Shown: positions 1-64,000 of the stretch, piece after piece
How the letters are laid out: each line of letters opens with the position of its first letter
Position numbering within the stretch: the stretch's first letter is position 1
Origin: Atrichornis clamosus
Lineage: Eukaryota > Chordata > Aves > Passeriformes > Menuridae
Direction of reading: 5' to 3'
DNA: 64,000 bases
Assembly (NCBI GenBank): GCA_013400975.1
Contig: WBMZ01011587.1
Coordinates: 215,931-279,930, forward strand
Position numbers and translations under genes: made by a program
Notes under the pieces: generated by a model
The model's input: the letters and a program-made list of their open reading frames with translations, nothing else
The model's database searches: none
Told to the model about the DNA's origin: nothing

Positions 1-975
1 GATGCTCACTAAATTTTATTAAAATAGCTTTAAAAAAACTCAAAATCTAAGCTATATGTATTTCATAGGATACATATGGAATGTATGCATATGAAGAACG
101 GCGCTGGTGTAAATAGCAGTGGAATGAACGTGCTAAAAATTAAGTTGCTTGTTCACTTTCAGTTCAACATCTCAGTGTAAGCATACAGAAAGTAAGTGCT
201 CCTGTTAAGGCAGCTTGCTAGTTATCAGATTCGAAAGTTCTATTATGTTATATTAAAAACTAAAATAATAAAAAACCCATTAAAAGCTGACAATTGCTTT
301 TCATTATTACCATGGAAATGTGTTCTAAACTGTCTTCTATTTCCATCTGGTGGTCACATTAAGCTACTCAGAAGCATTGATACACAACAAGGGAAGGTAT
401 CTGAGGTATGCAAGTTGTAGCAGGAGTGAAAGATTGAAGCCAATCTGTATTGATTAAACACTACTGCATCATAATACAAAGTATTTTGCCTAAATATGTG
501 GGATGGTGCTTTCTGATTTTAACAATTAGTAATAAGTGACTTTACTTACCTCCACACTATTTCTATTACTGTCATTTTTTATTTTTCTTTTAGACCAGTA
601 TTGGTTTTCCTGCATTTCTCATGACCACATACACAACACACTAAGGAGAGTGCACATATAACTCCTGAAACTTTTGAGCCCAAACTAAGAAAGGCAGCGT
701 TACGCACAAAATTAAATCTACCCTTTAACTTTGTGTACACAGCTGAAATGAGTTTCTTATAAAAATGTATTATTTTAACATTAATTTAGAAAATTGTTAA
801 TACAGGGTCCAATTTTGTTCATTTTACTTATAAAGGACATATGCTCTATTATCTGATATGGACTCAGCATCAATAAAAATCAGTTACTCATTCAGCATTT
901 AATAAACCAGAAGCCTGGTGAAAGAGTGGATACAGGACAGTTCACATACTCCACATACTTACAGCTGGAGCTTAC
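1..975 (-). other. BTAF1 intron 25, partial
   Basis: AT-rich intronic sequence running off the left edge. No exon, repeat family or RNA gene recognised in it. Confidence 0.8.
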
Positions 976-1124
976 CTCAAGAGGCATTAGCCTAATTAGT
1001 GTTGCAAAGCACTGCGTCGCCATGAAACGTACACTGTTTGTCTGATCACTCATTCTACCCAGAACTGGAACCACTAGGAGAACAATGTATGGAACAATAC
1101 CAACATCCAGCTGCTCCATTACAC
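976..1124 (-). CDS. BTAF1: BTAF1 exon 25 (residues 1165-1214), last exon in window
   Basis: Encodes [49 protein letters not shown]. 149 bases; donor GTAAGC, phase 0. The next exon (human AGIPDPPNMSAEL) is not found in bases 1-975. Confidence 0.96.
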
Positions 1125-4100
1125 CTGCAGTGCTTATTAAGGAAATAGTTTTCACCAGTCCAGGATTGTCTGATACATACCCAGGAGATTTCACACTCAA
1201 TAGGTAAAAGTCATTAATTGGTACACTCAGATGAATGAGATTTATAGCAACAAAGCAATGTAGAAGCAGGGAAATCTGATCTACTCAATTACCTTTAGCC
1301 AGTGAATTGCATGGTTTGAGAAACAATCATCTCCACCAAAACTTTATCTGACAGACAAAATACGGGCAATGGAAATGAATGTTTCTTCTGCTTCTTTTCA
1401 CAAGAGAAAACCAGCTTATTTCATTCCTCCTCCTGGTTTTTGCAAGCAACAGTTTTTGTCCACCCAAATTAAACAACAGCAAAGAAATTTCTTCATTTCT
1501 GAATACTCAAGCAAGGATACATGCAAGTGCTTCAATTGCACCTTCTTGTTTGGTGTTGTCATCTATTGCTCCCAGCCATGGTAGAACTTTCTCTAAAAAG
1601 ATATTCATTGTTTCCATGGTAGCTATTTTGCTCATAACACCCACACAACGGGAAGCCATGTGTCTCACAGCAGTGCTGGGATGTTGAAGGCACATGTAAA
1701 GATGAGGCAAATGCTGTATTAACTGAGTAAAAGAAAAAGGTAGGGGGGAAAAGGTTACTGTGAATTATAAACGAATTAGTGATTTTTAAAAATTAGTGAT
1801 GTTTAAAATGGCTCCTTTGCAAGATCTAATTGCTTAAAACTAAAAAATAATTTTAGAAGAAACAGGCAATTGAACTTTGAACAAGTATTATTCCCCAACA
1901 CATATAAAATTCAGAGTAACAAGATATTTAGCATTTCAGTCAAAATGAAAAATAATGAAGCACTTAGTTAGCAAGCGTTTCACCTGAAAATATCCATAAC
2001 CTTTTATTAAAAAAACCCCAGAATTATTGCTTAAATATAGACACATAGGTTTAAGAATTCCTTCCAACTAGCAAATTTGTCCTAGACTCGATTTGTGTTT
2101 AGGCAGATTAATTATGTTGGGAATCTCAATAATTCTGTATGACAAGGAAGACACCCAGAAGGAAATCTGCATCTTCCCAGCAGGGTATACATATATGTCT
2201 TCAGTGTATATGTGTGTCTTCTTTTCAATCACTGCTTTTATATCAGATATCTTAAACAGATGGTCAGGTTTTTCCTAGTGTGAAAGTCCCTAAATATTAG
2301 CTCTGATGAACCAGTTTCACCCTCTTTGACTTTCTATGAATTTTTTAAAGCCTGTATACAGTATTAGAACCACCAAAACCTATCTATACAATAACTACAC
2401 ACTACATATATGTGTGTAAATATATATAATTAACATATTAAAAAAGTCTTTGCATGTCATATGCTAAATGCACTCAAAATCATTTCAGTATTTTATTAAA
2501 ATAGGTAAGAAAAAACTCCACATGATTCTTCTCCATCTGCTCAGAATTCTACAGCCATTTATTACACCTGTCCTTTCCAGAGCTCTGGCCTACTTACTCC
2601 TTGCATGGGAGCCTTGACATATATTTTTAACATCCTGTTGCCCTTCTCTGTGTCTCTTCTAGAGCTACTTATTCTGAAATATAGTACTGCACACAGGCTA
2701 GTACTGAAAATGGTGTTCAGGCACAGGCCTAAGGATAACTTTCTTGCTCCATTGCTTTCTTAACATTTCTTTTACCAGTACTTTACATTCAGCTGATACC
2801 TTCACAGAACTATCCTAACTCCAGGATCTTTCCCTATATAGAAATAGTCAGTTCAGAGAAAAGTCATTTTTTAATTAATCAAATCCAGTTTACCTGGGAG
2901 TAAACTGAGATCTCCATAAGTTTTGTGTTCTCTGCACAGACAGCCTTTCTGACAACCTTCAGTCTGGTACAGACTAGTCAGGCAGTAAACTGACTTTATT
3001 ACTACCATTTTGCCCCCACTCTGCCCACACAAACTGCATGTCAGACTATTGTAAGTCAAACTATTTCAGTCAGCCACACAGTGCACATAACCCCATTTTT
3101 ATCTGTACTTTCATAACAAAGAGAAGGTGTCATATTATCACTTTGTTCTCCAGGTTTAGGAAATTCAGAATTACAATAAAGCAGAGCCAAGATGCTGATT
3201 CCAATGTAATAGAGAGCATAAATATTATCGTAACTCAAACTTTGGACACAATCTTGTTTGGGATCTCATCCAAAAAAGGACAGGGCAAGCCTAAATTGTA
3301 GGTACTTGTTTGCTTTTATGTTTTATTCTACAATCTGCATAAATAAATACAGAATTTAACATCCTAGAGAATACAGGGGAAAAAACAGCTTTAAAACTGC
3401 ACAGCTTAACTGCTGAAGGCTTTGTCTTCCGTTTATCAAGCCTAGGATACAGGACTTGGAGAACAGGCAGGCTAGTGCATGACTAAAACACTACTTGAGC
3501 AAAATCAGAAAAACATCTAAAAAGAAAAACAAGGACTTAAAGCAGTAGCAATCAACAGACTGAAGTGTTTCATACAAAAGGTGATTACCAGAGGATGTAG
3601 CTGAGTATCCATCGAAGCTGCTGTTGTTTCAAAAACCTGCAAGGAATTTACCAACTCCTGGGCAGGAGCATCTCCTTTTTCCAGTAACGACTTTCGGTCT
3701 AGAAAAAACAGAAAAGGTGTTTGGTTTTAAGACTTACATACTGCCCCCAGCCTACCACTCCTCCCAGCTTAAATCAGAAGTGTAATTACCAAAATTATTT
3801 ATGTGAATATTGTTCCTTAACGAACCAACCATAGCATCCCAGAGATGTGGCAATCCCGTTGCCATTTCAGCACCAAAATGTTTAGCTATAGTAGATAAGG
3901 CAAATTCAGCTCCTCTTCTCTGTACAACATAAGGTTTTTGAGCCTAGAAAGAAACCATTTCACAAATTAGTGAGGACAGATAAATTTAAGAATAACAATT
4001 GCTGTCAAGGTCAGTTGCGTTATATGGGCATTCAATTCTGACTGTGTTTGTACCTACCTACAACACATTCACCGACAGTTTTTATTCCCAGTTAATTACT

Positions 4101-7100
4101 TTATAGAGGTAAAAAACCAGAAATCTTTTATAGCAGATTATTTGAAGTCTATAAATTTGAGATTTGACTTTTGCTAATACAGGTCCATTTCAACAAGACG
4201 TTTTCCAAGTGGTTTCCAGAACCACATATATTGCCAATATAGGGATACCTCAAATAGTAACATATTAGAAAACCTTACAAGAAACAATACTTGATTTGTT
4301 ATGAAGCCCTTTCTCTTGCTCTCACCCTCTTTGGCAAGCAGAATTAATAAAAAACACTTTAAAAACTAAGAACTAAATCCGCAACACTGTTTAGGAATCA
4401 CAGTCCTGCCCAGGATCTTATTAAAACACACTGAAGCTTTAAATTAATAAAACAGTAGCAAAAAAGTTTAGGACATCAAATATGAAAGTCACACACACAT
4501 CCTATTTCACAGCCATATTTCAATTACTGGTTTTAATGCTTCAGAGGCATCCAGCATGCACTGAGATGACCAAGACTAACAAGGGTAACAGGACAGTTTG
4601 TGTCCTCTTGTGTTTGTTCCACATTTTGTGGAAATCCATCTGCATGAATTTATATTGATATTCATATTCTACACTAAATATCAGGTTTCAGGAGTTAATT
4701 TTCTTATATGGCGAACCGAACACTTAAAACATCCTCAAACATAAGCCTCTTGCATCACAAAACTTCATGTCAACTCAGTTATCTCATGAGGAGATCCTAG
4801 GTATCCCTACTGGTGCCAGTGGATTCAAAGTAATGGAAGTAAGGGGTGGATGTGAAGTTTCAAATTCCAGCTTTTGAGGTGTACCTCATCAAGTTCCGTG
4901 GGAATGCTTCCACTGCTGCCTGTGGGGAGATCTGCAATAGGGGCTTTTGGAGCTTTTGGAGTAGGACCTCGCCGACTGGTGATGGCAAAAGCAGCTTTCT
5001 GATGTCTGTACAGTGTAATTATTCCCCTGTGCTTAGTAACTGTGTGCTGCATCCCATCCTTATCAGAGTTGGGCCCTAAAAGAAAAGGGAGAACAGTTGA
5101 CAACAATTTAAGCTGCAGTTTAACACACAAAGGGACGTGAGAGCTACCTACAAGTCATCAGCTGACTGTGCTTTAAAAAAAAAAGATCGTAATTTTCTCA
5201 TCCTTGAGCATGATGGCACTTCAGTACAGAGTAGAGTTACTCTGCTAGGAACACATTATAGACTTGGAGAAAAATTTAAGTGTGCAAACTGCCAGAAATT
5301 CTTATTCAGCAAGAAGCACAGGTAACACTCCAATCAAATATAAAACGTTTGCAAAATTTAACAAAATACACGCTATGTTGTAAAGTTTAAACTACTTATG
5401 TTCTGTGTCCTTTACAAACAGTTCAACACTTCTATCATGATACAGTAACAGATGCCATCAGTATCTCTGGATTTGTTGACATTTCTATTTGTACTAAAGA
5501 GCTTCATTTTCAATCAGATATAACATTACTGATTAAAGGAGAACATTCATTAAGGAAGAATAAAATGTTTAATGGTCAAACCTTAAAACAGGTTAGATTC
5601 TTTGAGAGTATTAAGATCTTAATGTGGATAATTTGGGTTGTTCATTCAATCCATATATTTTCAATAATGGACAGCCTTTTAAGGCATCCATGACCATTGC
5701 ATGCAAAGGATTATACAGCTCTGAAAACCATCCTCATCTTTTTTTATCTTATTATTAGCCTATGGAATGTAACAGAAGTCTCATGTTTTTGAGAGACTAC
5801 TCAAATTTCCATTCTTACTGAATTTCAAAGAAAAGCTTAGTAAGTGAAATGTGGTCATCTGTAAGTGAAATGTGGTCATAACTGGATAATAACCAAGAGT
5901 CAATACCTGGAAATTGGAATTGAAGTATTTTATACATATATTTTCTGAAAACAATACACATTAGTTGCACAGAGTTTAAAATCCCTAAATGAAATAATTA
6001 TTAATAAATAAATACTCAAATATTCATTTTAACTGTTCAGAAATAAGCACAGACATTTCAAGAATCCTGGCAGTCTTAAGATATCCTACCTTTTGAGTTT
6101 TCATGGCTACTCTGAGGCTGTGCAGGACATGCTGCTAGAGGGGTAAGATGTGGATCCACACAGAGGGAGTTGCAGAGATTTTTTATAATCTTTGAGTTGG
6201 GACAAGGAGACCTTGTTGTACACTGTTGAAGTAACTTTGCTATACATGAAGCCACATAGTTTTGCACAAGTGTATTCTCTTCTTTTTTAATAGCTTCCAT
6301 TAAGGGTTTTATAACAGGATTTAGTTTTTCGGGAAGTTGCTGCAAGTTCACAACTGCACATGCAGCAAATGTATGGACTCGCAGATGCAGCACCTGCCAT
6401 TCTTGGTTTGTTTCTGTAACAGTCATTTGGACTTGTTGCCGTTTACTGTCCAACTGTTGCAGAACTTTAGGATTCAAAGTAAAGGCTGATGTCACTTCAC
6501 TGAAAACAGAAGTAACCTGAGAGAAAGGAAAAAAAGAATCACAAATCTGTTTCATTTACTGTAAAACAGGATATTCTCATGGCACAACATGAGTCACTTG
6601 ACCAGATATCTCTATTTTCTGAGTAAATAACAGGAAATGCTCCATGATGTAGTTTCTGGAATCCTGAACTGCAGATCAAAGGGAAAATCAGGCATATCAT
6701 AAACATTTAAAGTCTAGATTCCCAAAGCTACGAGAACAGTTTATGTACTCCTCCAAATGTAGATTGTCCCATATCTGCCAGTTACATCCAGATATTCTAG
6801 AAATACAAGACCATGTGACAGATAAGCAAAGGGGAAGGTGAATACAAGAATCCAGAAAGGATGTCCAAGGTCCTGTGAATGAACAAGTTGTTTCTGAGCC
6901 TCTTTTCTTTTGAGGAAAGAGACTGAGACAAAAATGTGAGAAAAAAGCACAACAAAGTAGTAGCAGGACTTTCCATACCCTTCCCCACTCACAACTGGTT
7001 GATTAAATCTTTCACTGGAAACAGATTAATAGCAGATTAAAAGGTCAGGGGCAAGGCAGGAAAAGGTGTAGAATTTACATGGTCTATTTACAAGTCCTTT

Positions 7101-10100
7101 GACAGTGGTTTTGAAGGGGTTGCAGACTGCCTTGTTTTCTTGTGTGTAGATTTCAATAGTGAATCCACACCTCACACTCAGAACACCCAGTTGTATTCTC
7201 CTGTTAAGTATGTACCTTGCACTGCACTTGATTTTTGTCAGACTGTAAACACACCTCAGGGGGAACAGTATCTATACACAACCCGTGACATGAGATATGC
7301 AAGGGTCACCACATTATTCCTGCAAGTTACTGTCTATGCAATAATTATGCTGAAGATGCATTTCAAGACAAGAACAGATTTGAAGGAAGGGCAGACATGC
7401 CTCTACTTACCAGCTCATGAGCTTGATCTATTGTAAATACACTGCAGTTTACTCTGTTTCCAACGTCAATATGTGCATCGGCTAACAATGAGATGAGTTG
7501 TTTACATTCATTTTGCATTCGTGTAAAGGGAACAGCAATTTCATCATAATAGAGATGTTCAGAAAGGACCCCAAGTAAACGAGGTTGCACACAAATAGCC
7601 ACAGTTGTACACTCCTGTAACAGAAAAGACAATTTGCATTTCTGAGTAATCAGAATTTTCTTTTGTTCCAATTTGGGCAGCTCAATCTAGCTAAAAAAAC
7701 CCCAATTTCCAGAGGGACCATTAACATCTGTAACCCAGAATACGAAAGATTAGGAAGAAAAAGGCTGCCACTAGAAGTGGTAGCAAATAGAGGAAAGACA
7801 GTCATCTTAAAAGGAGTCACTGACCTTAGCTAAAAGGCATCTTGAGATTAGACTTACCTGTAGAAAAAATGTGAGCATATTTACAGAGTCATAGGTCTGA
7901 CAGCTGGCATTTATTTAGCTACTGAGTACTGTATCCACTGTCTAACAATCAAGATTTTGCTATTTAGATGTATAAACACCATTTTAGCTTACCAATTGAA
8001 ATGTTATTTCAAGCTAAGTACCACACAACAAGCAGTGGATTGAGTTAGTAAGTGAAATATATTTTTGCTGCAGAAACATCCTACCTTTTGCAAGGCTGCC
8101 CACTCACAGATTACTAACGCAACGCTAATCCTCTGCAAAGCAGATTTAGAATTCAAGTGGAAGAGCAGTAGCTGAGCTAATGACTCAGCTGGCTTTATTT
8201 CTTGAGTAACAGTATTTACACCTGGGTCACAAATGCAGCAACAAAGTGCTCCCAGCAACCTGACAAGAGGAAAAAGAACAGTCACTTCAATGTTACAGTT
8301 ACTCTGTAATTAATGACTCAAAATGACGATGCCAAAATAGTAATTAGATTTTGGCAAAACCACTACATGTAAGGAAAAAATACGTTGCTTTTAAGTGTTT
8401 TTTTTAATATTCCCAGTAAACTGACTTTGCTGCCATCATCCGAGCACGCATGACAACATAATCTCTGGTTGCTGGATCTTCTGCAATGCTGTCTGCCCCA
8501 GCAATATATTCCTGAATCACTTCCTTATTCTGGGTTTGACCTTGACGCAGTTTAGCACCTGCCTTTTCCTATGGAATAAAGGAAAGGTTGAAAATAAGTG
8601 TGTTTGTAATAAAAAGATGAATTCATATTCCATAACATTCCAAATAACCACCACAACATGCAAAAGTTGGACTAAGACAGAATACCTCTTGGATAACAGA
8701 CTTCTTAAAGCAGTTAATACTAGTAAATAATTTATTCACTAACAGCATTCTGTAGTCCAATTAAATGTGTGCTATATTCCTTCACTATAATATTAAGATT
8801 AGTACTCAACATACAGCTGATAAACACATAGGGGAAAAAGGAAACCTCTCTCAGCATGTTTTCAGAAATAACATAGCTCTTTTAGATTTAATTCAGTCCT
8901 GCAAACAGATGGCTTTGGAACCACGTAAATAAAGACTTCATGAAGTATCCACATAGAGCATGTTACATGGCAGAACTTAATTCTCATGGATATCTGACAA
9001 GAACTCTTTCAATCTACAGACTTGAGGCTTGTAGGACAGTTTAGAGTTGTAGAAAGGCACCACCACTCCCCTCAACACCTTTAGAATATGTTTTATATAC
9101 CATTAAGCAATTTCCTACTTTCCCCAGAACAGTCAGTGAGGTCATATTTCACTTACTTTTGACCTAGTTTTTACTTCTAGCAACATGTTTAAGTCAATGG
9201 GCAAATGAGATGGTTGCATCATTAAGCAGAGCCAGGCTCCCATCCACGGACAAGCAGCTGCAACAACATACTGTACAGATGCCTTGTTCAACAGTTCAAG
9301 CCACACCTTGGGAAGAAGCATAGTAGAAATCATGACAAATTTGTACGTGGTCTACCTAAGATCATACACATACTGAGAAACTCTAGGAACCATCTCTCAT
9401 TCACTCTGTAGCAAAGTATCACATAGACCAATTACAAAAAATTTAACATGAGCACACTATTCTTCATCTGCACAAAAGTACAGAGGATTTGGAAGAGCAG
9501 GATACACAAACACTACATATCTAGGTGGTAAGTCATGCAAATACCTTGTGAATAAGATCCAGAATTTCCTGGTTGCTTTCTAAGATACAAAATTGGAATA
9601 TGTGCCTCAACATGTCTTGCAGAATTGGAGTCAGCCATGTTGAAGAACTCTGAAACAAGGATATCACATGACCAAGCATATTCCAATATGTATCACAGTA
9701 AAACACTAGTAACTCTCATACTTACCTGGTCTTGTGTAGACAAGAGTGTGAATAACGTTTCCAGTGCTGCTTTGCGCACAGAAGATATCGTGTGATGTAA
9801 GAACGGCCACACACGTGGGACCAGAACTGTGAGGGACTGCTGAATACTGCAGGAAGGGGAGATGAAGAGGCAGTGACAGGGAAAAAACCAAAACACACAA
9901 AGCTAAGTTAATTTTATTTATCCTCATTTAATCCAAAAGAAAGGAAAGGAAAGTATTATTGCATATACTTGGTGATTTTAAGTCAAGGATCAAGTTATGA
10001 CATTTAAAGGAATTTGAGTTATCTTTTTCAGGAAAATACTGTTTTGGGGGATTTTTTTACCAGTATAGAGAACTAGTCAATTTAAGCATGTATTTTTATC

Positions 10101-13100
10101 ATGTTTTTTCCCAGATTATACTTTGGGTTTTGTTGAAACTGTTCAGAAAAAAAAAGGAGGGGCTGTTTCTGTTTTGAATTTGCTATTACGCAGTTATTAC
10201 TTTACAAAAAATTAAAAGCAAGCTTGCATCTTTTGAGCGTGAACTTGCACATCAACTGATGCAAGTAGTACATGCTGAATTAAAGACTCCATTAGTAACA
10301 AAACTTCATTCTTTATTTTGAATTTGGGCAAAAACCAGCTTCAGTAGTGCCAATCATATAGGATGAGAAAAACCAAATGTGTAAAGCATCTACTTTAAGT
10401 GCAGATGCTGTGAGCTTACCACGTATATTATGAAAAATTTAACATACATTCAATTCCTTTAATTTGCCAGAGTCCCAAACACATAGGACCTTGGCAGCAT
10501 CTTCAACCAGTCACAGAATTACTGGTTGTACTACTAATGTGCATTTCTACATTTGCAGCTTTCTTTAAAACTGTTCCAATAGCAAAGTTCTACAGGTTCC
10601 TGATGTGTTTTAAAGTACACAGTTTGGTCTCGTTTCGAGTTTTTCTGCTTCTTGTTGACAAACAAAATCTTTGTGGGCAGGACCACTGCAGGAGTGGAAC
10701 AAATATCCTTTACTAAGATACTCAAGATGAATGGAGAGAAAGGAAAAAAAGTCACATATAAACTATGTCTAGTACACCTCTTAATTCTTTTGTTGCATTT
10801 CACTAATGTAATGAAAATAGAAGCACTGTCCTAACCTTCACTTTAAGGAAAAACAGGAGTAGAATAAAAGTAGAGTAAAATTCTGAGTTAATCATCTCCT
10901 TGACACATTACTTGAAAGGAAGTGGTAATTCCAATTTGAAAATAAGTGGACACTCAAACCTGTAATACTGAAGCAATACTAATTAAAAAGTTACCTGCAT
11001 TTGCGGACCTGAGGATAAGTCAGAAGGGATGAAAGAAGGATCATGATACTGTTTGTGGAAGCTGTCAAGTCATCCAACTCCAGAAGTGCATCCCACAAGG
11101 TATTAAGAATAAAAGGCACCTATACAAATAAGCAGAGGAGGTTATTATTAAAAAAAAAAATCCCAGTGCTGCCTTTAAGTATTATTTTCTTCACTTAAAC
11201 CAAAAGTGAACTTAAAACAGTTCAGTCACCTTCTGAGATTGAAGCTGGACCAGGCTTTCCACTACTGGTACTAAAGATGCTGCAGCAACAGCTCGGACAT
11301 CATCATCCAGATCTTGCAGACCTTCAATTATCGCAGGCAACACCTTAGGCAATAAAGTGTTGATCATGTCCTGCCAAAAAGATCAAAAGCATCTGTGAAT
11401 TTAAAAAGCACATAATGATCCAATCAACTAAGATGTACTCTAAGTGTGTGAATAAACCTGCTTTTTTAAAAGAGAAGGTACAGGTCCACGACTGTAATTT
11501 AAATATTGTAAGTTACTATTCATGAAGTTAAACCTAGGTTGTAAATTTAATGAACTATAAGTCAGCTCAGTTTTGGTATAAACAAAGCTCAGTGTCTGCA
11601 GAATACCACCACATGTAGCCTAAAACTTCTTGTAACACTCTGCTTTGTTACCTCACATCATGTACCACCAAAAGCAGGCAGGCATGGGCTCTATTTATGT
11701 TTTCTGCAGGTAACTTACCAAGTTACAAGAGCACAACTTCACTATGTACTTGCAGTGCGGATATAAAAGTGCAGTCACACATCTCATGACCCACAAGCCT
11801 GCAGTACAAGCAAGCTTGCTTTATCACACCTATCTACAGTTCAGCCACATCCTCTACTTTGAGCAGAGATTTTTGATCCAAAGTTGTCTACAATTTGTCA
11901 TGAGGGTTATTACCTGACGTACTGCCAAAGCATACTTTATTCCTAGAAGACCACCATGTCTCACTTCCCATTGTTCCTGTGTTAGCAGCTTCAGGAGAAC
12001 ATCCACAGTTTTATGAACACCAGTTTCATTCATGTGTTTCAATACTACTCCCAGAGTTTGAGCACAAGTCTCACGTACTGGTGCTACTACCTAGGAAAAA
12101 GTAAATGATAAAACAGATACTTCTGTATGAAATTTGACTCATAAAGAAATCAATGTGAGTAGAGTCAGATGACCAAACTATACGAACAAGGCGAAATTTA
12201 TTATCAGCTACTTTTTAATAAGCATCTCTGAGCAGTTACAACAGTCACATGCAGTAGCACTGTACAGAGCACAGCCAACCTGCTGCCGTATTAGCTCCTG
12301 CAGAAGCCTGCTGATCTACATCTCCACACAAAGGTAACTTAAACTTACTTCATCTGAAACAAAGTCTCCAAATCTGTCTAGTGCAAATACACAAAGAAGT
12401 CTAATAACCAAGTCTTCTAGCCACTCCTGATGCTGCTGAATCATCTGTAAGAGAAGAATTAAACACCTTGACTCTATTTATTCATGAAGCATTTCTGATA
12501 CACTTCCTTAGCTAGAATTTGTAAAAGATATGACAATAAATGTTGAAATTTACTCAATATAGTCCTCTTGCACAGATAGTCAAGGCCAAGAAGTAGTCAG
12601 CACTTATTCAGCTCACCTGGGTTACTGCAAACATCAGAACCTGGTTGTTTTCATCTCCAAAAACACAGTACCTTTATTAAAAGGCTAGTGTCCTGCTTTC
12701 AGTTGGGGGAGTTACATTTTCACTCACTAGCTGGTGCAGTGCTGTGTTTTGGCTTCAGTGTAAGAATAACATTGACAACACACTGATGTTCTGGTTGTTG
12801 CTAAGTCATGCTGACCCTGAGTCAAGGACTTTGGAGTGTCTCATGCTCTGCCAGTGAGGAGGTGCATAAAAAGCAGAGAGGGAGCACAGCTGGGACAGGG
12901 AACCCCAAGGGGGCAAAGGGACATCCCACACCACAGAATGTCATGCCCAGTATATAAACGGGGGGAGGTACCCAGAAAGGGCTGATCAGTGCATGGAGCC
13001 AGGCTGGGCATTGATCAGTGGGTGGTGAGTGATTATATTGTGCAGCACTTGTTTTTCATGTGTTTTAATTCTTTTTCATTACTGTTTTTACTGTTACTAT

Positions 13101-16100
13101 AATTAGTACTAGTATTACAGTATTTTACTTTGTTTCAATTATTAAACTGTTCTTTTCTCAACACACGAGTTTCACTTTTTTCCTGATGGTCCTCCCCATC
13201 CCACCAGAGGGGGGAGTGAGTAAGAGCCTGTGTCATGCTTAGTTGGCTGCTGGAGTTAAAGTACAACAGCTGGAGAGCACTTTGTAAGGTGGACAATTTT
13301 ATTCCTACACAGTACACAAAGGTAAAGTCATTCAGATAATCTACACTGACCAATAGCAACATATCCTAGGCAAGTCAATATGTTGGAAGTATATTTACAA
13401 AGTAAACAAACTATGAAGCAGTACTTTTTTGTGGGGGATCCAGTGAAAGAACTTTCTTTTCAGCCCCATCTCCACCAGATTTAACAAAGCAATTTACACC
13501 AAGCTCATCTTCAAGCTCTGGCCACTGTTAGAGATCAATAATTCTGTAATTTTCTATCTTGGAGCAGAAGCCCCATAAAAGCAACTGCTCAGGCATCATC
13601 TTTCTCATCTCCACTGTCTGCCTACTAGCTCACCACTTCCCTTGAAAACTACCCTTTTAATGAACAAAACTTGAAGCATATTATGGATTTCATACTCCCA
13701 TACACGCCGAAGAATTATACCCAGTATACAGCATGCACAGCAGGCTTTGAGGCTAGCTGGAGTACATGCATTTTCCATAAACAGTTAAGAAATGATTTAA
13801 AGCATCTCATCACTGCAGCCTGTGTTACCACTACCCAGAAATCTCCACGGAACAAATACTACTTCACAGGGAGCAAGGAGAGAGAAGCTTTTGCTTTCCC
13901 TATATACAAGTATGCTGAAGTACATCGATTTACATCTTATTCTTCCACTCTCTAAACCACAGGGTCTCCCAGCTGCCTCTACAGTAGGGAAGTCAGGAGG
14001 AATCTGGATGGAATTTACTATTAGTAAACAAGCTATTACTGTCAGGGTATTTTTTAAAAACTGTTTTCCTTTTGAAAAGACTATTTTAACTCCGTTTCTT
14101 ATATAAAGAGTGGCAAATTGGTAAGTCCTCCTACTATTTTAGCAAGTAGAATTAGATGGTCTGAGACATTACTTGAGTTACATAAACGACTTGACAATTT
14201 TGTTTCAGCACAGCCTTACTATGACTTAAAAATAGTATTTTCTAATATAGAAGCTAGTGTTTTCTAACTTTATACACAACCAACATATTAATGGCTACTT
14301 ATACAGTAGTATTGGTTTCTGCACAGGTCTTTTAAAAATAATGTTGTACCAGTGCATACAGTGATGTCATCCAGATGATTTTGAGCAGACAAGTCTTAAG
14401 GTTTATATTCCCCCACATAACCCACCTGCTGCAAGTTTAAGTATTTTAAGAAGTCTGTTTTCTAAACTTCATTTAAGCAACATATTAGGTCTAAATGACT
14501 AGAAACTTACCTCCTCTAAAGAGCTATCTCCCATTTTACCGCCACTTTTCCCATGAGCTTTAAGTATCTCTCTCAGTCCAGTACCTGCACCATGCCGAAC
14601 CTAGCAAAGTGAAATAAAAAGTCGGTTTTAAAACAAGAGGGGCCCATGTAGGATAACTGAAACAATACTACTGTATTCTTAAGAGATATTTCAAAGTGCT
14701 GCAGACTTGTGGGAGTTATTAGATCAAATCATATACTTAAATATTCATCTGTCCAAAAATCAACCTCCTTTTTCCCAAGTATTTGCCAGCTTATGAACAG
14801 AAGCAAGAAAGAACTGCTTCTATTTTCTAACATGTTATATTTGCAGTAATGTAGCCAACATTAAAATACTTTTACCTCACTATGCTATAAGACACTAGTT
14901 GTCAGAAGAGAAATTTGAAGATATTCCTGTTTTTATTAAGTTTATAAGCTAAGGCAAATAAATATTATCATATTTTTAAACACCTCATGTTTAATATTTC
15001 TCTATAACTCTTTGTATTTCTTAAACAGTTTGGATCCTCACTGAATATTTTGAAGTCTGCAAAACAAATATCTGAGAATTACTATTCTGCATAGCTTACA
15101 AGTCTGACTTGCTTGACTGGATATTAGAAGTTAACAAGTGATATGGGAAAGCAAATTATGGGCACTTGCATATTCTCACTAAACATGAACAGCTGAACAC
15201 CCTAGAAAGTTTTGGAAACAATAAAAGACCAGGAGAAAGGGGTGCTTACAGACACACCTGTTTCTGGTATTTTTGATACCTAACTGGACTAGTAATTGGG
15301 TTCTCAAGAAAAGCCCAGTCAACAGATACACAAAGTTGCAAAGGCAGTGTTTTGAACCAGGTTTTCATTGAAAGGCCTTTGCACAGGCTAAACCTGTGAC
15401 TTTTTTTTGGTAAAGGACACTTCATATACATGTTTGTTGCTTGCAGAAAATTGTTATGTTTCACTGCGTGGTAGTAACAACTAGAATCCAGTATTTGGTA
15501 GCCCTCCCTTAATCAGAATATCTTAGATAAAATGCAAGCATACTTGTCCCCTATGTATAGCTCAGTGGCTGTTGGTTAAAGCTGTAAGCAAGCCAATAGA
15601 AAACAGCCACAGAGTCTTAAAATCCTAATTGTTCATATATCAACCATTTATTTGGTCCAAGATTGCTGATGAGATAGGTTTTACAAGTCAAAAGGAGGAG
15701 ATTTTGCTACTTAACTTCTCAGCTTCTGCAAACACAAAACAGCAAGACAAATATATAAAGGAAATACCAGTACAAGGGATTCATCTTCCCTGACTTCAGC
15801 TGCCTGTAAGCTCGGCAAGCAGTCTGAACTAGTCACCCAGGATCTCTAGACACTGCAAAATGTTGCCAGAAAGCCATTTTAAACATACATTTTGAGGTAG
15901 GTTAATCTGGTTTTCACCCAGAACATACTGTAATAATGATTCTGTATTGATCTACTTCCCTTATTAAGATGTATGCACCTTATAGCAAATCTCTGTGTTT
16001 CCAAGTTTGAGAGCAAGCTGGCTCTGCCCATACTGAGATCACCGAGACTGTGCTACAGATACACATAAGGATGTTAGAGCTGATGTTAATACTCAACCTT

Positions 16101-19100
16101 TCAAAAGATCAACTTAAGAAAATGAAGTTAGTTAACAACAGTTACTTCTACCTTCCGCCGGAAGTAAGATCATTATCAGCTACTTCATATTTTTACCTGA
16201 AATTTCTATCAAAGTTTGTGGGAAATTGTATGTAAGAACTGAATAAAAAGGTGAGCAGAACAGTTTTGAATCTGGAAAAGAAGTGGTTGAAGCAACCATA
16301 GGTTTTGTAGTTACCAAAGGATTGATTCCTCTCCCTTTCTACTAGCTTAGCATTAGACAAACATGCCACTGTTGTCAGCAACAGATTCACACCGTATTCC
16401 TCGAAGTCTTGATGAATCCAAGTCTGTTTTAATTGCTTAATCTTTTTAACCATAGATTTATGTGCTTTTATTCTGCTTGAATTTCAATACTCCCATAATT
16501 GTCACTTATAATGACTGCTTTCCCTATCTTTCCCATTCTCCACAAGTATACATTACACATCTGTTTTCAATTCCCCTTCAAATGAGTCTTAAAAAACATT
16601 TAAGTTTGGTGAAAGCAAGTGTCTTGGCTACGTAATCTGTATTTACAATTGATGTAATTTTTGATATCTAGCAAAATTCTCTTAAATTCTACACATACAA
16701 TTTTTGCACTTTTGTTGAAGCCCTTTTTTTAAGCCTATAGTTACTCCTTAAATACTGCATGTCTTACCTCCCAAGAAGGGTTAAAGAGATCATTGCACAC
16801 CTCCTCACAAAAGCTTTCCAGAGGCCATTCATTTGCCTAAATTAATAAAAAATTATTAAGTATGAGATTAAAAGAGAAAGAAATCATGAACACTTCTTAT
16901 ATTGTTGTCTTCACATATTTAAATGGCATACAAAGACCTCCAAGAGCTTAAATATTTTTCTTTGTTACTGGACAGAATTGAAAAAACAATCCTCCCCAGC
17001 TCAGAAACGCTACTGATTGGCACTGGATCTCTTAAGAAGTTTATGAAGTTTCTGTTAGTAGTGTAACAACTTCTCTATGGGAATGAATTTTGATGTTCTG
17101 GAATTCACCCTCCCTTTAGGAACCACGCCAAGGCAGAAAATACAGCAAAGTATTTTATTCTCCCCAGTGATCTTTTAAATTTATGAACTTTGCCTTTAAA
17201 GAACATAATAGACAAGTCTCAGTTTGAAAACACACTTCATAATGAAACTGGGTCAATTAATCCAGTAATAAACAGCATCCTTTTCAAAACACATTCCACA
17301 TTTTTGAAAAGCAAAGCATATCGACTATCCCAAAATTTCCTACAAGGAAACTGACATAGCTGTGGAAAGGAAATTTTACTACTATTAGTAAGTTCACAAC
17401 ACATACACAAAGAAACTGAAAGGCATCTTGCAACCAGCAGCTATTCAGCCTGCAGTTACCATTAAACTTTCAAATTAATTTTCCAATTATTTTTGCATGA
17501 ATAAAAATTTAATTACTGAACTACGTCTGAAAAACTATTTTTGTAGAATACAGACTAATCTAGATAAAGTCATCTCAAATAAACTGCTATGCACCATTTT
17601 TATTCTGGTTTAGCATTTCTTAATTTTCAGCTTTTCAGTCTATTGAAACAAATGCAGTTTTTTCCAAGACTAATAATTGTTTCAATCTTCAACTATTAAA
17701 GATAGAACTTAATTCTAAATTAAGCCTAATTAAAGTAAGGCAAAGATTAAATAAAGATTAAATAAGCATTTAGATCAAATTATTTGTGGCTTGCTGTAAG
17801 CCTACCATGGAAGTGTTTAGCACAGTTTTACAGTTTAATACCCGGGTCTGACACCTGTAGCCACCTACTCATGTTAATTTGGGTCACAAACTGCTACCAA
17901 AGGATTACGAGTGTTTTCTTCCCCAATGCTGTAACACATTTAGAAGTTCATTTGCTTCAATATGTATAAAAGTAAGCTGGCTTCATTCCATCTCTCTTAA
18001 TGCTAAAATGACTAAAGAATTTGGGAGCATAAAGGAATTTTGTTTCAAATGACTCTGCTAAAAAGCTGAATGACCATTTCTGCTAACAGCAGAACAATAC
18101 ATCATACCTCTTCCTGAGCATTTTCTACCAATGTTTTTGAGTCTGTCGCAGGTTGGTTGATGACAACATTTGCAACTTTTCTTCTCTTTTCTTCTGGTTC
18201 CCCATCAGTGCTATCATTGCTGAGAAGGAGCAAGGACATGTTTATGAACTGGAAGTATGCTTTAGGGGAAGTAATCACCTCTACAACTGGAGTCTTCAGA
18301 TACAATAAAGTATGTCAAGAACACAAAACAAAGAGGTTTAACACTGTGAAATATGCAAGATAGGTAAGTTTACATGTGAAAAAAAATGCAGTAAGGATAC
18401 TACACAATGCTGTGCCAAATTCACAATCCTTCTCAGATTTTTCCAAGAAACCCAGCAATTCCTAAACAAGATTAAGAATTTTGTTCACTACTTATTATGA
18501 ACACAGTAGATACAATAATATGCCACTATAAAATACAGTCAGGAACACAGCACAAATCACAAAATTGCATCTTAAATTTTTTGTTGTTTTTTGTTGTTGT
18601 TGATCTTCTTAAATTCCCCACTTTCATGCATTATTCTCAAGCCATACTTAATAGGGAGAAATCACAAATTTCAGCTGTAACATTGCATTATTCCAAGATG
18701 CCTCTGAAGCTCAGTCCCCAGCAAAGCTCTACTGGGCACAAGTACTGCACGCAAGCTTTTCACCACCAGTACAGTTAGCACATTAGAGATTTAAGGTACA
18801 AACACTGTAGGAAGTTGCTCAACAGATAAAACAAATCACAGTCCCAGCTTAACTGAAATAAAAGCAAACCAGTTCACTATTATACCTCTTCTCATTAGCT
18901 TCCACTGCATCTCTGGATCTTTGCTTTGCAAATAGCTTAGCCATTCTTTTGGCTTTATTCTTTTGTCTACTGCTCATACCAGCTCGAAATTCTGAATCAA
19001 TTAACTCAGCAGCCTGAAGAGTCTGAAAGAAAAGTCATTCATTGTCAATTCTTCTTACATTGAAGATCCTGAAAAATTCTCAAACATACAATGCTCTCGA

Positions 19101-22100
19101 GTTCCCCAACCCTCCATTTCAAACTCTGACCAACAGTCTGACATCAAGTAATACTAAAAAGGAACTATGGGATCTAAGAACTCAGGAGACCAAAGCACAT
19201 CACCACATTAGATGTCAATCATCTTATTTAAAATACAAATATTATAACCACAGAAGCTCAAATAAAGCAAATCCATTGCATTATTCCTTGCAATCAAACA
19301 GCTCAAGGTTTTACCTACAGGTTGTTTGTTTACTAGCAAAACTGAAGAAGGAGAATAGTCCAAGTCTTCATCATTGAACAGATCCTCAGTATTCATCCCA
19401 ATTGCAGCACCCATATCTAGGCCAAGTTTCTTTTGTAGCAGTTTCCTCTGTCGTGCTATCCTCTCCTTAGGATCAATTTCACCTTAAAAAAAGTTTTAAA
19501 AGATGTGTCAGATTTTCAACCAGATATATTATTGAACATTTGCTCAGTGTATATAACAAAGTCAATATTTACAGAATTAAAGTGTACTTGGCTAATATAA
19601 TCTTTTAAAATAAATCATACTAATACCCAGGAAGACCTTTTCTGCTACTGTAACTGTACAAATACTTAAACTCTGATCAAGCAAGGTTCATTTTAGAAAT
19701 TAACAGAAGATACCTCGAGAACGTGTGAAGCTTCAATACTAACTACAGAACACCTACACTTTTGGAATACCTGTATTTACATTAAAAAGTTAAGATTTTA
19801 GCACCCAAGTAGAACAAACCCTAGAAGCAAACCAAAACGTGTAGCTTGTAGGGCTGTCAGACTTTACTCTTTACATGCGCAGTACAGAAACCAGCCAGGA
19901 GGAATGGGGGTTTTGTTGGGTTTTGTTTTGTTTTTCTTCAAATATCAGCACAGACTTTTAACCAGATTACCAATATACACGAGGTGTACATCAGGTTGAG
20001 TAGTAACTAGTAGCTAATATTATCTATACCAGTAAGTTTTTTTAAACTGCATTTAACTGACACACCAATACAAAAAACTTCCATTCTTCAGAAAATATTT
20101 TTCCTTTCATACGATCATCTTAGGAAAAATTGAAAAGACTGATAATTCTAAAGATTATTTAAGTTACATTACATCCATTCATACTGTCTACTTGAAAAGG
20201 GAAGCTGCTATAAAACACAGAAGAGGAAGCAGACTGTACACTTTCCCACAAGTTAAGAAAAGGAGCAACTAAAGCTTTTTGTTTCATTTTCTTGGTTTTT
20301 GATATTGTATTTCTTATTTATTTTCATTCTTAAAGGTTTTTATGTGCAATCACATGACTCTAAGTATCAGGCTTCTATGAACTAAAGTGTTGAGTTTCAT
20401 TGTAAGAGATGAAACCTGTACATCACTTTATTAATCTAGCATAAAAAAAGGCAAGCAATGAATTAGCAGCCAGGCTGAAGAGACAGAACACTGCTCAAGT
20501 TTCAGAAGCCATAGGTTCTGCTCATTGCTGAGCTTCTGATCTTCTGTGTACCCTGCACAGAACCCACCACACACAGGGCACAAGGGAATCAGGGCTCCGC
20601 AGTCAGACTCTTATCTATAGCATCACTTAATTTGGTGCAGAAACTGGTAGATGGACTAGAATCAAGAGCAGGGAAGTACAGTAATAGCAAAAAAATAGCT
20701 TAAATGAAAATAATTCAGCCATTACACTGATAAAGCAACTCTCAGAAGTTACAGAAAAATATCAGACAAGTCACTCGAAACAAAAAGCATCACACAGGCA
20801 TTGGTATTTGACCTTCCAACTTTGACAGTCTTATCACAGTATTTTTCATGTAATCTTTCTATACTTGAAACCTTCAAGCTTTTAAAAAAGGCACATCCTA
20901 CTTCTGTATTTGGGAACACTGTTTTAATGAAGATCAAGTGGTGATAGTGCCTGCCCCTCTTAAATAAGTCTACAGAAACTATACAGAAATCTTTGATACT
21001 GCTTTTTCAGGTTTCCACTCCCTCTTCCCTACTGTACACGTAGTAATTCTGTTAAGGGGAAAAAACCAAACAAGCAATATACACCCCCTAAAAACTTGTG
21101 TAACTTGAGAAAGATGACACAAACCACTTCTGTTGGGGAATGTTTTCTCTCATTATTTCCTAGCTTTCTGAGAATCTGTGGATGGATAGACTCATAGTAG
21201 TGCCACAACAAACCTTTTCAAATTAGTAAGTTTTCTTGTCTGCAAGTAAAATATAAAGATACCTGATTTATCATCTTGGACTTCAAATTCTGCACCAGCA
21301 GATCCAAGAAGAGATGCACCATGTTTTAACAACCGACATATATCAAATCTGTCAAAACGCAGCCGATCTATTGAAGGTGACTCTTCATTGGGACTTTCTG
21401 AGCCTGGTTCTAGATAGGAAATAAAATAGCATTAAAGACAATGTGATGAAATTTTTGTTCAAAATTCTGGCAGAAGATTAAGGAAGAACAAGAAATAATT
21501 TCTGTCCTCCAAAGAATATGAGACATACAGCATTTTGAGTCACCAAGTATAAAGGCTCCATTTTCACAAAGACAGACTGAAATGGGTCACTAAATGTACC
21601 TAACCGAGTAGAAAAAAATTGAATGTTTTTCCCTTGATAAATTTAGCTTTTTAAAATCTTGGACACTGACCTACCACTAGGCCTTCTCTGTACACATATG
21701 GCCAACTTGCAGTTTAAACTGCACACGGCTCACAAATAGTACCACAACTATCACACCAACACTACTGCATATCCCTAATAGCCAAGCATCCAAGGCAGGC
21801 AAGCTGGAGAGGAGTCTTAACAGGTACGGGACAAAGTCAGCCACCAAGGGCTGCTGAAGACTAGCTGTGAGATCTTCTCAAATGGTACCTTTTTCTCAAA
21901 CACACATAATTATCTTTTCAATTTCACGAATCATCTGATAGGCAGATGTAACAGAACTGGGCAATGCATTTAAAAGAAGTGCTGTACTCTAAGACTAACA
22001 GGCTGACCAATTTTCATGTGTAAAAGGCATGCTAGAAGTAATCCTTGGAACTAGAAAAGTGAAATGAACTTCTATCCTTGGTAAGATAGCAAAGTATAAC

Positions 22101-25100
22101 AATAGTAGAGTCCCTGCCTGTGGTAGGGGGTTGAAACTAGATGAATGATCTTTCCAATCCAGACTATTCTATTATTCTATGACTAAATTATTAAGTATAT
22201 GGATAAATACGATTTACTGGGAAAGAGTTAATTGTGCTCCAGAAAAAAACCACCTTTCAATAACCTGATTATCAATGTCCTTAAAGAGCTCCAACAGGGC
22301 ATCCAGTGGACATAATACATTTAAAAGCTTTTGGCAAGGTTTCATAGAGAAAAATAAACCAAAAGAACCAAGTTAGCAGAGAACTGGGGGAAACATCCTT
22401 TTACAAACTGAAAGATATAAGTTAGCTCTGGAGCCCTTTGGGGATCAATTTGTTGGAACCAAATCTCTCAGTCTTTTATCAGTGGAAAAGACATTCACTG
22501 TGCACTCTTCTCCAAGCATATAGGTGACACCAAGCTCTTTTGGATAGCCCAAAGTCACAATGGACTAAGGAATGCAAGGAGAACTCCCAGAACAAACTAA
22601 AGGGCAAAGAAGATAAGGTGTAAAATGAATAACCTAAACCACATCTACACAACACTAAATTCAGAACTGGCAGTTAACGTTGAATAAAAATTTTGGAGGA
22701 ACTTCTGACAATTTCCTATATTCATCTGTTTACTGAGCAGTGAAAGTCAGAGCAGCCAACAAAGTACTGGGAATCATCAGGAAGGACACTAACGACATGA
22801 TACAGGCATAATTTCATCACTATGTGTAAATATCAGTACTGTAGAGATGAAGGTAGACTGTGTGCAGTTCTGTGCATCTCAAGAAGAACAAGTAAGAGAC
22901 AATAAGAAACAGAGAAAGACAAAATTATTTAAAAGATAAAGCAGCTGTCTTGTGAGGAAAAGACTGCAACACTTCAGTATGAAGAGAAGTTGCTGAAGGA
23001 GAGCAAATATGATTGTTTACAAAAATAATAGACTAGATAAGGAAAATGTAGAACTTGCTTGTCAAATTCAACAGAACTGGGGGGCACTAAGTGAAACAAA
23101 TACGAGATCACCTCAAAACAGGTGTGAGTTTCATTGTTGCTGCTTTGGCAGTGTGTGTATCTGTTTTAAACAGTGAATTTCTGAAATCTGTGCCACAAAG
23201 CTGTGAATATAGACAGTGCCAACGGGTTTAGACAAAATCACTGACACTAAGTCCGTAAATCAAAAATAAAAGAAACTAGCATCCCTAACATGACTTCAGA
23301 TGCAACAGAACAGACTTCAGCAAACTGCCATTTCACCTCCTTCAGAAAAGTGCTTTGAGCAAGGGAACTGTGAAAAAGTTTCTGCAAACTATCATGACAA
23401 AGTTGATTGGTTAAACATTCTACCATTTTACTTGTTATTCCTTTTACTTATAAAAGCTTTGAGGGTACAGAGCACAAACACAGGAATTCTGCAAGAAACA
23501 AAGGTCAGGTACAACTGAATATGAACATCTAAAGCCAAAGAGATTTACTTACAGCTGTACTTCACAGAATCTCAGGATAGTCTGAGTTGGAAGGGACACA
23601 GAAGGATCAAGTCCATCTCTTAAGTGAATGGCCCATACAGGGATTGAACCCATGACCATGGCATTATTAGCACATGCATATAAAAAAGTCTGTGCTCATA
23701 AAAAAACAGAATGACACAGCTGCCTTGAAAAGTCTCATATCACAAACAGCTTGCATAAGATAAACAGTGAGTTATACACAATTAAGGAGCACCTTGTTTG
23801 GATCTTGGAGTTGGATTCCACTCAGGTACATTTTTCACTATTGCTTCAACAGCCTGGCCAGCTGCAATACGAGTATCCCAATTCGTGCTTCTTAAATACA
23901 CTAACACCTTTAAGGAGAGATTAATAGGTAAATAAATATTTGCTTAAAATGTACTTCCAAAAAATCCACCAGCTGTTAAGCTCTATTAAAAAACACTTGC
24001 TTTAATGCTATGGATTAATACAACATTCAAAACAACAAAAACAAAGGACAAGAAAACAAACAAAGGAAAGCCAGCAGCCTTCTCTATGTTGCTCACTGCT
24101 TAGCAGAACACTTGCCAGAGCCAGACATCAAGACTTTGTAAGATATATTTAGTCCAATCAGTTAACTGAAGCCTGATTTCCTCTAGGTACTGAATAAGGC
24201 TTGAGACATGTTTTTATTTTTTTGTTTGGTTGGTTGGTTTGTTGTGAGCTTTCTTTCTAAAAGGAAGTGCTCAAAATTGATTAACAGTCCTTAAAACTCT
24301 GAAGTCATTTAACCCAAGAAGACAGACAACATAGGTCACTTGAAGCAATATATGCTCTTCTAAACTAATTTATCACTACATCACAAATCTGGAAATACTA
24401 TTTCTTTCTCTGAGAGCAGTTTGATATTCATGATTTCTTGGCCACTCTGTTGATACCATCAATTGTGGTGGGAGCACCTGCTCAATAAGACCAGAACTGA
24501 GGTCACCGAGCCATCTCCACCTGTCAGATACAGACTATTTTTGGTGGTTTTACTAGACTTGGTCAGACTGAAGTTTCAAACTAATGGAGAAATCTTTCCA
24601 CTTTCCAGTCCTTTTAAGGACATGCAGCCTCCAATATTTTTAATGCTTTATCACACAAGTAATAATCTTTAAAGGCAAGAGCAGAAATCTTTATAAGGCA
24701 GTGGAGCTTCTCTTATAGAAGAAAATCTGAACTTACAGCAAACACTGAATATCAATAGTGAATACAAAGTGAAACTTCACTTAGGTAACCATTTCAGAAG
24801 CTGACAAAACAGAAGCTTTAACAGAAGCAACCCCTAATTTTTTTCAGTCTCCTACTTTTGGAGAACACAAGACTACTATGCTTTTTCTTCTTCCCACAAA
24901 AGCACACCCCCTTAAACTAGTTTTATTCTCATCATTAAAGTACTAGGAAAAAAAAATGCTTACTTTAGATAAGAGATTATTCAGTTCATGAGGATGCAGT
25001 TTCACTACTTCCCCAAGTTGCTGTGCAGCTGCTTTTCTTGTTACTGGTGTTGTACCGGTGTCCAGTAAAATAAAGAGACGATCAAGTCTAAATATGATTG

Positions 25101-28100
25101 ACAAAAACCGAAAATGTTATGCTATTCATGGTTCAGTTGCCCATTTCTATTAATATTCCCCCACATTTTTCAGTTTATATAACTCAAACAGAAGAGATGT
25201 TTGCCTGAAGACTGTCAGTTGGCAAGGTGAATAATGTACTATTTCTCTAATAGTAAGCATAGTTGTTCTTAAAAGCACATTTAATTTGGTAGCAAAAAAA
25301 AATTAACAGAATTGTAAGAAACGTCAGTTTAAAAAAATCTACAGTTAAAAGAAAAAAATTCATTGTTCCTGTCTTTGTTCTGTGATGTAACATTTTCAAT
25401 CTTGACACATAAACGTTATGTTGTAAGTGATCATCAAATTCTGTCTGATAGAAAAAGCAGAGGGCTCAACTGCTCCTATTGTGCATTATCACTTCTATTG
25501 ACAACATAGCCTGTTATCTACTATATCAAACTCTGCTTCTCCACGATGACAAATTTTTACTTTTCACATCTTTTCCCCCTAATATCCTCGAATATATAAA
25601 ACCAAACCTCTTGTATTTACAGCTTTGAAGTAATCTAATGCTTCTGCCCTTCCCACAAAATACAGGGATTTAACCAGCAGATTGTTTTCACAATAACTGT
25701 ATTTAATGTGAAAGACCCCAAGCAGAACAGTTCGTGTATTTCTTGTTTAGAGCTACTGAATGAGAAATAAAGTCTGTTGTTGCATAGTTTTTTACATTAT
25801 AACTATCTAGATATTCAAATCTATGACTGAAGTTACAAATGTTCATTATTCTCTTCATTATCAGTGGGTTGATTAGAGCTCTCTAACAAGTGCCAAGTTT
25901 AATCATTAGTTATTGGGCAGTATGAGGTTATTACTGGATATGAATCTAGAACCTGTCCACATAGTGCAATCAGAATTGTCCCTTCCAGCCTCATCATAAA
26001 AGTACTCCTCCAAATATTGCAACAATACGAAACCAGATTTTACACAGCAGTGAAGCTCAACTAGGCCAGTTAAGCAAATAAAGATACAGGTATCCTGAAC
26101 AACCCTTCTTCATAAACACACATCCTCAGTTTGAGCACATACAGGCAAGGACAAATGCCTTGCCTGTTAGTCTGTTGCTACTAACTACATTTCACCTAAA
26201 TTGCCTTTTACATCAGTTACAATAATTTAAAAAGAAAAGAAAAAACCACCAAAACCTCTTTCCAACATCACTGATTTTTTTATTTTCTTAAATTGCATTT
26301 AATCTTGAGTATATCTTACAACGTGTCACAACACATTAGGAACTGCAGTGCTACAAGGCCAAGGCAGTACCAAAACCCAAACAGTCTCTTAACTGGAGGT
26401 ATTAGATTAAGTATTCATAAGATTTTAAAAATTCTAGCTTAAAGTGTTTAAATCATTTTAATTTTTAGACACATTTCTGGTATTTGCCATCTTAGAAATA
26501 ATTCTGTTCCTACTACTAAATTAGTGAACTCATTTCAATTTCTGCAGCTAAAACCGGAGTCTCAATTGCTATGATTTACTACTTAGTAAATTGTTTTAAA
26601 GTCACAAAAATTAAACTCCAGATGTATCTAATCCAGCAGTTTTGTGTGATTAGACAGTCAAGGAGAAAAAAGCTTTACAGATGCAACTCTTTCAAATCAC
26701 TCATAGTGGACTAGTAATCAGAAGCACACTAGGTATCTAATTATTTACTAGTATTATTTTTTCAGTACATTTGACAGTAATAACCCAACCTGATTTGCAG
26801 CAGTCAGTATTACACAATACAAAGCACGGTAGCTTTCTGAGGAACCACTGTTTGCTCCAACTTGCTTGTTCTCACTCCTTTCATTCCTTCTCTCTGTCAA
26901 ATTTCAGTGTTCCATACTCAAGTTTGCCATCTAGCACCACGCACTCCTTGAACTATCAAATTATCTTTTTTAATCTCAAAGTCAAGCACAACGTGCAACT
27001 TTGACCACTTCCGCAGCTAGAACTCTTCATGTGTCAAAACAGGAGGAAACCACTAAGTTGGCCTGCCCTCAAAAACTCAACTTGAATTCCAGCCTTAGTT
27101 ACAACACTATATCTTCACTCCTAAAACCCACAACCTTCTGAAATTGTGTTACCTACGAAATGGTTTGTTTTGTTTGGTTTTTTTTTTAACCTGCAGTATG
27201 CTTGGTTCGTAATTTGTCATTTTAAATTGTAATATGCTTAACCTACACACAAATGTAAACTAAACAACCAAACAAACAAAAAAACCCCAAAAACTCCAAA
27301 AAACTTTCAGTTGTCTGACACCACTATAGGAAGGTTTCAGCTTTCAACTGCCGAAAAATACATGGAAACAGGATTAGAAAATACAGCTAACAACACCTGA
27401 CTAGCGGTAGTCCTGGTCACACCGATCATTCTCTTTCCCTCCCCCGATGTGAAATTCCAAAACTGCTAATATTTTCAAATTATTAAGATTTTTAAATTAA
27501 GTGTTGGTGTTGCTGCAGTAGAGTATGGCAGAGCCTGAATTCTGCATAAGTTGGAAGGCTAGCACTGAGAAAGTTGCCTATCATCAGCAGTCCTACTTGT
27601 TTTTTTTAAATTAAAGTTTTCAGTCTGAGTTTCGTTAAGAATGAAAAAACCCCACTAAAAACTCTAAACAAATTAGTTTTGAGTAATAGAAGTTTGAAAA
27701 GAAGTTCTGACAAGGTTTTCATTCTCAGAACAAACTAACAGTCTCTAAATTAGTTATTAAAGTCAAAGAGAATTAAGTTTTCTAATGGCATGTGATTCTC
27801 TGCCTCTCATGCTAGACAGTGCTGTAAGCAGGGCACCACCTGCCTCACACCATTCGCAGAAGTGTGAAGCAGTGTGGTAGAGTGAGATGCTCTACAATGC
27901 AGATAAATTTTTTGTCGCTGTTGAACCACTGGCAGAGCGAAAGAATCAGGCTGGATCGGGTGAGGCAGAAATCTGAATTTATTATTTAATTCTAAAACTT
28001 ATATAGACTTTCAAAAGGTCATCTGGGTTGGGTCAATTCATAACCTCCCCCTAGGCTGATAGGCCAGGTAGAATGTCCATCTTTCCAGAGACAGTTTTCA

Positions 28101-31100
28101 ATAACATCCAAGCTTTTATCTCTATTTACAAAACATAGAAAGAAGAAGAGAAAAGTTCCCGTGGGAAAGGTCTGTGTTACCACAATTTTTGAATTATTTT
28201 ATGAAATTATTTGAACTCCATCAGAAGAATTGTTTAAGCCTATGGAAGACACATGCAAACAACAGAACTACAAGGAATACTTTGGGGAAGAAAAAGATTA
28301 AAAACAAAAACAGATTTATGAATTGCTTGAAAAATCTAAACACCAATGCATGCTAAAAATTAAATATATCTCTAAATTTCTTCTGCACTTAACTGCTGCA
28401 ATCACAACTTAAAAATACAAAATCCCTCACTTTTAACTCATAAGCAATGGTTTGGATAATCCTTCTGTCATCTTCCAATTCTGAGTCAACTACATCTCAT
28501 CAACAGGACAATAACCACACAACAACCTTGATGCAAACTCATGCCATATGAGCTTGGTACAAAGCACTACCTTGTTCAAAGAGGTAAATAACTTCTTCCT
28601 CTCACTTTAGAAATCTGAGATTTTTCTAGTCCTTGTTCAAGGGTATCAGCAAGACACAACTGGGGGAAACAATTCAAAGTTCTTATGATCAGCACTCCAC
28701 TTAACACTTTATGAGCTTGTACACTTACACAGCGTTCATTAGACATGCTTCTGACACAGACATCAACGCAGGTGCTTCAGAACAGGCATCCAGCAGCATT
28801 TGAGATGCTTCACTTACAGAAGAGCCACAACTAACTGGCAGCACTCTGCGGGTACCACAGTGATTCCATCTTCTCGTCACCAGTTTCACATATTATTCAG
28901 CATTAAACCAAGTTAGACATGACCCTCATCCAGGTACAGGAGGCAAATGCTGCAACAAATGACCTGTTCTGTTCTTCATGCTAATCTGCAGTTCTTTGCT
29001 GCTGTCCCCAAAGAGAGGGCTGATCTCCATTTGAAGGGACAGTTGGAACACTATTTAAAGTGAACCTTATGGCACTCTTACGGAAACTGCATGATGTAGA
29101 TTTGAAAGTCCTTCAGCTACAGGGGCCTTAGAAAGCTAGTAGCTGGATAATTAATGACCAGGTCAAGATACAGATGTTATCAACATTATCTTCAAAATGT
29201 TTGCAAAGGAACACGTGTGCAGCTGAATTGTATAAAGATCCCAATTGTGCCAGTGTAAGTATTCTGACTAGACTGCGTCCTCACAGGACTTCAGACGACA
29301 AAACTTCCAATTTGTTGCTTTCAATGAGTGGAGGCTTAAAAGGAAGAGTGAACTGATCACTGCTGCCCATGCAGCCATCAGTTTGGACTTTACATCTCTG
29401 TGCACAAGCATGTTAAACTGCTCTGACAGTAAAGGCCATCTGGTACGAACACTTTGTAACTACCCTAGCACATCCTCCAATCCATAAAATTGTGTGACTG
29501 TACAAAAAATCCTTAGTGGCACAGTCCCTGGAACACTAATGTCAAGTTCTGCCTAGAGCTCTTTGAAAAGCTGGTAGCTAGCACCCATCAGATGGCAAGG
29601 GACTACTCTTAGGAGAGAGTATTTTCAACATCCAGAAACTTCCTCCCAGGCACTATTTCTAAGTAGAGAAAAAGCCCAGATACCTTGAAAACATACCTAA
29701 ATTAAAATTTAGACTTGACAAGGGTGAAGTTCAACCAAAGTTCTAATGGAGCCTGAGCTTTTTTTGTTGACCTGACTGTCCTTTGCTGTCACTTCATCAT
29801 TTGGTCAAATCCCAGATTGGTCAGCATCACAGCTCTAAGCACTCAACCTAAAACTAAAACACACATGAATGGCTGAATAATCAAATAAGCAACTTTCAAA
29901 CATACAATCAGCCAGTAAAAGGGAAAAAAACCCACTGAACAGAAGGGATCGTGATTTTACTTCTTATAGGTGTGTAAACAGTCATGAAGGTAGGACTGTG
30001 GACAATGAAGAAATCTTGTTTCCTACACAGCAGCTGAAGGAACATCTGGAATAACACAAGGGCTCCATGACCACACCGGGTCACAGTATTATATACTGCA
30101 TATGGAAGCCAACCAAATGCTAAAAGTATTGTAATTAATTCCATATGGATTGTGTATTTCATATATGATGTACAGCATTAGGCTGTACAAGTTTTACTTG
30201 TAAACTATTACATATGTATCCACAACTAACAATGCACCCCAAAACACGACCAATTACATTACAAAAACTGTGAGAAAGAATAGGAAGTTTAAACAGTTGT
30301 CAAGACATACTAATACAAGACGTGTATCAGTAAGTTACAAAGTGAACGCCTTGGTAAGAATTCAATTTCCACCTGCTGGAGCAGGTTGGCGTTCTTACCA
30401 GCATGCAATCCTGATGTTCAACGTTCCCTTCAGTCCATTAGAAAAGTGCATCTGAGCAACTTACAGCTCTATCTCATCTGGGCAGCAGTGCACATGCTAC
30501 TCTGCTTTCCCCCTTCCCATGGCTGTGTCAGCACTTCTTCCCACAAAGAGCAGCACAGAAGGCAGTCCACTGTTCTGGTCTTCAAGTTAATCTCCATCAA
30601 CAAGTGAAGAGTTACAGTGTTCTTCCCCCTCTGGTGTCTGAACTCCCATAACCACATTGGTTATAGAGCATCTATTTAATGCTTTAGGCATAGGTCTTTA
30701 AATAGGAGTGAACACATACTTGCTCAGTTTAACTCTTGCTTTTCATGCAAGAGCAGCCATGAAGTAATAGCTTCCAAAGAAGCTAAAAGACGAATTCTTT
30801 AGTGACAAATTTTGTGATAACCCAAAAAAAAATTTCTGAAAGGTAAACAGTGAATATAAGATTTTTGATGCAGTGTTCAATTTGAAATGTTACATAAGTA
30901 ATGATGTCAGCCAGTGCAGCCATTTGTTCTTGTGAAGTCACAGTCCTACACTTCAAAAGCTGAGAGCAACATATGAGACCTGCTTAGTTCACAAGAGCTT
31001 TAGTCTCACAGACTTTTGACAATATTATTTATTTTAAAATAAAAACTAGGTTCCTAATTTACATATTACCAGTCACACACAAATTCAAGTAAACAAGAAC

Positions 31101-34100
31101 ACTGAAAACTCTAGAAAACAGTATTAATCTTACACAGATCAAATCGAGAATAGGTTGCAAGAGCAGCAAGTTGTTAGGCTTTCCCACATTTGTGTAAGGA
31201 AGTGTCAAACCCTCAAGAGGTTGTCTTTAAGGTATTTCAGGGTGAACTGAAAGGATATACCAATTAAAATTGTTTACTCTTAATGCACCTTACCAGCTTC
31301 CTAATATTGTCACATTTTAAAAGTACACTTGTTCTCCTTCATACTGCAAAGGAACTCAGAAACCAGAGAGAGCCATTAACAGCCTTGGTGTTGAAATAAT
31401 ACATGATGTGCCTTTGAACATATTACAGAAAATGGAAAAAAGTTTTATTAGATATTGAAAGGGACTATCATCATTTTATTACCTACTGAAACTCTACCAT
31501 CCTGGGTAATCTATGAGTTGTCATTTTCTTGGCAGTATTACTTTTTCTTCTGAAGTATCTAAAAAGACTACTGGTGAGCCACTGGAATTGTTCACTTGGA
31601 CCATACACATTGTACGAATGAAGCTGAAGCAAAACTTATCACTTCTTTTTTTCCTTCTCAGTTCCACTATCAAGGATTTTGGATTTTTTTTATTAGCTAC
31701 GCAAACATTATACTACTTCCTCTATACTTTTAAGACTGGTGACAGAAGCTAAGGCCTACCAAATTAGCTGCACATTCACAGAAGGAATATCAACCTTCCC
31801 ACCCACCTATCCCTACTTCTGGAAGATGGCATTCATTAGTCTCTTCAGCATAAAACTACCAAAGAGATGAATATATACAATGCAAATATTCCACAACACC
31901 TTCTGGTATGAGGTATCTACTGGTCTGCTGTGTGACTGTTTTCTAGAGTATCATCACAGAAGTGTTACATAGAAGCAGATCTTCAGTCCATGTAACAGCA
32001 GAATCTGGTCAAACAAGGATGTACACATAAAATGCAGAATTAAGTATCAGATTCTTTTATCAACAGGTTACAACTAATTATTTTTAAGAGGACCTTATTA
32101 ATAGCAAAGCTGCAAATTCTGAGTCTAATCTGGAGGTATTTCAAAGCATTCCCTATGCTTGTTTAGATCTCCCTGAACAGGCTAGGGTTTTGAGAAAGGT
32201 CTTCAACTGGCCAAAGAGCAGAAACTAAACTTTACTAGAAGAAAAACTGCTTGATAATTTACTGTTTTGAGAATGTGAAACTACCCCAACACTCACCTTC
32301 AGAAAAGGTTGTTTTTAAAATACAGAACTACCCCTAATGAAATGGTCATTAATGCTTGGTATGCACTCAACAAGGACTGTGGGTTTTGGAGAAAGATTAA
32401 TTTGAATCAGCTTCCTCCTCACTCTCTTAACTAGTATAGTTAAGAGTCATTCAACAATGAAGTATTTTGTTGGTTCACCACCAAAAAAAAAAAAACCCAA
32501 AAAAAAGAAACTCTACCTAGAGGAAGAGTGCAGATCTCTACAAGTAAATGGAATTGGTGCAGAAGCTGGACCAACTAAACCCTTTACAGAAGGATAGTTA
32601 TGTGGTTATATACACGTAAGTGCACGAACAATTATCTGTAATACGTCTGAAAAGAAAGGACCTTTGAAGTTCAACGTTCTGAAATAAATCATGAAGACAA
32701 GATACCTTTATTTACAAAAGTAGCAGTGGCAGTGTATCAGTGTTCCTATGGTCCAGCTGCAGAAAGGTCCATTTGTTAGGAGTTGCTGTGTAACTTCAAA
32801 TGGACATAGACAGGCTTTGCTCTACTGAAAACATGCACGAAGCCAAATTTACACGTTATCACCTCTTACAATTACAGAAACATTGGTGTTCACCAGGAAT
32901 AATCAAGATGTTACAGCACTCCAAAATGTGTATTCTTTTACTTAAGTTACATGTGAAACTGAAACAATTCTGTACCAACTCACTAGTATTAACAGCACCT
33001 TTACTGGAGTTCTGTACCTTGTGTACCATTTGGATATTAAATCTGTACTCTGAAGCAATATATCACACTATTATCAACACACCAACTTTTTTGGTGCTTC
33101 GCATTGAAGCTTAGAATGAGCCATACCTAGTTTTCCTTTGAGTTCCCAAAAGATGTTAACTCAATCTTTGCATTGCTGCTTTCCACTAAAGCAACCTTGG
33201 TAACCAAAACGGAAACCAGCCTTTACAGCAGACACAGCCTCAGCACACAGCTGAAAAGCTCTATCCTGATATTCCAGTTAGCTCTCATATCACATGTACA
33301 TTAGAAAAGTTAGACTGACCAGACCTAACACAATTAGAATACTACTCTATTTTACATGATGCCTTATTTTAATGTATACAGTAGTCTTGTTACAGCAATC
33401 CTTACTACTTCCACATTCTTCTGGACACATCTGGGGGTTGGGGGAGAAAAAAACCCACAACGAACATATAACAAGTTGATAAAAAAATAAGAGTAGAATA
33501 AAACAGAAGGATGCTTCATAGAAAAATGAAGCTATAAAGCTTAAAATAGAACACCTGCTACTAGAAGTCTTAAAAGCTGTACAGTTGCCACAAATTTTTA
33601 TGAGGAATGTATTTCCATTATAAATGTGCATACCTTTACTTTGCTACAAAGAATGGCAAACTTATTCACATATGACTTCAGAAACAGAATTTACTTCTGT
33701 GATAGCACTTTGTAAGTGGAGATACTACCAACACGTGACTTAGAGCTAATCTATCACAAGCTTAATTTGGATTTATGGTTTCCTTTCAACTATCCTGTTA
33801 GGAAGCTTAACGTACCCATTCCACACACACATATCAAAAAAAAGAAAAAACAAAAAAGAAAAAAATGCAGGAATTTGTGCTCAGCATTTTTTATAAAACA
33901 GCCCTGCTAGGACACACCTCTGTATCTGTGAATGCTTTAAACGCTGGCACACCCCAGAGCACATGTGTGCAAGCAGATACTGCCCAACATCTTGAGGCAG
34001 AGCCAGAATACACTGATCACTTTCCTCCATGAAAGCCCGTTTTATTTTGGTTACTCTACAACTAAGGGCTCTGAAAGGCAAAACCGATTTCTTGCCAGTT

Positions 34101-34493
34101 TTTGGGACTCAATATCATAATCTCCTATTCTCTAGCAGTTTATCCACACCAGAAGGGACTGGCCAACAAAACGATGGTGTTGAATTCAGGAAGAAGCCCA
34201 AGACGCCCTAGGCATAGTCCCTGCGGCCCGAGGAAGGGAGGGGGCACAAGAGTCACCCCAGGCCAGGAAGCAATGCCAGGCGCCGGAGCACGCAGCTACC
34301 CCTAGACCCCAACGGGGCGGCCCTAGCGAGGCCTGCACAGGCTCCCAAGGCAAAAGGAGATAGAAAGCGGGTACCCCTCCTCCCCCCGCACCCCTCGGCG
34401 CCAGGCCACACAGAAGGCCGGGAGCTCCGGGCCGGCGCTGCCAGTCCTCCTTCCCCCATTCCTCCCAGCTCCCACCGACCTGGAGACGGCCAT
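976..34493 (-). CDS. BTAF1: BTAF1, TBP-associated factor 172 (Mot1 homologue), 5' 25 exons, partial
   Basis: This gene encodes the SWI2/SNF2 ATPase that binds TBP and removes it from DNA in the nucleus (part of B-TFIID). Twenty-five exons, each bounded by AG and GT, join into one frame of 1214 codons. The protein starts MAVSR and contains remembered human BTAF1 landmarks in order: [32 protein letters not shown] (nuclear localisation-type), [64 protein letters not shown] and [11 protein letters not shown]. This portion is the HEAT-repeat array that embraces TBP. The human protein is about 1849 residues, so roughly the last 635, with the helicase motifs, are encoded left of base 1. Intron 1 is 9.4 kb. 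The start has a strong context (G at -3, G at +4). The exon 7/8 linker is about six residues shorter than in human. The frame is intact, so the gene is probably functional. Confidence 0.97.
1521..1722 (-). CDS. BTAF1: BTAF1 exon 24 (residues 1098-1165)
   Basis: Encodes [67 protein letters not shown]. 202 bases. Donor GTATCC; the split Cys codon T|GT with exon 25 restores EALACVMEQLD. Confidence 0.96.
1723..3588 (-). other. BTAF1 intron 23
   Basis: AT-rich intron. Apart from the old LINE fragment near 2620-2860 and a short TA/TG-rich run near 2400-2430, nothing is recognised. Confidence 0.8.
2620..2860 (-). mobile_element. ancient CR1/L3-like LINE fragment
   Basis: Read on the plus strand, it has degraded matches to the antisense of the CR1 3' coding end: TTGCCCTTCTCTG, GTACTGCACACAG, AGGATAACTTTCTTGCTCC and then ACAGAACTATCC ... 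ACTCCAGGATCTTTC. These are remembered landmarks of old amniote CR1/L3 copies. Many substitutions indicate great age; boundaries are approximate. Confidence 0.55.
3589..3698 (-). CDS. BTAF1: BTAF1 exon 23 (residues 1061-1097)
   Basis: Encodes [37 protein letters not shown]. 110 bases; donor GTAATC. Confidence 0.95.
3790..3943 (-). CDS. BTAF1: BTAF1 exon 22 (residues 1010-1061)
   Basis: Encodes [51 protein letters not shown]. 154 bases; donor GTAATT. The next intron is only 91 bases. Confidence 0.95.
4885..5075 (-). CDS. BTAF1: BTAF1 exon 21 (residues 946-1009)
   Basis: Encodes [40 protein letters not shown] and DLPTGSSG to LDE. 191 bases. Donor GTACAC is non-consensus after GT; the phase fits exon 22 exactly. 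Confidence 0.95.
5841..5879. repeat. 21-bp tandem duplication
   Basis: The 18-base word taagtgaaatgtggtcat occurs at 5841-5858 and again at 5862-5879, a period of 21 bases with two copies, inside BTAF1 intron 20. Otherwise that intron (5076-6089) shows nothing. Confidence 0.85.
6090..6516 (-). CDS. BTAF1: BTAF1 exon 20 (residues 804-946)
   Basis: The longest BTAF1 exon here (427 bases). It encodes [80 protein letters not shown] and ends ENSKG. Donor GTAGGA. Confidence 0.96.
7411..7614 (-). CDS. BTAF1: BTAF1 exon 19 (residues 736-803)
   Basis: Encodes [40 protein letters not shown] and on to TIDQAHEL. 204 bases, phase 0 at both ends; donor GTAAGT. Confidence 0.96.
8085..8259 (-). CDS. BTAF1: BTAF1 exon 18 (residues 677-735)
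   Basis: Encodes [58 protein letters not shown]. 175 bases; donor GTAGGA. Confidence 0.96.
8426..8568 (-). CDS. BTAF1: BTAF1 exon 17 (residues 630-677)
   Basis: Encodes [48 protein letters not shown]. 143 bases. Donor GTCAGT; Lys 677 is split AA|G with exon 18. Confidence 0.94.
9157..9306 (-). CDS. BTAF1: BTAF1 exon 16 (residues 580-629)
   Basis: Encodes [50 protein letters not shown]. 150 bases, phase 0 at both ends; donor GTAAGT. Confidence 0.96.
9545..9649 (-). CDS. BTAF1: BTAF1 exon 15 (residues 545-579)
   Basis: Encodes [20 protein letters not shown] and [14 protein letters not shown]. 105 bases, separated from exon 14 by only 76 bases of intron. Confidence 0.95.
9726..9846 (-). CDS. 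BTAF1: BTAF1 exon 14 (residues 504-544)
   Basis: Encodes [41 protein letters not shown]. Identical to the remembered human segment apart from K for R in VRRAAL. 121 bases; donor GTAAGT. Confidence 0.96.
10995..11119 (-). CDS. BTAF1: BTAF1 exon 13 (residues 463-504)
   Basis: Encodes [40 protein letters not shown] and C. 125 bases, ending two bases into the Ser codon completed by exon 14. Confidence 0.95.
11230..11370 (-). CDS. BTAF1: BTAF1 exon 12 (residues 416-462)
   Basis: Encodes [47 protein letters not shown], a canonical HEAT repeat with DDDVR. 141 bases; donor GTGACT. Confidence 0.96.
11914..12090 (-). CDS. BTAF1: BTAF1 exon 11 (residues 357-415)
   Basis: Encodes [20 protein letters not shown], then [20 protein letters not shown] and [10 protein letters not shown]. 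Two further HEAT units with the recurring WEVRHG motif. 177 bases, phase 0 at both ends. Confidence 0.96.
12349..12444 (-). CDS. BTAF1: BTAF1 exon 10 (residues 325-356)
   Basis: A 96-base exon encoding [32 protein letters not shown]. Phase 0 at both ends; donor GTAAGT. Confidence 0.95.
12445..14510 (-). other. BTAF1 intron 9
   Basis: A 2.1-kb intron whose main content is a 580-bp LTR inserted antisense to the gene (12689-13268). The rest is unrecognised. Confidence 0.85.
12689..13268 (+). mobile_element. solo LTR of an avian endogenous retrovirus (TguLTR5-like)
   Basis: Starts TG and ends CA. Flanked by GCTAG (12684-12688) and GCTGG (13269-13273), a 5-bp target duplication with one mismatch. 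It contains a TATA box (TATATAAA, 12951), an ATTAAA poly(A) signal (13141-13146) and landmark phrases I recall from a songbird LTR family: GCTGGTGCAGTGCTGTGTTT, CTCATGCTCTGCCAGTGAGG, TTATATTGTGCA and CAACACACGAGTTTCACTTT. No internal viral sequence is present, so it is a recombined solo LTR. It is inserted opposite to BTAF1 transcription. The family name is from memory. Confidence 0.85.
14511..14600 (-). CDS. BTAF1: BTAF1 exon 9 (residues 295-324)
   Basis: A 90-base exon encoding [30 protein letters not shown]. It completes the WEVRHG HEAT motif begun in exon 8. Acceptor CTAG, donor GTAAGT. Confidence 0.95.
14601..16767 (-). other. BTAF1 intron 8
   Basis: A 2.2-kb AT-rich intron. No coding exon, RNA gene or repeat family recognised. 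Confidence 0.7.
16768..16836 (-). CDS. BTAF1: BTAF1 exon 8 (residues 272-294)
   Basis: A 69-base exon encoding [18 protein letters not shown] and NPSWE. Both ends are phase 0. Too short to stand out as an open frame; found by homology to the human [13 protein letters not shown] segment. Confidence 0.94.
18108..18219 (-). CDS. BTAF1: BTAF1 exon 7 (residues 234-271)
   Basis: Encodes [19 protein letters not shown] and a variable acidic end AQEE. It contains the KRRK nuclear-localisation-type motif. 112 bases; donor GTATGA. The acidic linker after INQ is about six residues shorter than the remembered human sequence. Confidence 0.94.
18886..19022 (-). CDS. BTAF1: BTAF1 exon 6 (residues 189-234)
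   Basis: Encodes [17 protein letters not shown] followed by the basic stretch [20 protein letters not shown], a likely part of the nuclear localisation or DNA-contact surface. 137 bases; donor GTATAA. Confidence 0.95.
19319..19482 (-). CDS. BTAF1: BTAF1 exon 5 (residues 134-188)
   Basis: Encodes [40 protein letters not shown] and VNKQP. 164 bases. Two overlapping donors are visible; only the upstream GTAGGT keeps frame with exon 6 (P|TLQAAEL), so it was chosen over the GTAAAA four bases further on. Confidence 0.94.
19483..21262 (-). other. BTAF1 intron 4
   Basis: A 1.8-kb AT-rich intron with a GTTTT-rich low-complexity run near 19908-19935. Nothing else recognised. Confidence 0.7.
21263..21409 (-). 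CDS. BTAF1: BTAF1 exon 4 (residues 85-134)
   Basis: Encodes the segment containing [19 protein letters not shown] and [12 protein letters not shown]. 147 bases; acceptor CTAG, donor GTATCT. Very similar to the human exon as remembered. Confidence 0.95.
22107..22183 (+). mobile_element. CR1 LINE 3' tail
   Basis: Contains GGGTTGAAACTAGATGA, then GATCTTTCCAATCCAGACTA and the terminal octamer-type repeat TTCTATTATTCTATGA. This is the sense-strand 3' end typical of bird CR1 elements, moderately diverged and 5' truncated. Confidence 0.8.
22250..22960 (+). mobile_element. ancient CR1 ORF2 relic
   Basis: Broken reading frames on the plus strand still give CR1 reverse-transcriptase landmarks. ACATTTAAAAGCTTTTGGCA resembles the DFQKAFD motif, a stretch reading GDTKL resembles FADDTKL, and [11 protein letters not shown] is followed by a degraded EYCVQF (TVCSSV) region. 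Stops and frameshifts are numerous, so it is a dead copy. Boundaries are approximate. Confidence 0.7.
23563..23685 (-). mobile_element. tRNA-Ile-derived SINE with CR1-like tail (TguSINE1-like), 5' truncated
   Basis: On the plus strand the order is a CR1-like tail (cacagaatctcaggatag ... gagttggaagggacacag) followed by antisense tRNA-Ile sequence (tggcccatacagggattgaa, cccatgaccatggcattatt, agcacatgc). The tRNA part keeps the B-box region and the anticodon stem and stops there. This architecture matches the zebra finch SINE as I remember it. Confidence 0.75.
23793..23907 (-). CDS. BTAF1: BTAF1 exon 3 (residues 47-85)
   Basis: Encodes [20 protein letters not shown] and then VKNVPEWNP, the second HEAT unit. 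115 bases. The donor GTGCTC is a weak GT site, but the phase joins exactly to exon 4 (G|AA). Confidence 0.95.
24964..25087 (-). CDS. BTAF1: BTAF1 exon 2 (residues 5-46)
   Basis: Encodes [19 protein letters not shown] onward to LLSK, the first HEAT helices. Acceptor TTTAG, donor GTAAGC. 124 bases, ends in phase 0. It is 9.4 kb from exon 1. Confidence 0.95.
25088..34479 (-). other. BTAF1 intron 1 (9.4 kb)
   Basis: The largest intron. It contains an ERVK-like solo LTR (27913-28184), A-rich low-complexity runs near 27262-27300, 32480-32511 and 33836-33866, and otherwise AT-rich sequence. A more GC-balanced stretch at about 28700-29650 was examined on both strands; it gives only short open frames that I do not recognise. 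No hidden exon was needed to keep the BTAF1 frame. Confidence 0.8.
27913..28184 (-). mobile_element. ERVK-like solo LTR (272 bp)
   Basis: Read on the minus strand it begins TGTGGTAACACAG and ends CAGCGACA. An exact 6-bp target duplication, ATTTTT, lies at 27907-27912 and 28185-28190. It carries a TATATAAG box (about 27998-28006) and an AATAAA signal (27978-27983) about 20 bases downstream, an arrangement consistent with a short R region. TG...CA ends with a 6-bp duplication fit the ERVK (betaretrovirus-like) class. No internal viral genes. It lies in the same orientation as BTAF1. I do not know its family name. Confidence 0.8.
34480..34493 (-). CDS. BTAF1: BTAF1 coding exon 1 (residues 1-5)
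   Basis: Fourteen coding bases give MAVS plus two bases of an Arg codon, then the donor GTCGGT. The ATG lies in a strong initiation context inside the CpG island. The reading MAVS-R then LDRLF matches the remembered human N-terminus. Confidence 0.93.
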
Positions 34494-34499
34494 GGCCGC

Positions 34500-35480
34500 C
34501 CGGAGCCGGGCCTGGCTGACGGCGGGCGGCGGGACGAGGGGGCCGGGGCGCTGCCCGGGAGGAGGGCGCAGGGCCTCGCTCGGGCCTGGGGCGCCGCAGC
34601 CGGCCTCGGCCCCGCCGGCGATCCGCGGGCAGCGGCTGAGCGCGGCAGTGGCCGGAGTCGCTCGGAGTGTCGCTCCCCCAGGCGGGGCGGCAGCAGCGCG
34701 GGCAGGAGCGGCGAAGGACCCTCGGAGCACGGGTTAAAGCCTCGATTCCCCCATCACCGGGGCGAAGCCCAATGCCTGGTTTTATATGAGCAGCCATCTT
34801 GTATTTATTCCCTTCCTCCATGAGAGCCGCTTCCTGATTGGCAAGAGAGCCCAGCCGCAGCCAATGGCGGAAGCGCTTCTAAGAGCGAAGAGGGCGGGAG
34901 CGCGAGCACCCGCACTGAGCAGGATCGGCCATGGAGCCCGCCGGGCCGGCTAGGGGGGTGCCGGCCTCTGCCAGGGCGTTCCATCTGCATGGCGGTGGGA
35001 GGGGGGGAGCTTAAAAGAGAGCGCCCTAGTTCCCCATCCTGAGGAGAGAACAGGGGCACCACAACATGGAGTAAATGCCTTTCTTTCTAGGTCCACTGGG
35101 TGATGGCACTTCTGCCCCGCCAACACGGCGGGAGAGGGCAGTCGGTACTCCCTGAACTCACGCCGCACCCCTCTCTTACTGCCTCTCGGCCATGCCCGAT
35201 ATTGCGGCGCGAACCCTTGGCCCGCGGGACTACAACTCCCGGCGTGCCCCCGTCGCCGCCGAGCCGGGCCGCCCCGCCGTCATTGCGGGCGGGCGCTGCT
35301 CTGGTGCTCCTACAGTGAGGGCTGCTTGTAACACAGGGGTTGTAACCCTTAAGGGTTTGTTAATCAGCACCAGCCACCCCGGGCAGCGTGGGAAACACCT
35401 GCTCAGCTCGGTCACGGCGCCTCCGTGAGCGGCCGCGTTCCTTCCCGCTTTCTGCCATCGCCCCAGCTGGGACAGCGGTC
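34500..35480. promoter_or_regulatory. CpG-island promoter of BTAF1
   Basis: GC-rich and CpG-dense, unlike the surrounding AT-rich DNA. Toward BTAF1 (minus strand) there are a CCAAT box (34837-34841), a plus-strand CCAAT (34861-34865), a GC box (34891-34899), a YY1-like CAAGATGGCTG (34792-34802) and a TATATAAAA-like element (about 34779-34787). A ZNF143-type site lies at 35229-35247. The start of transcription is probably near 34.75 kb, which would leave about 250 bases of 5' UTR. This is inference from motifs. Confidence 0.75.
35229..35247 (+). promoter_or_regulatory. ZNF143/Staf-type binding site
   Basis: ACTACAACTCCCGGCGTGC matches the remembered ACTACAATTCCCAGCATGC consensus with three differences. 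It sits in the CpG island about 740 bases upstream of the BTAF1 start codon. Such sites mark housekeeping and bidirectional promoters. Confidence 0.75.
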
Positions 35481-38400
35481 CGTCCTCCCAGCCCGGAGGG
35501 CCCCAGGCGGTGCTGAAAGATCCCTGGGATCCAGCCCGGCAGTGCTCCTTGTTCCGGGCAAGCACACTAGACTCCCAAGTGGGCGCTATCAGCTTCCATC
35601 AGATCCCGATTAAGAAATGAGCCTTCGACTAATCATTTAAATTAATGGTCCCAGACTGGTACATAAAGTTAGTTGACGTACGTAACCTTTCATGTGATAA
35701 GTTGGAAACAAAATAATGGATTTTTCTTTCCTGTAAGTGATGGCATAAACTTGGATAAACACATGAATTTGCATAACGCTGTATGATAAAGTTTTCCTCT
35801 GAGGCCCATTGTGGCGTGTATTTCATACCCAACCCTTCTAGAGGGACTTCGCCTTGCCCCAGCCTTTTTGGATGGTTTCCTCTCAGAGTTAACTCCTTAT
35901 GTATGGGCTCACTCAGTCCTTCCCCGCTAGCACATATTCCAAACACGCATACTAACGCTGTCTGCATGATCATGGTCTTTTTACAGTTCTGTAAACAAGA
36001 CACTGGGATATAATGCTTCAATCTATCTTTATCCATGCGGATCCAGCCTGTACATCAGTCCTTCCCAGGGACTGATGCTTTTTTTCCCAAGTTTTCCCAG
36101 GGTGCTGCTTTCCTGTCTGTTTCCTCTCCTGTCCTTTGGTGGGGGATCTGTGGTGACTGGGAGTTGGCATTAAAGTGGCCCCAAACACCGGCAATGTGAG
36201 TCAGCCTGAGGCCTCTGCAGCACGGAGTGTGGTCAGAGCAAACCACAGACTTGTGTTTCAGTGGTAGAGATGGTTTTTGTCACAGTACTACACTCAATGA
36301 TCCAGGTAATGCCTTTTGACTGTCACAGCTCTGTAATGTATGTAATGCCTGTAAATGCATTAACTGTATTTAAATAATACTGTAAATAATTCTGTAGCAG
36401 AATACACACAAGAAGTACAGGGAGTTTAGCTGGAGGCCAAGAGCCTCTTACAAAAGTACTCCAAAAACTATGTACACCTTCTTTTCTGCCATTTCATGCC
36501 CTCCTGTTGCAGGTGCACCTGCCTGGGTCCCTAACCATGATTCCAGGCATGTGCCTGCTCCTGTCCCACCTGTGTATGTGTTTTCACATGATGGGGTGCA
36601 TGCTCTTTAGCCATGTGATGGGGAGGAATGGCAAGGAATTGGGGTAGGGAGCAGCAAGGAGCAGATTGAGGGTGGAGATATTTTTCTTGTATGTTTGATG
36701 CTGTTGACATGGATGCATAGCAAACATCCCTGATAGTATTTCCATGTTTGTTTAACCAGGAATCAGCAGTCATCCTGTTCTGCTGTGGGCTTTATTGAAA
36801 TGATCCTCAGGTGATACTTCCAATTCTAACATCCGCCTTCCTCTTAGGTTCCTTAAAATGAGTTTGTGCATTGTTTTAATAGTGGTCAAGGCAGAGGGAA
36901 CATCAAACATGCAGTAAAATTTGTTTTGAACAGCTCCTACCAGCTAAAAATAATTGCAGGGAAGATACTGGTGGTGGGTCTTATGCACTGAGTACTTGCT
37001 GAAATTATGATAAACTGCAGACCCAGCAAAACAAGCTGCAAAACACAGAAAGAATAATCTGTTATAGTAGGCATTCTGGACCAAAACACAATTCATTCAA
37101 GTTTCACACCATGTATTTTTTTATTTGGATGTGATGTTTATGTAAAGCACATCGTTACTTAACTATTCACCTATATCTTCTGCTCAATCCTTTTCCTACG
37201 CACTATAGAAACCAATTGTTCTTTGTCCACCATCTGTTCACCTGCTCTGTAAGTCACACCAATTTTTTTGGCATGTATGTTTTCTTTTGACCCATTTTTC
37301 AAGGAGTAGCTAAACATTTTCTTCCTTTTTCTTCTTCTGTTAAAAGAATCCTCCCTGCAAATCTGTTGTGTGCCAGTATTCTCTCTCCAGCCAGCTCCTA
37401 AATTAGATAAAACTCAATAATTTCACTCAGTTGGTATGCTTTAATCAGTACTTCCTGCATTTAACTCAACTGTGTTTATTTTGTTTTCTTCCTCCTGCCA
37501 ATTGTGTTCACTTGTGAACTCTTACTGCTTGGTCTGCAGATTCACAGCGACGGCAGCTGCGGTATGAGCTCTGTCCACTGCCAGAGCCCAGGGAGAAATG
37601 GTGCAGCCTCCACGTGCTACAGCTGTGCAAATAGCAGATAACAGAGGCACAGTTTTTCAAGTGGAATCCCTCCTGATTATACCAGACATAACATAATCTT
37701 TTACATGTTCTAGTCTTTTAGAAGACTAACTTCCAGTTAAGTTTTTTGTGTCCTGAAGGTTTGTAGATTTGTATTGCTTAGGATCACACCAGCCTCTCTG
37801 TTGTGGTAGTTATAACATTTGATGCCTTATAGTCTGGTAAAAAAAAATTATTTTCATAATAGTTTGCATGTATTTTAGTGTCTATGTTATTTGATTTCTA
37901 AATTCCCTTGGAAATCTTGTCTGAAGTTAGTCTTAGAAGCTTGCCCCCGCTTAACACTTTCTTCAGCACTTCTCTGCTGGCGTCTTAATCACTATCATTA
38001 TTTTGATAATCTGGGGAAAAATTTCTCTGAGATACATTTATGTATTACGAATTTATGCAAATAAACTGTGCAGGATCTTTGCAACATGTATTTCTTAATG
38101 ATGCTTTCTGTTCTGAGGTCTGCAAACTAACTAGTTACCTTGTAGACTATTTCTAACATACTTTAAAATTCTTATCTATTTTGATAAGAATTCTTACTGT
38201 TTCTTCTACAAGTATTATTTAATCTTCCTTGTTTGTATTTGACATTTTATCTCTGTAGGTTAGGCCCCTCTTTACTAGTGTTGTTAAAATCAGACTACTG
38301 ATTGCTGAAGGATATTTTTTTCTTGAATAATCTTTTGTTTCTTGCTAATTAATACTTTTTATTGCTATTCTGCTTAATTTTTATTTAAAGGTGTATTTAT

Positions 38401-40622
38401 TTTTTATCATCTAAGCTTCACTAGTTTCCATGCCAACTCTCATGCTTTAAATTGTCTTATTTTTAGTCCAAGGAGGTTTTTTTTAGTAGCTGTGCAACCT
38501 TCCTGAAAGCCTCTTAAAAAATGGCAATTTGTACATGGCCTTCCTTTTAAGTTCTTCACAATAAGTGGTGGTGGCTGGAGGCTGACTGATAACTCTCATA
38601 GTTTAAAAGCACCTCAGAGATAACAATGAAATGCTGTATTCTGAGAGACAAATCAGGGCAGAGGCACCTACCCACAACACAGAGCAGCAACATTTCTGAA
38701 AAAAGTTTGATGGGCTCCCATTTCTCAACATCAAACAGGATCGCAATAACCATCAGTTAGTGAAAACCACCAACATGTAAAAGATTCCAAATGTCACCAG
38801 AGCTGTGTAATTCTCTCATTAGATTTCATTACCTCTGATCGTATTTAACATTGTCAATTTGGGACGATTTTCCTGAATGAGGAGCTCCTGATGTGACAAA
38901 TAGAGAGGGAAAACTTGTGAATCTCTTTTTGTGATTTTCTGCTCCCAGGGATTTTATCTCATGAGATGGCATGGACTTGTTCAGAACTGTTGCTTCTTGC
39001 CCATCTCCATTTTAAACAGATATTCTGTACAATTGATCAACCTTGTTGTACAAGGTTGTACAACCACCTTGTTTTTGTTAGTTGTGGCCTGTAATTTCTC
39101 CGGCATTTAGTTCCATGATCCTAAACTTCCCATTTTCTAACTCAGTTCTACTTTCCCCCCTATCTTATAATAGATGAAGACTTAAATTACTGATATTCCT
39201 TGGAAACTCTTTATGCATAAAAACTGTAAGTTTCTTAGTTTTGTCTTGCTGTTATCCATGTTCCTAAGTTAAATAAATATTTTATAGTTTGGGTAGTTTA
39301 TTGTTCCTGTGGCATGATTTTTAGGAAATGGTATTATCTATCTGTTTCTCAGAGTTGTTCTTTTTTTCAAACAAACTTTTATATTTACTTTTAAATCCTC
39401 CCTCTTTTGACCTCTCTGTGCATGGTGTTATTAGGAACTGCACCACTTTCTATGTCAAGAAAGTAACTAAAGTAAATTTACATTCACTAAATCCAATTCG
39501 TAAACTCTGAAGTATTAAGAGATTAACAGTAGTAACTCGCATTGACAATTTCATCTTTATACCTGCTCTCTCACTGACATTCAGGAGTGCAGAGATCTCC
39601 ATTTATATACAGAAAGGTATACATATATATGTGTTTATAATGCACCTATACATACATTTATACACAGATATACATACATATATAAAAATGAATTTAATAT
39701 TTCATGTCCAGAAAGACACTGAAGAGGAGAAAAGCTCATGTCAAGTATCTAATTTGGCTTGTTTGGATCAAGGTAACAGGCAAAAAAGAGCCAGTTAGAG
39801 ACAAAGAGAAGTGGAAATAACGAGGTCAAACTCTTCCTACAAATCTGCAGGTCCTTCTACATAGGCCTATGGAAAAATGCAATATGCAAATAACATGAGA
39901 GAAACAAGTAGAGACCTTTTATTAAGTTTTTCTATTATCTAAACTTGTGTGGCTTTAAGGATTTTTTTCCTCTATTTAATTTCAGTAGTCTGATTGTTCT
40001 TTATTTTTTCATGAGCTAATGCAAGAGGGACATTAGTCTGTGCAGTTTAAAAAAAAAAAGTGCATATAATTCCAGTGTGCACAAACTGAATACAAAGAGC
40101 ATAAATAGAAAAGCACCTCTGTCATCAGGGACATAAGGATTCAGAAACACACTATAATGCTGAATAAACAAGGCCAGAGGTTTCACATCTAGTCCAGCTC
40201 TTTCCAAAAGCTGTTGCTTTTCAAAGATAAAAAAGAAAGCTAATCTGTGGCTATCATCACAAGTTCGGCAGCAGTTAATGAGTTTAAATTAGATTTAAAA
40301 ACAAGTCTGGTGGACATACCCTTTGCTCTCTTTATATTTTACTATAACTCCTATATTTAAATGATAGAAAGCAATTAATGTTTTTCTTTTCTTTTAATTT
40401 GCAAGTACTATTTCTCAATATATTTTAGGCCTATGAAAGATTTCCAGCATGTAATGTGAATATTAGAATCTACTATTTACTCTATACCAGAATTGCTACT
40501 AAATAGCTACAACATGATGTAGGTACCGGGATATGCTGGTCCTATTTTTCATCTAGGGTGTGCATACAAGGATCAAGCAGCTTTAGCATTTGGATATACC
40601 AGTATATACTTTATTTACTTTA

Positions 40623-40983
40623 TGCATCTCAAAGATGGACTGAGATGTGATTAACAGATACAATACTTTGTAATCTCTCTTCTTGTCCTTAAAGGGTTAA
40701 TTTTGCTGTATGGACTTTTGTTTGGTAATATAACTCTGAAAGTAAAAACTTATCTGTTTATGTTAGAAGAGATCCTTTGAAGAACTACATGGGGAACATC
40801 CTCATCTGTGTCAACTTTATCAGGTTTATCTATGTTGGGGGTTCTTTCATCTTCCTTTGTGTTTAGGAACACCTCTTAGGTGTTCCTCATAAAGGAATAA
40901 AAGCCTCCTGCTTTCAGTCTGACTCGGTATTGACTTGCTTGCTGTACTTCCTAGGGAGGCAGTTACTTGATTTGTTTGTTACA
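40623..40983 (+). mobile_element. candidate solo LTR with terminal hairpin before poly(A) signal
   Basis: Bounded by TG and CA and flanked by the exact 5-base word CTTTA on both sides (40618-40622 and 40984-40988). It contains AATAAA (40896-40901) preceded by a perfect hairpin (40865-40887), followed by a U5-like stretch ending GTTACA. The ends show only a weak inverted match (TGCATC against GTTACA) and I do not recognise the family, so the boundaries are provisional. Confidence 0.5.
40865..40887. repeat. perfect 10-bp inverted repeat, 3-base loop
   Basis: AGGAACACCT, CTT, AGGTGTTCCT. The hairpin ends nine bases before an AATAAA signal. Confidence 0.95.
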
Positions 40984-42780
40984 CTTTAACTAATTTATAA
41001 CTCTAAGTTTTGTGTGATGGGTACAGCAACATTATAGTGTTTTGATGCTGTCCTGAAAGTGTGAGATAAAACAGGTATGTACCTGAAATAGATGGATTTT
41101 ATTCCTGGATTCCTCAAACAATGGGATTCCTGATACCTACTAAAAACTGAGCTTGTTTTCAATGTGAAGCAGGTTTGTGGAATAGTTTCTTACTTGATTG
41201 TCTGAAATTCTCATTGGATTCTGCAGGGAATATCTTCAGGATATTATACTACACATAGACTAGATTTAAAGCTTACAGAGAAGCCTTAATTAGTTTTAAC
41301 ATCCCACATGACTTTATTGTAGGATTAGAGGTCTGAGTGCTCCTGTATTTTTTTGATAACTTATTTACATCAGCATAGAGCTCACACAGAGCCATAGGCC
41401 CAGCTTAGAAGACCCAGATAAGAAGTTGCCAGGAGCTCCTCCTCCAGCAGGTGCCCTCTTTTTATACCCAGTAATCTTTCACCAGCTTTTTACATATGCA
41501 TCTTTTGCACACTTCTCTCACATTGCTAACTCTCTCCAGCCAACACCTGATTTTAATTTTTCCTCCTCCTTTTCTTTTTAGAAGTATTTATTTTCCTGTC
41601 CTTCCCCTGCAACCCCTGCATTGTCTTCTCATCTCAGGAGGACAAAGGATCAAGTTGCCTCCTCACCTGGTTCCTTTTTGTCATCTGTTTTTCTGGGTCC
41701 CCACAAGACGGAGAATGGGATCTGCAGGTTTGGTAATTGCTGTCTAGCGGAACCAGTAACGCACAGGCTGCTGACCACTGGAGCAAGTAAGAGTCAGCCT
41801 GGAGAGGAAATGAGCTCTAGTGGTTGGTGACAGCATGGAAATTATTGCCTTTTGTTTGCACACACATTTTAAATAAACTGCTCTTCACAGTGGCCAAGGA
41901 TTCATAGCCCCTTGCTGAGCCCCAGATGGGGGATACAGTCCTTCTTTTCCCAGCACTGAGTAGATTCTAAGCTACAAATGATCTTTATGTGTCTGCATTT
42001 CTGGATGGTTTGTATAAGACATTTTAAGAAAGAATAGATCTTCAGAAGCTGCTGCTCAGGTAATTGAACTGCTGGTCCTGGCACACTGGTTGTACTAGTG
42101 CACCCTGAATTTGAAGCGTAACACATCACAGATCATTTTTGCACATGAAAAAAGAAAGCCTGGAGCTTGCTAGCAGTTCGTTCATAGGCAAATAAACGGG
42201 AAAGGATCTGAATTATACTTGTGGCTCCTTATAGGTCATTTACCTTTTGCCTCAGCTGAGAGAAAAAATAATCACATGCAAACCTTTCTAGCCCTTGTTT
42301 AGATAACTGTTTGTTCTTCACACAGAAAACTAAATTAGCTGTACATACAGTGCAGATTTCTACACACAACTTTAGTTGTATCCTTGTGCTCTGGTTTTCT
42401 GTTGGAGCTGACCACTCCTTTTTCAAGCCATTCTTGGGAGTCAGCCTTCTGCATAGAGCTTATCCAGACTTTCTCTCAGTGTTTTCCAGGAACCACCTGA
42501 ACATTTCCTAACTCAGGATGATCATGCCTCAGGGTGAGCTGGTCCTAAGGCTTCACCATCTGATAAAAATCTGGCCTTCAATGAAAACATGACTTCAGGA
42601 CAGCAACAGAAAAATAAGTTTTCTGAGAGTTCAGAGTTCAAGTTATATATAATACAACTGTTACACCTTCTTTAAATAATTTTGTGCTAAATCTAGATTT
42701 TCTGTGTTCCTGTGTTTTTGTTCAAGATTTCACACTCAGGGCAATGGGAAACCAACACTGTCTGGCTTTTTATTCCCCTA

Positions 42781-42865
42781 TTTCTAGATTTGCTAGAAAC
42801 AGCTAGAAATAGCTAGAAACAGCTAGAAATAGCTAGAAACAGCTGTTTCTAGATTTGCTGAGAAC
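42781..42865. repeat. decamer minisatellite with flanking direct repeats and 20-bp palindrome
   Basis: Five decamers of the form AGCTAGAAAY run from 42791 to 42840, with the last base alternating C, T, C, T, C. The array is flanked by direct copies of TTTCTAGATTTGCT (42781-42794 and 42846-42859). Bases 42833-42852 form a perfect palindrome at the right end of the array. Confidence 0.9.
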
Positions 42866-45169
42866 ATACACAAAGACACCAGCAAGATTTTATGACTCTT
42901 TTTGTAGAACTGTGAAATAAATTACTGTGCTTTATTTATGAGTGTCACTATAATACAATATTCAGTTAAAAAACAAGAAACATTTTATTTAATCTCATTC
43001 TCCACCATGTGGATTCAATTAGCAATTAGGTAGTACAGATATGAATATACAGTGATGAATCAACTGTGGAATTTGAGATAAATGTCAGTTGGAGTTTCTA
43101 ATGTATTATGTGGTCTTAGCCTAATTCCAATAGGGTGGAAAGCCTTATCCTAAATTCTAAATAAATAAATAAATATACAAACAAAACGATGTCTATTTCC
43201 ATATAGTCATTTCAAAACCATTTGTGGAAACATGTCTAACAATATTCCTTGAAAAGAGAAATCCAACATAGGCACAGAAGTGACATTTATTTTGTCAGAT
43301 AACAGGAATTATACCATCTGATTCTTTGCATCTGAACCCTCAAAGTGTCCTGCAGGAACCGACAAGGGCCGGTAAGAGCTCCTGCTGATCATAACTCCTA
43401 ATGCCACATTTCTTCTTCACTGAGGTTTCCAGTGCACCAGCTTTTCAGCTCTCCAGTCTGAAGTAACAAAGGACTAACTGTAGGGTCACTGCAATCATAA
43501 ATAACAAACCCCAAACCAAAAATACAAAGGGCAAATTTTTGCTGCTCTTTAATCACTTTATGAATACTGCATACATAGTATATAAAAAATCCCAAACAAA
43601 TGCTTGTAATATCAGACTGTAAGTTTTAGGTCCCTGCTGGAGAATACCAGGACGGGTGTTTTTTTTGTTGACCTAGCACTATAGTAGCCCGTTGCAGGTA
43701 TTTCTTGCCTCTAAATAAAGAAGTCTAGATAAAGATTCTCATCTTACAGCTCATTAACAAAAAAAAACCAACAAAGGGCAAGTGAAAAAAATGCCTTTTC
43801 TTAACATTTAGTGCTCAGTTCTACAACCAGTTTATATAGACAGAGCTTCATTCCTGAAACCACATGAATGAAGCTCACCATCAGATTTAATGGCAAATAC
43901 AATCTAATGGGAAACACAAAGCTGCTGTGAAAATGAGAAAACTATTTACCTTTTACAGTGAACAAGGCCAAAGTTGTTCTACCAGTTGCACAGGCAATGA
44001 AGCATTTGCAGTATGAATTTATATCCATTGACTAGGGGAACTTTTTTATGTGTTACAAAACAACAGGAGCTGCAAAATACTCCAAACTTTTCAAATCTAG
44101 TTCTTATTTAGTACAGAATCATGAATTCAGAAATCTGGGTTTTATGCTGCCACTAAAAGGCAAAAAAGGTTTGTGGGTTTTGGCTACGAACACTTTTTTC
44201 CCCCCCATTTTCTAGCATATACCTACACCCTCTGGCTTGATGCTTTACAGCTTTGCTGCTTCTGGGGCAGTGTCTTAACTGTATGACTTAAGTATCTTGC
44301 ATTCAATTGTTTAATATAATGGTCTACCTTTATCCTTATTTATTGTGATGCCTATTAAAGTATTACTTCATTAAAATGTAGTAACAATGAAAAATATAAG
44401 TTTTTTAAATATACCTAAGTCTTATAGTAATACTGTTTTCCATCCTATGAACTGATTTCTTTATCCACTTTAGAAACTGCTGGTGCTGCTGTGCAGCTGC
44501 TGGCATAAATTTAGTTACTGTTTGTTGCACTACCTTGGTGAGGGCCACTGAAGGGGCAGTTCAGGGGAGACCATTCAATACCTGACTCTTAGAAGGAGCT
44601 CACCTGAAGACGTTACTTGTCTATTCTGATTACACTGCTCTGCTGCAAGAAGAAACTGTAAAAAACAGGCCTGGGGAGTAGGACAGCTATGACTGACAAA
44701 CAAGGAGGTGTAAGTATACAGGCACCAGCGACCTTGGCCAGTCGAGACAGGTAAGCTGATCATACACGACCTACCTCCTTGGGATTTGTTGCTGAGAAAC
44801 TGGTGAAATTTACCTGCAGTGGGCTTTTCTGAAACATAGGTAACCTATGGGGTCAGGAAAAAATATACAATCAGGATAGGATATTCTGATTACTGGAAAG
44901 CAAGTTTGACATTTAGAGTATTCACACTCAGTTTGCTTCCATGTTCTTAGCAATCTTGGAAAAATTCTGCTATGAAAAAGAATGCAACTAAGTCAGTTCA
45001 GTTGATGGTACAGATAATATGGAAGTAAATTGCAGTGCTGCAGTGATTGTTAGCAATAATTCAAACTTATGTTTTCAAATTAAAGGACAAACTGGACATA
45101 ACTTTGCTTCATTCATTTCTAAGTATTTTCCCTATAATTTCAGTGCTAGCCTACCTGATAGTGCAGTGT

Positions 45170-45175
45170 TTTATT
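45170..45175 (-). terminator. candidate DUSP11 poly(A) signal
   Basis: AATAAA on the minus strand, 333 bases beyond the stop codon; the first canonical hexamer seen downstream. A second lies near 44337. Which is used cannot be told from sequence. Confidence 0.5.
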
Positions 45176-45507
45176 ATGCATTTGGAAATCACATACATTT
45201 TAAAGAACCGTAAAACAAAAGACAACCACAATCACTCAGAAAGTTGTTTGCTTTAAGGTTCAGGGTTCCAATTTCACTAAAAGGAAGGACTACTTTAATT
45301 CCATGTGTAGAGAGACATTGTCTCCAACTACAGCCTAATAAATTTAAAGAATCAAATGTCAGTAGAAACTAACCTTACAATAGAGACCAGTTCTCTACTA
45401 CTGAAATTTGCATTTAACTGATTTGTTAAAGAAAAAAAAAATTGGTCCACATACAAAATAAAGTGGGTAAAAGTAAGTCTAAGCTGAGCTAACATTATCC
45501 TTTCTAT

Positions 45508-45820
45508 TCAGTTCCAGTTGTAGTGGTCTCTCGGTGGTAAATCATAATGTGATCTCTCTTCCTCCTCAGGTCCACAATCTAGTGGCAGACCATAATTGTA
45601 ATCAACTGTTACAACTGGTAATCTTTTACTTTGTTCCATGTTTCTGATAGTTTCACCTTGAAAAGGCTTTCTTTCATAGTCTATTGAACTATCTTCTTGG
45701 TGTAAGGATGAAGGCGGGTGCATTGTTCGTGAAGAGTATGGTGCAAATCTGTTTTTCCCTCTATTGAATTCCTCTGAGGGATGTATTCTCCTATTGTCTT
45801 CAGCACAATTTGGTCGATTA
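45508..45820 (-). CDS. DUSP11: DUSP11 exon 10, C-terminus (residues 527-630)
   Basis: Encodes SNRPNCAEDNRRIHPSEEFN, KNRFAPYSSRTMHPPSSLHQ and the end HYDLPPRDHYNWN followed by TGA at 45508-45510. The proline- and histidine-containing end resembles the human HHLPPPGPP...YSWN tail. Confidence 0.92.
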
Positions 45821-48800
45821 CTGTAAGAAGAACAAATATGAACAGTGAAATTCTTAGAAATAAAAGTCGATTTGTTGCTGATGGCCACCACTAGAAATTA
45901 ACTGTGTTGAAAGAACAGTTCAAACCCTCATTCTTGTTTTTCTTAGCTGGGAAACTGGAAGAGTAACAGTACAAAGGTAAGTCAGAAAACAATGCATGAT
46001 ATCTGATATTTACCTATAATTTCTGTTAAAGTCATCATTATCAGACCCGTAATCTCTGTGAAGTGAAGGAGATGAGGAGAAATGAGGTTCTGCTACATTT
46101 TCATGGGAAGAAAAGGATTGACTTCTGCAAATAACCAAAAGAATTGCATGTTAAGAAGACTGCCAACCATTGTTAAGATTTGGAAAAAAAACCCACATAA
46201 AATGAAATAATACTTTTAATAAAAATTAGTTAAAATTTTACTAAAAACTTTAATAACTGTATTTACATGTCAAAATGCTTCATTATAATAACACTCTGTT
46301 TTAGCTCTACAATGGAAGAAATTAAATCAAACTTTACTAGTCCAATGAATATCTGAAATATATTCTGAAATATTAAAAATATTTTTAGATATGTCAGAAT
46401 TCAATAGGTTTACTAGTAACTGACGTATGTATTTGTGAGAATATAATGCAAATTCTGAAGCAAATTGATTTCTAACAAATTATTAATTCATGGAATAAAC
46501 AAAGGCCACTCAAACTTCCTTGTTGCATTCCTATTTATCTGTGGCTGAGGGCATAAATAAAATTTCATATCCTCTTCTGTCTTGAGGATTGCTTTTTAAG
46601 TATAAGTTTCTATATAAAATGAAGTGGGACAAAGAGTTTTGTTTCAAGCTGACTAAAAGGTAAAGGAAACACATAAACTTTAAAGAAGCACAACCTTCTA
46701 ATTTAGAAAACATTAGTTTTCAAAGCTGAAACACTTCAGCTTACATCAAACCCTTCCGTAAGTCAAAATAAAAAAGTTAATGAAATGTTCATTCATATAT
46801 TATTTTTAAAGTATTACTGATTTTAAAGTTTTGGGTTTTTTTTTAGTACATTATTTGAAATTTAAGTTAAAACTGCTGAGCTTTACACTTTTATTCTCTA
46901 ATTCTGGTCTTACAGCTCAAGGATGCTTTACCTGTCTGAACACCATTCACGTGGCAAGTCACTGTGACCTGGATGATCATGAAAAGGTCTTGGCCTCTGT
47001 CCGTGCCCTTTATTACCATAATCAAGATCTTTTAATTGAGTCTGTTCCTGTAAGCCATCATAAGGCTGAGGATCATGAAAAGGTCTGCGCCTTTGTCCAG
47101 GACCTTTATTATCATGATCTTTCAGCTGCATCTCTGTTTTTAAGTCATTTCGAGGCTGGTGATCATTAAAAGGTCTTAACCTCTGCCCACGACCCCTCTT
47201 AACAAATTCAAAATCTCCCAATTGCATCTGTGTCTGTAAGTCGTCATGTGACTCATAGTCATGGAAAGATCTTCGTCTTTGGCTAGGACCTCTGCTGACA
47301 GAATCTAATTCTTTTAACTGCATTTGAGTCTGAAATTCATCACGAGATTGGTGATCGTGGAACAGTTTTCGTCTCTGGCCACGGCCCCTGCTACCAAAAT
47401 CAAAATCCTTTGACTGCCTGTCTTCCTGCAAATCGTTAGGAGATGGATGGTCAGGAAAAGATCTCTGTCTTTGTTCACGGCCTCTGTTAAAGTCAACATC
47501 CCTCGACTGTCTCTCTGCCTGTAAATCATCATGAAACTGGTGTCCATGAAAAGATCTCAAACTTTGTCCGTGCCCCTTGTTACTGAAGTCTAGGTCCTTC
47601 AGCTGTGTATCTTCTTGATAATCATCATAAAACTGGTGATCAGTAAAGGCTCTTTGTCTTTGTTCTGGTCCCCTATTGTAGTCCCAATTTCTCATCTGCA
47701 TCGATGCTCTTAATTCATCCTGAGTTTGATGGTCATGAAACGGTCTTCGTCTTTGTCCAGGCCCCTTATTAATGAAGTCAAAATCTCTCAACTGTATCTG
47801 TCCTTGCAAATCATTGTGAGAATGGTCATCATAAATTCTTAATCTTTTCCCAGACCTGTAAAGCATAGAATATCATACAAGTCATTAATGAAACCAATTC
47901 CTTTTTAACTAAGAGTTTATATGAAAGACATTGCAAATATGAAGGTATCGAAACTACTAATAATCCAAACTGTAAAAAAGATTATAAAACCTTCAGTGTT
48001 ACAGCAGAAGCTGTGGGAAACATTCAGTTGTAATTCTACAGTGCTTGATAAACAGGCAAAACCAGTGATTGAAAATGAATTTAAAATAACTGTAGATTAT
48101 TGTAGAATAATAAAGAAGGGCAGGCAAAGTAAAACTAAATTTTCCTAAATGAAGTAATTACTTATAGACTTCTAACAGCACACATTCCTTTTCTTTCCCT
48201 TATCTTGTCACTGTTTTGTCAAATTCTATAAATACATTTTACGTAAGTAGGCTATATTAAAAAAATCTCTTTTGTGTATCTATAGTATTTTCAGTAAGAA
48301 ACAATTGTCTTTCTCCTCCTGGTTTTTTTTGGTTTTGTTTTTAATTCCATGTTTCAGCCTATTACCCCTGAAAATCTTCATTTGGGAAGCGCTCTACAGA
48401 TCCTTCCATTGCATGTGGTGGGGGGATAATATCTTCATCTGCATCCCATACATCCATTCCAAGGTTACTAGGAAGGAAAAAAAACCCTCACATAAGCTTC
48501 CTCTTTTAAAACATACTAGTGACAGAGAAAAAACGCACCCCCATAAAATTCTTCAGTTAAGAATGACAGAAGTTTTATGTTAAGTAAAACTTACAAACAA
48601 CTTAGAAAATATTAATCTTGTAAATTTATTTTAAAAATCTGATATGAGACCAACTTAATCCTGCACAGACTATGAAACAATTACAAGAATAAAACAAAGC
48701 GCATTCAATTAATCTAAAAAACACACAAATCAGTCAGATATTTTAAAATAATTTACTGCCACAAAGCATCATTAGTACAAATACCTTAGGAAGATGTAAA

Positions 48801-51800
48801 GGTTGACTGTTCTTAGGAGAATGTGATAAGCATAATCTTAAATATCAGGAATACAACTACTATGAATAGAGGAGACAAGAACAATCTTTCACTTTCCCAC
48901 ACTTTTTTATTCTTACAACCGTTCTACTTTTTTTTTTAATATCTGGTTCTGCAACACCAGCAACACCAGGGAGATCACAGAGCTTATAAAGACATCTTTG
49001 CAGTGGCTCTTTTCAGCTTATAAGGAGAGAATACAGACTCAATACACTTGTCACAGTATGATAAAAGCACAACAATGTTCAGTGGTGGTTGTTGGATTAA
49101 AAACAATCTTTTGAACCATATAAATTCAAAAGATGACCAAAGTACGCTGCAGTTCATGTTATTCATATGAGACTACACAAACAACTAAACATATTTTACA
49201 ATCTGTGTGTAGTTTCGTATTAAAGGTTTAAGAGGGAATTAGTTTTGGCTTAGGACTGGGAGCAAACTTTTAAAAATACCAGAAGACATACTGGAAAATC
49301 TTAAGCATACAACTAAAAGCTTTTGTTTACCTTCGCATTGGTTGTGTCCTGAGATCTGTGAGATACACAAGGCCATCCATGCGATGACCTCTGGCATCAC
49401 CAAAAGCTAAGGGAAAAAAAAGATACAATCTAATGAACTGTGCTCAAAGTGGGCCAGGAAAATGTGAAAGGAAAGTTTCTGTTCACCATGGGATCCTGAA
49501 TTTGAAACAATTCTAACTTGGTATAAAGTATTTCAGCAAGCTGGCATAATTGCAGCATTTTCAAAAAAACCCTGAAACTAGCAGGGGCAGCAAACTATTT
49601 CAAGTGAAGAAAAAACAAAAATTTAAGTAGCTAAAACATACTCCTCCTATGCTGTCAATTTGCTGCTGCTTAAGTCCTGCCTGGAATAGAATCAACAGTC
49701 AGATAAAATCTTCTATGTAAGCCAGCACATGAAATTACTGACAAGATACTAAAATAGAATTGTAATATTTGTGAATATGTAGGAAGTGAAGTACAATCTG
49801 ACATGTGCCTTAGCTCAAGCTATATAAATACCTTGGATTGCTGCCTCTGGATCCCAGCCTTCAACATCTATAAGATACCTGAAGAAAAATACGACTATGT
49901 TATTGTCCCAAAGGGATTACAGAGTAATATAAGGATGCTATATTTTGTAACAATGATTTCTGGTTTTATACAGCCTTACCTACATATCAGGTAGCCAGTT
50001 CGATTAATTCCATTAGTACAGTGAACGCCAATGAGCTTCTCTATAAAAAAAAGAAAGTCTTTAATAGTTCAGAAAGTTAAATTAATTTTTAAAAAGCGCA
50101 ATACAAAATTAAAAGTCTCTACTTTTTTACCAAAGTAATGATAAATAATGCTTCCTATTTACAAAATTATACTGTCACGCCTGTAAAACAACAGACACAT
50201 CCAGACTTTGTCCTCTTCATGCTGGATCTCTAGCAACAGTTAGCTCACTACTTCCAAACCTGTGAATGCTGGGATTGACTCTGCAGAATGTAGGAAAAAA
50301 CAAACAGGAGTGATAACAAGTAAAGCACCTAGCCTCAGCCAGACTGCAGCAACAAGAGAAAAAGAATGAAATACGGGTTTGAAAGCAAATCTAAACAAGG
50401 AAATGTAGAACTGAGGAACTTAACTTATACCTAATGCATCCAGAAGTATGAAATGCCTAGGAGTATAAAATGTGTGGAGAAAAAAAGGACCAGTAATCTC
50501 TAAAGGAATCTTTTCTTTTTAAAAAGGATTATACTAATCAGCTAAAGGCTGAAAAGCAGAATAACTTACTATTACTAGGGTGTTCCAAATGAGGTATTTC
50601 CAACAGAAATAGGGAGACACTAATATAATCACACAAGGCACTGGTAAAGCACCATCCAGACTATTCATATTCAAATGTAATGAAAAAAATCAATTTAAAT
50701 ATGTATATGATGGTCATAAAAGAAGGAAGCTTGTCTTAGTCTGTAAAGCAAATCTGAGATACTGAATATAATAATAAGGATGGAGAACAATACTTAAAGG
50801 GCAAAGTTGGCATGAGAAGAAATGTATACTAACTGAGACTTTTAGACTACATTTTAGAAGAAAAACTTTCATTATCAGAAGAACAAAGTTTTGGCAGAGA
50901 CAGTACTGACAGATGGTCTTTGAAAGAGGACTTTGATAAATTTTTGAATGAGATAAAATTTAAGTGTTTGCCACAGATCAGGACAATCAAACTGCCGTAT
51001 AAGTTCATTATAAGTGAATGTTTTAACAATTCAAACACTAAAAACCCCACCTTCTCAAAAAGTATTTGTAAAAAGAATCCTGAGATATTTTAGGGATAAC
51101 CTAAAACATAGGCCAAATTATGAGGAGTGGGTTACCATAAAAATGAAAGTTCTCCCAACTCAGAAGTCACATAAGCTCTGCCAAATGCTCTTATAGCTGT
51201 AACTGCAGGACAACATCCAGTAAGAAATCAAGAATTTATTTTCTCAGTATTAGATTCAGATACAGACTATTCTTTGTCACACAAAAAAATTACTAGATCA
51301 AAACCAAAAGAAAACTAATAACCACCAAGTAATTTCCTTAAGCGAAGAAAGAGCAAAGGAAGAACTTACAAACTAACTTCCAGAGCAAGGACGAAGGCTT
51401 TTTCTTATACCTCTTAATTTTCCCAGTACTTCTAACTCAGGCTCTCATACTTGAAATTAACACCAGAGCTCTTTCACAAAACGTAACTGACCATCCACAG
51501 CAAGACCCTGGTTATGCTTTGCAGTAAAAACTGTATGAACTTGGGTGGTTAATATCTCTACTTTCTCAAAGAAAATGCCAAAGGAACCAGAGCAAATAAA
51601 ACAAAGCAGCTTGAAAGAATGATCCACCAATATTGGATAAACAAACAGCTAAAATCTGCCTACAAAGAATTACTACCAAAAGAAGTGAGAGGCTAAAAGC
51701 TACAAACACACTGTGGCAAAATACATACAAATTTATTTTCACAAAAAGCAGCTTATCCAATCTCAGCAAGAACTGTCCTGCTGCATAAACACTGAAACAG

Positions 51801-54800
51801 CAGCACAGCTACACTGTGTAAACACTGACACTAGGTCTGTAAAATGATTTTCAATAATTGTTCTGATATGAAGGCAATAATGAACTCCTAAGTCAAAAAA
51901 CCACATCATCAGACTAAATTAACTGAAGTTGCTCACACATATCAGTGCCCAGTGCCATCAGAGACCCAGTGCTATTTAAAACATCCATCAAGGGCTGGCA
52001 GCTACAACACTCAGCTGGTGGTAAACCATTTGGGTCAGACAAATGAAGGCCTTGTTGCAGTTACTTTGACACGTAACACAAACATAACACTATTAGGAAG
52101 GGCATTTAAGTTACTAGTAGTTTTTGAAAGACATTCTGATTGAAAAAAATAACTAGTGCCCCCCATAATGGAGCTTATTGTGATAATAAAGCAAAGTGCT
52201 ACAGAAAGTCAGAGTTCCCTGGTGTAATAGATTTTATTGAATATTGAAATTAGTAAATGACACAGTACTGCAATGAAATGTCATTGGTTTTCTTTTTTAC
52301 AGCATTGGATACTGATATTTACCATTTTCTGCATTTTCCCATAGGAATTTTCTGACCCATTTTTTGAACTGTAGGATAGTAGCATTATCAGGGACTTCAA
52401 GTCCAACAGTATAAAGTTTCTTATACTGCACACTTTTAGGTAAATCCTAACAACAAAAAGAAAAAAACAACGGTAAAAATTATTGAAGTCTTGCATCAAT
52501 GAAAAACCTTAAGTAGTATCTAAGATAATGACAATGTAAACCAGTAGTTCAAATCCTGAACAGAAATGGAAACAATCTTGACACATTTTATAGAGATATA
52601 CTCTCAGAAACTACCATTAACATTCCTACATTAAAGACCATCTCAAACAAAGAACAGAAGAAATCTTCCTACAGAAGATTTATTTAGCCCTGCTAATAAG
52701 GCTGCACATTAACTAAGGGAGCAGAATCTTGTAATTCCATTCTAACCCATTTTATGATTATTAGCAGTATTTGTCCCACCCACCCACCATCATATATATA
52801 CTCTCATATTCACACCCTTAATGCTTAGAGCCCATGTAAATTCAAAGATTTGCATTCTGTTTTAACAGTGCCATTTATTCTCCTTTTCAACAGGAAGCTG
52901 ATTAATCAAAATTGTTTGGACCACACTGGTAAAAATTTTTTAATTGATAAAGTAGTTTTAAAAGGTACACTTTCTTAGTGGATTCCACTGAGGATCAGTA
53001 AAAAAAGACCCTAGGAATAAATGAGAATATCTTCAGGACACAGAGTGTAACTCTTCTGTACCTTTTGTGCAGTGCCTGGCACTGAAGTCTTCACCCATTA
53101 CTCAGCTACCATAATACAAATGAGCCACAAATGCAACCAGATGGAAAAGGAGTTATTTCCTCTGTGATAAAACATTTATTTTCCACTGGAGACACAACAT
53201 TAGTCTAGATGGCTTACTTGTCTATTCCAATAAACAACTGTGTAAACATGTTATAACAAAAGCTGCAGTAACTATTTTACATTTTTATTAGGCTTTTATT
53301 ACCTTAACTTCATAATATCGTGTGGTATATGTTAAATCAATAATTAATCCAAGTTCCACATTTAGGGCTTTCATTGCAGCAATTAAGTCTTTTGGTGTAA
53401 ATTTCTGGGTTGGCGTAAGCCTCTGGTTAATTGCCTACAAATAGAAAAAAAATTTATTCTTATGTTCTAATAACAAGACATTTGTAATATTCAGCTACTT
53501 TGATTAGTACAAGGAAACATCAATATTGAAAATGTAGTGTTTAAGAACCACATCCATGTATTATAATGGTAAAAGGAACCAAATAAAAAGAAAGCAAAAA
53601 TCTTTTATGTATTCCTATTCAGATAAAAATGCAAGAAAATGTGAGCATTTCTGCTTGTATAATGTTAACAAATATTATTAAAATAAGCTCTAATTTGAGA
53701 CACAAAAATTCCGCAAAATGCAGCATGTATATACTGATTTTTATGTAAAAATCAAAACAGTATAATCCACTTCCCCCAACAAATTTTGTCCTGCACAATA
53801 ACACAAAATTAACAGTGTATTTCACACAAAACATTAGAACTTGTGATACAAGAGTTGATTTCTAATGGTTTTAACTTTCTTCCCACAAATGTTGTGCAGA
53901 CATTTTTATCCCTGCTTCATCTCTTGACAGTGTTCTTGCATGTCACTTAGCCCTGGGAAATATTAAATAAGACTAAATATCGTGACTAAGAAAGCTGTGT
54001 GTTGGTGGATAATGAATAATTCATTTCATTTGACAAACAGTGATAAAAATGTTTACTCACCCTATTGTAGCTGTGTTTTTTGAAATGTGTTCTTCACTTT
54101 AGGTATGAAAATGCCTCATATACTCAAGAGTGGATTTTCTCTGAATAGTGCACGTGTCCATTGTGAGAGCCTTTTGACACAGGCTCAGCCAGAACCAATA
54201 AAGACAGTGGCAAAAGATGCAGCAGCCTCAACCACCTGTCAGTTCCTTTGTCAACAAGAAATTCAAGCAGACTGGACTCAGAACTATTGGAAAGGAAGGC
54301 AGCCATAGACCACATATCTCTTAGAACCACAGATGCTATAGGGTAACTAACCATTCCTTGTTTTGACTGTACAGATTATAATGTAAAATACTAGCAAGCA
54401 CTTGTCTCGAGTTTGGAAACAGAGACAGGAAACCCAAGTAAAGAATAAATAGCAGAGCAGTCATATCAAAGCTGGTATGTGATTAGGAAGCTTGAGCTGA
54501 AAGGAGTAGGATAGAAAGCACATAATAAAGTATTCAGTCGTATGTATTTCAGACACCAGTGCACTGCTGAAAAAAGTGGAGGTTGTAGAAGTTTAAACAA
54601 AATGAACATGAGTCAGTTATCTCACTACTACTCAGCAGTGACTCTTACTACAATCTGAAACTGAACTTAACAACTGAGGTGACAATGGTGAATCTGCAAA
54701 AGGTCTGTGGTAGAACATTAAAGAATTTTTACTATGTGAGGTCACACAAACTGAGGAGGAATAAAATTTACAAAAATAAGTTATCTCTAAACATACTGTT

Positions 54801-57800
54801 TGATTGAGTAGACAGTTAAATGTGTTATGAAAGACTAAGTTTTGAAAGAGTCTTTGGAATTTTCTGAAAAACTCCTGCTGAGCACTCAGTAGTTTAGGTG
54901 TTTAATTGGGCTTTGAGAATGTGAGAAATCTGAATCAATTCTAAAAGTCCTTCTAATGGCTTGGGAAAGAACTTGCCCAGTTCTTACTGTACTACAAAGT
55001 TACTGGTAGCAGGATAATGGTGAAAGGAAGGACAGAAAATCCTTCCAAGTAAACACATGATCTTAAAGACTTTACTCACAGCACATCTAAGACAATAACC
55101 CTTGAACCTTCAAATACTGAAAATATGTTTTCTCTCTTAGCCTGAAATCACCTACCATCAATTTCCTAATAGTTGGCAAAGAAGCAAACTGCTGCATATT
55201 TAAGAGGTCTGTTACACCAATTTATTAAATAATAGAACTTCTGACAGACTATGACCAATCGAGTCTTCAGCATTTTCAGAGACTTACTGACCACCACCTC
55301 TGCAAAGACATCACAGTCTAGCCAGCTACACATTTTCTGTGTATTCTGCCACAAACCCCATGACCTTCAAGCACATGGTCTCTGGCAGACTCGTCATTTC
55401 TCTGTCTTCCGTAGTTGAGACTGAACAAACCAAAGGGACAGAAATGTTACAGATTTTGCATTCTTGGGTAGCAGACTTTACATCTGGCCAAGTTCAAAGA
55501 CAGCTTCACAGAACAGAGATCTATGCCCCAGTGAGATCAGTAGGACTGGAAGCAAGTACCATGCTGACCTAGAGTAATACTTGTGATATATTGGTATGAA
55601 CACTCTGGGAATGTCTGCTCTTTTCATCATCTCTGGTGTAGCTCCTTCCACACTATCACCAGAGCTATAGGGAAAGACTAAAGTGACCAATTAAGTATCT
55701 TCCTCTGAAATCGGAAGTGGCAGGGAACTGTGAATATATGCACTGAACAAACCCTGCCTAGAACAGTACCAAAAAAAAGGTGCTGGATCAAGAGGAATTG
55801 AAGGAACTGATGATGCAAAAAATCCTCTCTCAAATAGCCCAATAGCAAAGGAGTCAATTATAAATCTACTGCATTTTGTTTCCACAGCTCGATCTGTTGA
55901 CTGGCAGTCTTGGTGGAAAGACACAAACTACTGTACAATCCCTCTGTATCTTGGAGAACACGACCAATGCTGAGTACGGGATCCTTGGTGTCCAAGGAAC
56001 CAAACCATTATCCTAAAGCTGGAAAAGCAGCTACAGGAAGCAAATCCTGCAGTCATTTCAGTCATTGCTGACAAAAGTGAACTGAATGGTGACTGAAAAC
56101 ATAATGGGTACTAATATAGCCAAAACCTCCAAATTTTTGTGTATGAATACTAGAGAGCAATTTGTACACAACAGCTTAGACAGAGTGTTTCCTCTTAACT
56201 GCTAAGGTTATATCAAACCTCTGTACTTTAAAAGTGCTTAGAAACTTTTATTTCCTCTGTATCTAAAGCAAGGACTTGTAAAAGTTAATTTATACAGTAC
56301 TTGCCCTTCTGTATTAATTAACACTGATTTGCCTCAGTTTGCCCTATGCCTCCAAAGAGGCATAGGCACCAAAGAACTGAACAGTCTCAACAAGAAAACC
56401 TCCACATATTTTAGAATCAAAGAATTTAAAGACTTGACTCAATGTATTTAATAGCTTAGGATAACACTTCATGTTAGTAAGACTCTAAAGGAAGTACTAA
56501 CACGTTAAAAAAAAAAATCTATGAAGACTTCTTTTTAAAATATACTACGTTCCACGTGATCACTGAAACTTTTTGCTTATGAAGTTGGCAATCTAGATCT
56601 ATAATTTTAAAAGTTCTGCAGTGGCTGGTATCCTTTAATGACTGCTTGATCTTCATAAAATTATACTTTGGCTTACATTGCCTAGATTGTTATTCATATC
56701 ATAACCTCTTCCATATGATTTTCTTAAAAGAGTCATGAAAAGATGTTAAGTAAGGCTATGAATTTAGGCCACTTAATAGTGATCAAATTAATTGGGCTGA
56801 TTGATTTAGAGACTTGGTGATTTTTAAAAGATAAATAGAAAGAGTAACACCAAATATAAAGAAAACTAAGAAAAAATATAGAATATTATTTTTTAAAGAC
56901 AGATGGCTGAAAGGGCTAAATCTGAATAAATTATTTTTCCAAAACTTTCTTGAAGTTTGCATGTATATTCATGCTGTTCTTCATTACTTTTGCAGTTTAT
57001 CTAATACAGCCAATCTGCAGTTACTTTTTATACATACCCCTTTTAAAGGTACTTTGAATGCAATAAATCTTGTTCCTGGTATAGGCTGTCCAACTGGTGT
57101 CAAACTCCGCCATCTGAAATGAAAGAAACATTTATTTCTAAATATTTTGAAGTTACATGATTCAACAGAAGACAGCTGCAGCACAAAGCACATAAAAATT
57201 GCTGTTATTATACAGTATAATTAGGTCCCCAAATCTGCAATTATTCATGAAGTGGTTTCAAGGTATCATCAGGACATTTGAAAACAGTCTTCTTCCCTCC
57301 TTCTTCTTCAACTTCCAAGAAATTCCTCTCCTCAGAACGGCAGGATAACATGTACAAACAAGTAGCACCAATATAAAGCAAAGCAAATGTGTAAGGTTCA
57401 AGAGGCAAAAATGTATTGTTGTAGTTGGTGGACATTTTTCAACTGACGGAATCAAACACCTTAAAAAAGCTACCATATGCACGCATCCATCATTTAATTG
57501 ACAATGAAATGCAAAATCTACTTTCATTAACAATACAAATCATCTGTATTTTTCAAAAAATGTTTTCATGGTAATATGCTTCTTTTTCAAATAAACACTC
57601 TTGAGTGTACTTTCTCTCACCACTTTGAAAAATACAGAGAATATTCCATCACACCAAAACTTAGCAAAAATCACCAATATCAAGATTTGTTACAACACTC
57701 AAAACACCAGTAATTCCAAACCCACAAAGAACTGGTAGGCACAGGTACTAAATTGTACTGAAAAAGCCCTTGATTGATAATATTTCAGAGATTTCAATTT

Positions 57801-60800
57801 TTAAAGGATGAACAGCATTATCTGAAGAGGAAAACAAGTTAATCAGCAGATAAATTTTACCTTCAAAGACGTAACTTACTAAATTTAGGACTTTTATTTA
57901 TTTTTCTCATGTAAGAGCAAATTATCTCTGTGACCTCAGAAGATGCAGCCAGGTGACTTAAAATCTACACAGCCCTTTTGCATTTTCAGCTAATACTGCA
58001 ACTATTAAAATACAAAACATTTCCATCAGATTCTTTAACACTGGTGCCCATTCATTTAGTTTTCTGACTTAATGTTTAAATTAATCTCTCCCTTTGAAGG
58101 GAGCATCTAACAGCTTCTGGATTCCTTTCTGATATCCATAAAACTACACCATTTACAAAATAAACTGAACACTTAATTTTAAAATATTCTAACCATTGAA
58201 TACTTTATTCACAATTCCCACATCAGGCCATAAAAAACCCTAGACATTGGCTGGAATAATTCTCAATGAAATATCAGTACTTATACTTGTCATAGTATTT
58301 AAATAATAACATCATCATTCACAGATGCTTGTAACTAAGAAAGGAAACACACAGCATGGTGACCAAAAGTGTATTTGATACTAACAAATCATGGAACAAT
58401 CTACTACATCCATGTCTCTAGCACTAACGTATCTTTTTCATCTCCACCATGAGGTAAAGAACAGATCAAGGCTCACAGTGTAGACATACAGGTGCTTAGT
58501 TTAATGGATAACAAATGAAGAAACAAAGGAGTAATAACAACTCATCATTAGGAAGGCTGTTGCAAACAGCTGTTCTGTAGAAGACAGATACAGGTGAGAA
58601 GGTGTAAGGACAATCTACAGATTAAATCACTGAGAGGTGTTTGCAATAAAACCTTTTACTAAATTCCAAATTTTTGCAGGAAGTTTGCATCTCCTAATTG
58701 CAACACAGGAAACAGAAACAGTCTTCTACAAATAACATATTATGTAAGTGTTAAAACTTGACAAATCTTCCTAAGTGAATTTTCAAGGTTGTAAACTTTG
58801 GAGTCTGGTAGCTTTATGCTGGCTGTAAAATATGAAAACAAAAATCTGAGACTATGTTCCATTTATTCCTGTTTAAGAGATGTAAATTGTATACAAATCA
58901 AATAAGCTCAGAAATTCAGTGCTGTCTTAACTTCCTTTCTCCTGGAAAACTATTAGGGGAAATAAACCATGATTATCATAGATAGGAGCATTTAGAAGTG
59001 AAAAAGAGATGATGAAAAAAGGGCTTTAAAATCCTATTTTCTTTAATTAGCAATGTAAAAAAGGCTTTGTAAAAATTCTGACCTTCTTTTCATATTAGGG
59101 GATTGACAGCACAATGCCCCAGGATTACACAGTATATTGTCAGACCTTAATAAACTTTGATTTTTATTCTCTTGTATTTAAAGCCATTTAAATCCTACCC
59201 GAAAAAAAAATCTGCAAAATCAGCAAGAACCTCAAAAGCTGCTGACAGCTCTATAGTAGAAAATGAGCACAAGGCACTCTTCATCAAAAATATAAAGGGT
59301 ATGTGTTCCATGTTATCTTTAAAATGGTATTTCAAAAGGAAATTTCAGCATTCTGCTGCAGAACTAAAAATAAAACCAGCAGATTGAAATTAAGCAAAGA
59401 TTAGCTAAGGAAATAAATTCAGATTTGTTCTATTGTCAACAAAGGAACATGGTTGAGAAATAGTCCATGGTGGCCTGGACTAAAGAAAGTGAAACTCTTA
59501 CAGAGTAAGTTTAGATAAAGGCAGAAATGATCAAAGTCTAGCTGCAAGTAGTCACATGAACAGGAATTACAGGAGCAAAGACATAACTAAGCATTTTAAC
59601 AAGTATGAATGAGAATTGTGACACATGATTTGTGTCCTGCTTGAACGTAAGTGGAAGGAAGAAAGGCAGGAGTCAAAGCTGTTATCACAAGACTTGGCAC
59701 CATCATCATCCCTGTACCAATGACTAAGAGCTAACAGAGGCTTGAATGATAAACAAGCTGGACATGAAGTAGCTGATTATGGATTACACACAGCTGCATA
59801 TTTTATCTGCTTTGGTTAAAACTTTTAGTAGAGCCAGATTGGGAACACACTGTTTGATCGTAACTTAGTTTGACATTACTGTTATGGTCATACAGAAGCT
59901 TTAATTTCCAGTAAAATTTTCTGGTTTAGAACTGATTCATGGTAAAATTTACTTTTAACAACTACGGAAATACTGTCACCTGTAGCAAGATAATTTAGAA
60001 AATACTACTTGGAACCTCTTCTCCTTTTTTTGGCTACTGATACTGCATGATATACAGGCAACCTTACTTTCTAAGTGGCTTCCATATCTCTACAGACACC
60101 AGATTCAACACTGATTATAAGAAACAATTTTACAAATAAACTATGACATTATGGTAACCCTTCTCTCCCACCCACTGTTGAACATGTACAATCCCTTACA
60201 CCAGTCTTGAATATTCCTGTCTAAATAAAAAGATGCTTTACCTCTGCATACGAAAAATTCAGTTAAAGAAGTATGTTTATAATGCATAGGTGAAAATAAT
60301 TCAGCTTTGTCCTTATAAAAACAAGAAAAATCCTGCTCAGTACTTTTTTATACTATTCAAGGGAAACATACCAGAAGGTGACATTTTCAGATGCTTTTCA
60401 GAACTGAACTGGCGTTTATGTAACTGTATCCACAGCAGGATTTTGGATGCTGAAGCAGAAATGTGTCTACATCTTTGACACTGGTGTCTCACTTCGCTAC
60501 AAAATTACTTCACCAGCACTACTTTCTAGGTTTGAGACTGCAATGGATACTGTACAGCATAGCTCTGCTCCAAGACATTATTGGGAAAAGACAGAAAAGC
60601 ATTTCTTTATCACAGAATGGTTTGGGTTGGAGCAGGCCTTAAACATAATCTAGTTCCAATGCTCCTGCCACGGGCAGGGACACCTTCCACTAGGCCNCAC
60701 TACTTTCTAGGTTTGAGACTGCAATGGATACTGTACAGCATAGCTCTGCTCCAAGACATTATTGGGAAAAGACAGAAAAGCATTTCTTTATCACAGAATG

Positions 60801-62953
60801 GTTTGGGTTGGAGCAGGCCTTAAACATAATCTAGTTCCAACGCTCCTGCCACGGGCAGGGACACCTTCCACTAGGCCAGGCTGCTCAAAGACCCATCTAA
60901 TAGGCCTTGAAAACTCTTCCAGGGATGGGCATCCATAACTTATCTGAGCAACCTGTTCCTATGCATCACCATTCTCATAGTGAAAATTTTCTCATGTCTT
61001 ATATAATCCTATGTCTAACGTAAACTTCCTTCAGTTAGAAGTCATTACCCCTTGTTCTAAAAAAAAATTTCACCATTTCTTGTTTAGTTGCACTATTCCT
61101 ATACTAAATTAACTGAAACCTCAAATGTATTTTATTGCTTTAATTAGCACAGTGAAATTTGGACTAAAAGTCCAAAGACAATCTTAAAAGGTGGCTTTAT
61201 GTAAGGTCACTTTAGCTACTGCAGTACCATTAAACTAAACCAGTTACTGTTGGATGTAATGCTGTTACAACATGGTGATCTGATGGAGGTTGTACTGCCA
61301 CAGTCTGCACATCTGGACTTGTCCTTATGCTCCAGCGTACCACGATCTCACTTCTGTCAACAACTATTTCTGGGGCCAGTAAACGGCATGTGCAGGATCA
61401 CCTAGATTAAAAGTGGTTTTCCTTAAATCCCTTCTGGGGTTCACTTCTATGTTTTCCTGGCTTACTAAACTCACAGTGAAGAACAACACGCAAAAAGGTG
61501 ACATCAATACCCTGCTGCATGAGACTGGGGCCCTGACAATTCCTTAAACGTCTTTAGTGCCAAACCCCCATTACTGTGGTTTTCTAGCCTGATTTCTTAG
61601 CAGTATAAAAAGTGTCTAGAGAAGCTGAAAGCACTTCAGTATCAGGCACTCTGTCAGAACGTAATTCTAACTTTATAGCCAAATACTTGACAGTAGCTGC
61701 TTCTCTGCTTGAAAGGTTTTAGTTTGCAATCATAGAAGTCGAAAAGTCCACTGATTCTTCCAGACGTAAGAAATCCATGTAGCCTGAAAGCTGCTCCAGT
61801 TCAAATGCCAGGGGGGAGGGTAAGAATGGAGAAATGAGCACCTAATTCTCAAAGTTTTAACAGTAATTGCCAAGTATGAAGAAGACAGTTCATTCTTTTG
61901 GGATTTCTGCATCACTGCTTACAAAACTAAACTCACTTTAGTTCACTTTTATCCAACATTTAACTGAAACGTCAAGGAAATTTGCAGAGAAAGATACGCT
62001 TAAATAATTTTTCTTAAATTTTATTCTAATTTAATCCCCGAGTTTGTCAGCTTCAGCTGAAGAAAACTTCAGCTTATTTTTTAAATTCTGTTGAACTTTT
62101 TTTTCTATTTATTGCTTTTAGACCAACCCATTATTACAGGAACTCATGTTTTTTGTATCTTATTGCTCCTCCTAAGAACGTTCTTAATAAACCTATTTAA
62201 CACTTTCCCTGAAACCAGGATAATGTAATTCTTTCCTAAAATAATGTATAAACTCCAAGTTATTGTCCTATTACCGTGTGCCTTTATATCTCAGCATATC
62301 CTTCTATCCAAAAAGTTTGTACTGATGTCAGCAGAAACACATGGATTAAAATTCTAAACTTGGACTTTTTTCTTATTAGAACTGAAGAATAGAACTGTAT
62401 CTGTTTTAAAAGACGTCATGATCCACATATGCACTTCCAATCAAGCCATCAGAAAGCCTGTATAGTGCATTTGGGTTCATGATTATTTTTGCTGATACAA
62501 CATTTTTGTTGTCCTCCTGTTAAAAACAAAACCACGGGATGTTTCTGATCTGAATTCATGAGTATATTCCTTGATCTTACGCATGCAACCACCTGCTCCC
62601 ATGTTATCAGCTCTTCCTCCACTCCTAGTAGCAAACATGTGTAGTCCGAAGTATGGACTACTCTCCCATTTCCCCAGTAAACATACATTTGGGGTAAGAA
62701 GATTAGGAAGAAGGGACTGTGTGTGGCCGATGAAGGAGAATTGTTCACAGACAGGCTGGAGCATTATACTCACCTGGGGGATGAATGGCTGGGCTGTTCC
62801 TGTCTTGGAGAAGATACCTACCTTACCTGAAGATGCTTGAGGCAAGAAAGCGCCTGGGGCAGTCAGTGCCCCTTCTCTGTGGAGTGCCCGCTCCTGCCTC
62901 TTGTTTAGTGTGAGGGATACTTACCCATCAGGGATAGTATTCTTCTTTACCAT
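45508..62953 (-). CDS. DUSP11: DUSP11 (PIR1), RNA 5'-triphosphatase, with expanded repeat exon
   Basis: An atypical dual-specificity phosphatase that removes beta and gamma phosphates from RNA 5' ends, mainly nuclear. Ten coding exons join into 631 codons including the stop. Residues 1-35 include PVGQPIPGTRFIAFKVPLKG; 36-79 contain LGLIIDLTYTTRYYEVK; 80-120 include the likely general acid Asp99 (EVPDNATI). The P-loop HCTNGINRTG has catalytic Cys128 and Arg134. YLICRYLIDVEGW follows, then a basic tail. These match the remembered human protein (about 330 residues) closely. Residues 182-490, all from exon 8, are ten diverged tandem units of about 31 residues, rich in G, Q, R, D, H. The C-terminus ends DHYNWN, resembling human YSWN. 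All junctions are GT-AG and keep phase. The start codon chosen is the only ATG that joins to exon 2; it gives a shorter N-terminus than human. Confidence 0.93.
46014..46124 (-). CDS. DUSP11: DUSP11 exon 9 (residues 490-527)
   Basis: Encodes SQSFSSHENVAEPHFSSSPS, LHRDYGSDNDDFNRNY. 111 bases, symmetric phase 2. Serine-rich and of low complexity; no domain recognised. Acceptor TGCAG, donor GTAAAT. Confidence 0.88.
46932..47855 (-). CDS. DUSP11: DUSP11 exon 8, ten tandem ~31-residue repeats (residues 182-490)
   Basis: A single 924-base exon open throughout. Ten units of 26-32 residues follow the pattern GxGQRxRPFHDHQ, then a short acidic DDLQ, then QLKDLDFxNK. Each unit alternates a basic Gly/Arg/Gln part and an acidic Asp/Leu part. 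Units differ at many positions but none has a stop or frameshift, which suggests an old expansion kept under selection. Both ends are phase 2 and 924 is divisible by three, so skipping the exon keeps the frame. Acceptor TTACAG, donor GTAAAG. Confidence 0.93.
46932..47855 (-). repeat. coding tandem repeat, ten units of about 93-96 bp
   Basis: Unit lengths in residues, in gene order, are about 31, 31, 32, 31, 32, 32, 32, 30, 32 and 26. The first (RSGKRLRIYDDHS) and last (ending SDLPREWCSDR) are the most divergent, as expected at the edges of an array. Recurrent plus-strand DNA words are tcatgaaaaggtct and ggcc/ggac-ccttt. Confidence 0.92.
47856..49330 (-). other. DUSP11 intron 7
   Basis: A 1.5-kb AT-rich intron with short T and A runs. 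Nothing recognised. Confidence 0.7.
49331..49406 (-). CDS. DUSP11: DUSP11 exon 7 (residues 157-182)
   Basis: Encodes AFGDARGHRMDGLVYLTDLR, TQPMR. 76 bases; equivalent to human NRCRGHCLERQNYIEDLQ. Donor GTAAAC. This ends the conserved phosphatase domain. Confidence 0.93.
49832..49878 (-). CDS. DUSP11: DUSP11 exon 6 (residues 141-157)
   Basis: A 47-base exon encoding RYLIDVEGWDPEAAIQ. It is separated from exon 5 by an intron of 101 bases. Matches human RYLIDVEGVRPDDAIE. Confidence 0.94.
49980..50040 (-). CDS. DUSP11: DUSP11 exon 5 with catalytic P-loop (residues 121-141)
   Basis: A 61-base exon encoding EKLIGVHCTNGINRTGYLIC. HCxxGxxRTG is the protein-tyrosine-phosphatase-type signature with the nucleophile Cys128 and phosphate-binding Arg134. 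Human has HCTHGLNRTG. Confidence 0.96.
50041..52322 (-). other. DUSP11 intron 4
   Basis: A 2.3-kb AT-rich intron. No repeat family or exon recognised; the residue phase passes cleanly across it. Confidence 0.7.
52323..52446 (-). CDS. DUSP11: DUSP11 exon 4 (residues 80-121)
   Basis: Encodes DLPKSVQYKKLYTVGLEVPD, NATILQFKKWVRKFLWENAE, N. It includes the candidate general acid in VPDN. 124 bases; donor GTAAAT. Confidence 0.94.
53303..53434 (-). CDS. DUSP11: DUSP11 exon 3 (residues 36-79)
   Basis: Encodes AINQRLTPTQKFTPKDLIAA, MKALNVELGLIIDLTYTTRY, YEVK. 132 bases, phase 0 at both ends. LGLIIDLTYT is the central beta strand of the phosphatase fold. Confidence 0.95.
53435..57037 (-). other. DUSP11 intron 2
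   Basis: A 3.6-kb AT-rich intron with a perfect short hairpin at 56343-56366. No other element recognised. Confidence 0.7.
56343..56366. repeat. perfect 10-bp inverted repeat, 4-base loop
   Basis: CCTATGCCTC, CAAA, GAGGCATAGG in DUSP11 intron 2. Confidence 0.95.
57038..57113 (-). CDS. DUSP11: DUSP11 exon 2 (residues 10-35)
   Basis: Encodes WRSLTPVGQPIPGTRFIAFK, VPLKG. 76 bases; acceptor TTTCAG, donor GTATGT. The GTRFIAFKVPL signature is shared with human DUSP11. Confidence 0.95.
60517..60877. repeat. 180-bp direct duplication around one N, likely assembly join
   Basis: Bases 60517-60696 and 60698-60877 are identical except for T at 60660 against C at 60841 (179 of 180). The single N at 60697 lies exactly between them. 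This is what unmerged overlapping contig ends look like. Confidence 0.95.
60793..61060 (-). mobile_element. CR1 LINE 3' fragment
   Basis: On the plus strand: cacagaatggtttgggttgg, ccacgggcagggacacctt, ccactaggccaggctgctc, ttccagggatgggcatcca, gcaacctgttccta and cattaccccttgttcta. These are standard antisense CR1 phrases in birds, so the element is on the minus strand. Its 3' end is repeated at about 60612-60696 by the duplication before the N. Confidence 0.92.
62925..62953 (-). CDS. DUSP11: DUSP11 coding exon 1 (residues 1-10)
   Basis: Encodes MVKKNTIPDG, equivalent to human KKKGGNHIPER just before the conserved Trp. Donor GTAAGT is strong. The ATG is preceded by a pyrimidine-rich tract and CAG, with only one base between the AG and the ATG, so a non-coding exon upstream is likely. 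Confidence 0.82.
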
Positions 62954-63900
62954 GCTGAAAGCAGGAGCAGGCAGAGCAGGAGGCAGCGGTGAAAAGTGGG
63001 CACTGCAGCAAAGGAGAGAGAACCGCGCGGTTAACACGGTGCTAATCTCTATCTCCATCAGTGGACCTTTTCACAGGGCTGAGTCTCAAGTAACATAAAC
63101 CAAGCAGCCAGTTGGGGCTTGAAGGCATCCTCAACAAGTTCTGCACCTTGCAAGCTAGCCTGTTTCTCCACTGCTACAGTAAAAGAGGGAAAGACAACTC
63201 ACCTCTCCTCTCCAGGAGATCACAAGAAAGGGAGAGGAGAGGCGGCAGGTTTCTGTAACTCTGGCAGCAGCGCTGCAGGGACGAAGATCTTCCTGGCAGT
63301 GCCTTCCGTCCCTCTCCTGCGGCTCGGAGCGGTCTGTTCCGCCCTTGCGCTCCCAGTTAGAACTCGTCTCACCGAGAAGAAGCTCCAGGCAGCTGCAAGA
63401 GGCGAGGCCGGCACCTCAGCAAGAGAAGGACCATCACCTGCCCCCTCTAACCTAGACGGGTCCCATCCCGCTGGATCCCGGGCGCCCGCCGACCTCGGTG
63501 GGGCCCAGGCGGGGAAGCGAGGGGAGCGGCCCCCATGCCCCCACTCCAGACATGACGCTGATAAGGCTGCCCCTCACAGCTGCACGTTCCCGGGGCAGGA
63601 CCGGCTCCGAGGCCGGCTGGGGGCTCGACAGCGGCTGAGCTCGGGGTAGGGACAAACAGAGACCGGGGCGGGGGGAGGTCGCGGCCCGGCTGAGGGGGGC
63701 GGGCAGGCTGCTGTCGAGGGAGGCGGGCAAGCTGTGAAAGGAAGGGCGCGGGCTGCTGTCGGTGACAGGGAAGAGCCCGTGCGCCGGCGGGGCGGGACGG
63801 GGAGGAGCGGGGCTGCGGGCGGCCCGTACCCGGACAGGATTTCCCTGGCGGAGGAAGGAAAGGCTGGTGCGACACAGAACGTTCCCGAAACGGCCTGGAC

Positions 63901-63911
63901 TGCGCCTGCGC
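63901..63911. promoter_or_regulatory. NRF1-type site 1
   Basis: TGCGCCTGCGC, matching the remembered palindromic NRF1 consensus TGCGCATGCGC apart from one central base. Confidence 0.75.
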
Positions 63912-63963
63912 GGCGGCGGCTGCGGCCGGGGCGGCGAAGGGAGCGGAGCGCGGGGAGCGCGGC

Positions 63964-63974
63964 TGCGCCTGCGC
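63964..63974. promoter_or_regulatory. NRF1-type site 2
   Basis: A second exact TGCGCCTGCGC, 63 bases from the first and followed by the same GGCGGC, suggesting a short duplicated promoter module. Confidence 0.75.
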
Positions 63975-64000
63975 GGCGGCCGGAGGGCCAGGGGTGGGGC

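Follow-up and report, generated by a model that had tools for sequence, protein, structure and literature searches.

DUSP11 (PIR1) acts on triphosphorylated RNA and alters RIG-I sensitivity, according to two reports (PMC12058148; PMC7706711). In the former, Arg192 of the human enzyme is suggested to serve β-phosphatase activity, capping enzymes are described as being without this residue, and the viral DUSP11s of avipoxviruses are described as carrying it (PMC12058148). Because the Arg is reported there, the avipoxvirus DUSP11s look DUSP11-derived by this residue. The next closest folds to the protein described here are those of a baculovirus RNA 5′-phosphatase (1yn9) and the capping-enzyme triphosphatase (2c46, 1i9s).

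A gene with a DUSP11-type catalytic domain was found in a 64,000-nucleotide stretch of DNA from the bird Atrichornis clamosus (contig WBMZ01011587.1, positions 215,931 to 279,930), which is called the window below. In a model built from splice sites and reading frame, the gene occupies 45508-62953 of the minus strand in 11 exons and encodes a product of 664 residues, with AG/GT borders and a kept frame at every internal junction. Exon 1 (62925..62953) contains the proposed start codon (MVKKNTIPD), and this N-terminus matches proteins P0001, P0004 and P0017. Exons 2 (57038..57113), 3 (53303..53434), 4 (52323..52446) and 6 (49832..49878) join in frame; exon 5 (49980..50040) encodes the P-loop HCTNGINR at 50000-50023, and exon 7 (49331..49406) encodes Gly168 at 49372-49374, which is aligned to Arg192 of human DUSP11. 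The linker exon 8 (48366..48467, 102 nt), exon 9 with a ten-unit array (46932..47855, 924 nt) and exon 10 (46014..46124, 111 nt, also with AG/GT borders and in frame) are all symmetric in phase 2, so that, by the predicted phases, skipping of exon 9 would leave the frame intact. Exon 11 (45508..45820) carries the tail motifs RFAPYSSR and DYNYGLP, the coding end and the stop. The 660-aa protein P0001 shares 94% identity with the window protein across 100% of the query and follows it colinearly through all 11 exons. It is encoded on a 4765-nt contig from the source 'lgn', a label that we take to mean assemblies of public reads, and its cluster has 103 member sequences. Since the gene spans 17 kb in the window, the simplest view of this contig is that of a spliced transcript, which would place exon 9 in the spliced mRNA; the alternative is a processed copy.

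Intron 1 contains two 181-bp copies (60517-60877) that are 99% identical, with an N near the junction, and this pair is probably an assembly duplication. Downstream on the same strand lies a neighbour (895-8309, minus) with DUF3535 in three ORFs (E 2.9e-48, 3.1e-10 and 7.7e-9) and a 45-residue PDB match to fungal chains listed as 'Helicase-like protein' (E 4.4e-12); it is presumably BTAF1/Mot1 and is useful as a synteny anchor. A 10-bp tandem repeat (GCTAGAAACA) of about 5 copies lies in the intergenic DNA at 42792-42844.

In the window gene the fold is of the DUSP11 type, and the Cys and Arg of the P-loop are intact. Pfam DSPc was matched by the window protein with an E of 1.5e-12 (47.9 bits against a cut-off of 33.5), and residues 4-183 align without gaps to human DUSP11/PIR1 structures with an E of about 1e-63. 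When the model of the hawk orthologue P0004 was compared with known structures by Foldseek, the top four were human PIR1/DUSP11 (4mbb: 56% identity, target TM 0.93). By DSPc, the HCxxxxxR P-loop and PIR1 as the closest fold of the hawk model, the protein belongs to the DUSP11/PIR1-type atypical dual-specificity phosphatases, and a putative RNA-5′-phosphatase-like character is suggested for the window type from sequence. Cys128 and Arg134 of the P-loop occur throughout the window-type set (96/96 rows), one row of which (P0242) is of the DUSP11 type, leaving 95 true window-type rows. At the Arg192 position, 93/95 window-type rows have Gly, the exceptions being P0040 (Arg) and P0080 (Ala); Arg192 is kept in 118 of the 120 rows labelled tetrapod DUSP11 (2 gaps) and in 20/20 teleost rows. 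Still counting P0242, 94/96 rows have Val or Ile in place of Asn194, and the P-loop His is exchanged for Asn in 57/96, for Thr in 31/96 or for other residues.

The gene had been named DUSP11 in a sequence-only reading of the window, and this name did not hold. DUSP11 exons are located elsewhere in the same genome, at contig C2675:32273-36031, where they read RWTDYIPLGRRMPGTRFIAFKVPLKK, HCTHGLNRTGY and SRGHPIERTNYIQDL. A manakin DUSP11 query matched C2675 in six stretches at 54-93% identity, most of them with better E-values than the stretches in the window, where the gene was matched in two stretches, 45% and 77% identical. Stops occur in 4/6 of the C2675 stretches, all at exon edges; a stretch on C5625, a candidate capping-enzyme exon, was also matched in this search. 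In an unrooted tree without outgroup, made of 46 rows (45 of the 249 proteins found and the window; P0048 was absent as its catalytic stretch was too short), 24 window-type rows including the window gene stood apart from 17 tetrapod and 5 teleost DUSP11 rows across a branch with 100/99 support. Without an outgroup, the duplication is placed in time by the midpoint root. The C2675 exons, the separate tree group and the Gly at the Arg192 position led us to reject the window gene as the DUSP11 orthologue.

Among the matches listed, window-type proteins from birds, reptiles, some mammals, amphibians, coelacanth and elasmobranchs outranked DUSP11, and a DUSP11 query led to a distinct series of proteins, partly from species also having the window type. 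Both types are present in Phalacrocorax carbo (P0005/P0206), Dasypus (P0059/P0165) and Hemicordylus (P0048/P0114). The two types share 54% catalytic identity in Phalacrocorax, 56% in armadillo and 57% in caecilian; the window-type catalytic domain of Phalacrocorax is 98% identical to that of turtle and 78% to that of sawfish. The window gene is probably, as judged by these sequence comparisons, an ancient vertebrate paralogue of DUSP11 in a group reaching sharks, a judgement made jointly with the whole explanation given below. The catalytic domain is, at the level of sequence identity, more conserved than that of DUSP11 in most pairs compared: cormorant and turtle are 98% identical in the window type (Emys) and 80% in DUSP11 (Mauremys), and cormorant and armadillo 86% and 71%, whereas for cormorant and caecilian the two values are alike (75% and 73%).

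In databases the window-type gene is labelled 'dusp11 ... gene 2' in Xenopus, 'DUSP11RC1I' in chicken and 'uncharacterized protein LOC...' in many species, and for several birds and reptiles the window-type protein is labelled 'RNA/RNP complex-1-interacting phosphatase', which is the name of DUSP11. Public annotation mixes the two genes, and a host 'DUSP11' chosen by name can be the wrong gene. In literature searched for DUSP11/PIR1, the paralogue names and bird, Xenopus, reptile and duplication contexts, a scope mostly outside subscription journals, no description of the window-type gene was found; it is apparently an overlooked sister enzyme, whose range extends from sharks to birds and includes several placental orders. 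Among the matches listed, the mammals with a window-type protein are carnivores, bats, pangolins, armadillo and colugo. The best 120 of 296 and the best 120 of 501 matches include no named member from human, primates, rodents, ungulates, marsupials, monotremes or teleosts; this is absence from the listed matches and not proof of loss, because each cluster shows one name. That no human, mouse or zebrafish member is among the matches listed could be why the gene was left unstudied.

Exon 9 encodes ten tandem units, and here the sequence-only reading was right in coordinates and unit count. The frame is open on the minus strand (stop-to-stop ORF 46928-47872, 314 codons), a TTTACAG acceptor precedes 47855, a GTAAAG donor follows 46932, both ends are in phase 2, and periodicity is above shuffles. 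The length of 924 bases also stood, while the exon holds 308 codons and not the 309 residues claimed. The first unit has 31 aa, the next eight have 30-32 aa and the tenth is truncated at 25 aa. Unit 1 (47765..47855) has its first codon split with exon 8; unit division and cross-species matching place the others, all likewise on the minus strand, at 47672..47764 (unit 2), 47576..47671 (unit 3), 47483..47575 (unit 4), 47387..47482 (unit 5), 47291..47386 (unit 6), 47195..47290 (unit 7), 47105..47194 (unit 8), 47009..47104 (unit 9) and 46934..47008 (unit 10). Residue self-identity at lag 32 is 0.31, against a maximum of 0.165 among 1000 shuffles, a periodicity far beyond chance. At the DNA level a 35-nt core recurs in ten copies 90-96 nt apart, and nine copies share 69-83% identity with the reference; TRF at its threshold missed the array. 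Units within the window average 48% identity (nine units, 36 pairs), and the median dN/dS among them is 0.31, which is weak evidence as 18/36 pairs were computable and dS was saturated. No Pfam family matched the array at E up to 1 and no PDB entry at E up to 10, a 35-residue consensus peptide gave only chance matches in the PDB (E 1.5 and 3.1), and no relative of the array was found in a scan of viral contigs.

Across 270 archelosaur and tuatara units (P0028 excluded), the kept columns are a GxGQRxRxF start, an acidic D/E, a Q and a [KR]D[FLWY][DE][FY]xN[KR] end, with Arg in 92% of units at column 5 and 95% at column 7, and Phe or Tyr in 99% at column 10. The triads near the unit end are unit-specific: FDF in unit 1, WDY in unit 2 and FEF in unit 7 are each found in 28/30 sequences (the window and 29 others, again without P0028). 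The triad of unit 4 is variable (IEF, FEF, TEF, VDF, gaps), and unit 6 has mostly LDC or LDS, the last aromatic residue being gone. The alternating basic and acidic blocks were weaker than claimed earlier. Charge in the window array has a 32-residue period, but its blockiness is within shuffles (z 1.3, reached by 56/500); blockiness is above shuffles in turtle (z 4.2), lizard (z 3.1) and panda (z 3.8), and not in the caecilian array (z −1.1). The net charge of the array is −2 in the window and −11 in turtle. AlphaFold2, given the sequence of the hawk orthologue P0004 and an alignment of 60 of the 249 proteins found, modelled the catalytic domain with confidence and gave the tail a pLDDT of mostly 32-46 without secondary structure; by this model of the orthologue, and not of the window protein, the array-bearing tail is predicted to be disordered.

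With a profile of nine window units, ten units scoring above 3 were counted in 30/30 sequences P0001-P0030 (27 bird-type, one turtle, one alligator and tuatara), some of which are N-terminally truncated or annotated as partial. The same window-derived profile counted 6-10 units in squamates and 3-7 in placental mammals, with weaker counts in pangolin and colugo. In a predicted flamingo isoform (P0031) three units are joined directly to exon 10, a structure that splicing from a donor inside the array would give. When each window unit was matched by position, the best match fell on the corresponding unit for 10/10 units in duck, turtle and alligator and 8/10 in tuatara, and this figure falls to 5/10 in alligator lizard and 3/10 in panda. 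The one-to-one order in archelosaurs implies that the units diverged before these lineages split, without later homogenisation; the lizard and panda values do not extend the fixed order to all amniotes. Exon 9 is 80% identical to the window in duck, 80% in turtle, 76% in alligator and 66% in tuatara, where exons 1-7 are 99, 97, 92 and 92% identical, and 54% in alligator lizard, 44% in viper, 37% in panda and 35% in armadillo, where exons 1-7 are 89, 88, 88 and 86% identical. Between window and turtle, the 80% of the array compares with 81-82% in exons 8, 10 and 11. The array offers a clean case for asking why repeat number freezes instead of turning over.

Tails of 24 proteins were scanned with the profile of the 270 archelosaur and tuatara units against 200 shuffles per tail. 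The signal was above all shuffles in squamates (2/2, lizard and viper), placental mammals (3/3, bat, panda and armadillo), caecilians (2/2) and coelacanth (1/1), the last with one matching stretch near GPGPRCRPYYDLPPYD (score 12.6, maximum of 8.7 in 200 shuffles). Salamanders were mixed: Pleurodeles was above all shuffles, Lissotriton was beaten by 2/200 and Ambystoma by 152/200. One of six frog tails was above all shuffles (Rhinophrynus, with a weak best single match of 4.1 bits), and the signal in two elasmobranch tails was not above shuffles. A single unit in DUSP11 tails was not supported, 0/5 tails exceeding all shuffles (Pteropus was beaten by 11/200), and no unit scored above 3 in the 133 DUSP11-type proteins P0106-P0238. 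The array as a bird novelty was rejected by the ten-unit arrays and matched order of turtle, alligator and tuatara. The caecilian proteins P0066 (1027 aa) and P0072 (986 aa) have longer arrays with another consensus (about DxDFPNSGPGQRxPF in P0066), suggesting a separate copy-number change outside amniotes. A 21-row tail alignment lines up the exon 11 motifs RFxPYS and DYNxGxP across species from elasmobranchs to birds, with DYNxGxP missing from its two placental mammals; searched as strict patterns among 106 window-type rows, the motifs have matches in 53 and 56 rows. From this distribution in sequence the motifs look older than the array.

Several readings of the gene and its tail were weighed. 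In the sequence-only reading, the gene was DUSP11 proper and had recently undergone a lineage-specific expansion, and the likeness of the catalytic domain to human DUSP11 (E about 1e-63) agrees with that. It is contradicted by DUSP11 exons elsewhere in the genome, by the separate tree group and by the ten units shared among birds, turtle, alligator and tuatara, with homologous arrays in lizard, viper, bat, panda and armadillo, and we regard it as practically untenable. That reading had itself set an array in human and other mammals against an expansion of this kind; other mammals have the array, and no human member is among the matches listed. A second possibility, which we consider rather unlikely, is a purely passive role for the array, as a disordered spacer of which only length and composition are maintained. 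The structureless tail of the AlphaFold2 model and the lack of Pfam family and PDB match for the array would suit a spacer, as would the fall of array identity to 35-54% in squamates and placentals while catalytic exons hold 86-89%, and units 4 and 6 have no fixed triad. Against this, several unit-specific residues are kept across 30 sequences, all 30 have ten units, window and turtle arrays are as alike as their neighbouring tail exons, and the median dN/dS among units is below 1 where computable. The array might instead bind RNA directly via the Arg-rich GxGQRxRPF half of the unit, raising local affinity, possibly with condensation. The nearly invariant Arg and aromatic columns of that half speak for such a role, and RNA is the target of the human and viral relatives (PMC12058148). 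It is disfavoured by the negative net charge of the window and turtle arrays, by conservation of the acidic/aromatic half as well and by charge blockiness in the window no higher than in shuffles, and we hold direct RNA binding to be improbable.

The explanation that we favour, as probable and no more, is an ancient DUSP11 paralogue encoding what would be an RNA-5′-phosphatase-like enzyme of changed specificity, with a disordered tail for multivalent docking. In the simplest history, one coelacanth-like unit inside a single symmetric exon may have been amplified in early tetrapods; each unit would then have been kept under its own constraint, and the unit number would have stayed constant in archelosaurs and tuatara. 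The folded domain would be of the working RNA-5′-phosphatase type, with an end point or substrate presumably unlike that of DUSP11, because the Arg, Asn and His of human DUSP11 and the baculovirus enzyme are replaced by Gly, Val and Asn. The disordered tail may be a docking strip of ten related, non-identical motifs together with the older C-terminal motifs, which could tether the enzyme to a partner or an RNP. Among the tail readings, such a strip fits the unit-specific constraint best. A stronger version, in which the gene is a second dedicated RNA-5′-end phosphatase of amniotes and its tail lines up ten docking motifs in order, each under its own constraint, is a speculation that we put below even direct RNA binding. 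If it were true and the FDF-like cores bound DDX6, 5′-phosphate trimming would be coupled to P-body decay; if it were true and the enzyme stopped at a different phosphate than DUSP11, triphosphorylated RNA would meet a different fate with each of the two.

Compared with known systems, the nearest named relatives are window-type genes themselves. Xenopus dusp11 gene 2 (P0078) is one by tree, and its tail has no unit above shuffles; chicken DUSP11RC1I (P0025) is another, with 82% identity over 97% of the query and ten units. No description of the function of either was found in the literature searched. The FDF-motif binders of DDX6 (EDC3, LSM14/CAR-1) resemble the array in a DFDF-type motif, which is found in window units 1 and 5 and is looser in others; a C. 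elegans EDC-3 peptide contains SDFDF (PMC8514580). Unlike in those binders, no downstream FEK helix was seen in the array, and the first Phe is not kept in most caecilian units. Literal FDF occurs twice in the window array, the strict motif in 52/270 units and [FWYL][DE][FY] in 175/270. The likeness to FDF/DDX6 is taken as a lead by analogy only, because of this low strict count and the caecilian units. The baculovirus enzyme 1yn9 has HCTHG and RGHKIERQNY as in DUSP11, and the window gene is without both. With DUSP11/PIR1 it shares the fold, the P-loop class, 54-57% catalytic identity in the pairs compared and a non-catalytic C-terminal tail. It differs in being a separate gene with Gly168 for Arg192, Val or Ile for Asn194 and mostly Asn or Thr for the P-loop His, in having units that did not show up in the DUSP11 tails scanned, and in a catalytic domain that evolves more slowly in most pairs compared.
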